A stretch of 64,000 bases of DNA from Erwinia aphidicola (GTDB lineage: Bacteria > Pseudomonadota > Gammaproteobacteria > Enterobacterales > Enterobacteriaceae): the NCBI RefSeq assembly GCF_024169515.1, contig NZ_JAMKCQ010000001.1, positions 930,001 through 994,000 on the forward strand, read 5' to 3'. Shown here piece after piece: positions 1-64,000 of this stretch. Made by a program: the position numbers and the translations under genes. Position 1 is the stretch's first letter, and each line of letters begins with the position of its first letter. The notes below the pieces were generated by a model. That model was not told where the DNA came from and did not search any database. It saw only the letters and a list, made by a program, of their open reading frames with translations.

Positions 1-1
1 C

Positions 2-562
2 AGCTACACCAATACGCCGGCGGATTTTAATATTGAAGGTCGCCTGGACAGCGAGTTTCCCGCCGCCTGGGCCGAATGCGAAGATGAGCTGATCGAACAC
101 GACCGCCGCACTCAGGCTTCTAACAGCCGGGTGGCGGTGATTGAGACCCACTACTGGTTCGGTCAGAAAACCTTAACGCCGTACGTCAGCGAGAAGCTGC
201 CGCTGTATGACGAGCGCGGCGAGTATATCGGCGTGGCCTGGAATGCCAGGATCCTCGATACCATGTCGCCACTGAAATACATCACCCAGCAGAAGCCGGG
301 GGTGCTGACCACCGAAGTCAGCAGCGATCTGTTCACCCGCTCCGAGCTAGATACGCTGTTTTTAATGCTGCAGCGCCTGTCGACCAAGGAAATTGCCCGC
401 ATTTATAACCTCAGCCATCGCACGGTAGAAAACCGTATTTACAACATCTACCAGAAAGCTGGCGTGCATACGCTGAGTCAATTTGAAGAGTACTGTCGCC
501 ACACCGGGCTGGACAACTTTATACCGGACCGCCTGATCGAAAAGGGCATTCAGTTTATTTAA
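2..562 (+). CDS. LuxR-type DNA-binding regulator, N-terminus cut off by window edge
   Basis: The frame is open from base 2, so the gene starts before the window; a GTG at 131 is only an internal codon. The last 75 or so residues hold a LuxR/FixJ-type helix-turn-helix (STKEIARIYNLSHRTVENRIYNIY). The part before it, with DERGEYIGVAWNARIL, looks like the end of a PAS-like sensor domain. The family binds DNA as a dimer in response to a ligand or contact. It stops 22 bp before the permease gene on the same strand, so the two are probably one unit and the regulator may control transport. The ligand is unknown. Confidence 0.8.
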   Translation, partial: SYTNTPADFNIEGRLDSEFPAAWAECEDELIEHDRRTQASNSRVAVIETHYWFGQKTLTPYVSEKLPLYDERGEYIGVAWNARILDTMSPLKYITQQKPGVLTTEVSSDLFTRSELDTLFLMLQRLSTKEIARIYNLSHRTVENRIYNIYQKAGVHTLSQFEEYCRHTGLDNFIPDRLIEKGIQFI

Positions 563-584
563 CTTTTAAGCAAGGAACCTCTCT

Positions 585-1883
585 GTGATCCGTATTGAAG
601 ATTACCCGCTCGAGCGCGTGCCGGACAATAAGCGCGTCTCATTTCTCAGCGTTGCGGTGGTGCACATGGGCATGCTCACCGCGCTCGATCAGTTTATGCT
701 CGGCGCCGTGCTGGGTGACTCCATGAGTCTGGCCTCGGCCTTTATCGCTATTCTGGCCGGCAGTGTGATTTTCGGTATTGTCACCTACGGACTGGGCTAT
801 GCCGGGATGCGCGAAGGAATTTCCGGCAGCCTGCTGGCGCGCTGGTGCGGATTTGGCCGTATCGGGTCGGTGCTGATTGGCCTGGTGGTGGCGGTCAGCC
901 TGCTGGGCTGGTTTGGCATTCAGAATGCTATCTTCGCCAAGTCGCTGAACTTTGCGCTTGGCGGCGTGCTGGGCTTCCCGCTGGCGGCCAGCCTTTCCGG
1001 CCTGCTGCTGACGGTGCTGGTCACCTTTGGCTTTAAGGCGCTACGCGTCACCGCACGCATTGCCGTGCCGCTGTTTATCTGCCTGGTCGGCTTTATCTCC
1101 TTCCATACACTGGCTGGCCACACCCTGCAGCAGATTATCGACCTGCCGCCAAAGGGCAGCCCGCTGACCATCAGTGCGGCAATCACCATGGTGGTGGGCG
1201 GGGCGATTGTTGCCAGCCTGATGACCCCCGACCTGACGCGCTATTCGCGCTCGTCGAAGCACGTGGCGGGTATAACCCTGATGACCATTATTGCCGGGGA
1301 GTTTATCGTGAACGGGCTGGCGATTATGATTGCCCGCACGCTGCAAACCGCTGATGTGGTGACGATTATGTCGCAGGTCGCGGGCGGCGTTGGCCTGCTG
1401 GTGGTGATCCTCTCCACCCTGCGCGTCAATGACCTTAACCTTTACTCTTCGTCCCTTGGGGTGATAAACGCCGTTGAGGGCATCTGCGGCGTCAAGCTGC
1501 AGTACCGTTACACCACGCTGGTGATTGGCCTGCTCGGTACGCTGCTGTCGGTGCTGGGCATTCTCGACCGCTTTGTCGACTTTCTGACGGTGCTGGGCGT
1601 GGTGTTCCCACCGATCCTCGGTATCATGCTGGTCGATTATCTGCTGCTGCGCAGCCATCGCGCCGCACTGGATAGCAGCCGCGCCGCTGGCAAGCTGCCA
1701 ACGGATGCCGAGACGCCGGTGATTGGCTGGACGGCGATTGTCGCCACGCTGATAGGAAGTGTGATTGGCCTGATGACCGAGTGGGGCGTACCAACCATCA
1801 ATTCGCTGCTGGTGTCCTGTGTGATCTACATCGTGCTATCGCTGGCGCTTCGCCGCAACCGCGTGGTGCAACCTTCCGTATAA
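585..1883 (+). CDS. NCS1-family cytosine/purine permease (CodB-like)
   Basis: A 432-residue polytopic inner-membrane protein with about 12 hydrophobic segments. The N-terminal pattern (PDNKRVSFLSVAVVHMGM) and the internal SLMTPDLTRYSR are typical of NCS1 nucleobase symporters of the CodB type. The start is GTG at 585, preceded by AAGGAA. It should import a nucleobase or related heterocycle with H+ or Na+. No deaminase (codA) lies downstream: the gene ends at a hairpin and the next gene converges on it. The substrate is therefore not fixed by context. The linked upstream LuxR-type gene is the likely regulator. Confidence 0.85.
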   Translation: MIRIEDYPLERVPDNKRVSFLSVAVVHMGMLTALDQFMLGAVLGDSMSLASAFIAILAGSVIFGIVTYGLGYAGMREGISGSLLARWCGFGRIGSVLIGLVVAVSLLGWFGIQNAIFAKSLNFALGGVLGFPLAASLSGLLLTVLVTFGFKALRVTARIAVPLFICLVGFISFHTLAGHTLQQIIDLPPKGSPLTISAAITMVVGGAIVASLMTPDLTRYSRSSKHVAGITLMTIIAGEFIVNGLAIMIARTLQTADVVTIMSQVAGGVGLLVVILSTLRVNDLNLYSSSLGVINAVEGICGVKLQYRYTTLVIGLLGTLLSVLGILDRFVDFLTVLGVVFPPILGIMLVDYLLLRSHRAALDSSRAAGKLPTDAETPVIGWTAIVATLIGSVIGLMTEWGVPTINSLLVSCVIYIVLSLALRRNRVVQPSV

Positions 1884-1889
1884 ACGTTC

Positions 1890-1914
1890 AGGGCGACGCA
1901 CGCTGCGTCGCCCT
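1890..1914. terminator. Bidirectional hairpin between convergent genes
   Basis: A perfect 11-bp stem (AGGGCGACGCA / TGCGTCGCCCT) with a CGC loop lies between the stop codons of the permease and the fepE-like gene. The T-run after it is weak, so it may act as a 3' end stabiliser as well as a terminator. Confidence 0.65.
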
Positions 1915-1925
1915 GCTGTTCCTGA

Positions 1926-3068
1926 TTACTTCACGCGCTCAGGCAGTAAATCAATCGTCTGGCTGCGCCTCTTCATCACGCTGTTCAGCAGTACCCAGGC
2001 ACAGCTTGCCACCAGCCCCGCCAGAGCAAACAGAACCGCAATCAGCATCCGCTTCGGACCATCACGCTTAATGGGCTCGTAAGGCGCACGCATGTACTTG
2101 AACGGCTCAACGGTCAGCTCATCAATTTTCAGGTTGTTCAACTTTTCAATATACAGGCGTCGGTTTTGCAGGTCAGCGCTCAGTTGCGACGGGTCGGTAA
2201 TTGACTTTTCAATCGCCAGTTTACGCTCCAGACCGTCGGCACCCAGGGTGACGGAAAAGTCCGGGTCATCCTGAATGGCAGTGCCGTTGCTCCAGGAAGG
2301 TTTTTTCAGGCCGGCAGAGCGGGCGATATCGAGGGCATACTGCAGGCGGTCAAGCTTAATCTGATGCAGATTTTTCGCCTGCACTAAATCAAATTCATAG
2401 CGCCCAATCTCTTTGCCTTTCAGCATATCAACCTGATATTTCAGGCGCTGATGCAGCTCCTGCTCCACCACCGTGGTGACATAGTTGATATAGCCTTCCA
2501 GCAGGTCGCGTGCGGCGGTGGGCGTTTCGGCGGTGTATTTGATCTCGTAATAACGGTACTCTTTTTTATCCCCGTCTTTGTCCTGCACCGAACTGTGCGA
2601 ATCGATATTGCCATTGAGAATGGCATTGATCAGGTGATTACGCATCTCCGGGCTGTCGGCTTTGTCCTGCACCAACTCTTTAAAATAGGTAGTGTTAACC
2701 AGATATTTTTCGCGCAGAGTGCGTGAATCGAAGTTGCGCATAAAATCAGACAGCAGCGAGTCCGGGTTGATATCGGTTTTGATATTCAGCACCGCCAGCT
2801 CGGTCAGTACCTTTTCCATGCTGCGCAGCTGCGGCGCTTCGGCAGGTACCAGCACAGTGGAGCTGGTCCAGCGCTGCGGCATCAGATAGCTGACGCCAAT
2901 CCCCGCCAATAATGCCAGCACGGTAAAACCCGCAATCAGATATTTTCGCTTTAGAATAATAGAGAGCAGCTCAAGCAGATCAATTTCGTCATCGGGGTGA
3001 GAATATGAATGGCCAGAATTTTCGATTCGCCGGGGGTGCGAATGCTCGTCAGAGGTGATGTAACTCAT
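1926..3068 (-). CDS. fepE: Wzz/FepE-type O-antigen chain-length regulator
   Basis: A 380-residue inner-membrane protein with the Wzz layout: an N-terminal membrane segment (about residues 44-64), a long periplasmic helical region, and a C-terminal membrane segment (about 345-365). The motifs KKPSWSNGTAIQDDPDFS and LGADGLERKLAIEKS and the tail KRDGP resemble FepE, the very-long-chain O-antigen regulator, more than WzzB. It should set the modal length of lipopolysaccharide O chains with Wzy. An SD (GGAAAGGAA) precedes the ATG. It stands alone, away from any O-antigen cluster in this window, as fepE often does. The symbol is by resemblance only. Confidence 0.85.
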   Translation of the reverse strand: MSYITSDEHSHPRRIENSGHSYSHPDDEIDLLELLSIILKRKYLIAGFTVLALLAGIGVSYLMPQRWTSSTVLVPAEAPQLRSMEKVLTELAVLNIKTDINPDSLLSDFMRNFDSRTLREKYLVNTTYFKELVQDKADSPEMRNHLINAILNGNIDSHSSVQDKDGDKKEYRYYEIKYTAETPTAARDLLEGYINYVTTVVEQELHQRLKYQVDMLKGKEIGRYEFDLVQAKNLHQIKLDRLQYALDIARSAGLKKPSWSNGTAIQDDPDFSVTLGADGLERKLAIEKSITDPSQLSADLQNRRLYIEKLNNLKIDELTVEPFKYMRAPYEPIKRDGPKRMLIAVLFALAGLVASCAWVLLNSVMKRRSQTIDLLPERVK

Positions 3069-3392
3069 AGGTTCCTTTCCTGTAAAACTTGCAATAGCTC
3101 AGGGCGGGAGACACAGCGACTATACGTTAACCGATTGATATTTAACGAAATACATCACATTACTGCCATCACATCCCTTGATGGGCATTAATGTAACACA
3201 GACTATTCTTATTTTAAAAATAAAATTAACCGCAAATTAATCGTTAACAAAAAGTTATTTACTGGCAAAAAAGAATTAATAGGCTTACCTAGCTTGCGTC
3301 TTATTTACTCGCGACAAGCTAAGAATTGTCCTGGTATGGCAAGCGTATTAACCTGGCGGCGAAGCATTATCGCCCCGCCGCCGGTTGCAGCA
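3069..3392. other. AT-rich intergenic region
   Basis: About 320 bp of AT-rich DNA upstream of the fepE-like gene and downstream of yceI. It presumably carries the fepE promoter. The open frames crossing it have no SD and no recognisable product. I see no RNA gene or repeat. Confidence 0.5.
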
Positions 3393-3977
3393 TTACTTCG
3401 CGTAAGCTTCGGTGCTGACGTGGATTTTCACCTCATCACTGACTGCCGGAACATACTTGTCGAGCTTAAAGTCAGAACGTTTGATGGTGGTTTCAGCATC
3501 AAAACCTATCGCCTGTTTTTTCACCATCGGATGCTCACCCTGCTTGTTCAGCACCGCGTGCAGGATCACCGGTTTGGTGATGCCTTTGATGGTCAGGTCA
3601 CCATACACGTCCAGCTTGTTCCCGTCTTTGCTGACCACTTTGCTACTGCTGAAGGTCGCCGTGGGGTATTTCGCCACGTTAAAATAGTCCGCGCCTTTAA
3701 ACTCGCTGGTCAGCGCCGCTACGTGCGTATCAATAGTGTCAATCGGCAGGCTAACCTGTACTTTCGATGCCGCCACGTTGGCCGCATCATAGGTAATTAA
3801 ACCAGTAACGTTAGAGATATCCGCCGTGGGGTTAGAAAAACCAAAATGGTTCCAGGAGACCACCACGGCGGTATGGCCCGGGTCGATATCATAATTTTGT
3901 GCTGCGGCCATGGTGAACTGAGAATAGAGTGCGGCGCTCATCAGCAGCGGCAGGGCGATCTTTTTCATTGCAGACAT
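3393..3977 (-). CDS. yceI: YceI-family periplasmic lipid-binding protein
   Basis: 194 residues, matching the usual YceI length. A signal peptide (MSAMKKIALPLLMSAALYSQ, cut near MAAA) is followed by YDIDPGHTAVVVSWNHFGFSN and later DYFNVAKYPTATFSS and GDLTIKGITKPV, hallmarks of the YceI lipocalin-like beta barrel that binds polyisoprenoid lipid. The exact role is unknown; relatives are induced by high pH or osmotic stress. The cytochrome gene (yceJ) that often precedes yceI is absent, so this is a monocistronic copy. Confidence 0.92.
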   Translation of the reverse strand: MSAMKKIALPLLMSAALYSQFTMAAAQNYDIDPGHTAVVVSWNHFGFSNPTADISNVTGLITYDAANVAASKVQVSLPIDTIDTHVAALTSEFKGADYFNVAKYPTATFSSSKVVSKDGNKLDVYGDLTIKGITKPVILHAVLNKQGEHPMVKKQAIGFDAETTIKRSDFKLDKYVPAVSDEVKIHVSTEAYAK

Positions 3978-4133
3978 TCAGGGGCATCCTGTTAGTAGAG
4001 TGACCTTTGAAGTCTGCAAGAGAAAGCGCGCCAGTGATATTGAAGATATTTGACCGCGACGTTCAAAAAAGCCACCTAATACCGGCAGGTTAATATCCCG
4101 ATAACTTACTGTTTATATCGGTGATTATATTTA

Positions 4134-5156
4134 TTACGTCCGCCCTTTATACGGCCCGGCCGCCACTGAATCACGCAGCACCAGCTGGCCATTGAATGCT
4201 GGCAGCGGTGCGGTTGGCTGACCATCCAGCATCAGCACCAGTTTTTCCAGCGTGTGTTTGATCATCTCGCCAACCGGCACATGTACCGTGGTCAGCGGCG
4301 GCACAAAGAAGGAGGCCATCGGGATATCATCAAAGCTGAGCAGCGACACATCCTCAGGAATGCGTTTACCGCTGGCGTACAGCGCCCGCGCCGCGCCAAT
4401 TGCCATATCGTCGTTGCTCGCCACCAGCGCGGTAAATTCAACTGCGCGCTGCAGCAGCAGCTGTCCGGCTTCAAACCCGCTAAGCGGTGTCCAGCTGCCG
4501 TGAGCGACTAGCCGTTCATCAAACGGCAGATGATGCGAATGCAGAGCCGCACGATAACCGTTGAGTCGGCTGGTGCCGGTCGGCGAACCGGGCGAGCCGG
4601 CAATAAACGCGATGTCGCGATGCCCCTCGGCGACCAGGTAATTAACCGCATCAAAAGTATTTTGCTCGTGGGCGGCAAAGACGCAGTGCTGCGGATGCTG
4701 TTGCAGCTGACGATTGACGACAATAATCGGCTTGCTGGTTTGCTCAATAATCTCATCCAGCTCGGCGGTATTGAGAAAGCGCGGATAGATAATGATCGCA
4801 TCACAGCGCAGATCGAGCAGGAATTCGATGGCCTGGCGCTCCTGACGGGCGTCATGCTTGCCATCAGCGAGGATCAGCTGGCGCCCATGCTGCTCGGTGA
4901 CGGTGGCTGCCTGAAATAACAGTTCACTGAAATAGGGGCCGTTATATAAGGTATTGGTCACTACCAGCCCGATATTTTGCGATTTACTGGTGGCCAAATT
5001 GCGCGCCAGCAAATTAAGACGATAGCCCGTCTCTTCAATCGCCTTAAATACTTTATCCTGGGTAGTTTTACTGACGTAACTGTTTCCCGCTAATACCCGG
5101 GAAACGGTGGCTTTTGATACGCCCGCTTTTTTCGCAACATCCAGCATAGTAATCAT
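4134..5156 (-). CDS. ascG: LacI-family repressor, AscG-like
   Basis: 340 residues. The N-terminal helix-turn-helix MLDVAKKAGVSKATVSRVL and hinge are followed by a periplasmic-binding-protein-like effector domain (LGLVVTNTLY-type start, ASNDDMAIGA, SFDDIPMASF). The sequence resembles E. coli AscG along its length. AscG represses the ascFB genes for aryl-beta-glucosides (arbutin, salicin, cellobiose). It is divergent from the PTS/GH1 operon, and a matching palindrome lies at 5439-5452, which supports local control. Confidence 0.9.
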   Translation of the reverse strand: MITMLDVAKKAGVSKATVSRVLAGNSYVSKTTQDKVFKAIEETGYRLNLLARNLATSKSQNIGLVVTNTLYNGPYFSELLFQAATVTEQHGRQLILADGKHDARQERQAIEFLLDLRCDAIIIYPRFLNTAELDEIIEQTSKPIIVVNRQLQQHPQHCVFAAHEQNTFDAVNYLVAEGHRDIAFIAGSPGSPTGTSRLNGYRAALHSHHLPFDERLVAHGSWTPLSGFEAGQLLLQRAVEFTALVASNDDMAIGAARALYASGKRIPEDVSLLSFDDIPMASFFVPPLTTVHVPVGEMIKHTLEKLVLMLDGQPTAPLPAFNGQLVLRDSVAAGPYKGRT

Positions 5157-5438
5157 TGAGGCATCCTGAAGACTAATTCCTGTTTGCCATAATACCCTGT
5201 TTTATCACCTGCCCCAACCTGATGTAGTAACAGCATGAAATTATTAGCTTTGTTGAGGTTCACTGTTGCCCTCCTTCGACTTTAATGCTGATAGATCCGT
5301 GAGTTAATAATAATTAAACTCGCTGATAACCTGCAGGTAACCTGATTAAAGATATATCTATTACCAGCATAAAACTGAGGTTTTACTCGGGCGATAACGG
5401 GCGATTGGGATCGCGCTCACAGAACGATTCAAAGAATA

Positions 5439-5452
5439 TGAAACCGGTTGCA
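5439..5452. promoter_or_regulatory. Likely AscG operator
   Basis: TGAAACCGGTTGCA is a near-perfect palindrome of the kind LacI/GalR proteins bind and is close to what I recall as the AscG consensus (TGAAACCGGTTTCA). It lies 53 bp before the IIB start, inside the 348-bp divergent region 5157-5504. The rest of that region is AT-rich and should hold both promoters. Confidence 0.6.
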
Positions 5453-5504
5453 GAAACGGGGTTCTTTCGGCTATTTATTAAAAAAACCAGACCGGAGAAC
5501 AACC

Positions 5505-5828
5505 ATGAATAAGATCTTACTCTGTTGTGCTGCAGGTATGTCCACCAGCATGGTGGTACAGCGAATGGAAAAATCCGCGCAGGAAAAAAATATTGATGTT
5601 GAGATCAATGCCGTAGGTTTTGATGAGTTTAACCAGCAGATAGGCAGCTACGACTGCTGCCTGCTTGGCCCACAGATCAAGTACAAGCTGGTAGATTTCA
5701 AACCGATCGCCGACAAGCTGCACAAACCGATTGCCGTTATCAACATGATGGATTACGGCATGATGAACGGCGAGAAGATCCTTACCGACGCGCTGGCAAT
5801 GATTGCCAATAACGGGGCAGCAAAATGA
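5505..5828 (+). CDS. PTS lactose/cellobiose-family IIB component
   Basis: 107 residues from the ATG at 5505, preceded by GGAGAACAACC; a longer frame from 5448 lacks an SD. CCAAGMSTSMVV matches the PTS cellobiose IIB phosphocysteine loop; Cys8 should take phosphate from IIA and pass it to the sugar bound by IIC. It overlaps the IIC start by 4 bp (ATGA), so the two are translationally coupled. First gene of the five-gene beta-glucoside operon. Confidence 0.93.
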   Translation: MNKILLCCAAGMSTSMVVQRMEKSAQEKNIDVEINAVGFDEFNQQIGSYDCCLLGPQIKYKLVDFKPIADKLHKPIAVINMMDYGMMNGEKILTDALAMIANNGAAK

Positions 5829-7147
5829 GTCGCCTCAGCGAGAAGCTGTTTGGCGTCATTGAGAACCGCATCAGCCCGATTGCGGCACGCTTATCCAGCC
5901 AGCGTCACGTGGTGGCGATCAAGGACGGCTTTATCTCCTCGATGCCGTTTCTGATTGTCGGTTCGTTTATGCTGCTGTTCGCTCACCCACCGTTTGGTGC
6001 CGACAGCCAGTGGGCATTTGCCCAGTGGTGGCTCGGCATGGTTGAGCGCCACAGCGAACAGATTATGATGCCGTACAACATGACGATGGGCATCATGGCG
6101 GTATATATCTGCGCCGCCATCGCTTACAACCTGGCGATTAGCTACAAAATGAACGGCTTTATGGCCGCCTGTCTGGCGCTGATGTCCTTCCTGGTGGTGG
6201 CCGCGCCGCAAACTAACGGCGCGTTACCGGTCAGCTCGCTGGGAGGGGAAGGGATCTTCACCGCGATTATTGTCAGCCTCTACGCCACCGAACTGATGCA
6301 CTTCCTGCAAAAACACAATATCGGTTTTAAGCTGCCGGAACAGGTGCCGCCAAAGATCCGTCAGTCGTTCGATCTGCTGATCCCGATCCTGGCGATCTTC
6401 CTGACGCTGTTCCCGCTCAGCCTGCTGGTGCAGGATCAGTTTGGCATGCTGCTGCCGCAGGCGATTATGGCGATCTTCAAACCGATTATCTCCGCCTCGG
6501 ATTCACTGCCTGCCATTCTGATTGCGGTGCTGCTGTGCCACCTGCTGTGGTTTGCCGGGATCCACGGCGCGGTGATTGTCGGCGGTATTTTGCAGGCTTT
6601 CTGGCTGACCAACCTCGGGATAAACCAGCAGGAGCTGAACGCCGGGCAGCCGATTACCCAGATCTTTATCGAGCCGTTCTGGCAGTTCTTTATCGTGGTC
6701 GGCGGTTCCGGTTCCACGATGGGGCTGGTGTTCCTCTACCTGCGCAGCCGCTCGGCGCACTTGCGCTCAATCGGCAAGCTTGGCCTGGTGCCCAGCATGT
6801 TCAATATTAACGAGCCGATTATCTTCGGTTCCCCGGTGGTGATGAACCCGCTGCTGTTTATCCCGTTTATTACCGCCCCGCTGGTCAACGCGGTGATCGC
6901 TTACGTTGCCACGCGCACCGACCTGGTCAATCACGTGGTGTCGCTGGCACCGTGGACCACGCCCGGCCCGATTGGCGCGGCCTGGTCTACCGGCTGGGAT
7001 TTCCGTGCGGTGATCCTGGTTGGCGTGCTGATCGTGATTTCCACGCTGATCTACTACCCGTTTTTCAAGATGTACGAGCGCCAGTTACTGGCAGCAGAAG
7101 CCCCTGCCCCGTCCGAGGGTGAACTGAAAACAGTGGAGAATGCATGA
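5825..7147 (+). CDS. PTS cellobiose/beta-glucoside-family IIC permease
   Basis: 440 residues with about ten membrane segments, matching the EIIC domain of lactose/cellobiose PTS (CelB/ChbC type). Landmarks are SFDLLIPILAIF, LLWFAGIHGA and SMFNINEPIIFGSPVVMNP, the last a conserved substrate-binding stretch. It carries the sugar through the inner membrane while it is phosphorylated by IIB. Overlaps both IIB and IIA by 4 bp. The paired 6-phospho-beta-glucosidases point to cellobiose, arbutin, salicin or a related beta-glucoside. Confidence 0.94.
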   Translation: MSRLSEKLFGVIENRISPIAARLSSQRHVVAIKDGFISSMPFLIVGSFMLLFAHPPFGADSQWAFAQWWLGMVERHSEQIMMPYNMTMGIMAVYICAAIAYNLAISYKMNGFMAACLALMSFLVVAAPQTNGALPVSSLGGEGIFTAIIVSLYATELMHFLQKHNIGFKLPEQVPPKIRQSFDLLIPILAIFLTLFPLSLLVQDQFGMLLPQAIMAIFKPIISASDSLPAILIAVLLCHLLWFAGIHGAVIVGGILQAFWLTNLGINQQELNAGQPITQIFIEPFWQFFIVVGGSGSTMGLVFLYLRSRSAHLRSIGKLGLVPSMFNINEPIIFGSPVVMNPLLFIPFITAPLVNAVIAYVATRTDLVNHVVSLAPWTTPGPIGAAWSTGWDFRAVILVGVLIVISTLIYYPFFKMYERQLLAAEAPAPSEGELKTVENA

Positions 7148-7470
7148 TGGATATGGAAAGCACGGTGATGGAGCTGATCATTAACGCTGGCGAAGCCCGC
7201 TCCTGCGCGATGCAGGCGCTGCGCGCAGCCCGCCAGTATGACTGGCTGGAAGCGGACGCGCAGTTGACGGCAGCGACCGCGGCGGCAAAGGCAGCGCATA
7301 AGATCCAGACCGCCTTAATCGGTGAGGATGAAGGCGTTGGCAAGCTGCCGATGAACCTGATTCTGGTGCATGCCCAGGACCACCTGATGAACGCCATGCT
7401 GTGCCGCGAGCTGGCAGAAGAGATTATCCTGCTGCACCGCGAGATTGCGGCCTTGAAGCACAAGGGCTGA
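7144..7470 (+). CDS. PTS lactose/cellobiose-family IIA component
   Basis: 108 residues, all helical, typical of trimeric IIA-Lac/Cel. VHAQDHLMN (His76 first) is the conserved active-site stretch; one of these histidines accepts phosphate from HPr. The start overlaps the IIC stop (ATGA). Separate IIA, IIB and IIC chains make this a Chb/Cel-type arrangement although the regulator is AscG-like, whereas E. coli ascF is a fused protein of another PTS family. Confidence 0.92.
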   Translation: MMDMESTVMELIINAGEARSCAMQALRAARQYDWLEADAQLTAATAAAKAAHKIQTALIGEDEGVGKLPMNLILVHAQDHLMNAMLCRELAEEIILLHREIAALKHKG

Positions 7471-7474
7471 GGCT

Positions 7475-7510
7475 GCGGGCAGACCGAAAAGAGGGTCAGG
7501 CGCGCCTGCC
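7475..7510. repeat. Degenerate GTAGGGG-family palindrome
   Basis: GCGGGCAGACCGAAAAGAGG followed by GTCAGGCGCG resembles the ACCGAAAA/GGTC copies at 46859 and 49632 but has lost its right arm. It sits between IIA and the first GH1 gene. Confidence 0.45.
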
Positions 7511-7517
7511 TCGTTAA

Positions 7518-10553
<3,036 letters not shown>

Positions 10554-10567
10554 AGCTGGAAAACATC

Positions 10568-10691
10568 GGGGCGACCGAAAAAATAGTCGGCCCTGTTACT
10601 CCCCCCTCCACATCCTGTAGGGGCCGTCCGCTTTTCTGGTCGACCCGCATATCGATGCACAAGGTAAAACGGGCGAGGCATGCCTCGCCCC
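10568..10691. repeat. Cluster of three palindromic repeats
   Basis: Between the convergent GH1 and RpiR genes: 10568-10593 (ACCGAAAA type), 10617-10646 (GTAGGGGCC...GGTCGACCC) and 10671-10691 (GGGCGAGGCATGCCTCGCCC). Both forms of the repeat occur side by side. They may end transcription from both sides. Confidence 0.75.
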
Positions 10692-10701
10692 TGCGAGAAA
10701 A

Positions 10702-11580
10702 CTACGCTTTCTTGCCAATCGAACGGTGCAGATCCTGAATGCGTTTCATCGACTTCATGGTTTTTTGCGGCGCCGTGGATGCCACCGACATCACCAGCAT
10801 CTCCAGACACAGCAGCACCGAACCGTGCAGCGCCACTTTGCCGTTTTCCCCGCCGCGCGGGACGACGATCACCGTATGCGCTTCGCGACTGAAGCGTGAA
10901 TCCGGCGCATTGGTCAGCAGAATCGCCGGAATACCGAGACGCCGCGCTTCGGCCAGCGTGGTCAGCCCCTCCCGATGCGCCGACTTCTGCCCCATCATGA
11001 TCAGCACGTCGCCACGCTGCAGGCTCAGCAGCTGTTCTGCCAGCAGAATGCCGGTGCGGTTGAGCGCATAAGCCGGGGTGCCAATGCGCGTCATCATGCG
11101 CGCCGTATAGTCCGCCAGCACGCCGGAGGCACCAATGCCGAAAATCGCTATCTGCTGCGCCTCGGCCAGCAGCGCCACGGCCTGCGCCATCGCCAGGCGA
11201 TTTTTCGGCTCGCTTAATACTTCGCAGGCGCGCTGGTGCCCCTCAATGACGAAATCGATACTGGCATTGATATCGCAGGAGAGCGCGCTGACGGTGGTGT
11301 TCATCTTCTCCGCCGAGTTCAGTCCCGGCCCGAGAAAGCCTTCCATCGTCAATTTCACATCGCGCAGGCCAGCAAAACCCAATGCCTGAATGGCGCGGAT
11401 CACCGTCGCATCGGAGCTTTGCGTGGCGACCGCAATTTCCATGGCCGTATGTTCCAGTACCACGTGGCGATGTTCGTTGATATAGCTGGCAACGGCATAC
11501 AAACGGGGAGAAAGCTGATGCGCCCGTGCTCGAAAGCGCTCGCCGTACAGATCGGTGCGCCGGCGGCTGCCATGGCTCAT
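10702..11580 (-). CDS. RpiR-family HTH-SIS regulator, last gene of siderophore operon
   Basis: 292 residues. An N-terminal RpiR helix-turn-helix (residues about 15-85; TAMEIAVATQSSDATVIRAI) is joined to a SIS sugar-phosphate-binding domain (about 125-255; IFGIGASGVLADYTARMM, GDVLIMMGQKSA). RpiR proteins normally sense phosphosugars. The ATG overlaps the TGA of the iron-binding protein (ATGA), so it is translated as the fifth gene of the siderophore ABC operon, though it also lies near the beta-glucoside genes. Its effector and targets are unknown. Confidence 0.88.
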   Translation of the reverse strand: MSHGSRRRTDLYGERFRARAHQLSPRLYAVASYINEHRHVVLEHTAMEIAVATQSSDATVIRAIQALGFAGLRDVKLTMEGFLGPGLNSAEKMNTTVSALSCDINASIDFVIEGHQRACEVLSEPKNRLAMAQAVALLAEAQQIAIFGIGASGVLADYTARMMTRIGTPAYALNRTGILLAEQLLSLQRGDVLIMMGQKSAHREGLTTLAEARRLGIPAILLTNAPDSRFSREAHTVIVVPRGGENGKVALHGSVLLCLEMLVMSVASTAPQKTMKSMKRIQDLHRSIGKKA

Positions 11581-12533
11581 TGCGCCTCCGCTTTTTCCGG
11601 CAGCGTGCGCCCGGAAAGATGGGATTGAACTTGCGCCACCAGCAGGCCGAGCGAAGCGAATGAGTTAGAGATCACCTCATCGCGCGACAGCAGAATGTAG
11701 TGCCCGCTGCGGCAGGCTTTGAGGAAGTCACAGAAGCCGGGGATGACCCGGTTCATGTCGGCGATCTCATCTGCTGGCTTACCGCCAGTATCGGCACGCC
11801 AGGTATCAAAGACGAAATCGGCATCCAGCTCCGGCAGGCGTTCTGCACTGACATCGATGCGGCCCCCGTCCGGGATGCTGTCGACCAGCGGCGGGAACCT
11901 GAACCCGGCATCGCGCAGCACCCGGCCCAGCGAGTGATAGCTGTGATGCACGGTAATTTTGCCGTTGTTAGCCTGGATAACCGACACGCTGATGTGCTGC
12001 GTGTCGACGACGTGCTTCAGCTGCGCGATCTGCTGCTGATAGCGGCGTTCGAGGATCGCCAGCTGCGCCTGGGTGCCGGTGAGCTGCGCCAGCTTGCTGT
12101 AGATGCGCGGCGCCCCGCCAACCAGATGATCGATGCTGACGGTCGGCGCGATTTTCTCCAGCTGCTCTACCGCCACGTTGCGGCTCGGTTCGGTGATAAT
12201 CAGGTCCGGTTTGGCGGCGGCAATCGCTTCGATATCCATGTCAGCGCTGCCGATAAACTGGATAGCGGAGTTATCAAAATCGACCCCGGTCAGCAGCCCG
12301 CTGGAGCGCAGGAAATGGCTACCGTCCGGGCGCGTTCGGCCGTGGCTGGCCACCGGCGGCGCGCCAAGCTCGATCAGCGGAATCGTGATATCAAGATCGT
12401 GCAGTGAGACGATGCGCGTGGGGTGCAGCGGCACGGTCACCGTGCGCCCGAGGTCGTCGGTAAATTGCTGGGTGGGTGCAGCCGCGCCCGCCGAAGCTGC
12501 CAGCAGCAGCAGGAAAACAGTGAGAATACGCAT
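11577..12533 (-). CDS. Siderophore ABC transporter periplasmic binding protein
   Basis: 318 residues with a signal peptide (MRILTVFLLLLAASAGAAA). TDDLGRTVTVPLHPTRIVSL is the typical opening of the FecB/FhuD cluster A-II binding fold, and KPDLIITEP is the second landmark. It should carry a ferric siderophore from the TonB receptor to the permeases. It lies 21 bp after the second permease and overlaps the RpiR start. The ligand cannot be named from the sequence. Confidence 0.9.
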   Translation of the reverse strand: MRILTVFLLLLAASAGAAAPTQQFTDDLGRTVTVPLHPTRIVSLHDLDITIPLIELGAPPVASHGRTRPDGSHFLRSSGLLTGVDFDNSAIQFIGSADMDIEAIAAAKPDLIITEPSRNVAVEQLEKIAPTVSIDHLVGGAPRIYSKLAQLTGTQAQLAILERRYQQQIAQLKHVVDTQHISVSVIQANNGKITVHHSYHSLGRVLRDAGFRFPPLVDSIPDGGRIDVSAERLPELDADFVFDTWRADTGGKPADEIADMNRVIPGFCDFLKACRSGHYILLSRDEVISNSFASLGLLVAQVQSHLSGRTLPEKAEAQ

Positions 12534-12554
12534 CAGATATCCATGAAGTAAGGC

Positions 12555-13607
12555 TTACAAAATATCGCGCCGCCGCCACAGCAGCAGCAGGAAAAACGGG
12601 CCGCCAACCAGCGCCATCACAATGCCCGCCGGAATTTGCAGCGGGGCAAACGCCAGCCGCCCCAGATTATCAGTGACCAGCACCAGCAGAGCGCCAATCA
12701 GCGCGCTGCCGCTCAGCAGGGCCACCTGGCCGCCGCGCAGCAGAAAACGCGCCATGTGCGGAGCGATCAGGCCGACAAAACCCAGGCTGCCGACGCAGGA
12801 GACGCTGGCCGCCGTCAGCAGCACTGGCGCGAAAAAACGCACCAGCGACAGCCGCTGCAGGCGCACCCCAAGCCCGGTTGCCGCCTGATTGCCAAGCAGC
12901 GCCACATCGGATGCGCGCGCAGTGAGAAACAGGATCAGCGCAGCGGGCAGCGCCCAGGCGAAGTCCACCGTCAGCAGAGGCCAGGTAGCGGCATGCAGGC
13001 TGCCCGCCATCCACACCAGCGCCGTCTGCACGTCACGCACATCGGCAGTGGTGATAAAAACGCCGATGCCCGCGGCAAACAGCCAGGAAACGCCGATGCC
13101 GATCAAGATAAAACGCGGCCGTGAGAAGTCGCGCGCCAGCGCCATGACCAGCAGCGCCACCATCACTCCGCCCGCCATACCCGCCAGCGGTCGCCACAGC
13201 AGGCTGAGCGCCGGAAATAACAGGATCAGCGTCAGCACTACCGCGCTGGTGCCCTCTTTCACACCAATCAGGCCGGGGTCGGCCAGCCCGTTACGGGTGA
13301 TCGACTGCATTGCCGCCCCGGCCATGCCGAGCATCGCGCCGCACAGGGCCGCCATCAGCAGGCGCGGCAGGCGGATATCCCATACGATATAGTGCTGCTG
13401 TGCCGGCAGCGGCTGCGGATAAAACAGCGCCCGGCCAATCGCGGAAGCCGGAACCGGCAGCGAGCCTTGCGTCAGGCCGAACGCCAGCAGCGCCACGGCG
13501 CAGGCGGCCAGCAGCAGGCCAATCATCAGCAGGCGCGGGCGCAGCAGCAGCGTGCAGCGCGCCATTTGCAGGCGGTGGAAACCGACGCGCTGTGCGGCAC
13601 TTTTCAT
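12555..13607 (-). CDS. FecCD-family siderophore ABC permease
   Basis: 350 residues from the ATG at 13607, which overlaps the stop of the previous permease by 4 bp; an upstream extension to 13742 is only out-of-frame sequence of that gene. About nine to ten membrane segments; GSLGFVGLIAPHMARFL and AGIVMALVGGPFFLLLL are the FecCD landmarks (the coupling region and the C-terminus). Forms a heterodimeric inner-membrane channel with the next gene. Confidence 0.92.
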   Translation of the reverse strand: MKSAAQRVGFHRLQMARCTLLLRPRLLMIGLLLAACAVALLAFGLTQGSLPVPASAIGRALFYPQPLPAQQHYIVWDIRLPRLLMAALCGAMLGMAGAAMQSITRNGLADPGLIGVKEGTSAVVLTLILLFPALSLLWRPLAGMAGGVMVALLVMALARDFSRPRFILIGIGVSWLFAAGIGVFITTADVRDVQTALVWMAGSLHAATWPLLTVDFAWALPAALILFLTARASDVALLGNQAATGLGVRLQRLSLVRFFAPVLLTAASVSCVGSLGFVGLIAPHMARFLLRGGQVALLSGSALIGALLVLVTDNLGRLAFAPLQIPAGIVMALVGGPFFLLLLWRRRDIL

Positions 13608-14629
13608 TTGAAGAACCTTGAGGCAATAAAGATAAATACCGGGGCGCCGACCAGCGCGGTCATCACACCGGTGGCCAGCTCCTGCGGGGCAATCAGCGTG
13701 CGCGCGGCAATATCCGCCAGCAGCAGCAGCAGGGCTCCACACAGCGCCGACAGCGGAATACCAGCACGAATATCATCGGTCATCAGTCGCCGCACGATAT
13801 GCGGCACCACCAGGCCGATAAAGCCGAGCGGGCCGGCAACCGACACCGCCGCACCGCACAGCAGCGCCGCCGCAATCAGCCCCAGCAGACGGGTACGGGC
13901 GATATTGACGCCCAGCCCGCTGGCGACAACATCCCCCAGCGCCAGCACGTTAAGATAGGGCGCAATCGCCAGCGCCAGCAGCAGGCCGATCAGCGCAGGC
14001 AGCGTAGCCGCCGCCGTCACTGCCCAGCTCAGCCCGGCAAGATCGCCAGCCAGCCAGGTGCGCATGGCCAGCAGAGTCTGCTCGTCGAGGATCAGAATGG
14101 CAGCGGTAATGGAGGAGGCAAAGGCCGAGAGCGCCACGCCGCACAGCGTCACCTTCAGCGGCGTCAAACCGCTGCGCCCGGCAGAGGCCAGCAGCATCAC
14201 GACGGCAAACAGCGCGGCAGCCCCGCAGGCGGCAATCAGCGGGCGGCCAAACAGCATTCCGCCCCAGCTGGCGCCAAGCGCCGAACTGATGACCACCGCC
14301 AGCGCCGCCCCGGCATTTAAGCCAAGAATATGCGGCTCGCCGAGCGGGTTGCGGATCACCGCCTGTAACAGCATCCCGGCCACGCCGAGCGCGGCGCCGG
14401 TCAGCAGCGCCGCCGCCAGCCGCAGCAGGCGCAGGTCGACAATCACCCTATGGTCAAAGTTGCGCGGGTCATACTCCAGTAACGCCCGCAGCACGGTTGT
14501 CGGGCCGATATAGCGCGCCCCCAGCCCGAGATGCACCAGCGAACAGGCCAGCAGCAGCGCCAGCAGGGTCAGCAGCGCGCTGAACGGGCGAGCGCGACGA
14601 CGGCGCAGGATAGCGGCGAGAGCGCTCAT
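13604..14629 (-). CDS. FecCD-family siderophore ABC permease
   Basis: 341 residues, second permease subunit. GPLGFIGLVVPHIVRRLM and ELATGVMTALVGAPVFIFI match FecD/FhuB half-permeases, and LGLNAGAALAVVISSALG is another conserved stretch. It overlaps the ATPase stop by 4 bp and the next permease start by 4 bp, so the whole operon is tightly coupled. Confidence 0.92.
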   Translation of the reverse strand: MSALAAILRRRRARPFSALLTLLALLLACSLVHLGLGARYIGPTTVLRALLEYDPRNFDHRVIVDLRLLRLAAALLTGAALGVAGMLLQAVIRNPLGEPHILGLNAGAALAVVISSALGASWGGMLFGRPLIAACGAAALFAVVMLLASAGRSGLTPLKVTLCGVALSAFASSITAAILILDEQTLLAMRTWLAGDLAGLSWAVTAAATLPALIGLLLALAIAPYLNVLALGDVVASGLGVNIARTRLLGLIAAALLCGAAVSVAGPLGFIGLVVPHIVRRLMTDDIRAGIPLSALCGALLLLLADIAARTLIAPQELATGVMTALVGAPVFIFIASRFFK

Positions 14630-15471
14630 CCGGCAGGTGTCTCGCGGCGGCGAAATGGCATAAAGAGAGGCTTGCCGGTCAGCGGGTTAAGCGACATCTG
14701 CACCTCGACGTCGAACACCGTTTTGATCAACTCCGGAGTGCAGCTTTCACCCTCGTTAATCACGCCCGCCAGTCGCCCCTGCTTGAGGAACACCAGCATA
14801 TCGGCGTAGTTGACCGCAAAGTTAAGGTCATGCAACACCACCACCACGGTACGGCCATGCAGGCGCGTAAGGTCGTGCAGCAGTTCGAGGATCTCCACCT
14901 GGTAGCGCAGGTCGAGGAAGGTGGTCGGTTCATCCAGCAGGATAGTGGCGGTCTGCTGCGCCAGCGCCATGGCGATCCAGCAGCGCTGACGCTGCCCGCC
15001 GGAGAGGCTGTCGACGGGCTGATGAGCAAACTCCAGCGTGCCGGTCAGGCGCAGCGCCTCTTCCACCGCCTGCTCATCCTGCGCTGACCACTGGCGCATA
15101 AACCCCTGCCAGGGAAAGCGCCCGCGCGATACCAGCTCAAACACCGTCAGCCCTTCCGGCAGCAGCGGCGACTGCGGCAGCATGCCGAGCTGGCGCGCTA
15201 CCGCTTTGGTCGGCTGCTGATGAATGGATTTGCCGTCGAGCCGCACGCTGCCGCCCAGCGGTAACAGCATGCGCGCCATCGTGGTCAGCAGCGTTGACTT
15301 GCCGGAGCCGTTAGCCCCCACCAGTACGGTCATTTTCCCGTGCGGAATGTGCAGGCTGACGCCATTAACAATCAGCTGCTTGCCGTAACCTGCTGACAGC
15401 TGGTCAAGGACCATTCCGTGCTCTGCTGGCGCAGTGATTTCATCTGCTGTGTTCTCCACCCGCTGTGGCAT
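14626..15471 (-). CDS. Siderophore ABC transporter ATPase (FecE/FepC type)
   Basis: 281 residues from the ATG at 15471, chosen because GGAG lies 6 bp before it; a GTG at 15492 would add seven residues. Walker A GANGSGKST, signature LSGGQRQR, Walker B ATILLDEPTTFLD and a later HDL switch histidine are all intact. First gene of the siderophore operon, divergent from the TonB receptor. It powers import through the two permeases. Confidence 0.92.
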   Translation of the reverse strand: MPQRVENTADEITAPAEHGMVLDQLSAGYGKQLIVNGVSLHIPHGKMTVLVGANGSGKSTLLTTMARMLLPLGGSVRLDGKSIHQQPTKAVARQLGMLPQSPLLPEGLTVFELVSRGRFPWQGFMRQWSAQDEQAVEEALRLTGTLEFAHQPVDSLSGGQRQRCWIAMALAQQTATILLDEPTTFLDLRYQVEILELLHDLTRLHGRTVVVVLHDLNFAVNYADMLVFLKQGRLAGVINEGESCTPELIKTVFDVEVQMSLNPLTGKPLFMPFRRRETPAG

Positions 15472-15531
15472 TGCTGGCTCCTGCACCGCCACGGCGTGAC
15501 GGCAGAGCCAGCGCGCGCGTAGGTATCAAAT

Positions 15532-15550
15532 AAAAATAACTCTCATTCGT
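15532..15550. promoter_or_regulatory. Possible Fur box before the ABC operon
   Basis: AAAAATAACTCTCATTCGT matches about 10 of 19 positions of the Fur consensus by eye. It lies 60-80 bp upstream of the ATPase start, where a promoter is expected. Weak alone, but supported by the iron-uptake context. Confidence 0.45.
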
Positions 15551-15781
15551 TTTCTCGATCATGCGTAGAATGACTGTAGTAGTCAAGAACTAATAGCGAG
15601 CTGAACTACCGCGCAGGCTCACCCTTTTTATGGAAATAACAGGAAAGATAAATAAATATAATACCTTTTATTTTCAATTGACTAATAAAAAACAACCTTA
15701 AATAAAACAGGACAATGATCCGCTTTTATTCTTGTCGGTTTGATTGCTGTTTTTTACGTTTACTACTACATCACTACGTGT

Positions 15782-15800
15782 TTGAATGATTCTCAATTAC
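15782..15800. promoter_or_regulatory. Possible Fur box before the TonB receptor
   Basis: TTGAATGATTCTCAATTAC matches about 11 of 19 Fur consensus positions and holds the core AATGATTCTCA. It lies about 125 bp before the receptor start in the 450-bp divergent region 15472-15925. No gene is seen in that region. Confidence 0.55.
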
Positions 15801-15925
15801 ATATCCGACTCCCGTTTGCCGGGTCTCACGGATAGCGCTGCGCAGAGACGCAATCATCGGGCAATGACAATAACTCACCATCATCCCCGGAAAGGGGAGA
15901 GAATCGCTTGCGGGAAAAAGAACCA

Positions 15926-18097
15926 ATGAAAGAATTATCCTGGCTTCTGGGGAAAAAAGGATCGGCTTTATTTTCACTGCTGTTTGTCGGTGCTCTTGCC
16001 TCGCCTGCCGCTCTTGCAGCGGAGAAGGAGAGCGCAAAAACTTCAGCGGATGCCAGCGATGGCGGGACGCTGACCGTAGAGGCCAGCGTCGCTGACGCAG
16101 ACGCGGCAATGACTTCCGGCTATCAGCCGCTCAGCTCCTCCACCGCCACCCTGACCAATATGCCGCTGCTGGATATTCCGCAGGTGGTGAATACCGTCAG
16201 CGACCGGGTGATTCAGGATCAGCACGCCACCACGCTGGATGAAGTGCTGAATAACGTCAGCAACGTGGTACAGACCAACACGCTGGGCGGCACTCAGGAT
16301 GCGTTTGTACGCCGTGGCTTCGGCAGTAATCGCGACGGCTCGGTGATGACTAACGGGCTAAAAACCGTGCTGCCGCGCAGCTTCAACGCCGCCACCGAGC
16401 GGGTGGAAGTGTTAAAGGGCCCGGCCTCAACGCTGTACGGCATTCTCGATCCGGGCGGAATGATTAACGTCATCACCAAGCGCCCGCAGACCACTTTTGG
16501 CGGCGCGATTGAAGCGACCTCCACCAGCTTCGGGGGCGGTACTGGCAGCGTCGATCTGACTGGCCCGATCGCCGGAACCCGGCTTGCTTACCGCCTGATC
16601 GGCTCATATCAGCACGAAGATTACTGGCGTAATTTCGGCAGCGAGCGCAGCAGCTTTATCGCCCCCTCCCTGACCTGGTTTGGCGATGACGCGACGGTAA
16701 ACGTCTCTTACGCACACCGTAACTACAGCACGCCGTTCGATCGCGGCACTATCTTTGACCTGGATACCGGCCATGCGGTCAACGTCAGCCGCGAAACGCG
16801 CTTTGACGAGGCTTACAATATCACCGACGGCGAATCCGACCTCGCGCAGCTCAACACCGAGTACCGCATCAACAATCAGTGGACGGCTAAGTTTGACTAC
16901 AGCTTTAGCCAGGATAAGTACAGCGATAATCAGGCACGCGTGATGGCCTATGATGCGGCAACCGGCAACCTGACACGCCGCGTCGATGCCACCCAGGGAT
17001 CGACCCAGCGCCAGCATTCCGCGCGCTTCGACCTGCAGGGCGATGTGGTGATCGGCGGGTTGTATAATGAGATCCTTACCGGGCTGTCGTATGAGAACTA
17101 CGATCTGCTGCGCACCGATATGATCCGCTGCAAAAACGTTAAAGATTTCAATATCTACAATCCGTCCTACGGCGCAACCGGCAAATGCACCACCGTGTCG
17201 GCCTCCGACAGCGACCAGACTATCAAGCAGGTCAGCTATTCCGGCTACGTGCAGGACTCGCTCTACCTGAACGATAAATGGATTGCCGTCAGCGCCATGC
17301 GCTACACCACCTTCACCGAATACGCTGGTAAAGGCCGCCTATTCAACGTCAATACCGACAGCCGCGACAGCCGCTGGGTGCCGAAATTTGGCCTGGTGTA
17401 TAAGGCCGCACCGAACGTCTCCTTCTTCGGTAACGTCTCGCAGTCGTTTATGCCGCAGTACTCTATCGCCAGCTACATCGGCGAGCTGCCGCCGGAAACC
17501 GCCACCTCATATGAAGTGGGTGCCAAGTTCGACCTGTTCAGCGGCGTGACCGCTAACGTTACCCTGTTCAACATCGACAAGCGTAACGTGCTGTATACCG
17601 ACACGGTGAACGGCGAAAGCGTGGCGAAAACCGCCGGAAAAGTGCGTTCGCGCGGCGTTGAGGTCGATGTCGCCGGGGCTCTGACGCAGAACGTTAACGT
17701 GATCGCCAGCTACGGTTATACCGATGCCAAAGTGCTGGAAGACCCGGATTATCAGGGCAAGATGCTGCCTAACGTGCCGCGTCACACCGGCTCGCTGTTC
17801 CTGACTTACGATTTCCACAACGTCATCGGCGGTAATACGCTGACCGTCGGCGGCGGCGGCCACGCGGTCAGCCGCCGTTCCGGCGACAACGATGAGGATT
17901 ATTCGCTGCAGGGCTATGCGGTGGCCGATGCGTTTGCCTCGTATAAGATCAAGACGCAGAACCCGGTCACCCTGCAGGTCAACGTGAAGAACCTGTTTGA
18001 TAAGACTTACTACACCTCGTCTATCGCCAGCAATAATCTGTCCAACCAGATTGGCGACCCGCGTGAAGTGCAGTTTACCGTGAAGATGGATTTCTGA
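15926..18097 (+). CDS. TonB-dependent siderophore receptor
   Basis: 723 residues from the ATG at 15926; a TTG at 15908 with a stronger SD (GGGGAGAG) would add six residues, so the start is open. A signal peptide (SALFSLLFVGALASPAALA) is followed by a plug domain (about residues 60-180, with LDIPQVVNTVSDRVIQDQ and VEVLKGPASTLYGILDPGG) and a 22-strand barrel ending in a terminal Phe (VQFTVKMDF). It resembles FhuA/FoxA/FpvA-type receptors for hydroxamate or mixed siderophores. It should move the ferric siderophore across the outer membrane for the divergent ABC system. Confidence 0.93.
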   Translation: MKELSWLLGKKGSALFSLLFVGALASPAALAAEKESAKTSADASDGGTLTVEASVADADAAMTSGYQPLSSSTATLTNMPLLDIPQVVNTVSDRVIQDQHATTLDEVLNNVSNVVQTNTLGGTQDAFVRRGFGSNRDGSVMTNGLKTVLPRSFNAATERVEVLKGPASTLYGILDPGGMINVITKRPQTTFGGAIEATSTSFGGGTGSVDLTGPIAGTRLAYRLIGSYQHEDYWRNFGSERSSFIAPSLTWFGDDATVNVSYAHRNYSTPFDRGTIFDLDTGHAVNVSRETRFDEAYNITDGESDLAQLNTEYRINNQWTAKFDYSFSQDKYSDNQARVMAYDAATGNLTRRVDATQGSTQRQHSARFDLQGDVVIGGLYNEILTGLSYENYDLLRTDMIRCKNVKDFNIYNPSYGATGKCTTVSASDSDQTIKQVSYSGYVQDSLYLNDKWIAVSAMRYTTFTEYAGKGRLFNVNTDSRDSRWVPKFGLVYKAAPNVSFFGNVSQSFMPQYSIASYIGELPPETATSYEVGAKFDLFSGVTANVTLFNIDKRNVLYTDTVNGESVAKTAGKVRSRGVEVDVAGALTQNVNVIASYGYTDAKVLEDPDYQGKMLPNVPRHTGSLFLTYDFHNVIGGNTLTVGGGGHAVSRRSGDNDEDYSLQGYAVADAFASYKIKTQNPVTLQVNVKNLFDKTYYTSSIASNNLSNQIGDPREVQFTVKMDF

Positions 18098-18113
18098 TAG
18101 CCGCCGATCAACG

Positions 18114-18148
18114 TAAAAAAGGGCTGCCCGGGAAGCGGACAGCCCTTT
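18114..18148 (-). terminator. hok mRNA terminator, also downstream of TonB receptor
   Basis: Read on the minus strand, GGGCTGTCC and GGGCAGCCC pair around a short loop and are followed by six T. On the plus strand it also follows the receptor stop by 17 bp and ends in TTTATA, so it probably serves both converging transcripts. Confidence 0.75.
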
Positions 18149-18221
18149 ATAAAGGCGCTTGCGGTGCCAGCACAGCATCGGCTGCCTGAAAAGGCGGGGA
18201 TCGCTCCCCGCCTCCAGGTTG

Positions 18222-18380
18222 CTACTTACCGGATTCGTAAGCCATGAAAGCCGCCACCTCCCTGTCTCCATCTCTGTAGCGAATTTCGCACAGCGACTTT
18301 CGCGTCAGCCAGGTGAATATTAACAGTGTGAAACACACGATTAATATGCACCAGATAAGGGTACTGCGTGGCAGTTTCAT
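18222..18380 (-). CDS. hok: Hok-family type I toxin, close to plasmid R1 Hok
   Basis: A 52-residue protein: [16 protein letters not shown] opens a single membrane segment, followed by [20 protein letters not shown] and AYESGK. By memory it differs from R1 Hok at about six positions. It inserts in the inner membrane and collapses the potential when made without antitoxin. All controls of the R1 system can be seen: overlapping mok (18226-18438), antisense sok (18430-18489), the mRNA promoter near 18555-18584, and a 5' GGCGCTT (18542-18548) complementary to AAGCGCC near the 3' end (18154-18160), the tac/fbi fold-back pair. The locus appears intact. Confidence 0.93.
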
Positions 18381-18438
18381 AGCCGGCTACTCCTTGCCTT
18401 GCGGCGGGTAAGAGGCTATCCTGATGTTGGTTGGACAT
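18226..18438 (-). CDS. mok: Mok, overlapping reading frame that mediates Hok translation
   Basis: A 70-residue frame starts 58 bp upstream of hok and covers nearly all of it in another phase. [16 protein letters not shown] at the start and [11 protein letters not shown] at the end resemble R1 Mok as I remember it. In R1, hok is translated only when mok is, and sok blocks the mok start region. The start codon here (18436-18438) lies within the sok sequence, as in R1. It is a regulatory frame rather than a separately acting protein. Confidence 0.85.
18394..18422 (+). promoter_or_regulatory. Promoter of antisense sok RNA
   Basis: TTGCCT (18394-18399) and TATCCT (18417-18422) are 17 bp apart and match the position of the strong sok promoter in plasmid R1. 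The +1 should lie about 18430. Confidence 0.75.
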
Positions 18439-18489
18439 AGGGTGAGCCTCGTGGGTTAATGAAAATTAACTTACGGGGCTTTCTTCTTT
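18430..18489 (+). ncRNA. sok: Sok antisense RNA
   Basis: About 60 nt opposite the mok ribosome-binding region. It holds GGACATAGGGTGAGCC and the hairpin GTTAATGAAAATTAAC, and ends GGGGCTTTCTTCTTT, the same order as R1 Sok. The short unstable RNA pairs with hok mRNA so that RNase III destroys it. The 5' end is estimated from promoter spacing. Confidence 0.8.
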
Positions 18490-18554
18490 CTGCCTCACTA
18501 CAAACCAGCATCACTACCGGCCACATGAGGCAAAAAGCCTCAAGCGCCGCGCCG

Positions 18555-18584
18555 ACTATAGCGCCATACCCTCCGAATTGACAA
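18555..18584 (-). promoter_or_regulatory. Promoter of hok mRNA
   Basis: On the minus strand TTGTCA (18579-18584) and TATAGT (18555-18560) are 18 bp apart. The transcript should begin near 18548 with GGCGCTTGAGGC, whose stem (GAGGC/GCCTC) is the 5' tac structure of hok mRNA. The mRNA would be about 430 nt. Confidence 0.7.
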
Positions 18585-18683
18585 AGGTTAAATTTCAAAA
18601 AAACCTTTCTAATTAGTTAGTTAAATAACATGCACCGTTAATCGGTATCCACGCCCGGGCCGGGTCGCCGCAGTGATTTGGGC

Positions 18684-18986
18684 TTAAAAGCCGTAGCGGA
18701 TTGCGTCCTTGCTCTGCTGCATCAGGCCGTCAATTTTCTCTGAGTACAGCTCCATCCCTTTGCCGTCCCCGGCCTGCGAGCAGGCGCGGCGTTTGGCGTT
18801 GTAGGCCTTCATCAATTGCGCCTGGGCAAAGCCCGGCTTACCGTAGCTGGCCATGCTCTGCTCCCAGCACTGGATGGCGCTGTCGCCGTCACCCGACTCA
18901 GAGAATGCTTTACCCAGTTCGTTAAGCGCGGCGGCGCACTCCTTCGGCGCCAGGCCCTGCTGTAAGATCTTGTCAATTGCGTCCAT
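18684..18986 (-). CDS. Small helical protein at end of PTS operon, unknown function
   Basis: 100 residues, no signal or membrane segment, predicted all helical. NELGKAFSESGDGDSAIQCW looks like a TPR-type helix pair, and SQAGDGKGMELYSEKI repeats the pattern. It starts 15 bp after the IIC stop behind a GGAGGCTT SD, so it belongs to the PTS operon. I do not recognise a named family. TPR-like proteins bind other proteins, so it might tune the transporter or a partner enzyme; that is inference. Confidence 0.7.
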   Translation of the reverse strand: MDAIDKILQQGLAPKECAAALNELGKAFSESGDGDSAIQCWEQSMASYGKPGFAQAQLMKAYNAKRRACSQAGDGKGMELYSEKIDGLMQQSKDAIRYGF

Positions 18987-19001
18987 AAAGCCTCCGGTTA
19001 A

Positions 19002-20267
19002 TTAATGGAAGAAGTTAAGGATGTGGCCAAACACCAGACCGACGCCGATCACGTCCGAATCGCTAAAGGTGACGTTCTGGAAGCCGTACTGACCGAGCAG
19101 CGGCAGCAGCAGCGCCGGTAACAGGGTAATAAACAGCCCGTGGAACACGCCGCCGATAATCGCCCCGCGCCGCCCGCCAACCGCGTTAGCAAAGATGCCT
19201 GCGGTGCCGCCTGCGAAGAAGTTAGTCAGCATGCCCGGCAGGATCATCGCCAGCCCAACCCACGGGAACAGGAACATGCCAATCACCGCGCCGACGGTGG
19301 TCGAAATAAAGCCAACAATCACCGCGTTCGGTGCATAGGGGAACAGCACCGGGCAGTCGAGCGCCGGAACCGCATCCGGCACCACGCGCAGGGCGATGCC
19401 GCGAAACGCCGGGACGATCTCCGCCAGCAGCAGGCGCACCCCGGCCAGCAGCACGTAAACGCCAACCACAAACTGAATCGACTGCAGGAAGGCGTATACC
19501 AGATAGTTGACGCCGTTAGAGGATGCCGCCACCACTTCCGGACCGGCCGCAATCGCCGGGATCAGGTAGATCGGGATCATCACCACCATCATCGACAGAT
19601 AAGTATCCTGCAGGAAGGAGAGCGCGGGTGGCAGCTCCATATCCTCGGTGCTTTTGCTGACGTCGCCGGTGACTTTAGCGACCCCGGCCTGCACCATATA
19701 GCCGATAGTGCAGAAGTGCCCGAGGGCGATATCATCACCGCCGGTGATCTTACGCACAATCGGCTGCGCAATCGCCGGCATCAGCACTGCCATCAGCCCG
19801 GCAATCACCCCGCCGAGCAGGATCAGTTCCACCCCGCGCAGGCCGCCCATGTAGCCGATAACCGAACAGACGGTCGCCATCCACAGCGAGGCCTGCCCGG
19901 TGAGGAAGATATACTTCCAGCGCGTCAGGCGGGCAACCAGGATATTGACGATAAACGCCACCACCATGATCAACGCCGTCTCACGGCCGAGAGTTTGCTG
20001 TGCAATCCCGGCGATAGAACCCACATCGGTTACCACGCCGCGCATATTAAAGCCTTTCTGGAATATCTCCCCGAGGAAGGTCAACGTGGCGACAATAATG
20101 CTGGCACCGGATAGCAGAACTAAAAAACCCAGTAACGTTTTTAATGTTCCGGTAATGACCTGTCCGGGGCTTTTTTTCAGGGCGATCAGGCCGATCATGG
20201 CAATCAATGAAATAAGAATTGACGCCTGCCCCAGTACATCATGGACAATAAAGGTAAGGAAAGACAT
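19002..20267 (-). CDS. PTS ascorbate-family IIC permease (UlaA/SgaT type)
   Basis: 421 residues and about ten to eleven membrane segments. ITGGDDIALGHFCTIGYM, GMLTNFFAGGTAGIFANAVG and GRRGAIIGGVFHGLFITLLP are the landmarks of the SgaT/UlaA family. The sugar is not set by the family alone; relatives carry ascorbate and other pentitol- or keto-sugar-like substrates. No ula catabolic genes (UlaD, E, F) are present here. Confidence 0.9.
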   Translation of the reverse strand: MSFLTFIVHDVLGQASILISLIAMIGLIALKKSPGQVITGTLKTLLGFLVLLSGASIIVATLTFLGEIFQKGFNMRGVVTDVGSIAGIAQQTLGRETALIMVVAFIVNILVARLTRWKYIFLTGQASLWMATVCSVIGYMGGLRGVELILLGGVIAGLMAVLMPAIAQPIVRKITGGDDIALGHFCTIGYMVQAGVAKVTGDVSKSTEDMELPPALSFLQDTYLSMMVVMIPIYLIPAIAAGPEVVAASSNGVNYLVYAFLQSIQFVVGVYVLLAGVRLLLAEIVPAFRGIALRVVPDAVPALDCPVLFPYAPNAVIVGFISTTVGAVIGMFLFPWVGLAMILPGMLTNFFAGGTAGIFANAVGGRRGAIIGGVFHGLFITLLPALLLPLLGQYGFQNVTFSDSDVIGVGLVFGHILNFFH

Positions 20268-20308
20268 AATACTCCCCTGTTCACTTATAATCGGATTTAA
20301 ATGAAAAA

Positions 20309-20608
20309 TTAAATAAGATAGCCTTTCTCTTTAAGGATTGGCTCTAGTTTTGTTTTTATTTCGTTTTTATCCACCAGCCGCTTGAGGTAAATAATGGTGG
20401 AGTTAATGGTGTAATGCTGAAACTGTGAACGGAAGTTTTCACCGGTCATGATAATATCAACGCGAGATGAGGTGGCACTGGATATATCACAGTGCGACAG
20501 GTCCGCATCGACACCCAGATCTTTTAGCGCCGCTTCAATACTCATTTCGCAGGCAAAGCTGCTGCCAAGCCCGGCGCCACATACCGCCAGAATGGATAAT
20601 TTTTTCAT
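20309..20608 (-). CDS. PTS IIB component (ascorbate/galactitol type)
   Basis: 99 residues. ILAVCGAGLGSSFACEM holds the phosphocysteine loop with Cys10, characteristic of IIB-Sga/Gat. It passes phosphate from IIA to the sugar at IIC. It lies between the IIA gene (89 bp upstream) and the IIC gene (41 bp downstream) on the same strand. Confidence 0.92.
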   Translation of the reverse strand: MKKLSILAVCGAGLGSSFACEMSIEAALKDLGVDADLSHCDISSATSSRVDIIMTGENFRSQFQHYTINSTIIYLKRLVDKNEIKTKLEPILKEKGYLI

Positions 20609-20697
20609 CAGGCATACCTTAATTAAGTGTCTGTTAGTCCGCGACTACTGACTGCGGGTATGTTGACGGGCATCCCTTCCCCTGACCGCTCCGGGCT

Positions 20698-21141
20698 TCA
20701 GAACTGGCGTAAAATCTCCAGCACTGCTGATGGTTCTCTCGCCTGGCGCAGCCTCTCGACTACGCCATCTTCACAAAACAGCTGTGACAGACTGGCGATC
20801 ATTTCAATATGAGAATGGCTGTCGACAGCAGCCAGGGCAAATATCACGTACACCGGGTCATTATCTTCACTGCCAAAACTCACGCCCTCTGAAACAATTA
20901 ATAAAGAGAGCGCGGTTCTGATAACCCCTTCTTCTGGCCGGGCATGCGGCATCGCAATACCTTCACCCAGCACATAATAGGGGCCAATCTGCTTGTGCAT
21001 ATCATAAATAGCATTAAGGTATCGGGGTTCCACTGCACCATTATCGATCATCGGCTGCAGCGCAATCTCTACCGCTTTTTGCCAGTTATCAGTATGCGTT
21101 AACAGTTTCAGATTACTGTTATTAATCCAGTCGGTTAACAT
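20698..21141 (-). CDS. PTS fructose/mannitol-type IIA component
   Basis: 147 residues, a PTS_EIIA_2 domain. GEGIAMPHARPEEGV carries the phosphohistidine (His66). First gene of the PTS operon; the AT-rich 229 bp before it (21142-21370) should hold the promoter. The unusual feature is the nearby aldolase pair in place of the ula enzymes. Confidence 0.92.
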   Translation of the reverse strand: MLTDWINNSNLKLLTHTDNWQKAVEIALQPMIDNGAVEPRYLNAIYDMHKQIGPYYVLGEGIAMPHARPEEGVIRTALSLLIVSEGVSFGSEDNDPVYVIFALAAVDSHSHIEMIASLSQLFCEDGVVERLRQAREPSAVLEILRQF

Positions 21142-21370
21142 TCGGCTACCCTTGTTTATTGTTCAGAGAGTTAATTCACTATACTTTCTGTCGAATATTA
21201 AAAACGTGATCAAACTGACTTATTGAATAATAAATAATTAAATATCACTCAATTAAAATTAAAGCCATGGCATCAAGCTGGTTATTTCAACCAGTATTCG
21301 TCATTAATTTAATTCCTGTGAACCCTCAGGAAAGATCGACTTTAATTATCGGCGATAGTTAAAAGGTTTA

Positions 21371-21952
21371 TTACCCCCGTTCGATGATCTCCCGCACCCA
21401 CTGGGTTAACTGGCTGAAGTCGATGTCGCTGCGCTGATCGGCCAGCCATACCGGCCCCAGACTCATCGGCTCAGCGCTGTCGGCTAGCAGCTGCAGTTCG
21501 GCGACATATTCCGCCCCCGGATGACCCGGCAAGCGTGTATTCAGCCTCGCGGCGTAGCGCTGTGCCGCCAGTTCACCTGGGATCTGGCACCAGATCTCTG
21601 CCACCGTTTCAATGCCTGCACCGCAGATAAAGTCTTCGAGATCCGCCTTCGGCTGAAAGCCAAACCACGCATCGACAATAAAGGTGTTCCCCGCAGGTGC
21701 CGCCGCAATAATCGACCAGATCGCCTGATAAGCCGCAATGCCCAGCTTACGGTTCATCGGACGATCCACGCCGGTCAGCTGGCGCATAAACGGCTCTTTA
21801 ATCGTGTCCAGCGTCAGCAGCGGCCAGCCGGTTTCCGTTGCCAGACGGGTCGCGATATGGCTCTTGCCCGACGCGGGTACGCCGTTAACCATCACCAGGC
21901 GTTTAGCGCCGGGCTGCTGGGCGGTGGGCTGCAGAGTGGACGTATCAGGCAT
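21371..21952 (-). CDS. P-loop kinase-like ATPase beside aldolase
   Basis: 193 residues from the ATG at 21952, which overlaps the aldolase stop by 8 bp. VNGVPASGKSHIATRLA is a Walker A motif; TLDTIKEPFM and IVDAWFGF resemble the AAA_33/gluconate-kinase-like group of small-molecule kinases. It may phosphorylate the sugar or sugar phosphate before aldol cleavage. No family name comes to mind with confidence. It could also be a chloramphenicol-phosphotransferase-like protein. Confidence 0.7.
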   Translation of the reverse strand: MPDTSTLQPTAQQPGAKRLVMVNGVPASGKSHIATRLATETGWPLLTLDTIKEPFMRQLTGVDRPMNRKLGIAAYQAIWSIIAAAPAGNTFIVDAWFGFQPKADLEDFICGAGIETVAEIWCQIPGELAAQRYAARLNTRLPGHPGAEYVAELQLLADSAEPMSLGPVWLADQRSDIDFSQLTQWVREIIERG

Positions 21953-22877
21953 GGCTGGTGCTTTCCTCTGTGGTAGTACGCGGCTGGAAATGTTTGCCAA
22001 TCACCGCCTGGATTTCACGCAGGCGCGGGATAGCCAGCGTCTCCAGCTTTTCACGAGTGACGCGGTGATCGAGCGAGATGCAGTCCTTCCACAGCGCCCG
22101 CCCGGCAATCACGCCGGAAGCACCGTTGCTCATCGCATCCGCCACCTGGCCTAAGAAGGTACTGTGATCGACCCCAGCCGAGAGTACCGCCCACGGCACG
22201 TCCCCGGCAAGTTCGGTGATCGCCGCACAGTCTTTGGCCGAGCCAGGATAAGGGATTTTCAGCACTTTGGCGCCCAGCTCCAGCGACAGCCTGGTGCCTT
22301 CGTAGATCAGCGACGGCACGCGGCTTTTATACGCTTCTTCGCTTTCGTCGGGCAGAGCGTAGGTGAGGAACTCAACCACCAGCAGCAGGTCTTCACGGAC
22401 GAAGTCCTCTATACAGTGGCGCAGAATATCGAGGTTATGACCGTTGGCGTCCGGGCGATCGGCGCGCAAATAGACCATAATTTTCCCCCCGTTAGCGCCC
22501 AGTTCGCGCACGCGGCGGGCGCTGATGCCCTCCACCAGGCGCGAATTGCGGTAGCCTTCCGGCGTGGTGTCAAAGCCGGATGCGTCAAGGCCGATCAGCA
22601 GCGCGGTATCGCGGGCAATAATGCCGTCATCAACCAGATCCGGCACCGCGCAGACGGCGTCCACCAGTACGCAAGAGGCCTGGCTGGCAAGATAGCGGGT
22701 GATATCGGCTTTAATGCCGCCCAGCTGCTGCTCGGAGATCGCTTTCTGCTGTTCCGGGTCGGCGCTCAGCAGGGTACGCATGGCCCCGCGCTGATCGCAG
22801 GCGATCACCAGCATCGCGCCGTTGCTGCCACAAATTTGCTGATAGCCGCGCAGCTCGGAAGTAGACATGTGTGACAT
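21945..22877 (-). CDS. LacD-like class I tagatose-bisphosphate-type aldolase
   Basis: 310 residues from the ATG at 22877 (GAGGACCACCCT before it). The fold and motifs match LacD/YihT class I aldolases: AMLVIACDQRGAMR at the start, Glu169 in VVEFLTY, the Schiff-base Lys207 in VLKIPYPGS, and VLSAGVDHSTF. It should split a ketose 1-phosphate or 1,6-bisphosphate to DHAP (dihydroxyacetone phosphate) plus an aldehyde. The regulator is divergent at 23136 and the kinase-like gene overlaps, suggesting a catabolic operon that may use the downstream PTS. Confidence 0.85.
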   Translation of the reverse strand: MSHMSTSELRGYQQICGSNGAMLVIACDQRGAMRTLLSADPEQQKAISEQQLGGIKADITRYLASQASCVLVDAVCAVPDLVDDGIIARDTALLIGLDASGFDTTPEGYRNSRLVEGISARRVRELGANGGKIMVYLRADRPDANGHNLDILRHCIEDFVREDLLLVVEFLTYALPDESEEAYKSRVPSLIYEGTRLSLELGAKVLKIPYPGSAKDCAAITELAGDVPWAVLSAGVDHSTFLGQVADAMSNGASGVIAGRALWKDCISLDHRVTREKLETLAIPRLREIQAVIGKHFQPRTTTEESTSHA

Positions 22878-23135
22878 AGGGTGGTCCTCACTTAGTACTA
22901 GGGTAAAAAAAGCCGTCATCGACGACCAGAAAGTTACCTTTAGCCTGTGTGCACGACCGCGGGCTGATTCCGCTGAATCTCCTGTCCTGTCAGGGGTTTC
23001 TGCCACCTGTGCACATTGCAATTTGTCTGGTGTTGCGCAATAATTCTCCAACCGATGAACTGAGTGTAATACATTGCAGAAAGGAATTACAACCTGAAAG
23101 AGCCACTTTTACAAGATCCCGCCACCACCCGGGCG

Positions 23136-24050
23136 ATGATGCACATGGTGGCGAAGCTGCACTATCAGTCCGATATGTCGCAGGTTGATATCGCTAAAAA
23201 ACTGGGCGTTTCCACCGCTACCATCTCGCGTCTACTGACCAAAGCGCGCGCGGCGGGGATCGTGCGGATCGAGGTGATTGAGCTGACGTCCCCCGAGGAG
23301 ATCACCGCCGATCTCATTGCTCAACTGGGGTTAAAAAGTGCAGCGGTAGTGGAGTCGCCACCCGCAAACGTGCTGAGCGCGCTGAGCGCTCCGCTCGCCT
23401 CGCTGCTGCAGCAAGCGGATCTGGTTAGCGGTTCTGTGGTGGGTATCGGCTGGGGGCGGGCAGTGCGTGAAGTCACGCTCTCCGGTCTGCCGCGCCTGCC
23501 GGGAGTCATAACCGTGGCGCTGAACGGCGGAATGCAGCAGGCGGCGGCGCATTTTCAGATTAACGAATTTGTGCGCCAGGCCGCAGAACAGATGGGCGGC
23601 ACACCGCATTTTCTGCATGCGCCCTATATCTCCTCCCCGGTGCTGCGCGATGCGTTTCTTTGCGACCCCGGCGTGCAACAAATTACCTCGCTGTGGGACA
23701 AGCTCGACGTGGCGATTGTCGGCGTGGGCCTGACGCATCATGCGCCGCAGCCGATGGAAGCCAGCACCGCCACGCCGGACGAGCAGGCGCTGAGCCACGC
23801 CGCTGGCGATGTGCTGCGCCATTACGTTACCGAAGCGGGAGAAGTGCTGGACTGGGAGGGGGAACAGCGGATGATCGCCGCCTCCCCCGATCAGCTGCGC
23901 CGCACGCCACTGTGCATTGGCGTGGCCGCCACCCCGGAAAAAGCGGCCGGGATCATCGGCGCCGTGCGTTCCGGCATGATCAACGCGCTGGTCACCGATA
24001 TTAAAACTGCCCAGGCGATACTCGACCGCCTGGTAAGCGAAACGCTCTGA
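23136..24050 (+). CDS. SorC-family sugar-responsive regulator
   Basis: 304 residues from the ATG at 23136. The helix-turn-helix LHYQSDMSQVDIAKKLGVST is followed by the SorC/DeoR-sensor-like sugar-phosphate domain (VGIGWGRAVREVTL, TDIKTAQAILDRL). The ATG has no SD; the frame is open upstream, and a CTG at 23094 lies 8 bp after AAGGA and would give the 14 extra residues (LKEPLLQDPATTRA) usual in the family. It is divergent from the aldolase and kinase, which it probably controls through a phosphorylated sugar. Confidence 0.88.
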   Translation: MMHMVAKLHYQSDMSQVDIAKKLGVSTATISRLLTKARAAGIVRIEVIELTSPEEITADLIAQLGLKSAAVVESPPANVLSALSAPLASLLQQADLVSGSVVGIGWGRAVREVTLSGLPRLPGVITVALNGGMQQAAAHFQINEFVRQAAEQMGGTPHFLHAPYISSPVLRDAFLCDPGVQQITSLWDKLDVAIVGVGLTHHAPQPMEASTATPDEQALSHAAGDVLRHYVTEAGEVLDWEGEQRMIAASPDQLRRTPLCIGVAATPEKAAGIIGAVRSGMINALVTDIKTAQAILDRLVSETL

Positions 24051-24223
24051 CTCTTGCGGTGTGCCTTTACCTTAAGGGTAGAGGCACTTAACCTCATAAA
24101 AATCATCAGTTATTAGAAATATCTTATATCTAAGTTATTCTCATTTCGCTTTTTTAACCTGCCAGTTATTAATAAGAATAATTATCAAACTTATTTAAAA
24201 AACAGAACAATTTAGATTGAGCA

Positions 24224-24242
24224 AGGAATGATTATCACTTAC
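24224..24242. promoter_or_regulatory. Possible Fur site upstream of ftnA
   Basis: AGGAATGATTATCACTTAC matches about 12 of 19 Fur positions. It lies about 135 bp before ftnA in an AT-rich region (24051-24376) with further Fur-like words (TTATTCTCATTT near 24136). In E. coli Fur binds several upstream sites and activates ftnA by displacing H-NS; the layout fits that. Confidence 0.5.
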
Positions 24243-24376
24243 CAATCATAACTTTAGGTAAGCAAATTTAATTTAGCCTTTGCTATATAAAACGGTTTTT
24301 ATTTGTTCTTAATGCATGCATAATGCGCAGAAATCACCTGTTTGCTTCACCCTAAAAATAAATTAAAGGAGTCACC

Positions 24377-24889
24377 ATGCTGACTAACGAAATGACTGCT
24401 CAGTTGAACGATCAGCTGAATCTGGAATTCTATTCTGCCAACCTGTACCTGCAGATGAGCGCATGGTGCAACGACAAAGGTTTTGAGGGCGCGGCTGCTT
24501 TTATGCGTGAGCACTCTAATGAGGAGATGCAGCATATGCAGCGTCTGTTCAACTACCTGAGCGACACCGGCGCGATGCCAGTGCTGGGTACGATTGAGGC
24601 ACCGCCGGTGACCTTTAACTCCCTGCACGAAGTGCTGGAACAGGCCTATCAGCACGAGCAGCTGATCACTGGAAAAATCAACGAGCTGGCGCACGCGGCG
24701 ATCACCACTCAGGACTATTCGACCTTCAACTTCCTGCAGTGGTATGTGGCTGAGCAGCACGAAGAAGAGAAGCTGTTTAAATCAGTACTGGATAAGCTGG
24801 CGCTGGTAGGCAACAGCGGCCAGGCGCTGTTCTTCGTGGATAAAGATTTGCAGAAGCTGAGTGAGCCAGGCGCAGGCGCGCACGGTTAA
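24377..24889 (+). CDS. ftnA: Bacterial non-haem ferritin
   Basis: 170 residues, close to the usual ferritin length. A four-helix bundle with the ferroxidase ligands Glu17 ([11 protein letters not shown]), Glu50 and His53 (SNEEMQHMQ) and later [12 protein letters not shown] at the C-terminus. It forms a 24-mer shell that oxidises Fe2+ and stores iron in the cytoplasm. An AAAGGAG SD precedes the ATG. The AT-rich upstream region suggests H-NS/Fur control. Confidence 0.96.
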
Positions 24890-25155
24890 CAAGAGGCAAA
24901 GGGCCGATCGAAATGAGGGTTGGCCCCTGAGTTATCCTCAGAAGTGACTGCGGTTGCTAAACGTCGGCTAACCGGTCTGCGCTCAGCCTGAGCACGCCGG
25001 AACGGCGACGCTCCCTGCGGGCTTCGGCACGCGGCATCCCTGCCACGTGACGTCCGGCTTATCTCCGTCCGATCTCCTTCCCCGCTATTACCGTGCTCGC
25101 AGTGGATCTATCACCGCAACGATAAGGCTCTGGGTGAAAGCAGCCCTGCCCCCTG
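24890..25155. other. Intergenic with a degenerate repeat
   Basis: It starts with a repeat copy (24901-24929, GGGCCGATCG...GGTTGGCCCC) after ftnA. The rest is GC-rich with short inverted words (CGCCGGAACGGCG) but no supportable gene. Confidence 0.45.
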
Positions 25156-26283
25156 TTACCCTTTCGGCTTCAACGTCACCCAGTATCCCGGCTGATAGTC
25201 GATCGGCAGGAAACGCTGGTGGAACTCGCGGAAGGTGGCATCGGGGTCGATATCCTTGAACAGCTCAGGATGCAGCCACTTTGCCAGCGCCTGAATGGCG
25301 ACGAACTGGTACGGGCTGTCGTAAAACTGGTGCCAGATAGCGTGCGCGTTGCCGTTGGTTGCCACCGGCAGCGTGCGAAATGCCGGGCGGGCCATCAGCG
25401 CCGTCAGCCGCTGGGTGGCTTCGCTGATATTGGCGCCGGGACCCACTCCGACCCAGCCTCCGGCGGTGTTGTAGTTCTTCCAGTTAGCGCCGGTCACCAC
25501 CACCACATCCGGGCGGGCGGCAATAATCTGCTCCGGATTAAGGGTGCCGAAGGTGCCGGGAATCAGCCCTTTAGCGATATTAATCCCGCCAGCCACTTCG
25601 ACCATGCGGCCAAAATTCTCATCGCCGAATGACATGCAGCACTCTTCGGTATAGCCACCCGCCCTATCCAGCATCACTTTAGGCCGTGTACCCTGAAAGT
25701 TTTTCAGACGATCGGTAACGATGTCGATCTGCTGCTGGCGGAAGGCAATAATCTCCTCCGCCCGCTGCGGCTTGCCTACCAGCTGCCCCATGATGCGGAT
25801 ACTTTTCTCGGCATTCTCAAACGGCTTCTCGCGGAAATCGATAAACACCACCGGAATGCCCAGCTTATTCAGTTTTTCCGTCAGCTGGGATTCATCAGTT
25901 GCGGCTTTTGACTCAAGATTCATCAGCACCAGATCCGGCTTCAGCGTCAGCGCCTGCTCAACGTTGAAGGTACCATCTTTCGCGCCGCCAAAAGTTGGCA
26001 GCCGGGTAATAGACGGGTATTTTTTCGCGTAGACCTGGTAGCTGTCAAAGTCTGCTTTGGGCAGATCGTCACGCCAGCCCACCACGCGCTTGAACGGGGC
26101 ATCGGTATCAAATGCGGCCAGCAGGTAGATTTGCCGCCCTTCACCCAGGATCACCCGCTGCACTTCGGATTTGATCTCAACTTTACGCCCGCTGACATCT
26201 TCCACCACGAACGGCGCGGCCAGCAGACTGGCGGATGAGAGCAACCCGCCAGCAACGATTAATGCTTTACCCCAGAACGTCAT
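25156..26283 (-). CDS. Orphan ferric-siderophore/cobalamin-type binding protein
   Basis: 375 residues from the ATG at 26283, with GAGG 6 bp before it; an ATG at 26295 adds four residues. A signal peptide (KALIVAGGLLSSASLLAA) precedes the binding fold: VEDVSGRKVEIKSEVQRVIL, KPDLVLMNLES and MLDRAGGYTEECCMSFGDEN. It resembles Fe(III)-siderophore substrate-binding proteins of the FepB/FatB type. No permease or ATPase is adjacent, so it must work with unlinked partners. A strong Fur box lies at 26300-26318. Confidence 0.88.
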   Translation of the reverse strand: MTFWGKALIVAGGLLSSASLLAAPFVVEDVSGRKVEIKSEVQRVILGEGRQIYLLAAFDTDAPFKRVVGWRDDLPKADFDSYQVYAKKYPSITRLPTFGGAKDGTFNVEQALTLKPDLVLMNLESKAATDESQLTEKLNKLGIPVVFIDFREKPFENAEKSIRIMGQLVGKPQRAEEIIAFRQQQIDIVTDRLKNFQGTRPKVMLDRAGGYTEECCMSFGDENFGRMVEVAGGINIAKGLIPGTFGTLNPEQIIAARPDVVVVTGANWKNYNTAGGWVGVGPGANISEATQRLTALMARPAFRTLPVATNGNAHAIWHQFYDSPYQFVAIQALAKWLHPELFKDIDPDATFREFHQRFLPIDYQPGYWVTLKPKG

Positions 26284-26299
26284 AGCCAACCTCATAAAA

Positions 26300-26318
26300 G
26301 AAAATGATTATTATTATC
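26300..26318. promoter_or_regulatory. Strong Fur box
   Basis: GAAAATGATTATTATTATC matches 16 of 19 positions of the Fur consensus (GATAATGATAATCATTATC). It lies 17 bp before the start codon of the orphan binding protein, so it should repress that gene when iron is plentiful. Confidence 0.85.
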
Positions 26319-26425
26319 AATATCGCAATTACGTGGCGATGCTACGACGAGCGGCTGATTATTACAAGATGTGTCAGAGAGAAATTTCGGGCAGTGATTA
26401 TCACGGCGCCCGGCGGCGCCATGAT

Positions 26426-26923
26426 TCAGAAGCTAAACTGGTAGAATTTGCTGTCAACCGCCATCAGCGGGAAACTGGCGGGCAGCTCCGCGGGGAGGAT
26501 TTCACTGAAGCCATTTTTTTCGTAAAAACGATGCGCGGCGAGGAAGGCGGAGGTGGTACCAAGAAACACGTCCTTTACGCGGCGATCGCGCGCCGACATG
26601 ATCAGCGTGTTCAACAGCGCCGAGGCTACGCCGTGCTGCCTGCCGCGCCATTCTGCCGCAACAAACATCTTGCGCAGCGCCGCCTGCTGGTTGCCGATAT
26701 CCTTCAGGCCGATGCAGCCCACCACCTTATTGCCCACCAGCGCCAGCCAGAAATCCCCGCAGCCCTGCTGATAAAAGTTTTCAATATCTCTGAGATCCGG
26801 CTGCTGCTCCGCCGTGATATTAATGCCGAACTCTTCGGTCTGGATCGGCAGGATCAGATCGACAACTCCAGCCTGAAACTCCGACCGATAGCGCTGAATG
26901 GTGACATGCTGTGTGGGCATCAT
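26426..26923 (-). CDS. GNAT-family N-acetyltransferase
   Basis: 165 residues from the ATG at 26923 (GGAG before it); the longer frame to 27010 has no SD. LRKMFVAAEWRGRQHGVASA is the acetyl-CoA-binding motif (R/Q-x-x-G-x-A) and AAHRFYEKNGF the C-terminal motif of GNAT enzymes. The substrate is unknown. It stands alone, between the orphan binding protein and the porin. Confidence 0.88.
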   Translation of the reverse strand: MMPTQHVTIQRYRSEFQAGVVDLILPIQTEEFGINITAEQQPDLRDIENFYQQGCGDFWLALVGNKVVGCIGLKDIGNQQAALRKMFVAAEWRGRQHGVASALLNTLIMSARDRRVKDVFLGTTSAFLAAHRFYEKNGFSEILPAELPASFPLMAVDSKFYQFSF

Positions 26924-27049
26924 GGTGAGCTCCGCTTTGGTTAAGATAATTCTGGCATTGCGGATTAATCTAGCGCTTTGGTCATGCATTGGCGAATGAA
27001 AATTCGCCAATGCTGAGATGAAATTTTCTCCACTCTCTGCTGGAACTGC

Positions 27050-28171
27050 TTAGAAATTATAGTAAAACGTCAGCCAGGTTTCATCGGGATCGTTGTCACT
27101 GCTGGCGGTGAACGTCCGCTCCAGGTAAACGCTGAAGCCCCATCCGATATCGGCCCCCATCCCAACATAGGTGTGATTCGCATGGTAGTTTTCATCGCTT
27201 TTCAGGCGCAGACTGTCCACCGCCACATAGGGTTGAATCGATTGTAGGCCGGGTTTGTTAATCTTGAAGGTGTAGCCGCCAAACGCCTCCAGGCCGTAGC
27301 CATCCCCTGCCAGATAGCGATCGGTGCGCTCGGCGTGCTGATTAGGCAGGAAGTGACGGTAATAGGTCGCGGTCCCCGCCAGATACCAGTTATTTGGCTG
27401 CCAGGTTAACGCCATGCCGGAATAGTGCTGCTGATAGCTGGTTTGCGTGCCGTTGCCATGTTTTATCGTTGCTTTGGTCTGATCCCACGCCGCACTGAGC
27501 GTCAGATCTTTATCCAGCTGATAATCGAAGCCAATCGCCGCGCCGCGATCGCGACGGTAATATTTGTTGCCGCCGAGCACCAGATCATTCTGCGGCAGCA
27601 GCCAGGCGGTATACAGCGTCAGGTCGCCAAAGGTGTTGGTGTAGTGGATGCTATTTTTGGGGCGGTTGCCACCGTCGTAGTCCCCTGCCACCCCGCTGCC
27701 ATCCGCCGCCGCATAACCGTCATTATCCCAGACGTCACTTTTTACCCCGACGGTCTCATAATAAACGCCGTACTGATGGCCGAATGTCAGCGTGCCGTAG
27801 CGATCGTCTTTGATACCGCCATACAGCTGGCGCTGCTTGTCCCAGTTGCCATCGTGATCGTAATGATTTTTCAAACCGAGCATATGTGCGGTATCAATAC
27901 CCCATTCGTAATAGGCAATAATGGAGGTGTCTGACGTCAGGGCATAATCACTGCTGAAGCGTAAACGCGTGCCGCCATCATGACCATTATGATTATCCGG
28001 CCCGCGGTTCCAGATAAATTCCGGGCGGATACTGCCGCCAATTTGCAGGCTTAACGGATCGAGCCAGCCAATATCAAAAGCCTGCTTCTTTAATAGCGTC
28101 ACTTCCGCATGAGAGGCCGGAACCAAAGCCATCAGCGCGCTCGCGCCCAGTAACATCCTTGTATATTGCAA
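27050..28171 (-). CDS. Outer-membrane porin
   Basis: 373 residues. The signal peptide MQYTRMLLGASALMALVPAS ends at SHA. Alternating beta strands, GGTRLRFSSDYALTSDTSII, QLYGGIKDDRYGTLTFGHQ and a terminal aromatic (LTFYYNF) fit the Gram-negative porin superfamily. It is diverged from OmpC/OmpF and closer to single porins that serve special substrates. Its start is separated from abgR by about 100 bp on the same strand, so a link with p-aminobenzoyl-glutamate uptake is possible but not shown. Confidence 0.88.
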   Translation of the reverse strand: MQYTRMLLGASALMALVPASHAEVTLLKKQAFDIGWLDPLSLQIGGSIRPEFIWNRGPDNHNGHDGGTRLRFSSDYALTSDTSIIAYYEWGIDTAHMLGLKNHYDHDGNWDKQRQLYGGIKDDRYGTLTFGHQYGVYYETVGVKSDVWDNDGYAAADGSGVAGDYDGGNRPKNSIHYTNTFGDLTLYTAWLLPQNDLVLGGNKYYRRDRGAAIGFDYQLDKDLTLSAAWDQTKATIKHGNGTQTSYQQHYSGMALTWQPNNWYLAGTATYYRHFLPNQHAERTDRYLAGDGYGLEAFGGYTFKINKPGLQSIQPYVAVDSLRLKSDENYHANHTYVGMGADIGWGFSVYLERTFTASSDNDPDETWLTFYYNF

Positions 28172-28274
28172 AATATCGCTCCATTGCTGTTAATAAATTC
28201 TGATAAGAAATCCGCGAATGGAGACGTATAAAATATCAATTAGATCATCGTCGTGATCTTTAGTGCTTTAACCA

Positions 28275-29183
28275 TTATTTAACCGATTTTCCGCAATAAA
28301 TGCGAAATAAACGCGCCAGCTCGGCCCCCATTGGCGTTAGCGTAGTGTCCTTCCGCTGAATTAAATAGAAGGTGGCATTAGGCAGCTGCTCTTTGATATT
28401 TAGCGCTACCAGCTGATTGCCCAGAATAGGATCGCCAATCACATCGCTGGAGAGAATACTGACAAAGTCACTCTGCGCAATCAGGCTGGTGCAGGCCATA
28501 AAGGTTTCGCAGGTAACGCTGATGGCCGGGGCCATGCCCATATCGTGCAGCAGATCGTGCAGCAGGCGGTAGTAGCTACCGCGCGGCGTTGGCATGGTCC
28601 AGTCGCAGTGCTGCAGCTCCGCCAGCGAAGTCGCGTGCTGGCACGGGTGCCCCTTGCGTACCACGACGCGGTATTCGCGCTCCATCAGCCGTTCATAGCT
28701 CAGCTCGCTGTCCAGGTGGCCGGGATAGGAAGTGTTAATGGTGAAATCCAGCTCGCCCTGGCGCAGTTCGGGGATCATCGAGACCAGCTGCCCTTCAACG
28801 ATGCGGATCTTCACGTTGGGAAACTGACGCCGGAACTGGGTGATCACCTGCGGCATCAGGGTGCGTGCAATGCTGCCGCCCACCCCGATATTGACCGTAC
28901 CGCCCGCCAGCCCCAGGCGCTGCTGGATATCCTCCTGCGCGACGCGCAGCTCTTCTATGATCAGGCTCGCATGTTGGAAAAAGTTATCACCGATTTCGGT
29001 GAGCGCCACGCCCTGACGACGGCGTATAAAAAGCCGCGCGCCGAGCACCTCCTCCAGTTCCTGAATCGATTTTGTTAAAGCGGGCTGAGACAGGCCTGCG
29101 GCGCGGCTGGCGGCGCGAATACTGCCGTGGCGCGCCACATCAACAAAGGCGCGTAGCTGGTGCAGCTTGATGGATGCGGGCAT
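28275..29183 (-). CDS. abgR: LysR-family regulator of abgABT
   Basis: 302 residues from the ATG at 29183, with GGAG 5 bp before it. KLHQLRAFVDVARHGSIRAA and LSQPALTKSIQELEEVLGARLF form the LysR helix-turn-helix; the rest is the substrate-binding domain with MEGQLVS-like VEGQLVSMIPELRQGELDF. It resembles E. coli AbgR along its length and is divergent from abgA, the typical layout. The 132-bp gap 29184-29315 should contain its operator. Confidence 0.9.
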   Translation of the reverse strand: MPASIKLHQLRAFVDVARHGSIRAASRAAGLSQPALTKSIQELEEVLGARLFIRRRQGVALTEIGDNFFQHASLIIEELRVAQEDIQQRLGLAGGTVNIGVGGSIARTLMPQVITQFRRQFPNVKIRIVEGQLVSMIPELRQGELDFTINTSYPGHLDSELSYERLMEREYRVVVRKGHPCQHATSLAELQHCDWTMPTPRGSYYRLLHDLLHDMGMAPAISVTCETFMACTSLIAQSDFVSILSSDVIGDPILGNQLVALNIKEQLPNATFYLIQRKDTTLTPMGAELARLFRIYCGKSVK

Positions 29184-29315
29184 CGGATCTCCGTTTTTGT
29201 GATAACTGTTGATTATCAATCACAAGATATTGGCATCTTCTGCCTGCGGGATCCATTGTGTAGAACAGAAGGTGAACCCCTGAAAAAATTAAGCCCAATT
29301 CAGAAGGATGAACCG

Positions 29316-30635
29316 ATGCACCAGGCTATTGCTGACTTTGTGAAAGAGATTGCGCCACGCCTGCAGGCACAGCGCCGCGACCTGCATAAATTTGCCGAAT
29401 CCGGCTGGCTGGAGTTCCGCACCGCCACGCTGGTCGCCGCTGAACTGCATCGTCTTGGCTACGCGCTGCAGCTCGGCAAAGAGGTGGTCAACGCCGAAGC
29501 GCGCATGGGGCTGCCCCCCGCGCACGTGCTGGCCCAACACGAACAGCGCGCGCTTGAGCAGGGGGCGCTGCCCGAATGGCTGCCGCACTTCTCCGGCGGC
29601 TTCTGCGCGATTGTCGCCACGCTGGCAACCGGCCGGCCCGGTCCGGTGATGGCATTTCGCGTCGATATGGATGCGCTCGACGTGGTTGAGAACCAGAGCG
29701 CGGAGCACCGCCCGCACGCCGAGGGCTTCGGCTCTATTAATCCAGGCATGATGCACGCCTGCGGCCACGACGGCCATACCACCATCGGACTCGGGCTCGC
29801 GGCGGTGCTGAAACAGTTCGCCGGGGAGCTGTGCGGCACAATTAAGCTGATTTTCCAGCCTGCCGAAGAGGGCACGCGCGGCGCGAAATCGATGGTTGCA
29901 GCGGGGGTGGTCGACGATGTCGACTTCTTTACCGCTATTCACATCGGCACCGGGGTGCCCGCCGGGGAGCTGGTGTGCGGCAGCGATAACTTTATGGCCA
30001 CCACTAAGCTCGACGTTAGCTTTCGCGGCAATGCCGCCCATGCCGGAGCGCGCCCGGAAGAGGGCAGCAACGCCCTGCTGGCCGCCGCGCAGGCCGCGCT
30101 GGCGCTGCATACCCTGACTCAGCACAGCGGCGGCAGCGCCCGCGTCAACGTTGGCGTGTTGCAGGCAGGCACCGGGCGCAACGTCGTGGCCGACCGCGCG
30201 ATGATGAAGGTGGAAACCCGCGGTGCCACCAACGAAATCAACGACTTTATCTATCAACGCGCCCTGCAAACCCTGGCCGGTGCCGCCGCAATGTACGGTG
30301 TGGAACATCAGGTGACGCTGGTGGGTGCGGCGCGCAGCAGCCAGCCGACCGCGCCGTGGGTACGCTATATCCGCCGCCAGGCGCGGCATATTCCCGAGCT
30401 GACCTCGCTGGTGGACACGCGCGGTGCGGCCGCCGGTTCGGAAGATGCCACCTACATGATGGAGCGGGTAAAACAGCGCGGCGGCCAGGCCTCCTACATT
30501 ATTTTCGGCACCGAGCTGAGCGCCGGGCATCACAACGAAAAATTCGACTTCAACGAGCAGGTGATGGCCGTGGCGGTGAAGACCCTCGCGGCAATTGCCT
30601 TCAATATTGAACAGTTTGAGCCGGAGGCCGCATGA
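29316..30635 (+). CDS. abgA: p-Aminobenzoyl-glutamate hydrolase subunit A
   Basis: 439 residues from the ATG at 29316 (AAGGATGAACCG before it). M20 metallopeptidase: MMHACGHDGHTTIGLGLAA and IFQPAEEGTRGAKSMV bind the two metal ions; the dimerisation insert follows. With AbgB it cleaves p-aminobenzoyl-glutamate, a folate breakdown product, to p-aminobenzoate and glutamate. Its stop overlaps the abgB start (ATGA), matching the heterodimer. Confidence 0.93.
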   Translation: MHQAIADFVKEIAPRLQAQRRDLHKFAESGWLEFRTATLVAAELHRLGYALQLGKEVVNAEARMGLPPAHVLAQHEQRALEQGALPEWLPHFSGGFCAIVATLATGRPGPVMAFRVDMDALDVVENQSAEHRPHAEGFGSINPGMMHACGHDGHTTIGLGLAAVLKQFAGELCGTIKLIFQPAEEGTRGAKSMVAAGVVDDVDFFTAIHIGTGVPAGELVCGSDNFMATTKLDVSFRGNAAHAGARPEEGSNALLAAAQAALALHTLTQHSGGSARVNVGVLQAGTGRNVVADRAMMKVETRGATNEINDFIYQRALQTLAGAAAMYGVEHQVTLVGAARSSQPTAPWVRYIRRQARHIPELTSLVDTRGAAAGSEDATYMMERVKQRGGQASYIIFGTELSAGHHNEKFDFNEQVMAVAVKTLAAIAFNIEQFEPEAA

Positions 30636-32080
30636 ACCCTGAGATGAATGACTTTGTCGCCCGCTACATCGACCAGCATCAGGCGCGCTTTACCGCCTTA
30701 AGTGACGCCATCTGGGACCAGCCGGAAACGCGCTTTACGGAAACCTTCGCCGCCGGGCTGCTGTCCGGCGCGCTGGAACAGGAGGGTTTTCGCATAGAGC
30801 GGGCGGCGGGCGGTATCGAAACGGCATTTATTGCCAGCTACGGCAGCGGCCAGCCGGTGATTGCCTTGCTGGGCGAATATGACGCGCTGGCCGGCCTGAG
30901 CCAGCAGGCGGGAAGCAGCACGCGCACGCCGCTGGTGGCCGACGGCAACGGGCACGGCTGCGGGCATAACCTGCTCGGCACCGCCGCGCTGGCCGCCGCC
31001 TGCGCGCTCAAAGCCTGGTTACAACAGCATGGCACTAAGGGCACCCTCCGCTTTTACGGCTGCCCGGGCGAAGAGGGCGGTTCCGGTAAAACCTTTATGG
31101 TGCGCGAAGGGCTGTTTGACGACGTCGACGCCGCGCTCACCTGGCATCCTGAAGGGTTCAGCGGCATGTTTAATACCGCTACCCTCGCCAATATCCAGGC
31201 GGCTTTCCACTTCAGCGGCGTCGCCTCCCACGCCGCCAACGCCCCGCATCTCGGGCGCAGCGCGCTGGACGCCGTCACATTAATGAACACCGGCGCTAAC
31301 TTCCTGCGCGAACACATTATTCCTGAAGCGCGGCTGCACTATGCGGTGACCAACAGCGGGGGCAGTTCCCCCAATGTGGTGCAGGCGGAGGCGGAAGTGC
31401 TCTACCTGGTGCGCGCCCCGCAGCTCGACCAGCTGCAGGATATTTACCAGCGGCTGACCGATATTGCGCGCGGTGCAGCGCTGATGACCGGCACGGAAAT
31501 GACGCTGCGCTTTGAAAAAGCCTGCTCTAACTATCAGCCCAATCGGACGCTGGAACGGCTGATGTATCGCCAGCTCAGCCACTTCGGCCTGCCCGAATAC
31601 AGCCACGCTGAGCGCCAGTTTGCCAGCGAGATCCGCCAGACGCTGAGCGCGGACGATCTGCGCAACGCGGGCCTTAACGCCGCGCGTACCGGGGGGGATG
31701 CAGGCCGTAAATGGGTTGAGGAGTTGGGGGACCGCGTGCTGATGGACAGCGTGGCGCCCTACTGCGCCAGCGAGGAGGTACTTTACGGCTCCACCGACGT
31801 TGGCGACGTCAGCTGGGTGGCGCCAACCGCGCAGTGTTTCACCCCCTGCTTCGCCTTCGGCACCGCGCTGCACAGCTGGCAACTGGTCGCCCAGGGACGC
31901 ACGTCGATTGCCCATAAAGGCATGTCTCTTGCAAGTAAAACGCTGGCAGCGACCGCGCTGGCCCTGTTCAGCGATGCGCAGCTGCTGGCAGAGGCGCAGC
32001 AGGAGTTTCGCCAGCAGCGGGCAAAACAGCCCTATCACTGCCCTATTCCGGCCGGAGTAAAACCGACGCCGCTGGCATAA
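30632..32080 (+). CDS. abgB: p-Aminobenzoyl-glutamate hydrolase subunit B
   Basis: 482 residues of the M20 family. GNGHGCGHNLLGTAALAAAC and GCPGEEGGSGKTFMV carry metal ligands, and VSWVAPTAQCFTPCFAFGT is characteristic of AbgB. It forms the hydrolase with AbgA. It is followed by a 101-bp gap and then abgT. Confidence 0.94.
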   Translation: MNPEMNDFVARYIDQHQARFTALSDAIWDQPETRFTETFAAGLLSGALEQEGFRIERAAGGIETAFIASYGSGQPVIALLGEYDALAGLSQQAGSSTRTPLVADGNGHGCGHNLLGTAALAAACALKAWLQQHGTKGTLRFYGCPGEEGGSGKTFMVREGLFDDVDAALTWHPEGFSGMFNTATLANIQAAFHFSGVASHAANAPHLGRSALDAVTLMNTGANFLREHIIPEARLHYAVTNSGGSSPNVVQAEAEVLYLVRAPQLDQLQDIYQRLTDIARGAALMTGTEMTLRFEKACSNYQPNRTLERLMYRQLSHFGLPEYSHAERQFASEIRQTLSADDLRNAGLNAARTGGDAGRKWVEELGDRVLMDSVAPYCASEEVLYGSTDVGDVSWVAPTAQCFTPCFAFGTALHSWQLVAQGRTSIAHKGMSLASKTLAATALALFSDAQLLAEAQQEFRQQRAKQPYHCPIPAGVKPTPLA

Positions 32081-32181
32081 CGCATCAAGCACCACCCGGA
32101 GGCCTGGCTCGATCCCGGCCCCGTAAAAAAAACCAAAAAACGCAAACAACACCGTAACGACGACAAGGCTAAGGATGATCC

Positions 32182-33705
32182 ATGAGCGAAACCACAGCGG
32201 CCAACAAAAGCCCGGGAAAAATCTTTTACTGGATTGAGCGCATCGGCAACAAAGTGCCCAATCCGTTTCTGTTATTTGTTTACCTGATCGCGGTGCTGAT
32301 GGTGTCGACCGCGCTGCTCTCCTGGTTTGGCGTAGCGGTGAAAAACCCGGCCAGCGGCAAAATGGTCGAGGTAAAGAACCTGCTGAGCGTGGCGGGCATT
32401 CAGTGGATCCTGCCGAATATCATCAAGAACTTCAGCGGCTTTGCCCCGCTTGGCTCAATCCTTGCCCTGATGATCGGGGCCGGTTTAGCCGAGCGCACCG
32501 GGCTGCTGCAGGCGCTGATGAATAAGATGGCCTCGTTTGTCAGCGCCCGCTACGCCAGCTATATGGTGCTGTTTATCGCCTTCTTCAGCCATATCTCGTC
32601 CGATGCCGCGCTGGTGGTGATGCCGCCGCTCGGCGCGCTGATGTTTATCGCCGTCGGCCGCCACCCGGTCGCCGGGCTGCTGGCGGCGATTGCCGGAGTG
32701 GCTTCCGGCTTTACCGCTAACCTGCTGATTGTCACCACCGACGTGCTGCTCTCCGGCATCAGCAGCGAGGCAGCGAAAGCCATCAGCGATACGGTGCACG
32801 TCAGCGTAGTGGACAACTGGTTCTTTATGGCAAGTTCGGTGGTGGTACTGACGATTGCCGGCGGGCTGCTGACCGATAAATTTGTCGAGCCGCGCCTGCC
32901 CGCGTGGCAGGGCAGCAGTGAGGAGAAGCTCGCCAGCCTGACGCCGTTGCAGAACCGCGGCCTGCTGATGAGTGCGATTGCCGCCGCGGTGTTTATTGGT
33001 CTGGTCGCGCTGATGGTGGTGCCGGAAGGCTCGATGCTGCGCGATCCGGCCAGCGGTTCGATCATTCCCTCGCCGTTTATCAAAGGCATCGTACCGCTGA
33101 TTATTCTGTTCTTCTTTGTGGTGGCGATTACCTACGGCGTGGCGACGAAGCAGATTAAACGCCCGGACGACGTGCCCGCCCTGTTGATTGAGCCGATGAA
33201 GAGTATGGCCGGATTTATCGTGATGGTGTTTCCGCTGGCCCAGTTTGTCGCCATGTTTAACTGGAGCAACATGGGAACGTTTATGGCGGTCGGGCTGACC
33301 GACCTGCTGGAGCAGCTGGCGATGACCGGCGCCCCGGCGTTTATCGGCCTGATGTTCCTGTCGGCATTTCTGTGCATGTTTATCGCCAGCGGTTCGGCTA
33401 TCTGGTCGATTCTCGCGCCGATTTTCGTACCGATGTTTATGCTGCTTGGCTTCCATCCGGCTTTTGCACAGATGATTTTCCGCATCGCCGACTCCGCCGT
33501 GCTGCCGCTGTCGCCAATGTCCCCTTTCCTGCCGCTGTTCCTCGGCTTCCTGCAGCGCTACCGCAAAGATGCGCAGCTCGGCACTTACTACACGCTGATC
33601 GTGCCGTACCCGCTGGTGTTTTTCGCCGTGTGGATTGCACTGCTGCTGGCGTGGTATGCGCTGGGCCTGCCGATTGGACCGGGCGTGTACCCGGCAATGC
33701 CGTAG
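32182..33705 (+). CDS. abgT: p-Aminobenzoyl-glutamate transporter
   Basis: 507 residues with about 12-13 membrane segments, the AbgT family. IERIGNKVPNPFLLFVYLI at the start, ISSDAALVVMPPLGALMF and IASGSAIWSILAPIFVPM are family signatures; the last two are in the re-entrant hairpins of the structure. It imports p-aminobenzoyl-glutamate; relatives also export sulfonamides. AAGGATGATCC precedes the ATG. Last gene of the abg operon; repeats and then the AT-rich island follow. Confidence 0.95.
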   Translation: MSETTAANKSPGKIFYWIERIGNKVPNPFLLFVYLIAVLMVSTALLSWFGVAVKNPASGKMVEVKNLLSVAGIQWILPNIIKNFSGFAPLGSILALMIGAGLAERTGLLQALMNKMASFVSARYASYMVLFIAFFSHISSDAALVVMPPLGALMFIAVGRHPVAGLLAAIAGVASGFTANLLIVTTDVLLSGISSEAAKAISDTVHVSVVDNWFFMASSVVVLTIAGGLLTDKFVEPRLPAWQGSSEEKLASLTPLQNRGLLMSAIAAAVFIGLVALMVVPEGSMLRDPASGSIIPSPFIKGIVPLIILFFFVVAITYGVATKQIKRPDDVPALLIEPMKSMAGFIVMVFPLAQFVAMFNWSNMGTFMAVGLTDLLEQLAMTGAPAFIGLMFLSAFLCMFIASGSAIWSILAPIFVPMFMLLGFHPAFAQMIFRIADSAVLPLSPMSPFLPLFLGFLQRYRKDAQLGTYYTLIVPYPLVFFAVWIALLLAWYALGLPIGPGVYPAMP

Positions 33706-33712
33706 GATCTTT

Positions 33713-33787
33713 GTAGGGGCTGACCTTTTTTCCGGTCAGCCCTGAATACCGATACAGGGCCGATCGGAAAAGATGATCGGCCCCTAC
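33713..33787. repeat. Pair of palindromic repeats at the left edge of the AT-rich island
   Basis: 33713-33742 (GTAGGGGCTGACC...GGTCAGCCC) and 33757-33787 (GGGCCGATCGGAAAAGATGA then TCGGCCCCTAC) face each other, so GTAGGGG and CCCCTAC bracket a 75-bp unit. Confidence 0.8.
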
Positions 33788-34105
33788 ACTGTGCACACAA
33801 AACATTTATTATCCATTTATAAACGCCACCATATCTATTTCGTCAAAAAACCACTTTACCTAACAAAAAAATGCCACATTCGCCATCAGCAGATTTTCAT
33901 TTAAAAAATAGAACCCATACAGAAGACATAAATGATAAATACCTCATTAAATTCAATAAGGTATCATCATGCGATCCCAAACTAATAAAACCCAACAATT
34001 TAACGAAAGAAAACTTTTTTAGTAAAAAACACAATTCAATTCAAAAACCAAAGCGAGTATTAATAAAAATACTCATCAATTATGGTGAGAAAAAAGGAGT
34101 AAGCA

Positions 34106-34261
34106 ATGTCTAAATTATCTAAAGAGATAGCTAAAAACCAGGCTGAGGTCATCACGTCCAAAGATAGAAATGAAGAGAAGAAAGCATTAGCACAATCTAT
34201 GCTTGACAGCATCTCTGGCGGCTGGGTTAATGCCTTTGCTCGCTGGGGAAAAAGCTTTTAA
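34106..34261 (+). CDS. RiPP precursor peptide, XyeA-like (triceptide class)
   Basis: A 51-residue peptide. The start ATG at 34106 follows AAGGAG by 6 bp. The leader (residues 1-39) is lysine- and glutamate-rich and ends LDSISGG, a double-glycine site for the C39 exporter peptidase. The core is WVNAFARWGKSF. WVN, FAR and WGK each have an aromatic residue then any residue then N/R/K, the pattern that radical SAM cyclophane synthases link into three-residue rings. The next genes are exactly the maturase and export genes expected. I recognise the class (XYE) but cannot say that this core is new. Confidence 0.88.
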   Translation: MSKLSKEIAKNQAEVITSKDRNEEKKALAQSMLDSISGGWVNAFARWGKSF

Positions 34262-34270
34262 TTAGCATCT

Positions 34271-34296
34271 GATACAGGGTGATTTAGCCCTGTATC
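34271..34296 (+). promoter_or_regulatory. Hairpin between precursor and maturase genes
   Basis: GATACAGGG and CCCTGTATC form a perfect 9-bp stem with an 8-nt loop, 10 bp after the precursor stop. The following bases (ATTTG) are a poor T-run, so it probably acts as a partial terminator or mRNA end that leaves more precursor than enzyme transcript, as is common in RiPP operons. Confidence 0.65.
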
Positions 34297-34298
34297 AT

Positions 34299-35489
34299 TT
34301 GAAAAACTGGAGCCAAAATGACCTTAAAAAAATAAAGCACCTTGAAATAATCTTAAAAGTCAGTGAAAGATGCAACATCAATTGCTCTTACTGCTACATG
34401 TATAATTTAGGGAATAACATTTCGATAAAATCAAAACCTGTAATCCCCTTCTCTGTAGTTAAAGACTTAAGGAACTTCTTTGAACAAGCAACTAAAGAAC
34501 ATGAAATTGAAACTATTCAGGTTGATTTTCATGGTGGCGAACCACTGATGATGGGTAAGGAAAGATTTGAAGTAGCTTGTGATGAGTTAGCCAAAGGCCA
34601 TTACAAAAACACAAAACTGAACATGGCATGTCAAACAAACGCAACACTCATCGATGATGAGTGGATCGAGGTTTTTTCAAAATACAACATCAGTGTTGGT
34701 ATCTCTATTGACGGACCCAAACATATCAATGATAAACACCGGCTTGATAAAAAAGGGCGTAGTACATATGATAAAAAAGTAAACGGCTTAAAGATGCTAC
34801 AAAAAGCGTGGCAAGAAGGAAAACTAGCCGATGAGCCGGGCATTTTATGCGTAGCAAATCAATCAGTTAATGGAGCGGAGATTTATCGACATTTTGTTGA
34901 TGATTTAAAATCTAAAAAATTTGATTTTCTTATTCCTGACGAAAGCCATGATACTTGTTCGAATCCAGATGGATTGTCAAAATTTTATTGCGATGCAATG
35001 GATGAGTTTTTTTCTGACGCTAATAAGAATGTCTATGTCAGGTACTTTCATACCCATATGCAGTCAATGTTAAGTCAGGAATTCCGTCCGGTAATGGGGA
35101 TCAGCAAATCAAATGATGATATTCTTGCTTTCACAGTCTGTTCTAATGGTGATATATATATTGACGATACTCTCAGAGCCACTAATGATTCCATCTTCAC
35201 GCCAATTGGTAACATTAAAAACTTGACATTATCCGATGCGCTGTCTTCATGGCAGATGAAAAAGTATATTTTGATAAAAAAAACATTGCCAGAAAACTGC
35301 ACTGACTGCGTATGGAAAAAAATATGTGGTGGTGGACGTCATATTCAGCGCTACTCAAAGGATGATGACTTCAACCGTGAAACAGTATTCTGCCCCTCAA
35401 TAAGAAAAATCATGAGCCGGGCGGCCTCTCACCTGATATCATCTGGCATTCCGGAAGAAAAAATAATGATGAATCTGGAGATAATATAA
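34299..35489 (+). CDS. Radical SAM/SPASM cyclophane synthase, XyeB-like
   Basis: 396 residues in the long frame from TTG at 34299. CNINCSYC (Cys25, 29, 32) binds the SAM [4Fe-4S] cluster; GGEP is at 79-82. The C-terminal SPASM part has Cys281, 334, 337, 343 and 365 (CTDCVWKKICGGGRHIQRYS). It should install C-C links on the precursor core. The start is odd: TTG 34299 has no SD, whereas an ATG at 34318 has GGAG 5 bp before it but is out of frame by one; a -1 slip on the A7 run at 34326-34332 would join it and give MTLKKIKHL. The stop overlaps the next ATG by one base. Confidence 0.9.
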   Translation: MKNWSQNDLKKIKHLEIILKVSERCNINCSYCYMYNLGNNISIKSKPVIPFSVVKDLRNFFEQATKEHEIETIQVDFHGGEPLMMGKERFEVACDELAKGHYKNTKLNMACQTNATLIDDEWIEVFSKYNISVGISIDGPKHINDKHRLDKKGRSTYDKKVNGLKMLQKAWQEGKLADEPGILCVANQSVNGAEIYRHFVDDLKSKKFDFLIPDESHDTCSNPDGLSKFYCDAMDEFFSDANKNVYVRYFHTHMQSMLSQEFRPVMGISKSNDDILAFTVCSNGDIYIDDTLRATNDSIFTPIGNIKNLTLSDALSSWQMKKYILIKKTLPENCTDCVWKKICGGGRHIQRYSKDDDFNRETVFCPSIRKIMSRAASHLISSGIPEEKIMMNLEII

Positions 35490-36349
35490 TGACCAGGATT
35501 TTTATTTTTTTGATATTAATCTCTCTCAATTGCATGGCTGATACCATTACTGACTCATGGCGATTACGATATGATGAGCGTGGATTACCATTAATAGATG
35601 TAAAGATTGCTGACCGCTATCACACCCTGATGTTAGATACGGGTAGTGGGCAAGGTTTACACCTCTATTTATACAATTTAGAAGCTATTATTGCCAACCC
35701 AAGTATCGATGCCATAAAACTTACCTCGCGTCGAATGATAGATATAACTGGGCTTGATAACAACATTCCTGTATGGAAAATCGATAAACTTCGTATTTCC
35801 AACACTATATTTCATAATGTCGAAGCCGCTGGCTTCAAACCATGGGGACTGACGGTGGGAGGAAAACAACCCATTAGTGAAGTTTTGGGGTTAGGTGTCT
35901 TTCAGGACCAAAAAATCCTTATAGACTTCAAAAACGACAAATTAAAAACACTTAAAAACCTTCCAGCCAATATTAAAAACTGGTCATCTTTCCCAATTAA
36001 AAAAACAGACTCTGGGTTAAGAATCTCTGTTAATGCCAATCAAAAAAAACTAAATTTGATTATTGACACTGCAGCCAGTCACTCATTTCTTTTTTCAGAC
36101 CGCTTACCGAAGAACATGAAATTTTCAGGCTGCCGTAGCATTGAGCCTGAAGCATCGAATTTAGATTGCACGGTAGCAAAAATAACATTAAAAGATAATA
36201 AAGACAAAATCACAAATAGTTTAGCCATGGTGACAAATAGCGTAACACCTAAGGAATTAGATTTTGATGGTTTGTTGGGCATGAATTTTATGCGTGGCCA
36301 CCAAATAATCATTGATACAGAAAAACAAATGCTGTATTTAAGAAAGTAG
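35489..36349 (+). CDS. Secreted two-lobed aspartyl protease-like protein
   Basis: 286 residues. A signal peptide (MTRIFIFLILISLNCMA) predicts periplasmic location. Two aspartyl motifs, LDTGSG (Asp50) and IDTAAS (Asp193), each start a similar half, and each half ends in a hydrophobic-hydrophobic-G element (VLGLGVF, GLLGMNF), the layout of a single-chain pepsin-like or duplicated retropepsin fold. Directly coupled to the maturase gene. It may trim the exported peptide or protect the producer; neither is shown. The second motif has DTA in place of DTG. Confidence 0.75.
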   Translation: MTRIFIFLILISLNCMADTITDSWRLRYDERGLPLIDVKIADRYHTLMLDTGSGQGLHLYLYNLEAIIANPSIDAIKLTSRRMIDITGLDNNIPVWKIDKLRISNTIFHNVEAAGFKPWGLTVGGKQPISEVLGLGVFQDQKILIDFKNDKLKTLKNLPANIKNWSSFPIKKTDSGLRISVNANQKKLNLIIDTAASHSFLFSDRLPKNMKFSGCRSIEPEASNLDCTVAKITLKDNKDKITNSLAMVTNSVTPKELDFDGLLGMNFMRGHQIIIDTEKQMLYLRK

Positions 36350-36353
36350 CCCC

Positions 36354-37571
36354 ATGAAAGAACGGAATTCAATTTTTAGGCCAGAATCCCTGAAATTCAA
36401 AAAAGACGCATGGCTGGGGAGTTTTACTGTATCGACGCCTTCTGTACTTCCTGCCGCCCTAGGGTGTGCCATTGCGGTCATAATCATCTTTGTCATTCTA
36501 TCATTTACAACATATTCTAAGAAGGTTCCAGTAAATGGTCGCATAATTTACAACCCAGCAGCAGTAGAGGTTGTATTTAATCAAGATGGTATAATAGATA
36601 ACATCGCTGTAAATCAGGGGAGGAAAGTAAAAAAAGGAGACACTATTGCCAGCATTTCACATGATGTTTCCTACGCTGGTGGTGGAATGAATAAATCATT
36701 ACAGGATGCAGCTCAAAGCCAACTTAACAAACTTCAAAAACGAGAAGTTGAGCGACATCAAGAGGGAGAGAAAGAACGCCAGCTCTTGCTAAGAATGATC
36801 AGTACCAAATCCGCAGAAATTTCCGCTATACACCTTGCAATCACCACTGAACTTGAGCGCCAAATCAGTTTAAAAAAACGCCTGGGCTTTTATCAAAAAT
36901 TACTCGAAAAAGGTGTTTCTACCGTACAAGAAAAAAACGAGCGAGAAAATGATTATTACAACACTTCCACCCAAATAAATATGCAAAAAATTAATTTATT
37001 ACGTGCACAAGGGGAGAAAATTCAACTTGAGGATGAACTTTCCCATTCCAGTTCAAAAGAAAATCAATATATTACCGACATATACCAGCAAAAAGTCACG
37101 CTGCAACAGAAAATAATCAGTGCATCTGCTGTGGTTGAATCCAGGGTTTTAGCTCCCAGAGATGGCATTATAACATCAATGAGCATATTTGAAGGTCAGA
37201 GAGTCAGTGCAGGTAAAGTTGCCGCAGTTATTGTACCAGAAAACTCCCACCCATTTATCGAAATGTGGCTCCCACCCTTTGCGTTGCAAGAAGTAAAATT
37301 AGGCCAACACGTTATGCTGCGGGTTGAATCATTACCCTGGGAATGGTTTGGCAAAATACACGGTAAGGTCACAACTATAAGTTTAAGCCCTGAATTAATT
37401 ACGGGTAGCAATCAACGTTTTCGTATACTTATAACCCCAGATGCCACTACACAGATTCTTCCTGCTGGAGTCAAGGTTGAAGCAGATATAATGACTTCGC
37501 ATCGGAGAATTTGGGAATGGATCTTCTCACCAGTTAAAAATAGCATTCAAAGAATTTTGAATGAGGAATAA
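36354..37571 (+). CDS. HlyD-family periplasmic adaptor of peptide exporter
   Basis: 405 residues. One N-terminal membrane anchor (about 34-54, ALGCAIAVIIIFVILSF), a lipoyl half-motif (VVFNQDGIIDNIAVNQGRKV, KKGDTIASIS), a long coiled coil (about 120-240), the second lipoyl half (VLAPRDGIITSM) and a C-terminal barrel. It links the ABC exporter to an outer-membrane channel, presumably an unlinked TolC. It lies 4 bp after the protease gene and 3 bp before the exporter gene. Confidence 0.92.
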   Translation: MKERNSIFRPESLKFKKDAWLGSFTVSTPSVLPAALGCAIAVIIIFVILSFTTYSKKVPVNGRIIYNPAAVEVVFNQDGIIDNIAVNQGRKVKKGDTIASISHDVSYAGGGMNKSLQDAAQSQLNKLQKREVERHQEGEKERQLLLRMISTKSAEISAIHLAITTELERQISLKKRLGFYQKLLEKGVSTVQEKNERENDYYNTSTQINMQKINLLRAQGEKIQLEDELSHSSSKENQYITDIYQQKVTLQQKIISASAVVESRVLAPRDGIITSMSIFEGQRVSAGKVAAVIVPENSHPFIEMWLPPFALQEVKLGQHVMLRVESLPWEWFGKIHGKVTTISLSPELITGSNQRFRILITPDATTQILPAGVKVEADIMTSHRRIWEWIFSPVKNSIQRILNEE

Positions 37572-37574
37572 CAG

Positions 37575-39650
37575 ATGATTTTTTCATGGAAGAAAACACC
37601 TCTGACTTTACAATCGGAGACAAATGAGTGTGGATTAGCATGCCTGGTAATGATAGCAGGATATTTCAGAAAAAAAATGGATTTAGCTTCAGCACGTTTA
37701 ATTCATGAGGCGTCCCGTCATGGAATGACATTGAGAGAACTTGTCGCCGCCTTTGACAGAATTGAAATGACGGCTCGCGCTGCAAGAATCGAGCTTAACG
37801 AACTTCGCTTATTATCATACCCAGTCATACTCCATTGGTCATTCAATCACTTTGTAGTACTTGTCAAGATAACTCGACGTGGTGCTATTATTCATGATCC
37901 TGCCACTGGCAGAAGAAATATATCATTACGTGAACTTTCTGATAAGTTTACTGGTATAATACTTGAAGCATGGCCCACTGAAAAATTCGATAAAAAACCA
38001 TTAAAAATGAATGTTAAAACAACTGATCTTTTTCATGGAATCAGGGGGATTCGAACGATTTTCTCAGGTGTTTTGCTGCTATCAGTTTTGTTAGAACTAC
38101 TGTCGATAGCTGTGCCAGCAGCGTCACAATTTACTATCGACATACTGGTTCGCTCATCAGATCGTGAAGGCATAATTTTAGTGGGATTTGTTGTTATCAC
38201 TGCGTTACTGATCAAAGGTGCTTTTTCATTGGTAAGAGCTTGGGTATTGATGAATCTTCGCTATACGCTTAGCGTCAAGTGGGCTGAAATGTTCTTTAAT
38301 AGACTAATTCAATTAACATTAGCATTTTTCGAAAAGCGCCACACCGGGGATATAGCATCGCGTTTTCAATCATTAACGGCCATTCAGGAGGCTTTTACTG
38401 CTGATATGGTAGCCTCGATACTCGATGCTATTGTCATCATTATCTCGTTAACTATCATTATTAACTACTCTGCTGTTTTGTCTATGGGGCCAATTTTTGC
38501 AGCCACCATTTTCATTGCCATAAAATTGAGCATGTTTTCAGTATACCGGATGAGTAAAATAGAGCATATCACCTCTGAAGCGTTACAATCATCTCATTTC
38601 CTCGAAACGGTTAGAGCCATAAGTGCTATAAAGATGCTTAATTTAGCCCCCATCCGTCGACATGAGTGGCTAAATCATGTTGTCAATAGTACTCATGCAG
38701 GAAACAAAATATTCAAATTAGATCTTCTGACAAACACTGCAGCAGCTCTTCTCATCGGACTATCGAGTATTTATGTACTAAGTATCGGAGCTGTAGGGCT
38801 TGATAATGGGATAACTACAGGAACATTATTAGCGATAATAATTTATTCTGACATGGTCATTTCTCGTACTATTAAAGTCGTCAACGCAATTTCTGACTTC
38901 TGTCTGTTATCAATGCATAGTCAACGCTTGACTGATATTGCTGTTTCGCCTATTGAGCAAGCACAAGATAACCCTCACCATCTTAAATTCAATGGAAATG
39001 TTATTATAAGGAATTTATCCTTTCGACATTCACCTAATGAGGAAAATATATTTGAAGGTATAAATATTGAGATTATGGATGGGGAGAACATAGCTATTGT
39101 AGGACCCTCTGGCTGTGGTAAATCAACGCTCCTTCATGTTATTTCTGGTCTCTACGCCCCTACTGATGGTGAGATTTTTATTAATGGCATTAACACATCA
39201 CGCATTGGAAAAGAGAACTTTAGAGAAAATGTTTGTTTCGTTATGCAAGATGATAAATTATTAGCGGGCACCATAAAGAAAAACATAACTGGTTTTTCAG
39301 AAAACCCAGACGTCGAGCGAATGTTAGAATGTGCAAAATATGCATCGATTGATAAAGAAATTTGCAATTTCTCATTGGGCTATGACTCAATGATTGGCGA
39401 TATTGGCAGTACCCTCTCAGGTGGACAGCGCCAACGTATTTCTATTGCCAGGGCACTTTACCGGCAACCTAAAATTTTGCTACTTGACGAAGCAACAAGC
39501 GATCTTGATATTGAAAACGAAAAAAAAATCACCCTCGCTATTAGTAATCTGTCAATCACACGTATTTTTGTCGCTCATCGCCCTGAAATGGTCAAATCAG
39601 CAGACCGCGTGTTTAATCTTCAATTGAAAAAATGGATCAAAAATATTTAA
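37575..39650 (+). CDS. Peptidase-containing ABC exporter (C39 type)
   Basis: 691 residues. The N-terminal C39 domain (about 1-135) has Gln13, Cys19 (ETNECGLACLVMIAGY), His92 (HWSFNHFVVL) and Asp108 (HDPATG), so it should be active and cut after the GG of the precursor leader. Six membrane segments follow (about 165-440), then the nucleotide-binding domain with Walker A GPSGCGKST near 510, LSGGQRQR near 613 and ILLLDEATSDLD near 634. It removes the leader and exports the core peptide with the HlyD adaptor. Confidence 0.95.
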   Translation: MIFSWKKTPLTLQSETNECGLACLVMIAGYFRKKMDLASARLIHEASRHGMTLRELVAAFDRIEMTARAARIELNELRLLSYPVILHWSFNHFVVLVKITRRGAIIHDPATGRRNISLRELSDKFTGIILEAWPTEKFDKKPLKMNVKTTDLFHGIRGIRTIFSGVLLLSVLLELLSIAVPAASQFTIDILVRSSDREGIILVGFVVITALLIKGAFSLVRAWVLMNLRYTLSVKWAEMFFNRLIQLTLAFFEKRHTGDIASRFQSLTAIQEAFTADMVASILDAIVIIISLTIIINYSAVLSMGPIFAATIFIAIKLSMFSVYRMSKIEHITSEALQSSHFLETVRAISAIKMLNLAPIRRHEWLNHVVNSTHAGNKIFKLDLLTNTAAALLIGLSSIYVLSIGAVGLDNGITTGTLLAIIIYSDMVISRTIKVVNAISDFCLLSMHSQRLTDIAVSPIEQAQDNPHHLKFNGNVIIRNLSFRHSPNEENIFEGINIEIMDGENIAIVGPSGCGKSTLLHVISGLYAPTDGEIFINGINTSRIGKENFRENVCFVMQDDKLLAGTIKKNITGFSENPDVERMLECAKYASIDKEICNFSLGYDSMIGDIGSTLSGGQRQRISIARALYRQPKILLLDEATSDLDIENEKKITLAISNLSITRIFVAHRPEMVKSADRVFNLQLKKWIKNI

Positions 39651-39720
39651 TATTTATTTACATATTACACTTGTTGGCAATACCCTATTATATAAATATA
39701 AAATCACTCATAAAGAATAT

Positions 39721-39740
39721 GGGGCGGGGCTTGCCCCGCC
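39721..39740. repeat. Palindrome at the right edge of the AT-rich island
   Basis: GGGGCGGGGCTTGCCCCGCC is a short hairpin related to the dispersed repeat and marks the point where the base composition returns to GC-rich. Confidence 0.6.
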
Positions 39741-39754
39741 TGGAGCAACAGGGG

Positions 39755-40978
39755 TTAGTCGACGATCGGAGTTTTGCTTTTATTCAGCGCAGCCATAAAG
39801 GCGTCGTCCAGATGCAGGTGCTGCTTCACCAGCGCAGGCGGGGTCAGCGCCAGCCACTGATTGAGCGACAGATCCGCATAGTAATCGCTTTTGAACAGCT
39901 CTAAGAAACGCAGCGGCTTATCGCCGGTATTCTCAATGTAGTGCCCCATGGCAAACGGCACATAGCCGACGTCGCCGGCACGGAAATCAAAGGTGCGTGC
40001 CTGGCCGGAAGAGGCAAATACCCCCATGCGCCCCTGACCTTCAAGATAGTACTGCCACTCGTCGTTGTTCGGGTGCCAGTGCAGCTCGCGCATCGCGCCC
40101 GGTTCCAGCTCGACCAGCGCGGCGGCAATGGTTTTGGAAATTTTAAAGGTGGAGGAGTCGGTAATCCGCACCGTGCCGCCCTTCAGGGTTATCGGTTTCT
40201 GCGCCATCATTCGGTGGCTGAACTGCAGCGTGGAGCGCTTTGCCCCACTCATCGCATCCGCACTCAGCGCGCCGGGAACCTCGCCGGCAAAAATATACTC
40301 ATCTGACGGCGACGGCAGCCGGTCGAAGGTGCTGGCGGGCACGCCGAAGTTTTTCGCCAGCACCTCCGGGGGAATATGCTTAAACCAGTCGCTAAGCAGG
40401 AAAGTGCTGTCCTCATCGAAATTACCGTCATCGAAGGCCAGCAGGAACTCGCAGCCGTCCGGCCCCAGCCCCTGAATTGAGTGCGGCATACCGGGCGGGA
40501 AGTACCACAGGTCACCCACGCCAACGTCATCCACAAACCAGCCACCGTCGGTATCCAGCGCGGTAATGCGCGCCCTGCCGTAAGTCATATAGGCCCACTC
40601 CCCCTCTTTGTGCCAGTGCAGCTCGCGGATGCCGCCCGCGTTGAGGCGCATGTCCACCCCGGCAATGGTGGTGGAGATCCCCAGCTCACGCTGAGTGACC
40701 TGGCGCGTCCAGCCGCCGCTGCCTTTGCGCACATGGGCGTCGCTGAAGGAGAAACGCAGATTGGGCAGGGTCCCGCTATCGGTCGCAGGGGGGTTCACGA
40801 TATCCGGGTTCTCTGCTTCGCGGATGGGATCGTGCGGGCCAGGATCGGTGCCGCCCATTTTTCCGTTCCACGGCTGGGCGGTAATCTTGTTGTCATGGGC
40901 GTGGACGCTGCCTGCTGCCAGGGCCACGGTGCCGCCGGCGGCAAAGGCCATAAAACCACGACGTGTAATAGGCTTCAT
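39755..40978 (-). CDS. Tat-exported bicupin oxalate decarboxylase
   Basis: 407 residues. [16 protein letters not shown] is a twin-arginine signal. Two cupins each keep the Mn ligands: His121, His123, Glu127, His166 and His300, His302, Glu307, His346. Glu360 in [11 protein letters not shown] matches the second-cupin glutamate of Bacillus OxdC. The first-cupin lid, SENST in Bacillus, reads DEDST here (188-192), keeping the Glu. It should turn oxalate into formate and CO2 in the periplasm, using protons. It stands between the RiPP island and mdcR. Confidence 0.88.
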
Positions 40979-41384
40979 AATGCTGTTCCTTTTATCAGCT
41001 CAAATCAGACCACAATCAGAAGCGGAATAAACCACTCATTGATTAGCCTAAGCGATACTTCGTAACTCGCCAGCAACAGCCGAAGGGGATTAACGCATGA
41101 ATTGTAAATAGAAATCCATTGAAAAATTTAATTAATCCGCTGAAAAACATCAATAAGATTAACGTTATCTAATTGTTGTTTAGGTTATATTGATGTTAAA
41201 TATCGCAGCAGCGATTTTTTAGCACAAAACGGCGCTTAAACATCAAGTCTGTTTATCAACATTATGCTGCTGTTGTCATGGCTGGTTACACGCACTGCGC
41301 TACGATGCGTCAAGAAAACCCCTCTCGCCGGCCCTAAAATAGCCGGCTCACTCTGACTTCTTTTTACCTTCAACGCGGGCAACT
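40979..41384. promoter_or_regulatory. Divergent region between oxalate decarboxylase and mdcR
   Basis: About 400 bp, AT-rich in the middle (41100-41250), with no supportable gene. It should hold promoters for both divergent genes. I found no clear repeat or RNA signal. Confidence 0.5.
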
Positions 41385-42314
41385 ATGAAAATCGATTCGG
41401 ATATCACTTTTCGTAAGCTGGAGATCTTCATCGCCTTTATGAGCCGTGGCAACCTGGCACGCACCGCAGAAGCGCTGGGGATCAGCAGCGTCAGCGTTCA
41501 CCGCGCCCTGCACAGCCTGGAAGAGAGCGTGCGCTGCCCGCTATTTATCCATCAGGGACGCAACCTGGTGCCGCTGCCCGCGGCGCAAACCCTGTGGGAA
41601 TACAGTCAGGAGGCGCTGGATACCCTGTCGCGCGGCGTGGAGGAGACGCGTAAAGCGGCGGGTATCGGCCAGGGGCATATTCGCCTGGGCACGCTCTACT
41701 CGCTGACGCTGGAAACCATTCCGAAGCTGATTATGGGGATGAAGCTGCGCCGCCCGGACCTCGAAATGGAGCTGACGATGGGGTCGAATCAGCTGCTCAC
41801 CACAAAGCTGGAGGATGGCTATCTTGATGCCATTCTGATTGCGGTGACGCCTGGCGAGATCGACTACAGCCGCTTTGAAATGCTGCCGCTGTTCGATGAC
41901 GATATCTTTCTGGCGGCTCCGGCCGCTTCCGGGCTGGACACCAGCTTCCCCGCCGATCTGCGCGATTTTCGCCAGCAGAAATTTGTCTCGCTGGCGGAAG
42001 GATTTGCTACCTGGCAGGGCTTTCAGGAGGCGTTTAACGTTGCCGGATATGAGCCGGATATTGTCACCAGGGTAAACGATATTTTTTCTATGCTGAGCCT
42101 GGTGCAGGCGGGTGTCGGCTATACCCTGCTGCCGGGGAGGATGAAAAAAGTGTATGAAAATTCGGTGCAGCTGCTGCCGCTGGCGGAGCCATACCAGATG
42201 CGCCAGAACATCGCGATTGTCTTCGAGCGCAACCGCGAGCATGACCCCAACCTGCTGGCGCTGGTGGCGGAAGGCCGCATGTACAGCCGCCAGCGTCAGC
42301 AAACTAAGGCTTAA
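41385..42314 (+). CDS. mdcR: LysR-family malonate-utilisation regulator
   Basis: 309 residues. FRKLEIFIAFMSRGNLARTA and ISSVSVHRALHSLEESVRCP make the LysR helix-turn-helix; ATWQGFQEAFNVAGYEPDI and ERNREHDPNLLALV are typical of MdcR. It should activate mdc genes with malonate. It converges on mdcH, and the two coding ends overlap by 11 bp (42304-42314), so it is at the far end of the operon it controls. Confidence 0.88.
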   Translation: MKIDSDITFRKLEIFIAFMSRGNLARTAEALGISSVSVHRALHSLEESVRCPLFIHQGRNLVPLPAAQTLWEYSQEALDTLSRGVEETRKAAGIGQGHIRLGTLYSLTLETIPKLIMGMKLRRPDLEMELTMGSNQLLTTKLEDGYLDAILIAVTPGEIDYSRFEMLPLFDDDIFLAAPAASGLDTSFPADLRDFRQQKFVSLAEGFATWQGFQEAFNVAGYEPDIVTRVNDIFSMLSLVQAGVGYTLLPGRMKKVYENSVQLLPLAEPYQMRQNIAIVFERNREHDPNLLALVAEGRMYSRQRQQTKA

Positions 42315-43206
42315 TTCGCGCCACCAGGCGGCGGGCCAGCAGCAGCCCGCCCTGCTCCAGCGCTATCGCCTCCCCACGAGATAACGGCCCGCGCGTTAGC
42401 CCCGTCAGCACCGCGCCGGGCGGCATCTCAATCGCCAGCCCGACTTCCCGCTCGTTCGCCGCCACCATGGCTTCATGCCAGCGCACGGTACGCGCCATGT
42501 TCTGCGCCAGATCGTCGGCGATCTGCTGCGGCTGCCACAGCACGCGGGCGCTGCTGCCGCTGAGATAAGCACAGCGCGGGCGCTGGAGGGTTAACCTGTT
42601 GAAGGCGGCCGCCAGCTTAGCCGCCGGAGCGGCCATTAGCGCGCAGTGCGAAGGCACACTCACCGCCAGCCGATGCACTTTCTGCGCCCCGGCGGCCAGC
42701 GCTTTGTCTGCTACCTGCGCCATCAGCGCATCGCTACCGGCAATCACCAGCTGCTGCGGCGCGTTGATATTCGCCAGATAACAGCCCGTCTCCAGCAGCG
42801 GTTCCAGCTGCTGCTGCTCCAGCCCGACAATGGCCGTCAGGCCGTAGCCCTGCGGATAAGCCTGCTCCATCAGCGCGCCGCGCAGCGACACCAGCCGCAG
42901 CGCATCGTCAAACGCCAGCGCCCCGGCAACCACCGCCGCCGGAAACGCACCGATCGACAGGCCGCAGGTGATATCCGCTTCCACCCCCTGCCGCTGCAGC
43001 GCGTGCGCATGCGCCACTGCGGTAATCAGCAGGCACAGCTGCACAGCCCGCGTGTGCTGCAGCGCCTGCGCACCGTCAAGCGCTCGGGCATCCTCATGCA
43101 ATACTTCACTGGCGCGATCCAGCAGCGCATCCCCCTGCGGCAGCTGTTGCAGCATCCCGGGGCGCTGTGGCCCCTGGCCGGGAAAGGTGAACAGCACTTT
43201 CATCAT
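42304..43206 (-). CDS. mdcH: Malonate decarboxylase epsilon subunit (malonyltransferase)
   Basis: 300 residues. FTFPGQGPQRPGML at the start and CGLSIGAFPAAVVAG with the acyl-serine in GLSIG identify a malonyl-CoA:ACP transacylase fold. MdcH loads malonyl onto the MdcC prosthetic thiol and starts the catalytic cycle. It overlaps mdcG by 4 bp and is the last mdc gene on this strand. Confidence 0.93.
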   Translation of the reverse strand: MMKVLFTFPGQGPQRPGMLQQLPQGDALLDRASEVLHEDARALDGAQALQHTRAVQLCLLITAVAHAHALQRQGVEADITCGLSIGAFPAAVVAGALAFDDALRLVSLRGALMEQAYPQGYGLTAIVGLEQQQLEPLLETGCYLANINAPQQLVIAGSDALMAQVADKALAAGAQKVHRLAVSVPSHCALMAAPAAKLAAAFNRLTLQRPRCAYLSGSSARVLWQPQQIADDLAQNMARTVRWHEAMVAANEREVGLAIEMPPGAVLTGLTRGPLSRGEAIALEQGGLLLARRLVARIKP

Positions 43207-43811
43207 GGGCTACTCCACGGCTGAGCGGTGAGGCGCGGGCCAAGGTTGGTTTTCAGCAGAACCTGACCATCGCGCAGCCATTCATTGAGGGCAAAGGCAC
43301 CGTACGGCGTTTCGACCTGGGTATCGACCCGGCACGGCAGCTGGCTGACAAACGCCTGCCAGCGCCGCAGCTCCGTCTCCGCGGCCGGATGCGGGCAGCG
43401 GATCAGCAGGTCGAGATCGCTGGTCGCTGACAGCACCGGCACTTCGGTCGCCAGCGCGTAGCCGACGCTGCCGGTAATGCCCCAGGGCCACCACCAGCGC
43501 TGCTGCGCCAGCTGGATCGCCGCCTGCACCGGCTGCTGCGAAACAAACGGCGAGGCCAGCAGCCGCTCCACGCTGCTGAACGCTTCCGGGTTTTGTACAT
43601 GCTCGATGTCAGCGGCAGCCACCCAACCGGCCGCACGCTCCTCGCGCCGCAGCCCGCGCACGCCAACCGGGACACGCCCGTTCTCATCGCTGTCGCGGCG
43701 CACCACCAGCGGCAGCGCGCTGCGCCACTGGCTGCTGACCCAGGCGGGCAGATCGCCCGTCAAAGCCTGCGAGTGGCGGATCCAGACCAGATCGTGGGGC
43801 GTATAAGTCAT
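43203..43811 (-). CDS. mdcG: Phosphoribosyl-dephospho-CoA transferase
   Basis: 202 residues. YTPHDLVWIRHSQAL, PLVVRRDSDENGRVPVGVRG and the nucleotidyltransferase-like SATSDLDLLIRCP are MdcG landmarks. It attaches the 2'-(5''-triphosphoribosyl)-3'-dephospho-CoA made by MdcB to Ser25 of MdcC. It lies 1 bp after mdcF and overlaps mdcH. Confidence 0.94.
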   Translation of the reverse strand: MTYTPHDLVWIRHSQALTGDLPAWVSSQWRSALPLVVRRDSDENGRVPVGVRGLRREERAAGWVAAADIEHVQNPEAFSSVERLLASPFVSQQPVQAAIQLAQQRWWWPWGITGSVGYALATEVPVLSATSDLDLLIRCPHPAAETELRRWQAFVSQLPCRVDTQVETPYGAFALNEWLRDGQVLLKTNLGPRLTAQPWSSP

Positions 43812-43812
43812 A

Positions 43813-44772
43813 TCAGAGTCCTGCAGTCAGCGTAATAAATAGCGGTAAGGTAATAATACATAACAGCGAACTGATCAGCAGCGTGGCTTCCGCGTCCGGC
43901 GAATAGACGCCAAAACGGTTGCCAAATACCACGCCGAAGAAACCCGCCGACAGCGCAATCATCAGAATGCCGGTCACGGCAACACGCCCATGCAGCCCGA
44001 ACAACAGCACCAGTCCCCATGCGATAAAGGGCTCGATCAGCATGGTGGTAAGGCTGGAGATCACCACGATCCGGCTGAGCTTCAGTTTGCGCGCAGAGAG
44101 AATAACGCCGGTCAGAAACAACGCAGCCGCCGTCGCGGACAGCCCGAGAGGATGGATCGCCGCCAGCACCAGGTCCGGCATTTTCAGCTGCACCCCGGAC
44201 AAGACAACCCCAAGCAGCGGCCCCCAGACTATCGGTTTGGTGACGGAACGCCACATCAGCAGTGGCAGCATCCCTATTCCGCCATGCTGACTATGGCCCG
44301 CTGCACGCGCTTTTTCACGCTCAAGGATCAGCAGGCAGAAGGGCGTCATCAGCACCGAGCCGCAGGCAATCGATGCCGCCACCGACAGTGAGGTTGCTGG
44401 CCCTGGCCCCAGCACGCTACCGAGGATCGGCAGGCCCAGCGCGGCATAGTTAGGCAGTGCCACGGTGAGCGTCAGCACTGCCGCATCCTGCGGTGACTTA
44501 TGAAAGTATCGGGTACTAATAAAATAGATCGCGGCATAGGTCACCCACATGGTTAATGCCAGCACCACAATCAGCGGGGACTGCGCAATAATACCCTGCC
44601 ACGGCGTCTGGACGGTCGCGCCAAATAGCGCAGCGGGCAGGGCGAAATCCATCACAAAGATATTCAGCGTCACGACGTTTTTATTATCAACCATTCCGGC
44701 TTTACCCGCATAAAAGCCGAGTAACATGATGACAAAAATAGGGGCAAGAGCATGGATAATAACGTAAGTCAT
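43813..44772 (-). CDS. mdcF: AEC-family malonate transporter
   Basis: 319 residues with about ten membrane segments, auxin efflux carrier family. ALPNYAALGLPILGSVLGPG and SAGFFGVVFGNRFGVYSPDA are the two crossing-helix regions. Within mdc operons this protein is malonate transporter MdcF; the use of an AEC protein rather than MdcL/MdcM is the Klebsiella-type arrangement. It follows mdcE after a 131-bp gap with an inverted repeat. Confidence 0.9.
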   Translation of the reverse strand: MTYVIIHALAPIFVIMLLGFYAGKAGMVDNKNVVTLNIFVMDFALPAALFGATVQTPWQGIIAQSPLIVVLALTMWVTYAAIYFISTRYFHKSPQDAAVLTLTVALPNYAALGLPILGSVLGPGPATSLSVAASIACGSVLMTPFCLLILEREKARAAGHSQHGGIGMLPLLMWRSVTKPIVWGPLLGVVLSGVQLKMPDLVLAAIHPLGLSATAAALFLTGVILSARKLKLSRIVVISSLTTMLIEPFIAWGLVLLFGLHGRVAVTGILMIALSAGFFGVVFGNRFGVYSPDAEATLLISSLLCIITLPLFITLTAGL

Positions 44773-44827
44773 AGCATCACCTGTTAGTTAACGCCGCGCG
44801 CAGGCGCGACAATTATTATTGTTTTCA

Positions 44828-44863
44828 GGCGGGAGTGAGGGCTATTTGCTTGCTGCTCCCGCC
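44828..44863. repeat. Inverted repeat between mdcE and mdcF
   Basis: GGCGGGAG (44828-44835) and CTCCCGCC (44856-44863) can pair around a 20-nt loop. There is no T-run on either side, so it is more likely a stability or processing hairpin between the enzyme genes and mdcFGH. Confidence 0.55.
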
Positions 44864-44903
44864 CTGCAGGTAGTTATGTTACTTATTGCCGTCAGGTGGC
44901 CGT

Positions 44904-45710
44904 TCACCAGGCCGCGCGCATTCTCTCACGCACCGCTTTCGAGCTGCGGCGATGCTCCGCCTGCAAACGGCACTGCAGACCCGGATCGCGCCGGGCTGCC
45001 GTCACGGCATCGTTCAGCGCCTGCTGCACCTGCTTAACGTCAGCCTCATCGGGCGCGTCCGGCTGGCGGATATTCAGCAGCGCTTCCAGCAGCCCCAGCG
45101 AGTGGTAATTTTTGATGTCGTAGGCCATCGGTGGAATGGTCTGAGCCAGTTTTTCCAGCGCCGCAACGCTGCGCAGGGTGATACGCGCCGCAGCCTCTTT
45201 ACCCATCGCGTGGATCTGTACGCCCGGGTCGTTAAAGGCAATCAGCCGGTTGGCCTGATAGCCGTGCGCGAGGAAGGCGCCGGACATCGCCTTGCCGACG
45301 ATCAGTCCGATGACGATATGCCCGGCGAGACGCGCTTCGGCATAGGCTCCGGCGGCGGCGGCCAGCGCCTGATGTATGCCAAAAGCCTCTTCCCGGCGGC
45401 CGTAGGCCTGGCTTGGCACATCAATCACGGCGATAATCAGCCGCTTGCCTGCTTTACCCGCATCCTGCTGCACCGCTTCACTGACCACTTTCGCCAGCGT
45501 CCAGCCCTCCAGCAGCCCGACCTCACCGCCCGCCGCTCGCGGATAGTGGTTAGCGGCATCCGGCACCACCGCGATAAAGCGTGCGGCCTCGCCGTTCAGC
45601 TCGCCATCCGCAGCCTGTACCGATGGGCAGAGCCCGGGCAGCCGGCTGGCACCGGCGGTGAGCTGTTGCAGCCAGGTTTCGCCGCGTGTGATGGTTTTTT
45701 TCATCCTCAA
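44904..45710 (-). CDS. mdcE: Malonate decarboxylase gamma subunit
   Basis: 268 residues, crotonase-like carboxyltransferase fold. FIAVVPDAANHYPRAAGGEV, PSQAYGRREEAFGIHQAL and IVGKAMSGAFLAHGYQANRL fit MdcE. With MdcD it forms the decarboxylase that turns malonyl-S-MdcC into acetyl-S-MdcC plus CO2. It overlaps mdcD by 4 bp. Confidence 0.94.
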   Translation of the reverse strand: MRMKKTITRGETWLQQLTAGASRLPGLCPSVQAADGELNGEAARFIAVVPDAANHYPRAAGGEVGLLEGWTLAKVVSEAVQQDAGKAGKRLIIAVIDVPSQAYGRREEAFGIHQALAAAAGAYAEARLAGHIVIGLIVGKAMSGAFLAHGYQANRLIAFNDPGVQIHAMGKEAAARITLRSVAALEKLAQTIPPMAYDIKNYHSLGLLEALLNIRQPDAPDEADVKQVQQALNDAVTAARRDPGLQCRLQAEHRRSSKAVRERMRAAW

Positions 45711-46537
45711 TCCTCCCTGCTAAAGAGCTGTGTAATCCGCTGCGCATCCGCCTGCTGGCGGCTGTCGAACTGCGTCAGGCGCGGCAGATACTCCTGCCAG
45801 CGCTGCGAACGATGCTGCGCAGGAATGCCTTTTGCCAGCGCTGCGCGCATGGCGTTCTTTACTGCCTGCTGGCCATCCGCTACCAGCGTATCCACCAGCC
45901 CGCTGCGCGCGCGCACTTCGCCGCCGGTCATGCTCCAGATAAACGGCCGGTCGCGGGAGTCGTACTCGTCGATCCCCGCCTCCTGCTCTATCACCTGCGG
46001 ACCATTCAACCCGAGGCGTGCTTCGCGGGTGGCGATCAGCGTGCTGCACAGCCCGGCGGCTATCGACATGCCGCCAAAGCAGCCAACGGTCCCGGCGATG
46101 ATGCCAATAACCGGGGTGTAACGGCGCAGGTCGACGATTGCCGCATGGATATCTGCAATCGCCGCCAGCCCGAGGTTGGCTTCTTGCAGGCGCACGCCGC
46201 CGGTTTCAAAGCACAGTACGGCACGGGTTGGCGTGCCGTTACGGTTATCTTCTGCGGCCAGTTCAAGCGCGGCCGCCATTTTGGCCCCGGACACTTCGCC
46301 CATGCTGCCGCCCTGGAAAGCCCCTTCGATGGCGATGGCGACCGCGGGCTGGCCGTCAATGGTGCCCTTTGCCACGACCATGCCATCATCCGCCTGCGGC
46401 ACGACGCCCTGCGCAGCAAGCCACGGCGACATGACGCCGTCAAACGGGTCGAGCAGTTCGCGGTAGCTGCCCTCATCCAGCAGCAGTCGTGCGCGCTGGC
46501 GGGCATTAAGCTCGATAAAACTGCGGTCGTTACGCAT
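45707..46537 (-). CDS. mdcD: Malonate decarboxylase beta subunit
   Basis: 276 residues from the ATG at 46537; the longer frame to 46597 runs into mdcC. SFIELNARQRARLLLDEGSY, GAFQGGSMGEVSGAKMAAAL and GTVGCFGGMSIAAGL are the carboxyltransferase landmarks. It overlaps mdcC by 8 bp and mdcE by 4 bp, as expected for subunits of one complex. Confidence 0.94.
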   Translation of the reverse strand: MRNDRSFIELNARQRARLLLDEGSYRELLDPFDGVMSPWLAAQGVVPQADDGMVVAKGTIDGQPAVAIAIEGAFQGGSMGEVSGAKMAAALELAAEDNRNGTPTRAVLCFETGGVRLQEANLGLAAIADIHAAIVDLRRYTPVIGIIAGTVGCFGGMSIAAGLCSTLIATREARLGLNGPQVIEQEAGIDEYDSRDRPFIWSMTGGEVRARSGLVDTLVADGQQAVKNAMRAALAKGIPAQHRSQRWQEYLPRLTQFDSRQQADAQRITQLFSRED

Positions 46538-46829
46538 CGGCGACCTCCTCAAATACCTGTTCAATGCGGATGCGCGCCACGCCGGGCGTGGCGCCAAAAT
46601 CGTGGATGGTCATCTGCCCGGCGGGCAGTGCGCCCAGGCTGCTCAGGCGATTAAACAACGCCTGCCAGCGTGCAGCGCTGTTATCCACCGAGGTGGTGAC
46701 ATCGACCTGGAGGAGATCGCTATCACTGGCGATGTACAGCACCTCCATGTCGCCGGAGCCGACCACGCCCGCGAGCGCTCTACCGCTGAGCTGGCGCGAA
46801 GCCGGAAATGAAAACGTGAACTGTTGCAT
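46530..46829 (-). CDS. mdcC: Malonate decarboxylase acyl carrier protein
   Basis: 99 residues from the ATG at 46829; the upstream extension is translated repeat. Ser25 in GVVGSGDMEVLY is the attachment site for the phosphoribosyl-dephospho-CoA group, and FGATPGVARIRIEQVFEE is a conserved end. It carries acetyl/malonyl groups between MdcA, MdcD/E and MdcH. A 67-bp gap with a palindromic repeat separates it from mdcB. Confidence 0.94.
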   Translation of the reverse strand: MQQFTFSFPASRQLSGRALAGVVGSGDMEVLYIASDSDLLQVDVTTSVDNSAARWQALFNRLSSLGALPAGQMTIHDFGATPGVARIRIEQVFEEVADA

Positions 46830-46858
46830 AAGAACCTCTGAAAATGTGTTTTCCCTTT

Positions 46859-46939
46859 GCGGGCGGACCGAAAAAGAGGGTCCGCCCCTACAGCAATCAT
46901 CTGGCGTTGTAGGGGACGACCTTCTTTTCCGGTCGTCCC
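46859..46939. repeat. Pair of palindromic repeats at the mdcB-mdcC junction
   Basis: 46859-46891 (GCGGGCGGACCG...GGTCCGCCCCTAC) and 46909-46939 (GTAGGGGACGACC...GGTCGTCCC). The second copy lies inside the mdcB frame and encodes its last residues. Confidence 0.85.
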
Positions 46940-47787
46940 GAAGCCATCCGGTCAAGAAACAATGCGGCGGACAGCAGGTCGGCCGCACCTCCGGGTGAGG
47001 CATTCAGCGCCAGCATCTTTGCATCCAGCTGCGCCAGCGCCTGCCTTCCGGCGGGTTGATGGCTTCCCCCCGCTGCCAGCACCGCACGGGCGCCCTGCTG
47101 CATCGCCGTCAGGCCGTTCATCCCGGCACGCGACAGCACGCAGGTGTCGCTCAGGGAGGTCATGATCGCCATCAGGGCATTCAGCTGCGCTGCGCTGTCA
47201 TCGGCCCCCTGCTGGCGGCTGTGCCACAGCTGCGGCAGCGCAAGATGGATCACGTGCGGGAATCCGCGCTGCGCCTCTTCCCGCGCGCCCGGTACCTGAT
47301 AGCGGGCGCTGGCACGCTGCCCTTTGCTGAACTGCTTCGGTGCGGCATCATCCGGCAGCTGCGCCAGTGCGGCGGCGCAGGTGACGATCTGCTGAGCATC
47401 CCCCATGCCGCCGCACATCGCCGCCGCACTGACCAGCAGTCCCAGCGCCCAGATCGCTCCGCGATGGGTATTCACCCCGCCCGTTTCCTGCATCATCTGC
47501 GCTTCCCCTGCGCGCCCCAGCAGCCCGACGCGCTGACGCAGGGCGATATCCGCCGGGCGCTGCCAGCTGTGCAGCGCCAGCGCATAAAACGTCGGGCGGA
47601 GGCTTAAGGCCGAGCGCTCCATCAGCGCCAACGTCAGGTCACGATGTGCGCCGCTGCCGCGCTGGTCCACCAGGCCGGGTTTAGGCGTCAGCCGGGCTTC
47701 ATCCAGCAGGCAGGCGCTGGCCAGGTCGGCCAGCCGCTGCGCATAATGTTCAGCCGGGGAGGCGGCGAGCTGCCGCTGCAGGCTCAT
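46897..47787 (-). CDS. mdcB: Triphosphoribosyl-dephospho-CoA synthase, tail from a repeat
   Basis: 296 residues from the ATG at 47787, which overlaps the mdcA stop by one base. EARLTPKPGLVDQRGSGAHR and QETGGVNTHRGAIWALGLL are CitG/MdcB signatures. It makes the CoA-derived prosthetic group precursor for MdcC from ATP and dephospho-CoA. The normal end appears to be ALFLDRM; the last 14 residues (ASGRPEKKVVPYNA and R) come from a palindromic repeat at 46909-46939. Activity is probably kept because the added tail is short and polar. Confidence 0.92.
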   Translation of the reverse strand: MSLQRQLAASPAEHYAQRLADLASACLLDEARLTPKPGLVDQRGSGAHRDLTLALMERSALSLRPTFYALALHSWQRPADIALRQRVGLLGRAGEAQMMQETGGVNTHRGAIWALGLLVSAAAMCGGMGDAQQIVTCAAALAQLPDDAAPKQFSKGQRASARYQVPGAREEAQRGFPHVIHLALPQLWHSRQQGADDSAAQLNALMAIMTSLSDTCVLSRAGMNGLTAMQQGARAVLAAGGSHQPAGRQALAQLDAKMLALNASPGGAADLLSAALFLDRMASGRPEKKVVPYNAR

Positions 47788-49439
47788 TACCAGCTCCTGA
47801 ATTTTGCCGGTGGCTGATAGAGACCGCCGGACCATTCAACCAGATCGGCGACGCTGCCCGCCGCCAGCAGCGACCGGCTGGCATCCGTGCGACGAATGCC
47901 AAGATCTTCCGGGAAGGCCACTTTGCCCTCGCGCCTGAGCTGCGCGACGCGCTTCGCGTCGGCGCCGAGGCCGATATCGGTGATGCCCGCGACCGCAGCC
48001 ACCATCGCCCGCCGCTCCTCCAGCGTTTTGGCGCGATAGAGGTAGGCAATGCCCTCTTCGGTCAGCACGTGGGTGACGTCGTCGCCGTAAATCATCACCG
48101 GGGCCAGCGGCATACCGGAGGCTTTCGCCACATCCACCGCTTCCAGCTTCTCGACAAAGGTCGGTTTTGCGCCCGCCTGGAAGGTTTCCACCATCTGCAC
48201 CACCAGCTTGCGGCCGCGTGCCAGCGGGTCGGGTTCATTGATCATCGCCAGCCAGGCAGCCGTGGCATGACGGCGGCCGTGCGGATCGTGCCCCATATTG
48301 GGCGCGCCGCCAAAGCCGGAGAGGCGGCCTTTGGTCACCGTCGAGGAGTTAGCCAGCCCATCAATCTGCAACGTGGAGCCAATAAACATATCCGCCGCGT
48401 ACTGGCCGGCCATCTGGCAGAAAGCACGATTAGAGCGCATCGAGCCATCGGCACCGGTGAAGAACACATCCGGGCGCGCGGCGACGTAGTTTTCCATCCC
48501 CAGCTCGCCGCCGAAGCAGTGCACGCTTTCCACCCAGCCACTCTCGATCGCCGGGATCAGCGTAGGGTGTGGGTTTAGCGTCCAGTGACGGCAGATCTTG
48601 CCCTTCAGCCCCAGCTGCTCGCCGTAGGTTGGCAGCAGCAGCTCAATGGCGGCGGTGTTAAAGCCGATACCGTGATTGAGCGACTGCACCTGATGCTCGG
48701 CATAGATGCCTTTGATCGCCAGCATCGCCATCAGCACGTGTTCCTGCTTAATCAGGCGCGGATCGCGGGTAAACAGCGGTTCAATAAAGAACGGCCTGTC
48801 GGCCACCACCACGAAGTCGATCCACGACCCCGGAATATCGACACGCGGCAGGTCGCATTCGTCATCCACCAGTTCGTTGACCTGGGCAATCACGATGCCG
48901 TCATGGAAGGCGGCGGCCTCGACCAGCGCCGGAGTGTCTTCGGTGCTCGGCCCGGTATACAAATTGCCCTTACGGTCAGCTTTGAATCCGGCGATCAGTG
49001 CCACGTTAGGCGCGAGATCGACATACAGCCGCGAGTAGAGTTCGATGTAGGTGTGGATCGCGCCGATCTCTAACAGGCCATCTTCCAGCAGCTGGGAAAT
49101 GCGCAGGCTTTGCGTGCCGGAGAATGAGAAGTCGAGCTTGCGGGCAATACCTTTTTCAAAGATATCAAGATGTTCGCTGCGGCCCACGCTCGGCATAATC
49201 ATATGCAGATCATGGATTTTCTGTGGGTTAACCTCGGCCAGTGAGCGGGAGAGAAAATCCGCCTGCTTCTGGTTATTACCCTCCAGCACCACGCGATCGC
49301 CGGGCGCGATAAGTTTTTCCAGCATCGGGATAAGATCGTCGGTGGGCAGGACTTTGTGATTCAGCCCGAGGCTGGCGATACGGCGCTGTTTTTCACGGCG
49401 GCGCGTATCCCAGACGCGGGGAGAGGGGGTGGATATCAT
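47787..49439 (-). CDS. mdcA: Malonate decarboxylase alpha subunit
   Basis: 550 residues from the ATG at 49439, placed by CAGGAGGTTACCGC. SPRVWDTRRREKQRRIASLG, LEGNNQKQADFLSRSL and GFGGAPNMGHDPHGRRHATA are typical of MdcA. It is the acetyl-S-ACP:malonate ACP transferase that swaps acetyl for malonyl on MdcC. First gene of the operon; the 246 bp upstream (49440-49685) hold the likely promoter and a palindromic repeat. Confidence 0.95.
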   Translation of the reverse strand: MISTPSPRVWDTRRREKQRRIASLGLNHKVLPTDDLIPMLEKLIAPGDRVVLEGNNQKQADFLSRSLAEVNPQKIHDLHMIMPSVGRSEHLDIFEKGIARKLDFSFSGTQSLRISQLLEDGLLEIGAIHTYIELYSRLYVDLAPNVALIAGFKADRKGNLYTGPSTEDTPALVEAAAFHDGIVIAQVNELVDDECDLPRVDIPGSWIDFVVVADRPFFIEPLFTRDPRLIKQEHVLMAMLAIKGIYAEHQVQSLNHGIGFNTAAIELLLPTYGEQLGLKGKICRHWTLNPHPTLIPAIESGWVESVHCFGGELGMENYVAARPDVFFTGADGSMRSNRAFCQMAGQYAADMFIGSTLQIDGLANSSTVTKGRLSGFGGAPNMGHDPHGRRHATAAWLAMINEPDPLARGRKLVVQMVETFQAGAKPTFVEKLEAVDVAKASGMPLAPVMIYGDDVTHVLTEEGIAYLYRAKTLEERRAMVAAVAGITDIGLGADAKRVAQLRREGKVAFPEDLGIRRTDASRSLLAAGSVADLVEWSGGLYQPPAKFRSW

Positions 49440-49631
49440 GCGGTAACCTCCTGTGAGCGCACCCATTACGGGGTGCTTCAGTCTGGCTACGAGTCTGCGC
49501 CTGCGGAGGCTCTGCAACAATTACGCGCAAAGCCTGACCGTTAACCGATAAGTAACGTTCAAATAAAGATGATTTAATTCAGCAGGATAAGAAATTTGAT
49601 TTCGGAGGAGTGTCACAGAAATGGGCATATT

Positions 49632-49669
49632 GCGGGACGGGTTGACCGTAAAAGAGGGTCAACCCCTAC
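49632..49669. repeat. Palindromic repeat upstream of mdcA
   Basis: GCGGGACGGGTTGACCGTAA followed by AAGAGGGTCAACCCCTAC. It pairs GGGTTGACC with GGTCAACCC and ends in CCCCTAC like the other copies. Confidence 0.8.
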
Positions 49670-49685
49670 ACGTTGAACCTTGCTG

Positions 49686-51389
49686 CTAACCCTGATGCAC
49701 CGCGATATAGCGCTGGTAGCGGCTCTCTTTTAAGCGGGTGAGGTCCACCAGCACCAGCCCATCAATACAGTGGTTAAAGTCCGGGTCGCTGCCGAAGTCG
49801 ATAAACTGAACCCCGCCGGTTTCACACAGCTCGGAATACTGCTTATACAGCGGCGGAATGCCAGTGCCGAGGTTGCTCAGCAGGCGCTTCAGGCGTTTGA
49901 GATCCTCAACATAATCATCACCGCTGAACTGCGCCAGCACGTCCGGCAATGATGCCGGGTACGGGCGGCGTGAGGTAGCCAGCGGCAGCGCAGGCGCGAA
50001 GTAGAGGCGATAGAATGCCACCAGCAGGTCGCGCGCTGCCAGCGGCAGACCGCCGGAAATTGACACCGGGCCAAACAGATAACGGTATTGCGGATATTTC
50101 GCCAGGTAAGCACCAATGCCCATCCACAGATAGTCGAGGCCGCGTTTGCCCCAGTAGGCCGGCTGAATAAAGCTGCGCCCCAGCTCGATCCCCTGCATCA
50201 GAACGGGGTTCATCTGGTGGTCATAATGAAACAGGCTGTGGCTGTAGATCCCCTCAAAGCCTTTGCGCTCGAACTGCTCGGCGGTCGGGATAAAGCGATA
50301 GGCCCCGACGATGTCCAGCGCCTCTGCATCCCACAGGATCAGGTGGTAATAATCGTCGTCGTAATCGTCAAGGTCGCGCCGCGTGCCGCTGCCCTCGCCC
50401 ACCGCGCGAAAGGCAATTTCCCGCAGCCGCCCCAGCTCGCGCAGGATCGGGACATAATCTTCGCCGTGGCGGCGATAAAGGTAAATCATCTTGCCGTCCG
50501 GCAGCTGGCCGAGCACTTCACATCCGGCCAGCGCGCGTTTCAGCACCGCCCGATCTTCCGCACGCGCTATCGCCGCTTCGGTCTGGAACAGGGCAGACTT
50601 GCCCTGCGCAATACGGTAGAGATGACGCCGGAAGCGCGCCGCCAGCTCTTTCGCCGGGGTACGGCCATCGTGCCAGCTGGCGAAGGGAATGCGCTTGCCC
50701 ACCTTGAGCTTTAACCGCGCACCGCGATTGACGAACATCTCGCGTACCAGCAGCAGCATCGACAGCGGCTGGTAAATTTTTGACGTAAGGTAGAAAAGCG
50801 CGCTGTTGCGGCCGCTGACGTGGATCGGCACGATCGGTGCGCGGTAGCGGGCGGCGATGCGCAGGAAGCCGTGGCTCCACTGGCTGTCTTTTACCCCCTT
50901 GCTGCCGAAGCGCGACACTTCACCCGCCGGGAAGAAGATCAGCACGCCCTGGCTTTCCAGCTGCTCCTGCATCTGTTCGACCTGCTGGCGGCTGGTGCGG
51001 TTGCCCATATTGTCCACCAGCACCATCAGGCTGCTGAGGGATGCGAGACAGTTCAGCAGACGGTTAGTGACGATTTTCACATCGCGCCGCACCTGCGACA
51101 CCGCGTGCAGCAGCGCCAGGCCATCCAGGGTACCGAGCGGATGATTAGCGACGACCACCACCGGCCCATGACTGGGGATTTGCTCCAGGTCGCGCTCGCT
51201 CAGCTCGCAGCTGACGTCGAGGTATTCCAGCACCTGCTCCACCATGTCCAGCCCTTTCAGGTGGCGATTTCGCTGATTGAACTGCTGGAACTCTTTTTCA
51301 CGCAGCAGGCGGCGCAGCAGGCTTTTCTGCCACGATGGCGTCTGATGGCCAGGGCTGAGGTCGTCTAAAACACTTTCAACAGTAAACAC
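49686..51389 (-). CDS. Two-domain acyltransferase, OlsF-type ornithine-lipid synthase
   Basis: 567 residues. The N-terminal half (about 70-280) is a PlsC/LPLAT O-acyltransferase with NHPLGTLDGLAL (NHxxxxD-type box) and FFPAGEVSRFGSKG. The C-terminal half (about 300-550) is a GNAT/acyl-HSL-synthase-like N-acyltransferase with GAYRFIPTAEQFE, ELGRSFIQPAYWGKRGLDYL and GPVSISGGLPLAARDLLVAF. This order matches OlsF, which makes ornithine lipids from ornithine and acyl-ACP. Such lipids can replace phospholipid under phosphate stress. It could instead act on another amine. Confidence 0.82.
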   Translation of the reverse strand: MFTVESVLDDLSPGHQTPSWQKSLLRRLLREKEFQQFNQRNRHLKGLDMVEQVLEYLDVSCELSERDLEQIPSHGPVVVVANHPLGTLDGLALLHAVSQVRRDVKIVTNRLLNCLASLSSLMVLVDNMGNRTSRQQVEQMQEQLESQGVLIFFPAGEVSRFGSKGVKDSQWSHGFLRIAARYRAPIVPIHVSGRNSALFYLTSKIYQPLSMLLLVREMFVNRGARLKLKVGKRIPFASWHDGRTPAKELAARFRRHLYRIAQGKSALFQTEAAIARAEDRAVLKRALAGCEVLGQLPDGKMIYLYRRHGEDYVPILRELGRLREIAFRAVGEGSGTRRDLDDYDDDYYHLILWDAEALDIVGAYRFIPTAEQFERKGFEGIYSHSLFHYDHQMNPVLMQGIELGRSFIQPAYWGKRGLDYLWMGIGAYLAKYPQYRYLFGPVSISGGLPLAARDLLVAFYRLYFAPALPLATSRRPYPASLPDVLAQFSGDDYVEDLKRLKRLLSNLGTGIPPLYKQYSELCETGGVQFIDFGSDPDFNHCIDGLVLVDLTRLKESRYQRYIAVHQG

Positions 51390-51539
51390 AGGCTTATCTC
51401 CGGGTGTTTTAGCCGCACACTAACCAGCCCGGATGACGATGATGTGTCAGTGAAATGACAGCTGCAATATTCTGTAAATTTACCGATGGCGCAAAGCAGG
51501 GAGGCGGTGGGAGATAACGGTAAAACGGGTTGGCCGATT

Positions 51540-51563
51540 GTAGGGGCTGGGCATGCCCAGCCC
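51540..51563. repeat. GGCATGCC-type palindromic repeat
   Basis: GTAGGGGCTGGGCATGCCCA followed by GCCC, just after the stop of the Anbu gene on the minus strand, where it may serve as a 3' end element. Confidence 0.8.
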
Positions 51564-51566
51564 GGA

Positions 51567-52277
51567 TTATTCGTCGAGCTGTAACGGCGGCAGCTGCGAA
51601 AAAACGCTGAGCAATCCGCTGCTCCACAGCTGGCGGATCTGAGAAAAATAGGGGTGCTTTTCGGTGATGTGGTACTGCTGCATGCTGCTGAAGCTGTCGG
51701 TGGGATAGACCATCACATCCAGCGGCAGGCCGACGGAGATATTACTCGCCAGCGTCGAATCCATCGAAATCAGCGCGCACTGCATCGCCTGGTCCAGCGC
51801 GGTGTCATAGCGCAGCACCCGGTCGATAATCGGCTTGCCGTATTTGCTTTCGCCTATCTGGAAATAGGGGGTATCGGTACTGGCTTCAATGAAGTTGCCC
51901 TGCGGATAGATCTGGAACAGCCGCGGCTCTTCACCCTTAATCTGCCCGCCGAGCATCAGCGTACCGCCAAACTCCTCGCCGTCACGCTTGATCACCGTAC
52001 GCAGCGTGTCCCCGACCAGCAGTGCCACATCGTACATATTGGTGCAGCTCATCAGGTTAGGCTGTTTACCATCTTCACAGCCGCGCCGCAGCAGGCTCAG
52101 CGCGCTCTGGGTGGTGGCGAGGTTGCCCGCGCTTTGCAGCACCAGCGTGCGCTCGTCATCCTGCTGAAAAACATGGAGCTTACGGAACGAGGAGATATGA
52201 TCCACGCCCGCGTTGGTCCGGGAGTCGGAAACGAAAATCATCCCTGACGATAAGCGCATTGCCACACAATAGGTCAT
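51567..52277 (-). CDS. Anbu proteasome-like peptidase
   Basis: 236 residues from the ATG at 52277, so that the mature chain begins with Thr (MTYCVAMRLSSG). FVSDSRTNAGVDHISSFRKL is the Anbu hallmark of the Ntn-hydrolase fold. Anbu forms an open-ring self-assembled complex; its physiological substrate is not established. Last gene of a four-gene operon with ATP-grasp, alpha-E and transglutaminase proteins, the conserved Anbu context. Confidence 0.92.
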   Translation of the reverse strand: MTYCVAMRLSSGMIFVSDSRTNAGVDHISSFRKLHVFQQDDERTLVLQSAGNLATTQSALSLLRRGCEDGKQPNLMSCTNMYDVALLVGDTLRTVIKRDGEEFGGTLMLGGQIKGEEPRLFQIYPQGNFIEASTDTPYFQIGESKYGKPIIDRVLRYDTALDQAMQCALISMDSTLASNISVGLPLDVMVYPTDSFSSMQQYHITEKHPYFSQIRQLWSSGLLSVFSQLPPLQLDE

Positions 52278-52295
52278 AGTTTGCCCGATCAAAAA

Positions 52296-53096
52296 TTACT
52301 GCTGCGAGAACACCAGTTGTACCGCAGCCACGGCCTGCATATCTTCACTGCCGCCGCCCAGGCGCATGCCGCGCACCGGACAGGCATCAAGATAATCCAC
52401 ACCGACAGCCAGCTTGAGATGCTGCCGGGTGCTGCGGGTATTATTGGTAATATCGAAACTGTGCCAGCTGCCGTCGAGCCACACTTCCACCCATGCATGG
52501 GTCGCCACATGTTCCACATTTTCAGTATACAGATAGCCGCTAACATAACGAGCGGGGATGTGCAGACTGCGACAGCAGGCTAAAAATACGTGACTGTGGT
52601 CCTGACAAACGCCACTTCCGGCGGCAAAAACTTTGGCGGCGGTATCGGTCACCAGCGTGCTGCCGGGCTGATACGGCATCTTCAGCAGCAGCTCGCCCAT
52701 CAGGCGTTCGAGGCTGGCGAGCGGCGCTTCTTCACGGTAATAGCGGCGGGCGAAATCGCGGATAGCCATATCAGGCTGCGTCAGCGGCGTGATACGCAGG
52801 AACACCAGCGGCGACAGCACGCAGTCCGGATCCGGCGAGCTGTCCTCTTCATCAAGAATATCGACCACGCCGCGCGCGGCGATCTCTATCTCCTGATGCG
52901 GGCGGTCAAGCGTCAGTACGTGCATCACATTGCCCCAGGCATCGGTGATGCAGATCGCCTGCTCCGGCAGGAGGAGATCCCACGAGATAATGTGCTGATG
53001 GACAGAGTCCTGCGGCGTCAGGCGCAGATACTGCGTGCTCTGGCGCACCAGACTCTGGTAGCTGAAACAGGTTTTATGCTCAATATTCAGCTTCAT
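52296..53096 (-). CDS. Transglutaminase-like protein of the Anbu operon
   Basis: 266 residues from the ATG at 53096 (GGAGGCGAAATAAC before it). The core has Cys in AAGSGVCQDHSHVFLACCRS, His in VATHAWVEVWLDG, and Asp in HSFDITN, the transglutaminase/cysteine-protease triad, after an N-terminal bacterial transglutaminase-like domain. It is 1 bp after the alpha-E gene and 18 bp before Anbu. The reaction (cross-link or hydrolysis) is unknown. Confidence 0.92.
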   Translation of the reverse strand: MKLNIEHKTCFSYQSLVRQSTQYLRLTPQDSVHQHIISWDLLLPEQAICITDAWGNVMHVLTLDRPHQEIEIAARGVVDILDEEDSSPDPDCVLSPLVFLRITPLTQPDMAIRDFARRYYREEAPLASLERLMGELLLKMPYQPGSTLVTDTAAKVFAAGSGVCQDHSHVFLACCRSLHIPARYVSGYLYTENVEHVATHAWVEVWLDGSWHSFDITNNTRSTRQHLKLAVGVDYLDACPVRGMRLGGGSEDMQAVAAVQLVFSQQ

Positions 53097-53097
53097 G

Positions 53098-54027
53098 TTA
53101 TTTCGCCTCCAGATAGGTTTGGTGAATGCTGTCGGCAATCGCCGCCAGCTCTGCCAGAAAACGTTGCAGCCAGGCGTGCAGCCCGTCCGTCATCAGAGAT
53201 TCCCAGCTACTAAAGCGCAGCTGCGCATGCAGCACCGTGAGCAGGTAACGCGGACGATCTTCACCGCTGCTGCCGATCAGATTGAGCTGATTCGCGATCT
53301 CTTCGACGCAGGATCGCAGCGATCGCGGGCTCTCTTCGCGCAGGATCAACATCTCATTGACGTTATCCGCCGCCATCTGCTGTTTGTAGATAGTGTGATA
53401 AGCCTCGCGCGCCGAGACCGAGCGCAGCAGGGTATCCAGCCGGTAATACTCACGCACCGTGTCGTCATCTTCATCGGTCAGATGCTGGTAGACGTCGAGC
53501 AGCCTGGCGGTGCAGTCGGCGCGCTCCAGCAGCGTGCCGAGGCGAATAAAGCTCATCGCATCGCCGCGCATCAGGGTGCCGAACATGGCGCCACGGAACA
53601 GGTGTGAGCGCTCTTTCACCCAGTCGAAGAAGGCATCCGCCCCACCGTTGCTAACGCCGTTGCGCCGCAGCTTGCGCAGTTCGATCCAGCTGGAGTTGAT
53701 GCTCTCCCACACTTCCGATGAGAGGCTGCCGCGCACCGCATGCGCGTTATTCCACGCCGCCTGCCAGCAGTTATAGATGCTGCCGGGATTGCGCTCGTCG
53801 AGGGCAAAAAAGTTGAACAGCTCCGGCATCGCCAGCCGATCGTTGACTGACCAGTACAGGTCACTGGTGTTGGTGAGGTTCAGCGGGACGCGCAGCTCAT
53901 TGTTGTGGCTGCCGCGCACCGGCATCAGGGAGAGCCGATTGGTGACGTCGAGCACCCTGGCAATATTTTCCGCGCGCTCTAAATAGCGCGCCATCCAGTA
54001 CAGGCCACTGGCCGTGCGGCTTAGCAT
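53098..54027 (-). CDS. Alpha-E domain protein of the Anbu operon
   Basis: 309 residues, nearly all helical. MLSRTASGLYWMARYLERAE at the start and SFIRLGTLLERADCTARLLD are the alpha-E (A-alpha) signatures. It overlaps the ATP-grasp gene by 7 bp. The domain has no known activity; it always accompanies ATP-grasp and transglutaminase proteins and probably works with them on a peptide-like product. Confidence 0.92.
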   Translation of the reverse strand: MLSRTASGLYWMARYLERAENIARVLDVTNRLSLMPVRGSHNNELRVPLNLTNTSDLYWSVNDRLAMPELFNFFALDERNPGSIYNCWQAAWNNAHAVRGSLSSEVWESINSSWIELRKLRRNGVSNGGADAFFDWVKERSHLFRGAMFGTLMRGDAMSFIRLGTLLERADCTARLLDVYQHLTDEDDDTVREYYRLDTLLRSVSAREAYHTIYKQQMAADNVNEMLILREESPRSLRSCVEEIANQLNLIGSSGEDRPRYLLTVLHAQLRFSSWESLMTDGLHAWLQRFLAELAAIADSIHQTYLEAK

Positions 54028-55457
54028 GCGTCATCCTCCAGAACCCAGGTGTCCTTGGTCCCACCGCCCTGCGAGGAGTTAACCACCAGCGAGCCTTCGT
54101 TCAGCGCCACGCGGGTCAGCCCACCGGGCACCAGCCGAATATCGGCGCCGCTGAGGGCAAACGGACGCAGGTCAATATGGCGCGGGGCCAGCCCCTGTTC
54201 GACAAAGGTCGGGCAGGTAGAGAGCGCCAGCGTATTCTGTGCAATATAGTTCTGCGGTTTGGCTTTCAGCAGCGCGCGGAACTCCTCCAACTGCTGTTTA
54301 CTGGCAACGGGGCCGATCAGCATACCGTAGCCGCCGGCACCGTGGACCTCTTTCACCACCAGCTGCTCAAGGTTTGCCAGCACCCACGACAGATCCTCCG
54401 GGCGGCGGCATTGCCAGGTCGGCACATTGTTGAGGATCGGATCTTCGTTAAGGTAGTAGCGGATCATCTCCGGCACGTAAGGGTAGATCGACTTGTCGTC
54501 CGCCACCCCGGTGCCGATAGCATTTGCCAGCACCACGTTGCCGGAACGGTACACCGACAGCAGGCCCGGCACGCCAAGCATTGAGTCCGGGCGGAACGCC
54601 AGCGGGTCGAGGAAGGCATCGTCGACGCGGCGATAAATCACATCGATTTTGCACGGCCCGGCGGTGGTACGCATCAGCACTGCGCCATCTTTAACAAACA
54701 GATCGGCGCTCTCAACCAGTTCCACCCCCATCTGCTGGGCAAGGAAGCTATGTTCAAAGTAGGCGCTGTTAAAGCGCCCGGGGGTTAAAACCACCACCAC
54801 CGGGTCGTTAACCGGGGAACTTTCTCGCAGGGTTTGCAGCAGCAGCGACGGGTAGCGCTCAACCGGGGCAATACGCTGGTCGGCGAACAGCTCCGGGTAG
54901 AGGCGCATCATCATCTTGCGGTTCTCCAGCATGTAGGAGACGCCGGACGGGGTGCGCAGGTTATCTTCCAGCACGTAATATTCGCCGTCGTTGTTGCGCA
55001 CCATATCGACGCCGATAATGTGGGCATACAGGTCGCGGTGCAGGTTGATGCCCTGCATGCAGGGCTGATACTGATCGTTGACCAGCACCTGCTCGGCGGG
55101 AATCAGGCCCGCTTTGAGGATATGCTGCTGGTGATAGATATCATGCAGAAAAGCGTTCAGGGCCTGCACGCGCTGGCGGATGCCTTTATCCAGCATCGCC
55201 CATTCACTGGCCGGAATAATGCGCGGAACGCTGTCGAAGGGGATCAGCCGTTCGGCTCCGCCGTCTTCACCATAAACGTTAAAGGTGATCCCAAGGCGGT
55301 GAAACAGCAGTTCCGCCTCTTCGCGCTTGCGCGCAATCGCCTGCTGGTCGGCCTGCTGTAGCCATTGCCAGTATTCCCGGTAGTGCCGACGATAGTGTCC
55401 ATCGCTCAGCAACATTTCATCATAAAAGTGTGACGCTATTTCATAGCTTTGATTCAT
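54021..55457 (-). CDS. Circularly permuted ATP-grasp type 2 protein
   Basis: 478 residues from the ATG at 55457 (AGGGAAATC before it). FDSVPRIIPASEWAMLDKGI, GVSYMLENRKMMMRLYPELF and VVKEVHGAGGYGMLIGP are typical of the CP_ATPgrasp_2 family. It is predicted to form amide bonds with ATP. First gene of the Anbu operon; the related DUF403/alpha-E and transglutaminase genes follow at once. Product unknown. Confidence 0.92.
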   Translation of the reverse strand: MNQSYEIASHFYDEMLLSDGHYRRHYREYWQWLQQADQQAIARKREEAELLFHRLGITFNVYGEDGGAERLIPFDSVPRIIPASEWAMLDKGIRQRVQALNAFLHDIYHQQHILKAGLIPAEQVLVNDQYQPCMQGINLHRDLYAHIIGVDMVRNNDGEYYVLEDNLRTPSGVSYMLENRKMMMRLYPELFADQRIAPVERYPSLLLQTLRESSPVNDPVVVVLTPGRFNSAYFEHSFLAQQMGVELVESADLFVKDGAVLMRTTAGPCKIDVIYRRVDDAFLDPLAFRPDSMLGVPGLLSVYRSGNVVLANAIGTGVADDKSIYPYVPEMIRYYLNEDPILNNVPTWQCRRPEDLSWVLANLEQLVVKEVHGAGGYGMLIGPVASKQQLEEFRALLKAKPQNYIAQNTLALSTCPTFVEQGLAPRHIDLRPFALSGADIRLVPGGLTRVALNEGSLVVNSSQGGGTKDTWVLEDDAC

Positions 55458-55650
55458 GATTTCCCTACCGCTGTCTGTGAACCTGTGATGAGATCTGCAC
55501 AAAGTGTGCCAGAGTCAGGCGTGGCGTCCTGAGCCGCACGGCATGCGGATCGACAACAGGCGAAAGCTTTTCCTGGCAACTGGGGAAGCGAAACGCGGCG
55601 GCAGACTGCACCAATAAAGTGCAGCCCGCTGCGCTAAAGAAGAGGTGAAA

Positions 55651-56244
55651 CTATTGTGCGGCCAGCGGGTGCCAGACTTCGGTCAGTGCGCCTACCCCAC
55701 CGGTGATCGGGTCGGCTTGCGGCATCACCACGCGTTTTATTTCAAGCATAGACTGTTCCATTAAGGCCTGCTCGTCACGCAGCGTCCGCGGTACAACGCC
55801 TGGGGGATACGCCCCCACCGCGAGGAAATCATCGCTGGCGGCGATCTGCTGGTGCCCTACCCCGGCCGGGATCAACACCGCATCCCCGGCGTACACCGTG
55901 ACCATTCTTCCGCTCTCGCCGCCAAACAGGATCTCGGCCCAGCCGCAGGTAATCCCCAGCAGTTCATGGGTGTTCGGGTGATAATGGGTGTAGGGGAAAA
56001 CCGGCGCTTGCCAGCTGACCGGCCAGCCGTGCGCGGCAAACTCGGCTTTAAACCACGCGCTCATATCCTCGTCGGTTTCATCAGGAATGACCTGCGGATA
56101 AATGATCAGCGGCAAAGGATTATTGGGGACGCCCTGGGAAGGTTGCGACAGCATCAGATGTCGCGGGTTGGTGGATGCGCCCGCAGCAAAAGTTCCGGCA
56201 GCAAACGACATCAGCAACATCACACTGCGAGAGTCAGACAGCAT
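55651..56244 (-). CDS. Exported cupin-domain protein
   Basis: 197 residues from the ATG at 56244, with GGAG 6 bp before it. The N-terminus (SVMLLMSFAAGTFAAGA) may be a signal peptide. The cupin has YTHYHPNTHELLGITCGWAE and GDAVLIPAGVGHQQI, giving three His and one Glu for metal. It resembles small YjlB-like cupins. Substrate unknown; no operon partner. Confidence 0.8.
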   Translation of the reverse strand: MLSDSRSVMLLMSFAAGTFAAGASTNPRHLMLSQPSQGVPNNPLPLIIYPQVIPDETDEDMSAWFKAEFAAHGWPVSWQAPVFPYTHYHPNTHELLGITCGWAEILFGGESGRMVTVYAGDAVLIPAGVGHQQIAASDDFLAVGAYPPGVVPRTLRDEQALMEQSMLEIKRVVMPQADPITGGVGALTEVWHPLAAQ

Positions 56245-56645
56245 AACAGGCTCCTGTGGCTTCAAAAACGGTGTTGAATGATTGTTAAATTAAGTGTGGC
56301 ACCGTTTAGCCAGCTTGCAATGTTTCCTGCACGCGAGAGATCACATAACACATTAATTTAATTGGACATAAGCCAAATTCATGCTGTTGTCATACCCGCA
56401 CAATAACTTTCACTTTTTTACCACTGCCTGTGATAAAATTAAATATTGCTCAGTGACACTATCACTATTAACAATCATCATCACTGGCAATTATTTTTTA
56501 CAAACGCTCATTTACTGATATTTCCAGAAATATCGAATTATCAGTTAATATGGATTTTGCCCTCGCATAATAAAGATCCTGGCCATGATAATATCCAGGA
56601 CGCTTTATCCGGCGGTCACATGGACAACTCTGATACAAGATCACT
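56245..56645. other. AT-rich upstream region of the membrane regulator
   Basis: About 400 bp, AT-rich, containing the promoter of the CadC/ToxR-like gene and of the divergent cupin gene. A TTG-started frame (56446-56649) ends on the ATG of the next gene but has no SD. No clear RNA or repeat. Confidence 0.45.
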
Positions 56646-57539
56646 ATGACTCCTTATTGTATTATCCATCACTGGTATGTCGACTTCTCGGTCGGGACGC
56701 TTACCCACAAAAATACGGGTGAGCAACGGCGTCTGGGCGAGTTTCAGGTCAGGCTCCTGCAGGTGCTGGCAGAGCACGCCGGAGAAATACTGTCACGCGA
56801 TGAGCTGAATCAGCTGGTGTGGGAAAGGCGCGTTATTGGCAATAACAGTTTACCTAATGCGATTCATGCCCTGCGCGTGGCGCTGGAAGATGACGGTAAA
56901 CAGCAAAAGATTATTAAAACCATTCCTAAAAAGGGCTACATCCTCGAAAAGGAATATTGTCAGTTCGTCCCGGTACCTGAACTGGATGACGTTGAAGAGA
57001 ACCCCTTTTTCAACCGGCTACCCACGCAAAGCATCGCCCCTGAAGCCCCCGCCACCGACAGCCAGCTGCTGGACAACCCGCCAGCTGTGGTCACCAGCGA
57101 TCGGGCATCCTTCTGGCGCTGGCTGGTACCGATGCAGGCGCTCGTGCTGCTGGTGATTCTGGCATGGATTGTCTGGCCGTACGTTACGCCACCGGCACAG
57201 CAGTTAAAGAGGAATGACGCGACGGTTTACAGCAACATTCGCTTGCAGGAGCTGGTGACCAGAGGGGAGCCTTCCGCCGGCATTGAGCTGAACAAGCAGC
57301 TTGGTCCCACCCTGTTTATGCTGAATCAACATCTGAAAAATCAGGATGTGACCATGGACGTGGTGTATGCCTTTGACGGCACGTCGCTAAATTACACGCT
57401 GACGCTTAAAAACGCCTGCGGGCAAAAACAGCTGGCGATGAAAGTACTGAACTGGCGTACCAACAGCAATGTGCTGAGCGCGCTGATCTACCGGGAAACT
57501 GAGAGAAAATTTAATGAAATGGCGAACTGCGTCAATTAG
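56646..57539 (+). CDS. CadC/ToxR-like membrane-bound regulator
   Basis: 297 residues. An OmpR-type winged helix (about 10-105; LGEFQVRLLQVLAEHAGEIL, IHALRVALEDDGKQQKIIKT), a linker, one membrane segment (about 157-180) and a periplasmic domain of about 115 residues with two Cys in NACGQK and MANCVN. It should sense a periplasmic signal and bind DNA from the membrane. The SD is weak. It overlaps the next gene by 26 bp; the pair resembles YqeI/YqeJ and, in layout, ToxR/ToxS. Confidence 0.85.
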   Translation: MTPYCIIHHWYVDFSVGTLTHKNTGEQRRLGEFQVRLLQVLAEHAGEILSRDELNQLVWERRVIGNNSLPNAIHALRVALEDDGKQQKIIKTIPKKGYILEKEYCQFVPVPELDDVEENPFFNRLPTQSIAPEAPATDSQLLDNPPAVVTSDRASFWRWLVPMQALVLLVILAWIVWPYVTPPAQQLKRNDATVYSNIRLQELVTRGEPSAGIELNKQLGPTLFMLNQHLKNQDVTMDVVYAFDGTSLNYTLTLKNACGQKQLAMKVLNWRTNSNVLSALIYRETERKFNEMANCVN

Positions 57540-57978
57540 TTTACTGCTGGTCAGCGCAGCGCTACTGCTGGGCGCGCTGCTGATGAAGCCCCTGCAGGGC
57601 AGCAGCAGCGCTGAATTTGTGCCAGCGCTAAACCGGGAAGATGTGCAGCTGGGTTATTACGACCTGCTGTCGCGCCAGCGTGAGCTGTACGATCCGCACT
57701 TCGCGCAGCATGAGGGTAAAACCACTCTGATGCTCACCAGCCCGGATGACAGCCAGTTTATGATTAAGGTCAATTTGCAGCAGCTGGCCAGCGGTCCTGA
57801 GGGTATGACCTTCATTTATCAGCCCCTCTACTATGCTGATACGGGCGAAGCGCGGATCATCAAGAGTATTCTCGGCCCCGGTGGGCAAAACCGGGTGCAG
57901 TTTAACGACCTGCGCTTCAGCGACCGCCGCCTGATTGTCTTCCCATCAGGACAGATTTTAAACGTTACGGCAGGTTAA
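57514..57978 (+). CDS. ToxS-like membrane-anchored periplasmic partner
   Basis: 154 residues. An N-terminal anchor (SISLLLVSAALLLGALLM) is followed by a periplasmic domain with no known catalytic motif. It starts inside the regulator gene (26-bp overlap), so the two are made together. By analogy with ToxS or YqeJ it may stabilise or gate the regulator's sensor domain. The sequence itself is not one I recognise. Confidence 0.75.
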   Translation: MKWRTASISLLLVSAALLLGALLMKPLQGSSSAEFVPALNREDVQLGYYDLLSRQRELYDPHFAQHEGKTTLMLTSPDDSQFMIKVNLQQLASGPEGMTFIYQPLYYADTGEARIIKSILGPGGQNRVQFNDLRFSDRRLIVFPSGQILNVTAG

Positions 57979-58957
57979 AGCGCGCCTGCCAGTTTGCCAG
58001 TGTATTAGGCAGCGTTTTTTTGTCCTGCTCGGTGGTGACATAGTGCTGGCTGACCTTGTTGCCCGCTTCAGGATCGACGCGTAGCGCCCAGATTTTCCCC
58101 TGCGGGGTGGTCATGATCATCGCCGCCTGACGGTCAGCCCGACCTTTCATCCACATCGTCACCACTCTGGCACCCAGATCGTCGAGGTCCTTTTCGTGAT
58201 TAAAGGCGGTGGCGGTATCAACATACTTCTGATAATCCTTACCGACCAGCTGACGAAATTTCTCATCGGTCTGCTGGTCGGGCAGGATGCCAAGGCTCAG
58301 TAACGTGGCGGACGGGCGCGGATCGTGGTCACTTTTCACATAATCGCCATCGATGGTCATTCCTCCCGGCATCAGCAGCTTGCAGCTGTTCTTGCTGTCG
58401 CTGCGCACCTTGATTTTGCCATCGTGTAGGGGGATCAGCACAACGGTACAATCGCCGCCCCAGGCAATGCTATCGGTGAATCCTACCCCGGAATAGAGGC
58501 GCACATCGCCGCGTAACGCGCTCTCATAGACGCCCGCCTGAACGCTGGCATCCATGCGAAACTCCCAGCCGGAGAGTTTACCGATCAGCAATTTTCCACT
58601 ATTGCCATGAGCGGCCGATGCGTTCCACCAGGTCCCCTGCCAGTCAAAATCCTGGCCGGTGCCGTGCAGAACCCCCAGCATATACAGGTAGGCTCCGCGC
58701 AGGCAGCCCTCGCTGCTGCAGGCATCAGGTGCATGGTGCATGGGGGCAATCAGTTGCTGCGCATGCTGCGGGTCCTGCTTCACCTGAGTGTAAAAATCCT
58801 CGTTATAAACACTGTCGAGCCACAACAGTTGCGGGCTGCTGCATACCGTCTGGTCGGCAGTTCCTTTTATACGCGTGCAGTCGTAGGCACTCGCGGGTAC
58901 AGCCCAAACCATGGCGAGTGTGAAAAAGGTAAGGATAAAGATCTTTTTAAACATCAT
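57965..58957 (-). CDS. Periplasmic LprI-like protein
   Basis: About 330 residues; the start is open between ATG 58957, 58969 and 59020. The signal peptide (KKIFILTFFTLAMVWAVPAS) ends at ASA. YDCTRIKGTADQTVCSSPQL followed by WLDSVYNEDF is the N-terminal pattern of the LprI/DUF1311 group (lysozyme-inhibitor-like). The rest, with CSSEGCLRGAY and a second compact domain, has no named family I know. Its 3' end overlaps that of the ToxS-like gene by 14 bp (convergent). Confidence 0.7.
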   Translation of the reverse strand: MMFKKIFILTFFTLAMVWAVPASAYDCTRIKGTADQTVCSSPQLLWLDSVYNEDFYTQVKQDPQHAQQLIAPMHHAPDACSSEGCLRGAYLYMLGVLHGTGQDFDWQGTWWNASAAHGNSGKLLIGKLSGWEFRMDASVQAGVYESALRGDVRLYSGVGFTDSIAWGGDCTVVLIPLHDGKIKVRSDSKNSCKLLMPGGMTIDGDYVKSDHDPRPSATLLSLGILPDQQTDEKFRQLVGKDYQKYVDTATAFNHEKDLDDLGARVVTMWMKGRADRQAAMIMTTPQGKIWALRVDPEAGNKVSQHYVTTEQDKKTLPNTLANWQARFNLP

Positions 58958-59144
58958 GTTATAACCCATTGTTCCATCATCCGTAGACCTGATGCTGCGG
59001 GGCCAGGATTCTACACGCAAATCAGCCAGCAGGCTACATTATAACCAGCCAACTGTTATAGCTTAATAGCAGTAAACTGTGTCTGCTGCTATGGGTTAAG
59101 AGATGTTTTAATTGCACTCTGCCAGGACTTTTACCCTGAGGTAC

Positions 59145-59630
59145 ATGATGGAAGAAGTAAAACAGATACTGCTGCGCGAGATCGACAGTTTGAACCGTGC
59201 AGAGCAGCGTGATAACAAGCCGCGCTTCAGCTTTCAGTTTTTGAAAAAGCATCCCGGCCTGTGGGCCTCAATGTATGGCTGCTACGTGCTGACCGTGGCG
59301 CTGATTTTTACCACCGATTTTCTCGGCTGGCCCGCCTTCTGGGGCGCGACCATTTTTATCCTGCTGATGAGCGGCCTGATGCTGATGGATGTGAATCCGA
59401 AGTACCGCTTTGAAGATATCGACGCGCTAGACCTGCGCGTCTGCTACAACGGTGAATGGTATTACGTGCGTACTCTGTCAGACCAGGCGGTGAGCGATAT
59501 CCTGCACAGCGAAAACGTGCCGGATAAGGTGAAACAGGGGATTAATAAGCTGCTATCCCTGAAGGGTGAAGTCGACTTTTACGACGTATTCCACCTGACC
59601 TGGGGCCATCAAAGCGCGGCAGCGGTGTAA
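59145..59630 (+). CDS. ylaC: YlaC-family inner-membrane protein
   Basis: 161 residues from the ATG at 59145 (GAGG before it); the frame from 59112 lacks an SD. The order REIDSLNRAEQRDNKPRFSF, KKHPGLWASMYG, two membrane segments (about 44-83) and RFEDIDALDLRVCYNGEWYY matches E. coli YlaC. Function unknown; a cytoplasmic tail follows the two helices. Confidence 0.92.
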   Translation: MMEEVKQILLREIDSLNRAEQRDNKPRFSFQFLKKHPGLWASMYGCYVLTVALIFTTDFLGWPAFWGATIFILLMSGLMLMDVNPKYRFEDIDALDLRVCYNGEWYYVRTLSDQAVSDILHSENVPDKVKQGINKLLSLKGEVDFYDVFHLTWGHQSAAAV

Positions 59631-59643
59631 ATGTACTGCTCCG

Positions 59644-59670
59644 AAGGGGCGTGGCATGCCGCGCCCGCGG
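59644..59670. repeat. GGCATGCC-type palindromic repeat
   Basis: AAGGGGCGTGGCATGCCGCG followed by CCCGCGG, between the convergent ylaC and MocR-type genes. Confidence 0.7.
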
Positions 59671-59680
59671 ATGGCTTTGC

Positions 59681-61087
59681 CTACAGCAGATCGGCGATCA
59701 GTTCGCCGAGGGTTTGGACTGCTGCTTCCTGCGCCCCATTCCACCAGGCCGTGTTGAAACGGAAATAGTTGGCGTACTGCTCGCTGGAGGAGAACATCTT
59801 CCCCGGCGCGATGCTTATCTTCTGCTGCAGCGCGCGATAATAGAGATCGGTGGTGTTGACCTGCTTCGGCAGCTCTATCCACAGAAAGTAGCCGCCGCGC
59901 GAATCATTAATCTGCGCCCCCGCCGGCAGATAGCGTTTCAGCGCCTGGCGCGCCAGGTTTTTGCGCTGTTCCAGTATCTGGCGCAGCCCGCGCAGATGGC
60001 GGTCATAGCTGTGGGTGCCAAGATAGGTGGCGAGCGCCTGCTGCATTGGGGCACTGGTGGAGAGCGTGCTCATCAGCTGTAAGCGCTGAATACGCTGCGC
60101 GTGCTGGCCAGCCGCCACCCAGCCAACGCGAAATCCAGCCACCAGATTCTTCGAAAACGACGAGCAGTGCAGCACGTTATTTTGTCGATCAAAGGCCTTG
60201 GCCGGCAGCGGCTTTTCACGCCCGCTATAGAGTTCGCTGTAGACATCATCCTCAATCAGCACCACGTTGTGCTGCGCCAGCAGTTCAACCAGCTGCTGTT
60301 TCTTCTCGCGGCTCAGCGTGCAGCCCACCGGGTTCTGCTGGCTGGTCATCATCCACAGCGCTTTGATCGGCCAGCGCTGAAGCGCGCGGCTCAGCTCATC
60401 CAGGTCGATCCCGCTTTGCGGATCGGTGGCAATTGCCACGCTTTTCAGCTTCAGGCGTTCTATAGCCTGCAGCGCACCGTAAAATGACGGGTTTTCAATC
60501 GCCACCCAGTCGCCCGGTTCGGTCACTGCCTGCAGGCTGAGATTGAGTGCTTCCATCGCGCCATTGGTGATGACGATCTCATCCGGCGAAACCTGTATCC
60601 CCTGCAGGGCATAGCGCTGCGCCAGCATTTTGCGCAGCGCTTCATTACCGGGCGGCAGGTTATGCAGGGCATCTACCGCTTTCATGCTGTGGGAGACGGT
60701 GGTCAATGCACGCATCAGCTGGCGCTGGGGAAACAGCTCAGGGTCGGGAAACGCGGAACCGAAGGGGATAATATCCGGGTCGCGGCAGGCTTGTAACACA
60801 TCGAAAATAAAGGCGTTGATATCCACCGACTCGGCCAGCTGCACTTTCTGGTGGCTCATCGGCTGGCGCAGGAATTCAGCGCGTGGGGCAACATAATAGC
60901 CCGACTGCGGACGCGACTGGATGCGCCCCTGACTTTCCAACACCTGGTAAGCATGCATCACGGTCATCAGGCTCATGCCGCTGAGGTTCACCTGCTCACG
61001 CAGCGAGGGCAATTTTTCCCCGGGCAGCCAGATTTCCGTCTCGATTTGCTGGCTGATTTGCTCAACCAGCTGTTCATATTTTGCCAC
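59681..61087 (-). CDS. MocR-type GntR/aminotransferase fusion regulator
   Basis: 468 residues. A GntR winged helix (about 1-75; GEKLPSLREQVNLSGMSLMT) is joined to a fold-type I aminotransferase domain (about 110-460) with PLP lysine in HCSSFSKNLVAGFRVGWV, plus NGAMEALNLSL and ENPSFYGAL. It resembles E. coli YjiR. MocR proteins use PLP as a sensor and control vitamin B6, GABA or amino-acid genes. It stands alone; targets unknown. Confidence 0.9.
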   Translation of the reverse strand: MAKYEQLVEQISQQIETEIWLPGEKLPSLREQVNLSGMSLMTVMHAYQVLESQGRIQSRPQSGYYVAPRAEFLRQPMSHQKVQLAESVDINAFIFDVLQACRDPDIIPFGSAFPDPELFPQRQLMRALTTVSHSMKAVDALHNLPPGNEALRKMLAQRYALQGIQVSPDEIVITNGAMEALNLSLQAVTEPGDWVAIENPSFYGALQAIERLKLKSVAIATDPQSGIDLDELSRALQRWPIKALWMMTSQQNPVGCTLSREKKQQLVELLAQHNVVLIEDDVYSELYSGREKPLPAKAFDRQNNVLHCSSFSKNLVAGFRVGWVAAGQHAQRIQRLQLMSTLSTSAPMQQALATYLGTHSYDRHLRGLRQILEQRKNLARQALKRYLPAGAQINDSRGGYFLWIELPKQVNTTDLYYRALQQKISIAPGKMFSSSEQYANYFRFNTAWWNGAQEAAVQTLGELIADLL

Positions 61088-61139
61088 GACTGTTACAGGC
61101 CATTTTAAGCGAATGGGGAACTATTATACCCCATACTCG

Positions 61140-63272
61140 CTAAACGGCGTCAGAGAGCGGTGCCACTACGCTCAGCTTTGGGGCGTTGGCCACCGGTGCT
61201 TCGACCCCTTCGCGCTCGACAAAATGTTTGAGATCCGGCACTTGATCCGGCGGAACAGGGCGACCCAGCAGGTATCCTTGCAGAGTGTTACAGCCCAACC
61301 CGGTCAGGAACTGCTGCTGCTCGGCGGTTTCCACTCCTTCGGCAACCACTTTCAGATTCAGGGTCTGTGCCAGGGCAACAATGGCGGTGACGATGGTGGC
61401 ATCTTCCGTCTGCGCCTGCAGCTCATTGACAAAGGCACGGTCAATTTTCAACTCGCTGGCCGGCAGGCGCTTCAGGTACAGCAGGCTGGAGTAGCCGGTG
61501 CCGAAGTCGTCAATTGAGGCTTTCACCCCCAGCTCGGTCAGCTCGGTCAGAATGCGCACGCTCTCATCCGGGTCGCGCATGGCGGTGGTTTCCGTGACTT
61601 CCAGCGTCAGCAATTCCGGTGGGATGCGGTGCGTTTCCAGCGCATTGACCACCGTTTCCACCAGCCCTGCCTGCTCGAACTGCAGGGCGGAGAGGTTGAC
61701 GGCCACCGACCAGTCGGTATTACCCTGCAGATGCCACTCGCGCAGCTGGCGACAGGCTTCATTAATGACCCAGTTGCCCATGGTAACGATCAGCCCGGTT
61801 TTCTCTGCCAGCGGCAGGAAGACGTCTGGCGCCAGCAGGCCACGCCGTGGATGCTGCCAGCGCAGCAGCGCTTCAAAGCCAATAATCGGCCCGCGTGGCG
61901 CACAGAACTTCGGTTGATAGAACAGACGCAGTTCGTTGTTATCCTTTGCCAGCCACAGGTCATTGATCAGCTGTAGCTGGTTCTGTGCGATGATGTTCAT
62001 CGACGGCTGGAAAAAGCTGTGACCGTTGCGTCCGTTGTTTTTGGTGTGATACATCGCGGCATCGGCGTTAAACATCAGTTCACGCTCATCTATGCCGTCG
62101 CCCGGAAACACTGCGATACCAATACTGAGCGATACCACCAGCTCGTAGCGGGAAATATCAAACGGCCGCTCCACGGCTTTCACCAACGCATCCGCCACGG
62201 TAGCGGCATCGTTGGGATCCTCAATTTCAATCAGCAGCACAAATTCGTCACCGCCGAGGCGCGCCAGGGTGTGATGCCCCTGCACGATCTCTTTCATGCG
62301 TTCGGTCACGGCGATTAACAGGCTGTCGCCAATATGGTGGCCAAAGGCGTCATTGACCGCTTTAAAGCCGTCGAGATCCATAAACATCAGGGCGAATTTG
62401 GAGTTCTCGCGTGAAGCTTTATTGATCGCCTGGTCGAGGCGATCCTCCAACAGAATGCGGTTTGGCAGGCGGGTCAGGTTGTCGTGCAGCGCCAGCTGCG
62501 CCAGTTCGCGGTTGGCTTCCGCCAGCGAAGACGCCAGCACCGAGGTGCGGGCCTGCAGGCGCGCATCCAGCATCGACACCAGCAGCGTAATGCCGAGAAT
62601 AGCCAGCGTCACCACCACCACCAGGATCGCCAGCCAGCTGCTGTTCACGCCAAGATGGGTGGCATGACTGCTGGCCGGGAAGCTGGCCGCCGCCATGCCG
62701 GTGTAGTGCATCCCGGCGATAGCAATCCCCATAATTAATGCCGCGCCGCTGCGCATCAGCGCCAGTCTGCCGGTGCCCCGGCGCAGATGGAATGCCAGCC
62801 ACAGCGCGGCGCCGGAGGCACCCAGTGCGATCGCTACCGATAGCCAGATCCAGCGCCAGTCCCAGACAATCCCGGGGTTTACCATCAGCGCCGCCATGCC
62901 GGTGTAGTGCATCGCTACCACGCCGCTGCCCATCACAATCGCCCCGCCGCACAGCCGGTACCACGGCAGCTCACCGTAGCAGACGATCCACAGCGCAAAA
63001 ATCGATGCGGCCACGGCGATCACCATCGACAACACCGTCAGGCTGACGCTATAGCTCATCACCATCGGCAGGCTCATCGCCAGCATGCCGATAAAGTGCA
63101 TTGACCAGATCCCTACGCCCATGGCGAAGCCGCCACCGAGCAGCCAGACCAGCGCCACCTTGCCCGTTGAAGTTGCCACGCGCCCCGCCATATCCAGCGC
63201 GGTATAGGAGGCGAGGAACGCAACAATAAAAGAGACGATAACCAGTAATTGATCGTACGAACTCATGAGCAT
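61140..63272 (-). CDS. MHYT-GGDEF-EAL cyclic-di-GMP protein
   Basis: 710 residues. Seven membrane segments carry three MHYT-type motifs (MHFIGM 58-63, MHYTGM 121-126, MHYTGM 188-193), thought to bind copper and sense a gas or redox signal. A GGDEF domain (about 265-425) keeps RLGGDEFVLL; the RxxD inhibitory site is not visible. An EAL domain (about 440-690) keeps FEALLRW, DDFGTGYSS and LKIDRAFV, so both domains may be active. It makes or breaks c-di-GMP. A Csu-type pilin gene starts about 550 bp away on the other strand. Confidence 0.93.
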   Translation of the reverse strand: MLMSSYDQLLVIVSFIVAFLASYTALDMAGRVATSTGKVALVWLLGGGFAMGVGIWSMHFIGMLAMSLPMVMSYSVSLTVLSMVIAVAASIFALWIVCYGELPWYRLCGGAIVMGSGVVAMHYTGMAALMVNPGIVWDWRWIWLSVAIALGASGAALWLAFHLRRGTGRLALMRSGAALIMGIAIAGMHYTGMAAASFPASSHATHLGVNSSWLAILVVVVTLAILGITLLVSMLDARLQARTSVLASSLAEANRELAQLALHDNLTRLPNRILLEDRLDQAINKASRENSKFALMFMDLDGFKAVNDAFGHHIGDSLLIAVTERMKEIVQGHHTLARLGGDEFVLLIEIEDPNDAATVADALVKAVERPFDISRYELVVSLSIGIAVFPGDGIDERELMFNADAAMYHTKNNGRNGHSFFQPSMNIIAQNQLQLINDLWLAKDNNELRLFYQPKFCAPRGPIIGFEALLRWQHPRRGLLAPDVFLPLAEKTGLIVTMGNWVINEACRQLREWHLQGNTDWSVAVNLSALQFEQAGLVETVVNALETHRIPPELLTLEVTETTAMRDPDESVRILTELTELGVKASIDDFGTGYSSLLYLKRLPASELKIDRAFVNELQAQTEDATIVTAIVALAQTLNLKVVAEGVETAEQQQFLTGLGCNTLQGYLLGRPVPPDQVPDLKHFVEREGVEAPVANAPKLSVVAPLSDAV

Positions 63273-63825
63273 ATGACAATCCCGACTGCTGTAGCCATTT
63301 TTGACTTTGTGTGTAAGTTACCCGGGGCCATTAAATTAATGGCCAGGCTGATGCTTAATTTATCGGCATAAACGCCCGGGTCTTTAGTACTGCCCTGGAA
63401 AGAGAAAAACTGAAGAAGTGCGGTTAAGGGGTAATCTGATATATCCCTATAATTTATATCGTTTAGTAAAACTCCGCTCTGCTGCTGAGAACATAGCATT
63501 GAGGCCAGTCATTCACCTAGACTCTCTTAGGATTATTCTTGAAAATTTTACCAGCCCAGTACCCGCGCGGGCTGCCAGCGCCTCACTTTAAAGCGTCAGA
63601 CACATAAATAATATTTTCCGTTTCGCTTCACAGGCTTTCTCAGCCTGATCTATAGTAAGAGAAACTTGTGTTAACTTATTCATTCAAATAACAGATTGTT
63701 CCTCGCGTTATATTTTACCCACTAAAGGGTTTTTATTATTTATCCCGTTGCGCTTAGCCCTGCTAACGTCAATATTCCACCAGGCGAAAAAGCACGTTCA
63801 TCTCTCTAATCAGTAAGGAATGGTT
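63273..63825. promoter_or_regulatory. Divergent region before the pilin gene
   Basis: About 550 bp, AT-rich toward 63700, with promoters expected for both genes. A 78-codon frame on the minus strand (63263-63499) has no SD and no recognisable product. AAGGAA lies before the pilin ATG. Confidence 0.45.
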
Positions 63826-64000
63826 ATGAAAATGAAGCTTTTTCTGCTGGGCTGCAGCCTGAGCTTTGGCGTCGTCAGTTCGGGATTCGCCGCCACCACG
63901 ACAGGGACTATCGCGGCCAGACTGGTATTAACCACCGGCTGCCTGGTGAACGGTCAATCCGCCACCTCCGCCGTCAACTTTGGTACCCTCGACTTTGGTA
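63826..64000 (+). CDS. Spore coat U/Csu-type pilin subunit, cut by window edge
   Basis: The first 58 codons only. A signal peptide (KLFLLGCSLSFGVVSSGFAA) is followed by ARLVLTTGCLVNGQ and VNFGTLDFG, the opening of SCPU-domain subunits of chaperone-usher Csu pili. AAGGAATGGTT precedes the ATG. More pilus genes are expected to the right of the window. Confidence 0.75.
   Translation, partial: MKMKLFLLGCSLSFGVVSSGFAATTTGTIAARLVLTTGCLVNGQSATSAVNFGTLDFG

What the first reader, a model, noticed from the sequence alone, without database searches (positions are those of the whole stretch)
34106..39650. Five-gene XYE/triceptide-type RiPP cluster
Precursor with GG leader, radical SAM/SPASM enzyme, secreted aspartyl protease-like protein, HlyD adaptor and C39 ABC exporter follow each other in one short operon with all catalytic residues visible. 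This is the layout of the XYE (Xenorhabdus, Yersinia, Erwinia) class that makes peptides with three-residue cyclophanes, some antibacterial. The class is known; whether this core peptide has been described cannot be judged here.
Basis: partly seen in the sequence, partly recalled or inferred. Interest (0 to 1): 0.88.

Follow-up and report, generated by a model that had tools for sequence, protein, structure and literature searches.

The report
Erwinia triceptide cluster, maturase start broken
This is a horizontally acquired five-gene cluster of a known kind that makes a small ring-laced peptide, probably an antibacterial, but in this genome the ring-forming enzyme's normal start codon runs straight into a stop, so the cluster may be silent or weakly expressed.

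Summary
Window 34106-39650 carries xyeA, xyeB, a secreted two-Asp aspartyl protease, an HlyD adaptor and a C39 peptidase/ABC exporter. XyeA (TIGR04495, 66 bits, cut-off 33) and XyeB (TIGR04496, 545 bits, cut-off 450) pass their NCBIfam cut-offs: a member of the described XYE triceptide class. The core WVNAFARWGKSF has three aromatic-X-X motifs and equals one deposited for Kosakonia cowanii. The host is an Erwinia (inferred). The 6-kb AT-rich insert stands where a same-species genome has a phosphatase-like gene; XyeB is in 4 of 37 genus genomes, own included.

A 99%-identical database protein begins MTLKKIKHLE, so intact copies exist. None of 42 runs of six or more bases differs in length over 57,352 bases aligned with the same-species genome, so a general assembly fault is unlikely; a local one is not excluded. 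The only in-frame start left is a TTG at the foot of a stable hairpin. Whether this strain makes the peptide is doubtful.

The parts
34106..34261 (+). xyeA, 51-aa precursor; leader ends LDSISGG
   Evidence: TIGR04495 66 bits, cut-off 33; alignment with 9 homologues
34223..34258 (+). core WVNAFARWGKSF after GG; predicted rings W-V-N (34223-34231), F-A-R (34235-34243), W-G-K (34244-34252)
   Evidence: sequence; W-V-N and F-A-R conserved in 9 and 8 of 9 homologues; ring positions inferred from XncB chemistry as reviewed in PMC11002830 (passages)
34266..34301 (+). hairpin between xyeA and xyeB, -19.8 kcal/mol; hairpins lie at the same place in S. marcescens and X. bovienii
   Evidence: shuffles as stable 0 of 200 (window), 3 of 200 (L001), 1 of 200 (L010)
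34299..35489 (+). xyeB frame as open from TTG; radical SAM/SPASM cyclophane maturase
   Evidence: TIGR04496 545 bits, cut-off 450; alignment
34309..34335 (+). GGAG (34309-34312), ATG (34318) and the five-codon frame MTLKK* that ends just after an A-run (34326-34332): the likely natural xyeB start, out of frame with the rest
   Evidence: P0010 begins MTLKKIKHLE
35489..36349 (+). secreted pepsin-like aspartyl protease, two candidate catalytic Asp; its start shares a base with the xyeB stop
   Evidence: Pfam PF13650; both Asp invariant in 26 of 26 rows; AlphaFold model pLDDT 84.2 with pepsin-type matches
36354..37571 (+). HlyD-type periplasmic adaptor
   Evidence: Pfam HlyD_3
37575..39650 (+). 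C39 peptidase/ABC exporter
   Evidence: Pfam Peptidase_C39, ABC_membrane, ABC_tran
33704..39721 (.). stretch without counterpart in the same-species genome G297, which has about 1.5 kb with a phosphatase-like gene there

Best explanation
A horizontally acquired XYE-type triceptide cluster in an Erwinia chromosome. XyeB would join three aromatic residues of the XyeA core to the residue two places on (W-N, F-R, W-K). The C39 exporter would cut after GG and export the 12-residue core with the HlyD adaptor. The secreted pepsin-like protease would trim the peptide or act on it outside the inner membrane. The product is most likely an antibacterial that binds BamA of Gram-negative competitors, as described for xenorceptides. 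In this genome the normal xyeB start is out of frame, so the enzyme is made poorly or not at all and the cluster is probably silent or decaying. Shown: gene content, family membership, order, replacement at a conserved site, frame break in the assembly. Inferred: ring formation, cleavage, role of the protease, target, silence.
For: Family models over cut-off. Same order in S. marcescens and X. bovienii. XncB forms Trp-Asn, Trp-Arg and Phe-Asn three-residue cyclophanes (PMC11002830, passages). A review says that xenorceptide A2 inserts as a strand into BamA (PMC12971899, passages; the reference it gives there looks like the wrong one). The core ends W-x-K-x-F like darobactin's WNWxKxF, whose Trp3-Lys5 C-C ring and BamA target are stated in PMC9055067 (passages). 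GC 0.35-0.40 in the cluster, about 0.52-0.67 in the flanks. Another gene at this site in a same-species genome. Frame break; in-frame near-identical protein P0010; 45 of 51 homologues P0010-P0060 start 5-11 residues before the conserved [H]LEI motif; 0 of 42 homopolymer runs of six or more bases differ in length from G297; indels under 30 bases that are not multiples of three all fall between genes there.
Against: No expression, mass or activity data. The A-run could be a local assembly error: only 10 of the 42 compared runs have seven or more bases, so an error rate of some tens of percent for such runs is not excluded. The source of P0010 is not shown in the listing, and its DNA could not be read. 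The TTG at 34299 could give some enzyme. The rest of the xyeB frame has no internal stop, so any loss would be recent. BamA as target rests on resemblance alone. In one XyeB locus (L007) the adaptor follows XyeB directly with no protease gene between, so the protease is not universal next to XyeB.
Confidence: 0.8

Rival explanations
1. The cluster is fully active and the frame break is an artefact: a length error in an A-run of the assembly.
For: Homopolymer runs are the classic place for such errors (recalled). P0010, 99% identical, is in frame. The other four genes align over their full length with relatives.
Against: No length difference in 42 runs of six or more bases over 57,352 aligned bases, and no short frame-breaking indel inside a gene in that stretch; but only 10 of those runs had seven or more bases.
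Confidence: 0.25
2. The A-run is a functional frame switch: slippage of RNA polymerase or ribosome, or reversible change of run length between cells, sets how much XyeB is made.
For: The run starts in codon 3 and is followed at once by a stop, with GGAG before the ATG and a stable hairpin upstream; an in-frame sister protein exists.
Against: A seven-base run is short for polymerase slippage (recalled). In S. marcescens and X. bovienii the gene is simply in frame. Chance mutation explains it as well.
Confidence: 0.12
3. XyeB is normally started at TTG 34299 and nothing is broken.
For: It is the only in-frame ATG, GTG or TTG before CxxxCxxC. The family model is matched in full.
Against: I see no ribosome-binding site before it; it lies in the outer pairs of a -19.8 kcal/mol hairpin; near-identical P0010 is listed from MTLKK, the downstream ATG.
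Confidence: 0.12
4. The peptide is not an antibacterial but a signal or acts on a host.
For: Activity was not tested here, and the papers seen name activity for xenorceptides only.
Against: W-x-K-x-F ending shared with darobactin; exporter with peptidase domain; sporadic distribution, which is suggestive only.
Confidence: 0.2

Closest known systems
XYE triceptides / xenorceptides (XyeA-XyeB family; XncB of Xenorhabdus)
   Same: Both family models over cut-off, GG leader, aromatic-X-X motifs in the core
   Different: Second motif F-A-R, where the cores of E. toletana (G325), Xenorhabdus BG5 (G160), G315 and G296 have F-A-N; maturase start out of frame. The XncA core itself was not seen in any call
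Serratia marcescens MSU97 cluster and X. bovienii CS03 megaplasmid cluster
   Same: Five genes in the same order; XyeB 74 and 75% identical, exporter 74%
   Different: Their xyeB starts are in frame; cores WVNAFARWSKSF and WVNVFARWDKAI
Darobactin (DarA-DarE)
   Same: Core ends W-x-K-x-F; a Trp-Lys C-C ring is expected; radical SAM/SPASM maturase
   Different: Maturase is not DarE (84 bits, cut-off 650); three separate rings expected, no ether ring

Membership tests
XYE triceptide cluster | precursor matches TIGR04495 over its cut-off | tested here: met
   66 bits against 33
XYE triceptide cluster | maturase matches TIGR04496 over its cut-off | tested here: met
   545 bits against 450
XYE triceptide cluster | aromatic-X-X motifs in the core after GG | tested here: met
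   W-V-N, F-A-R, W-G-K
XYE triceptide cluster | precursor, maturase and C39 exporter together | tested here: met
XYE triceptide cluster | maturase gene translatable (a condition of function here, not of family membership) | tested here: inconclusive
   ATG 34318 reads into TAA after five codons; a weak-looking TTG remains
XYE triceptide cluster | three-residue cyclophanes in the product | not testable with these tools
   needs mass spectrometry and NMR
BamA-binding xenorceptide | product binds BamA | not testable with these tools
   resemblance only
Darobactin | DarE maturase | tested here: not met
   84.4 bits against cut-off 650

The most novel reading that the evidence does not exclude
The A-run at the xyeB start is a frame switch that sets the maturase dose, and the F-A-R motif of this lineage is closed as a Phe-Arg cyclophane, a ring not among those that the review seen here lists for XncB (Trp-Asn, Trp-Arg, Phe-Asn).
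Probability: 0.1. Interest if true: 0.6.

Novelty: new member of a known kind. Interest (0 to 1): 0.35.

Why it matters
XYE peptides belong to the BamA-inhibitor field, where each natural variant helps to tell which rings and side chains are needed. This one adds an Erwinia example of the F-A-R lineage with an F-A-L sister (P0001). It also shows that family hits over a cut-off can hide a maturase that may not be translated, which matters to anyone who picks clusters for expression from genome mining. The G315 hybrid (precursor, maturase and protease of one lineage, adaptor and exporter of the other) suggests that export and modification modules are exchanged in nature.

Tried and rejected
A degenerate DNA pattern in the own genome told nothing beyond the place of the window (G000:C1:930001-994000). 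Phages: 61 records hold an XyeB relative, all best places under 60% identity; 5 rows were listed, two named sulfatase maturases; I did not look for whole clusters there. E. coli complete genomes: no near match (megablast only). Plasmids: 11 records with a match, one with most of the cluster, X. bovienii. The genome-contig scan with XyeB gave 2 loci, one at 74% (S. marcescens) and one at 24%. Solved structures: the nearest to XyeB by sequence are ChlB and anaerobic sulfatase maturases; the protease profile reaches DDI1 retropepsin at E 0.0009.

Papers: family names were searched; one search was swamped by unrelated 'x year' text. For the protease's role, (four terms together) found 0 papers, and passages of a RiPP protease review (PMC10885120) do not contain 'aspartyl protease'. 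Passages of PMC12281569 and PMC9484694 only mention xenorceptides.

Considered and rejected: darobactin cluster (DarE 84 bits, cut-off 650); sulfatase maturase (176 bits, cut-off 349); a second XYE cluster in the genome (one XyeB; one XyeA). A PAP2 search in the own genome gave 5 matches, none at this site. The XyeA model matched 4 of 394 order genomes, own included, 3 over cut-off; that sample was not the same as that.

Full report
What is there. The five genes stand at 34106-39650 on the + strand as described. XyeA (51 aa) scores 66 bits against a cut-off of 33 and XyeB 545 against 450; in the 25 of 54 rows shown for XyeB no other model passes its cut-off. Pfam finds Radical_SAM, Asp_protease_2, HlyD_3, and Peptidase_C39 with both ABC parts. 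NCBIfam has no match for the protease at E 0.001.

The host. The genome has 4,929,485 bases in 3 contigs. G325, placed in the same genus, has a contig of 5,163,548 bases, the length listed for the Erwinia toletana protein P0039. The genus is Erwinia by this inference; no call named the species.

The core. After GG comes WVNAFARWGKSF. Of 9 database homologues of XyeA all 9 keep W-V-N and 8 keep F-A-R; the ninth, P0001, 98% identical to the window's precursor, has F-A-L. The K. cowanii core (P0005) is identical to the window's. Relatives fall into two groups: window, Serratia, X. bovienii, K. cowanii and Providencia with F-A-R; E. toletana, Xenorhabdus BG5 (G160, by the contig length of P0041), G315 and G296 with F-A-N. 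G069 has a shorter core without that motif. The review seen (PMC11002830, passages) lists Trp-Arg, Trp-Asn and Phe-Asn rings for XncB. Phe-Arg and Trp-Lys rings here are inferred, the latter by analogy with darobactin (PMC9055067, passages).

The break at the start of xyeB. GGAG (34309-34312) stands five bases before ATG 34318, which reads M T L K K and then TAA. The frame that matches the family is a different one. P0010, 99% identical and three residues or so apart from the window's protein, begins MTLKKIKHLE, that is, it goes on from such a start into the enzyme; so intact copies exist. Its source is not shown in the listing and its DNA could not be read. Of the 51 homologues P0010-P0060, 45 begin 5-11 residues before the conserved [H]LEI motif, two 12-13, one 33, and three lack the motif. 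In the window the only in-frame start before CxxxCxxC is TTG 34299; the first in-frame ATG, 34398, lies after that motif. The TTG has no ribosome-binding site that I can see and lies in the outer pairs of a hairpin of -19.8 kcal/mol (0 of 200 shuffles as stable). Hairpins lie at the same place in S. marcescens (3 of 200) and X. bovienii (1 of 200), so the hairpin is probably a feature of the operon between precursor and enzyme, and not made for a TTG start. xyeB stop and protease start share base 35489, so poor translation of xyeB may also lower the genes after it (inference).

Assembly fault or mutation. The window was aligned with the same-species genome G297 over 57,352 bases (hits over 500 bases). 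All 42 homopolymer runs of six or more bases in the window (32 of six, 9 of seven, 1 of eight) have the same length in both. Indels under 30 bases and not divisible by three lie at 20304, 29197, 40980-41375 and 59639-59679, all between the longer ATG-started ORFs kept. The assembly looks good, but only 10 runs of seven or more bases were available, so a fault at this one place is not excluded.

Origin and distribution. The cluster has GC 0.35-0.40, its flanks about 0.52-0.67. From 33704 to 39721 the window has the cluster where G297 has about 1.5 kb with a 421-aa protein that looks like a PAP2-type phosphatase (motifs recalled, not scanned). That protein's relatives lie at the same site in G300, G306 and G318, but not in the G305 stretch (3 of 4), so the phosphatase may be the older occupant. 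XyeB is found in 7 of 295 genomes of the family at E 1e-80, 5 over cut-off, and in 4 of 37 of the genus at E 1e-60, 3 over cut-off, own included in both. Of these 10 distinct genomes, 3 besides the window have xyeB in pieces (G162, G236, G296). G162 is 91% complete, so sequencing error may account for it.

Modules. In G315 precursor, maturase and protease resemble E. toletana's (58, 73, 55% identity), while adaptor and exporter resemble Serratia's (81, 86%) and not E. toletana's (30, 51%): a hybrid of the two lineages.

The protease. Both candidate catalytic Asp are invariant in 26 of 26 rows. The AlphaFold model (pLDDT 84.2, pTM 0.81) matches pepsin-type proteases (best E 2.2e-11, a Bacteroides endopeptidase; in the 50 rows listed, TM-score by query 0.47-0.61 and rmsd 5.6-10.6). 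A two-lobed pepsin-like protein is likely, though lobe placement is loose. In 12 distinct XyeB loci outside the window a protease match was found beside XyeB in 9. Of the 3 without, L007 has the adaptor directly after XyeB, so none lies there (that genome has a precursor-like and a protease match on another contig, L044); L004 shows none in about 1.5 kb downstream; L045 ends about 240 bases after XyeB. In a class-wide sample, at E 1e-25, only the own genome of 369 matched; few XYE genomes were in that sample. The link to these clusters is thus common but not universal, and the role is unproven.

Verdict. A genuine member of the XYE triceptides, with two points of interest: a maturase start that is out of frame in this genome, and an F-A-R ring whose chemistry the open papers seen here do not list. 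The paper searches were for family names and parts, in the held open-access library only; none of the listings and passages seen names this cluster, and I ran no search aimed at it. The founding papers (Nguyen 2020, Sugiyama 2022) were seen only in reference lists.

Noticed in passing
L034 (G315), 2398-8315: Hybrid XYE cluster: precursor, maturase and protease of the F-A-N lineage with adaptor and exporter of the F-A-R lineage.
   Followed up: partly
window 33704-39721 against G297, G300, G305, G306, G318: Variable spot between an abgT-like gene and a bicupin gene: phosphatase-like gene in G297, G300, G306 and G318, the XYE cluster here, neither in the G305 stretch.
   Followed up: partly
P0001: Precursor 98% identical to the window's with F-A-L instead of F-A-R, so the third position of the middle ring varies between very close relatives; source not shown.
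   Followed up: no
L008 (G236), about 1480-2645: Another xyeB whose start region looks disturbed (by eye) and whose body is in two pieces.
   Followed up: no
window 33707-33796: REP-like palindromic stretch at the left edge of the insert that matches many places in the genome; a different GC-rich palindrome lies at the right edge, 39721-39740.
   Followed up: no
window 29316-33705 and 42304-49466: Flanks look like abgA/abgB/abgT and a malonate decarboxylase set, by reading the ORFs; not tested.
   Followed up: no
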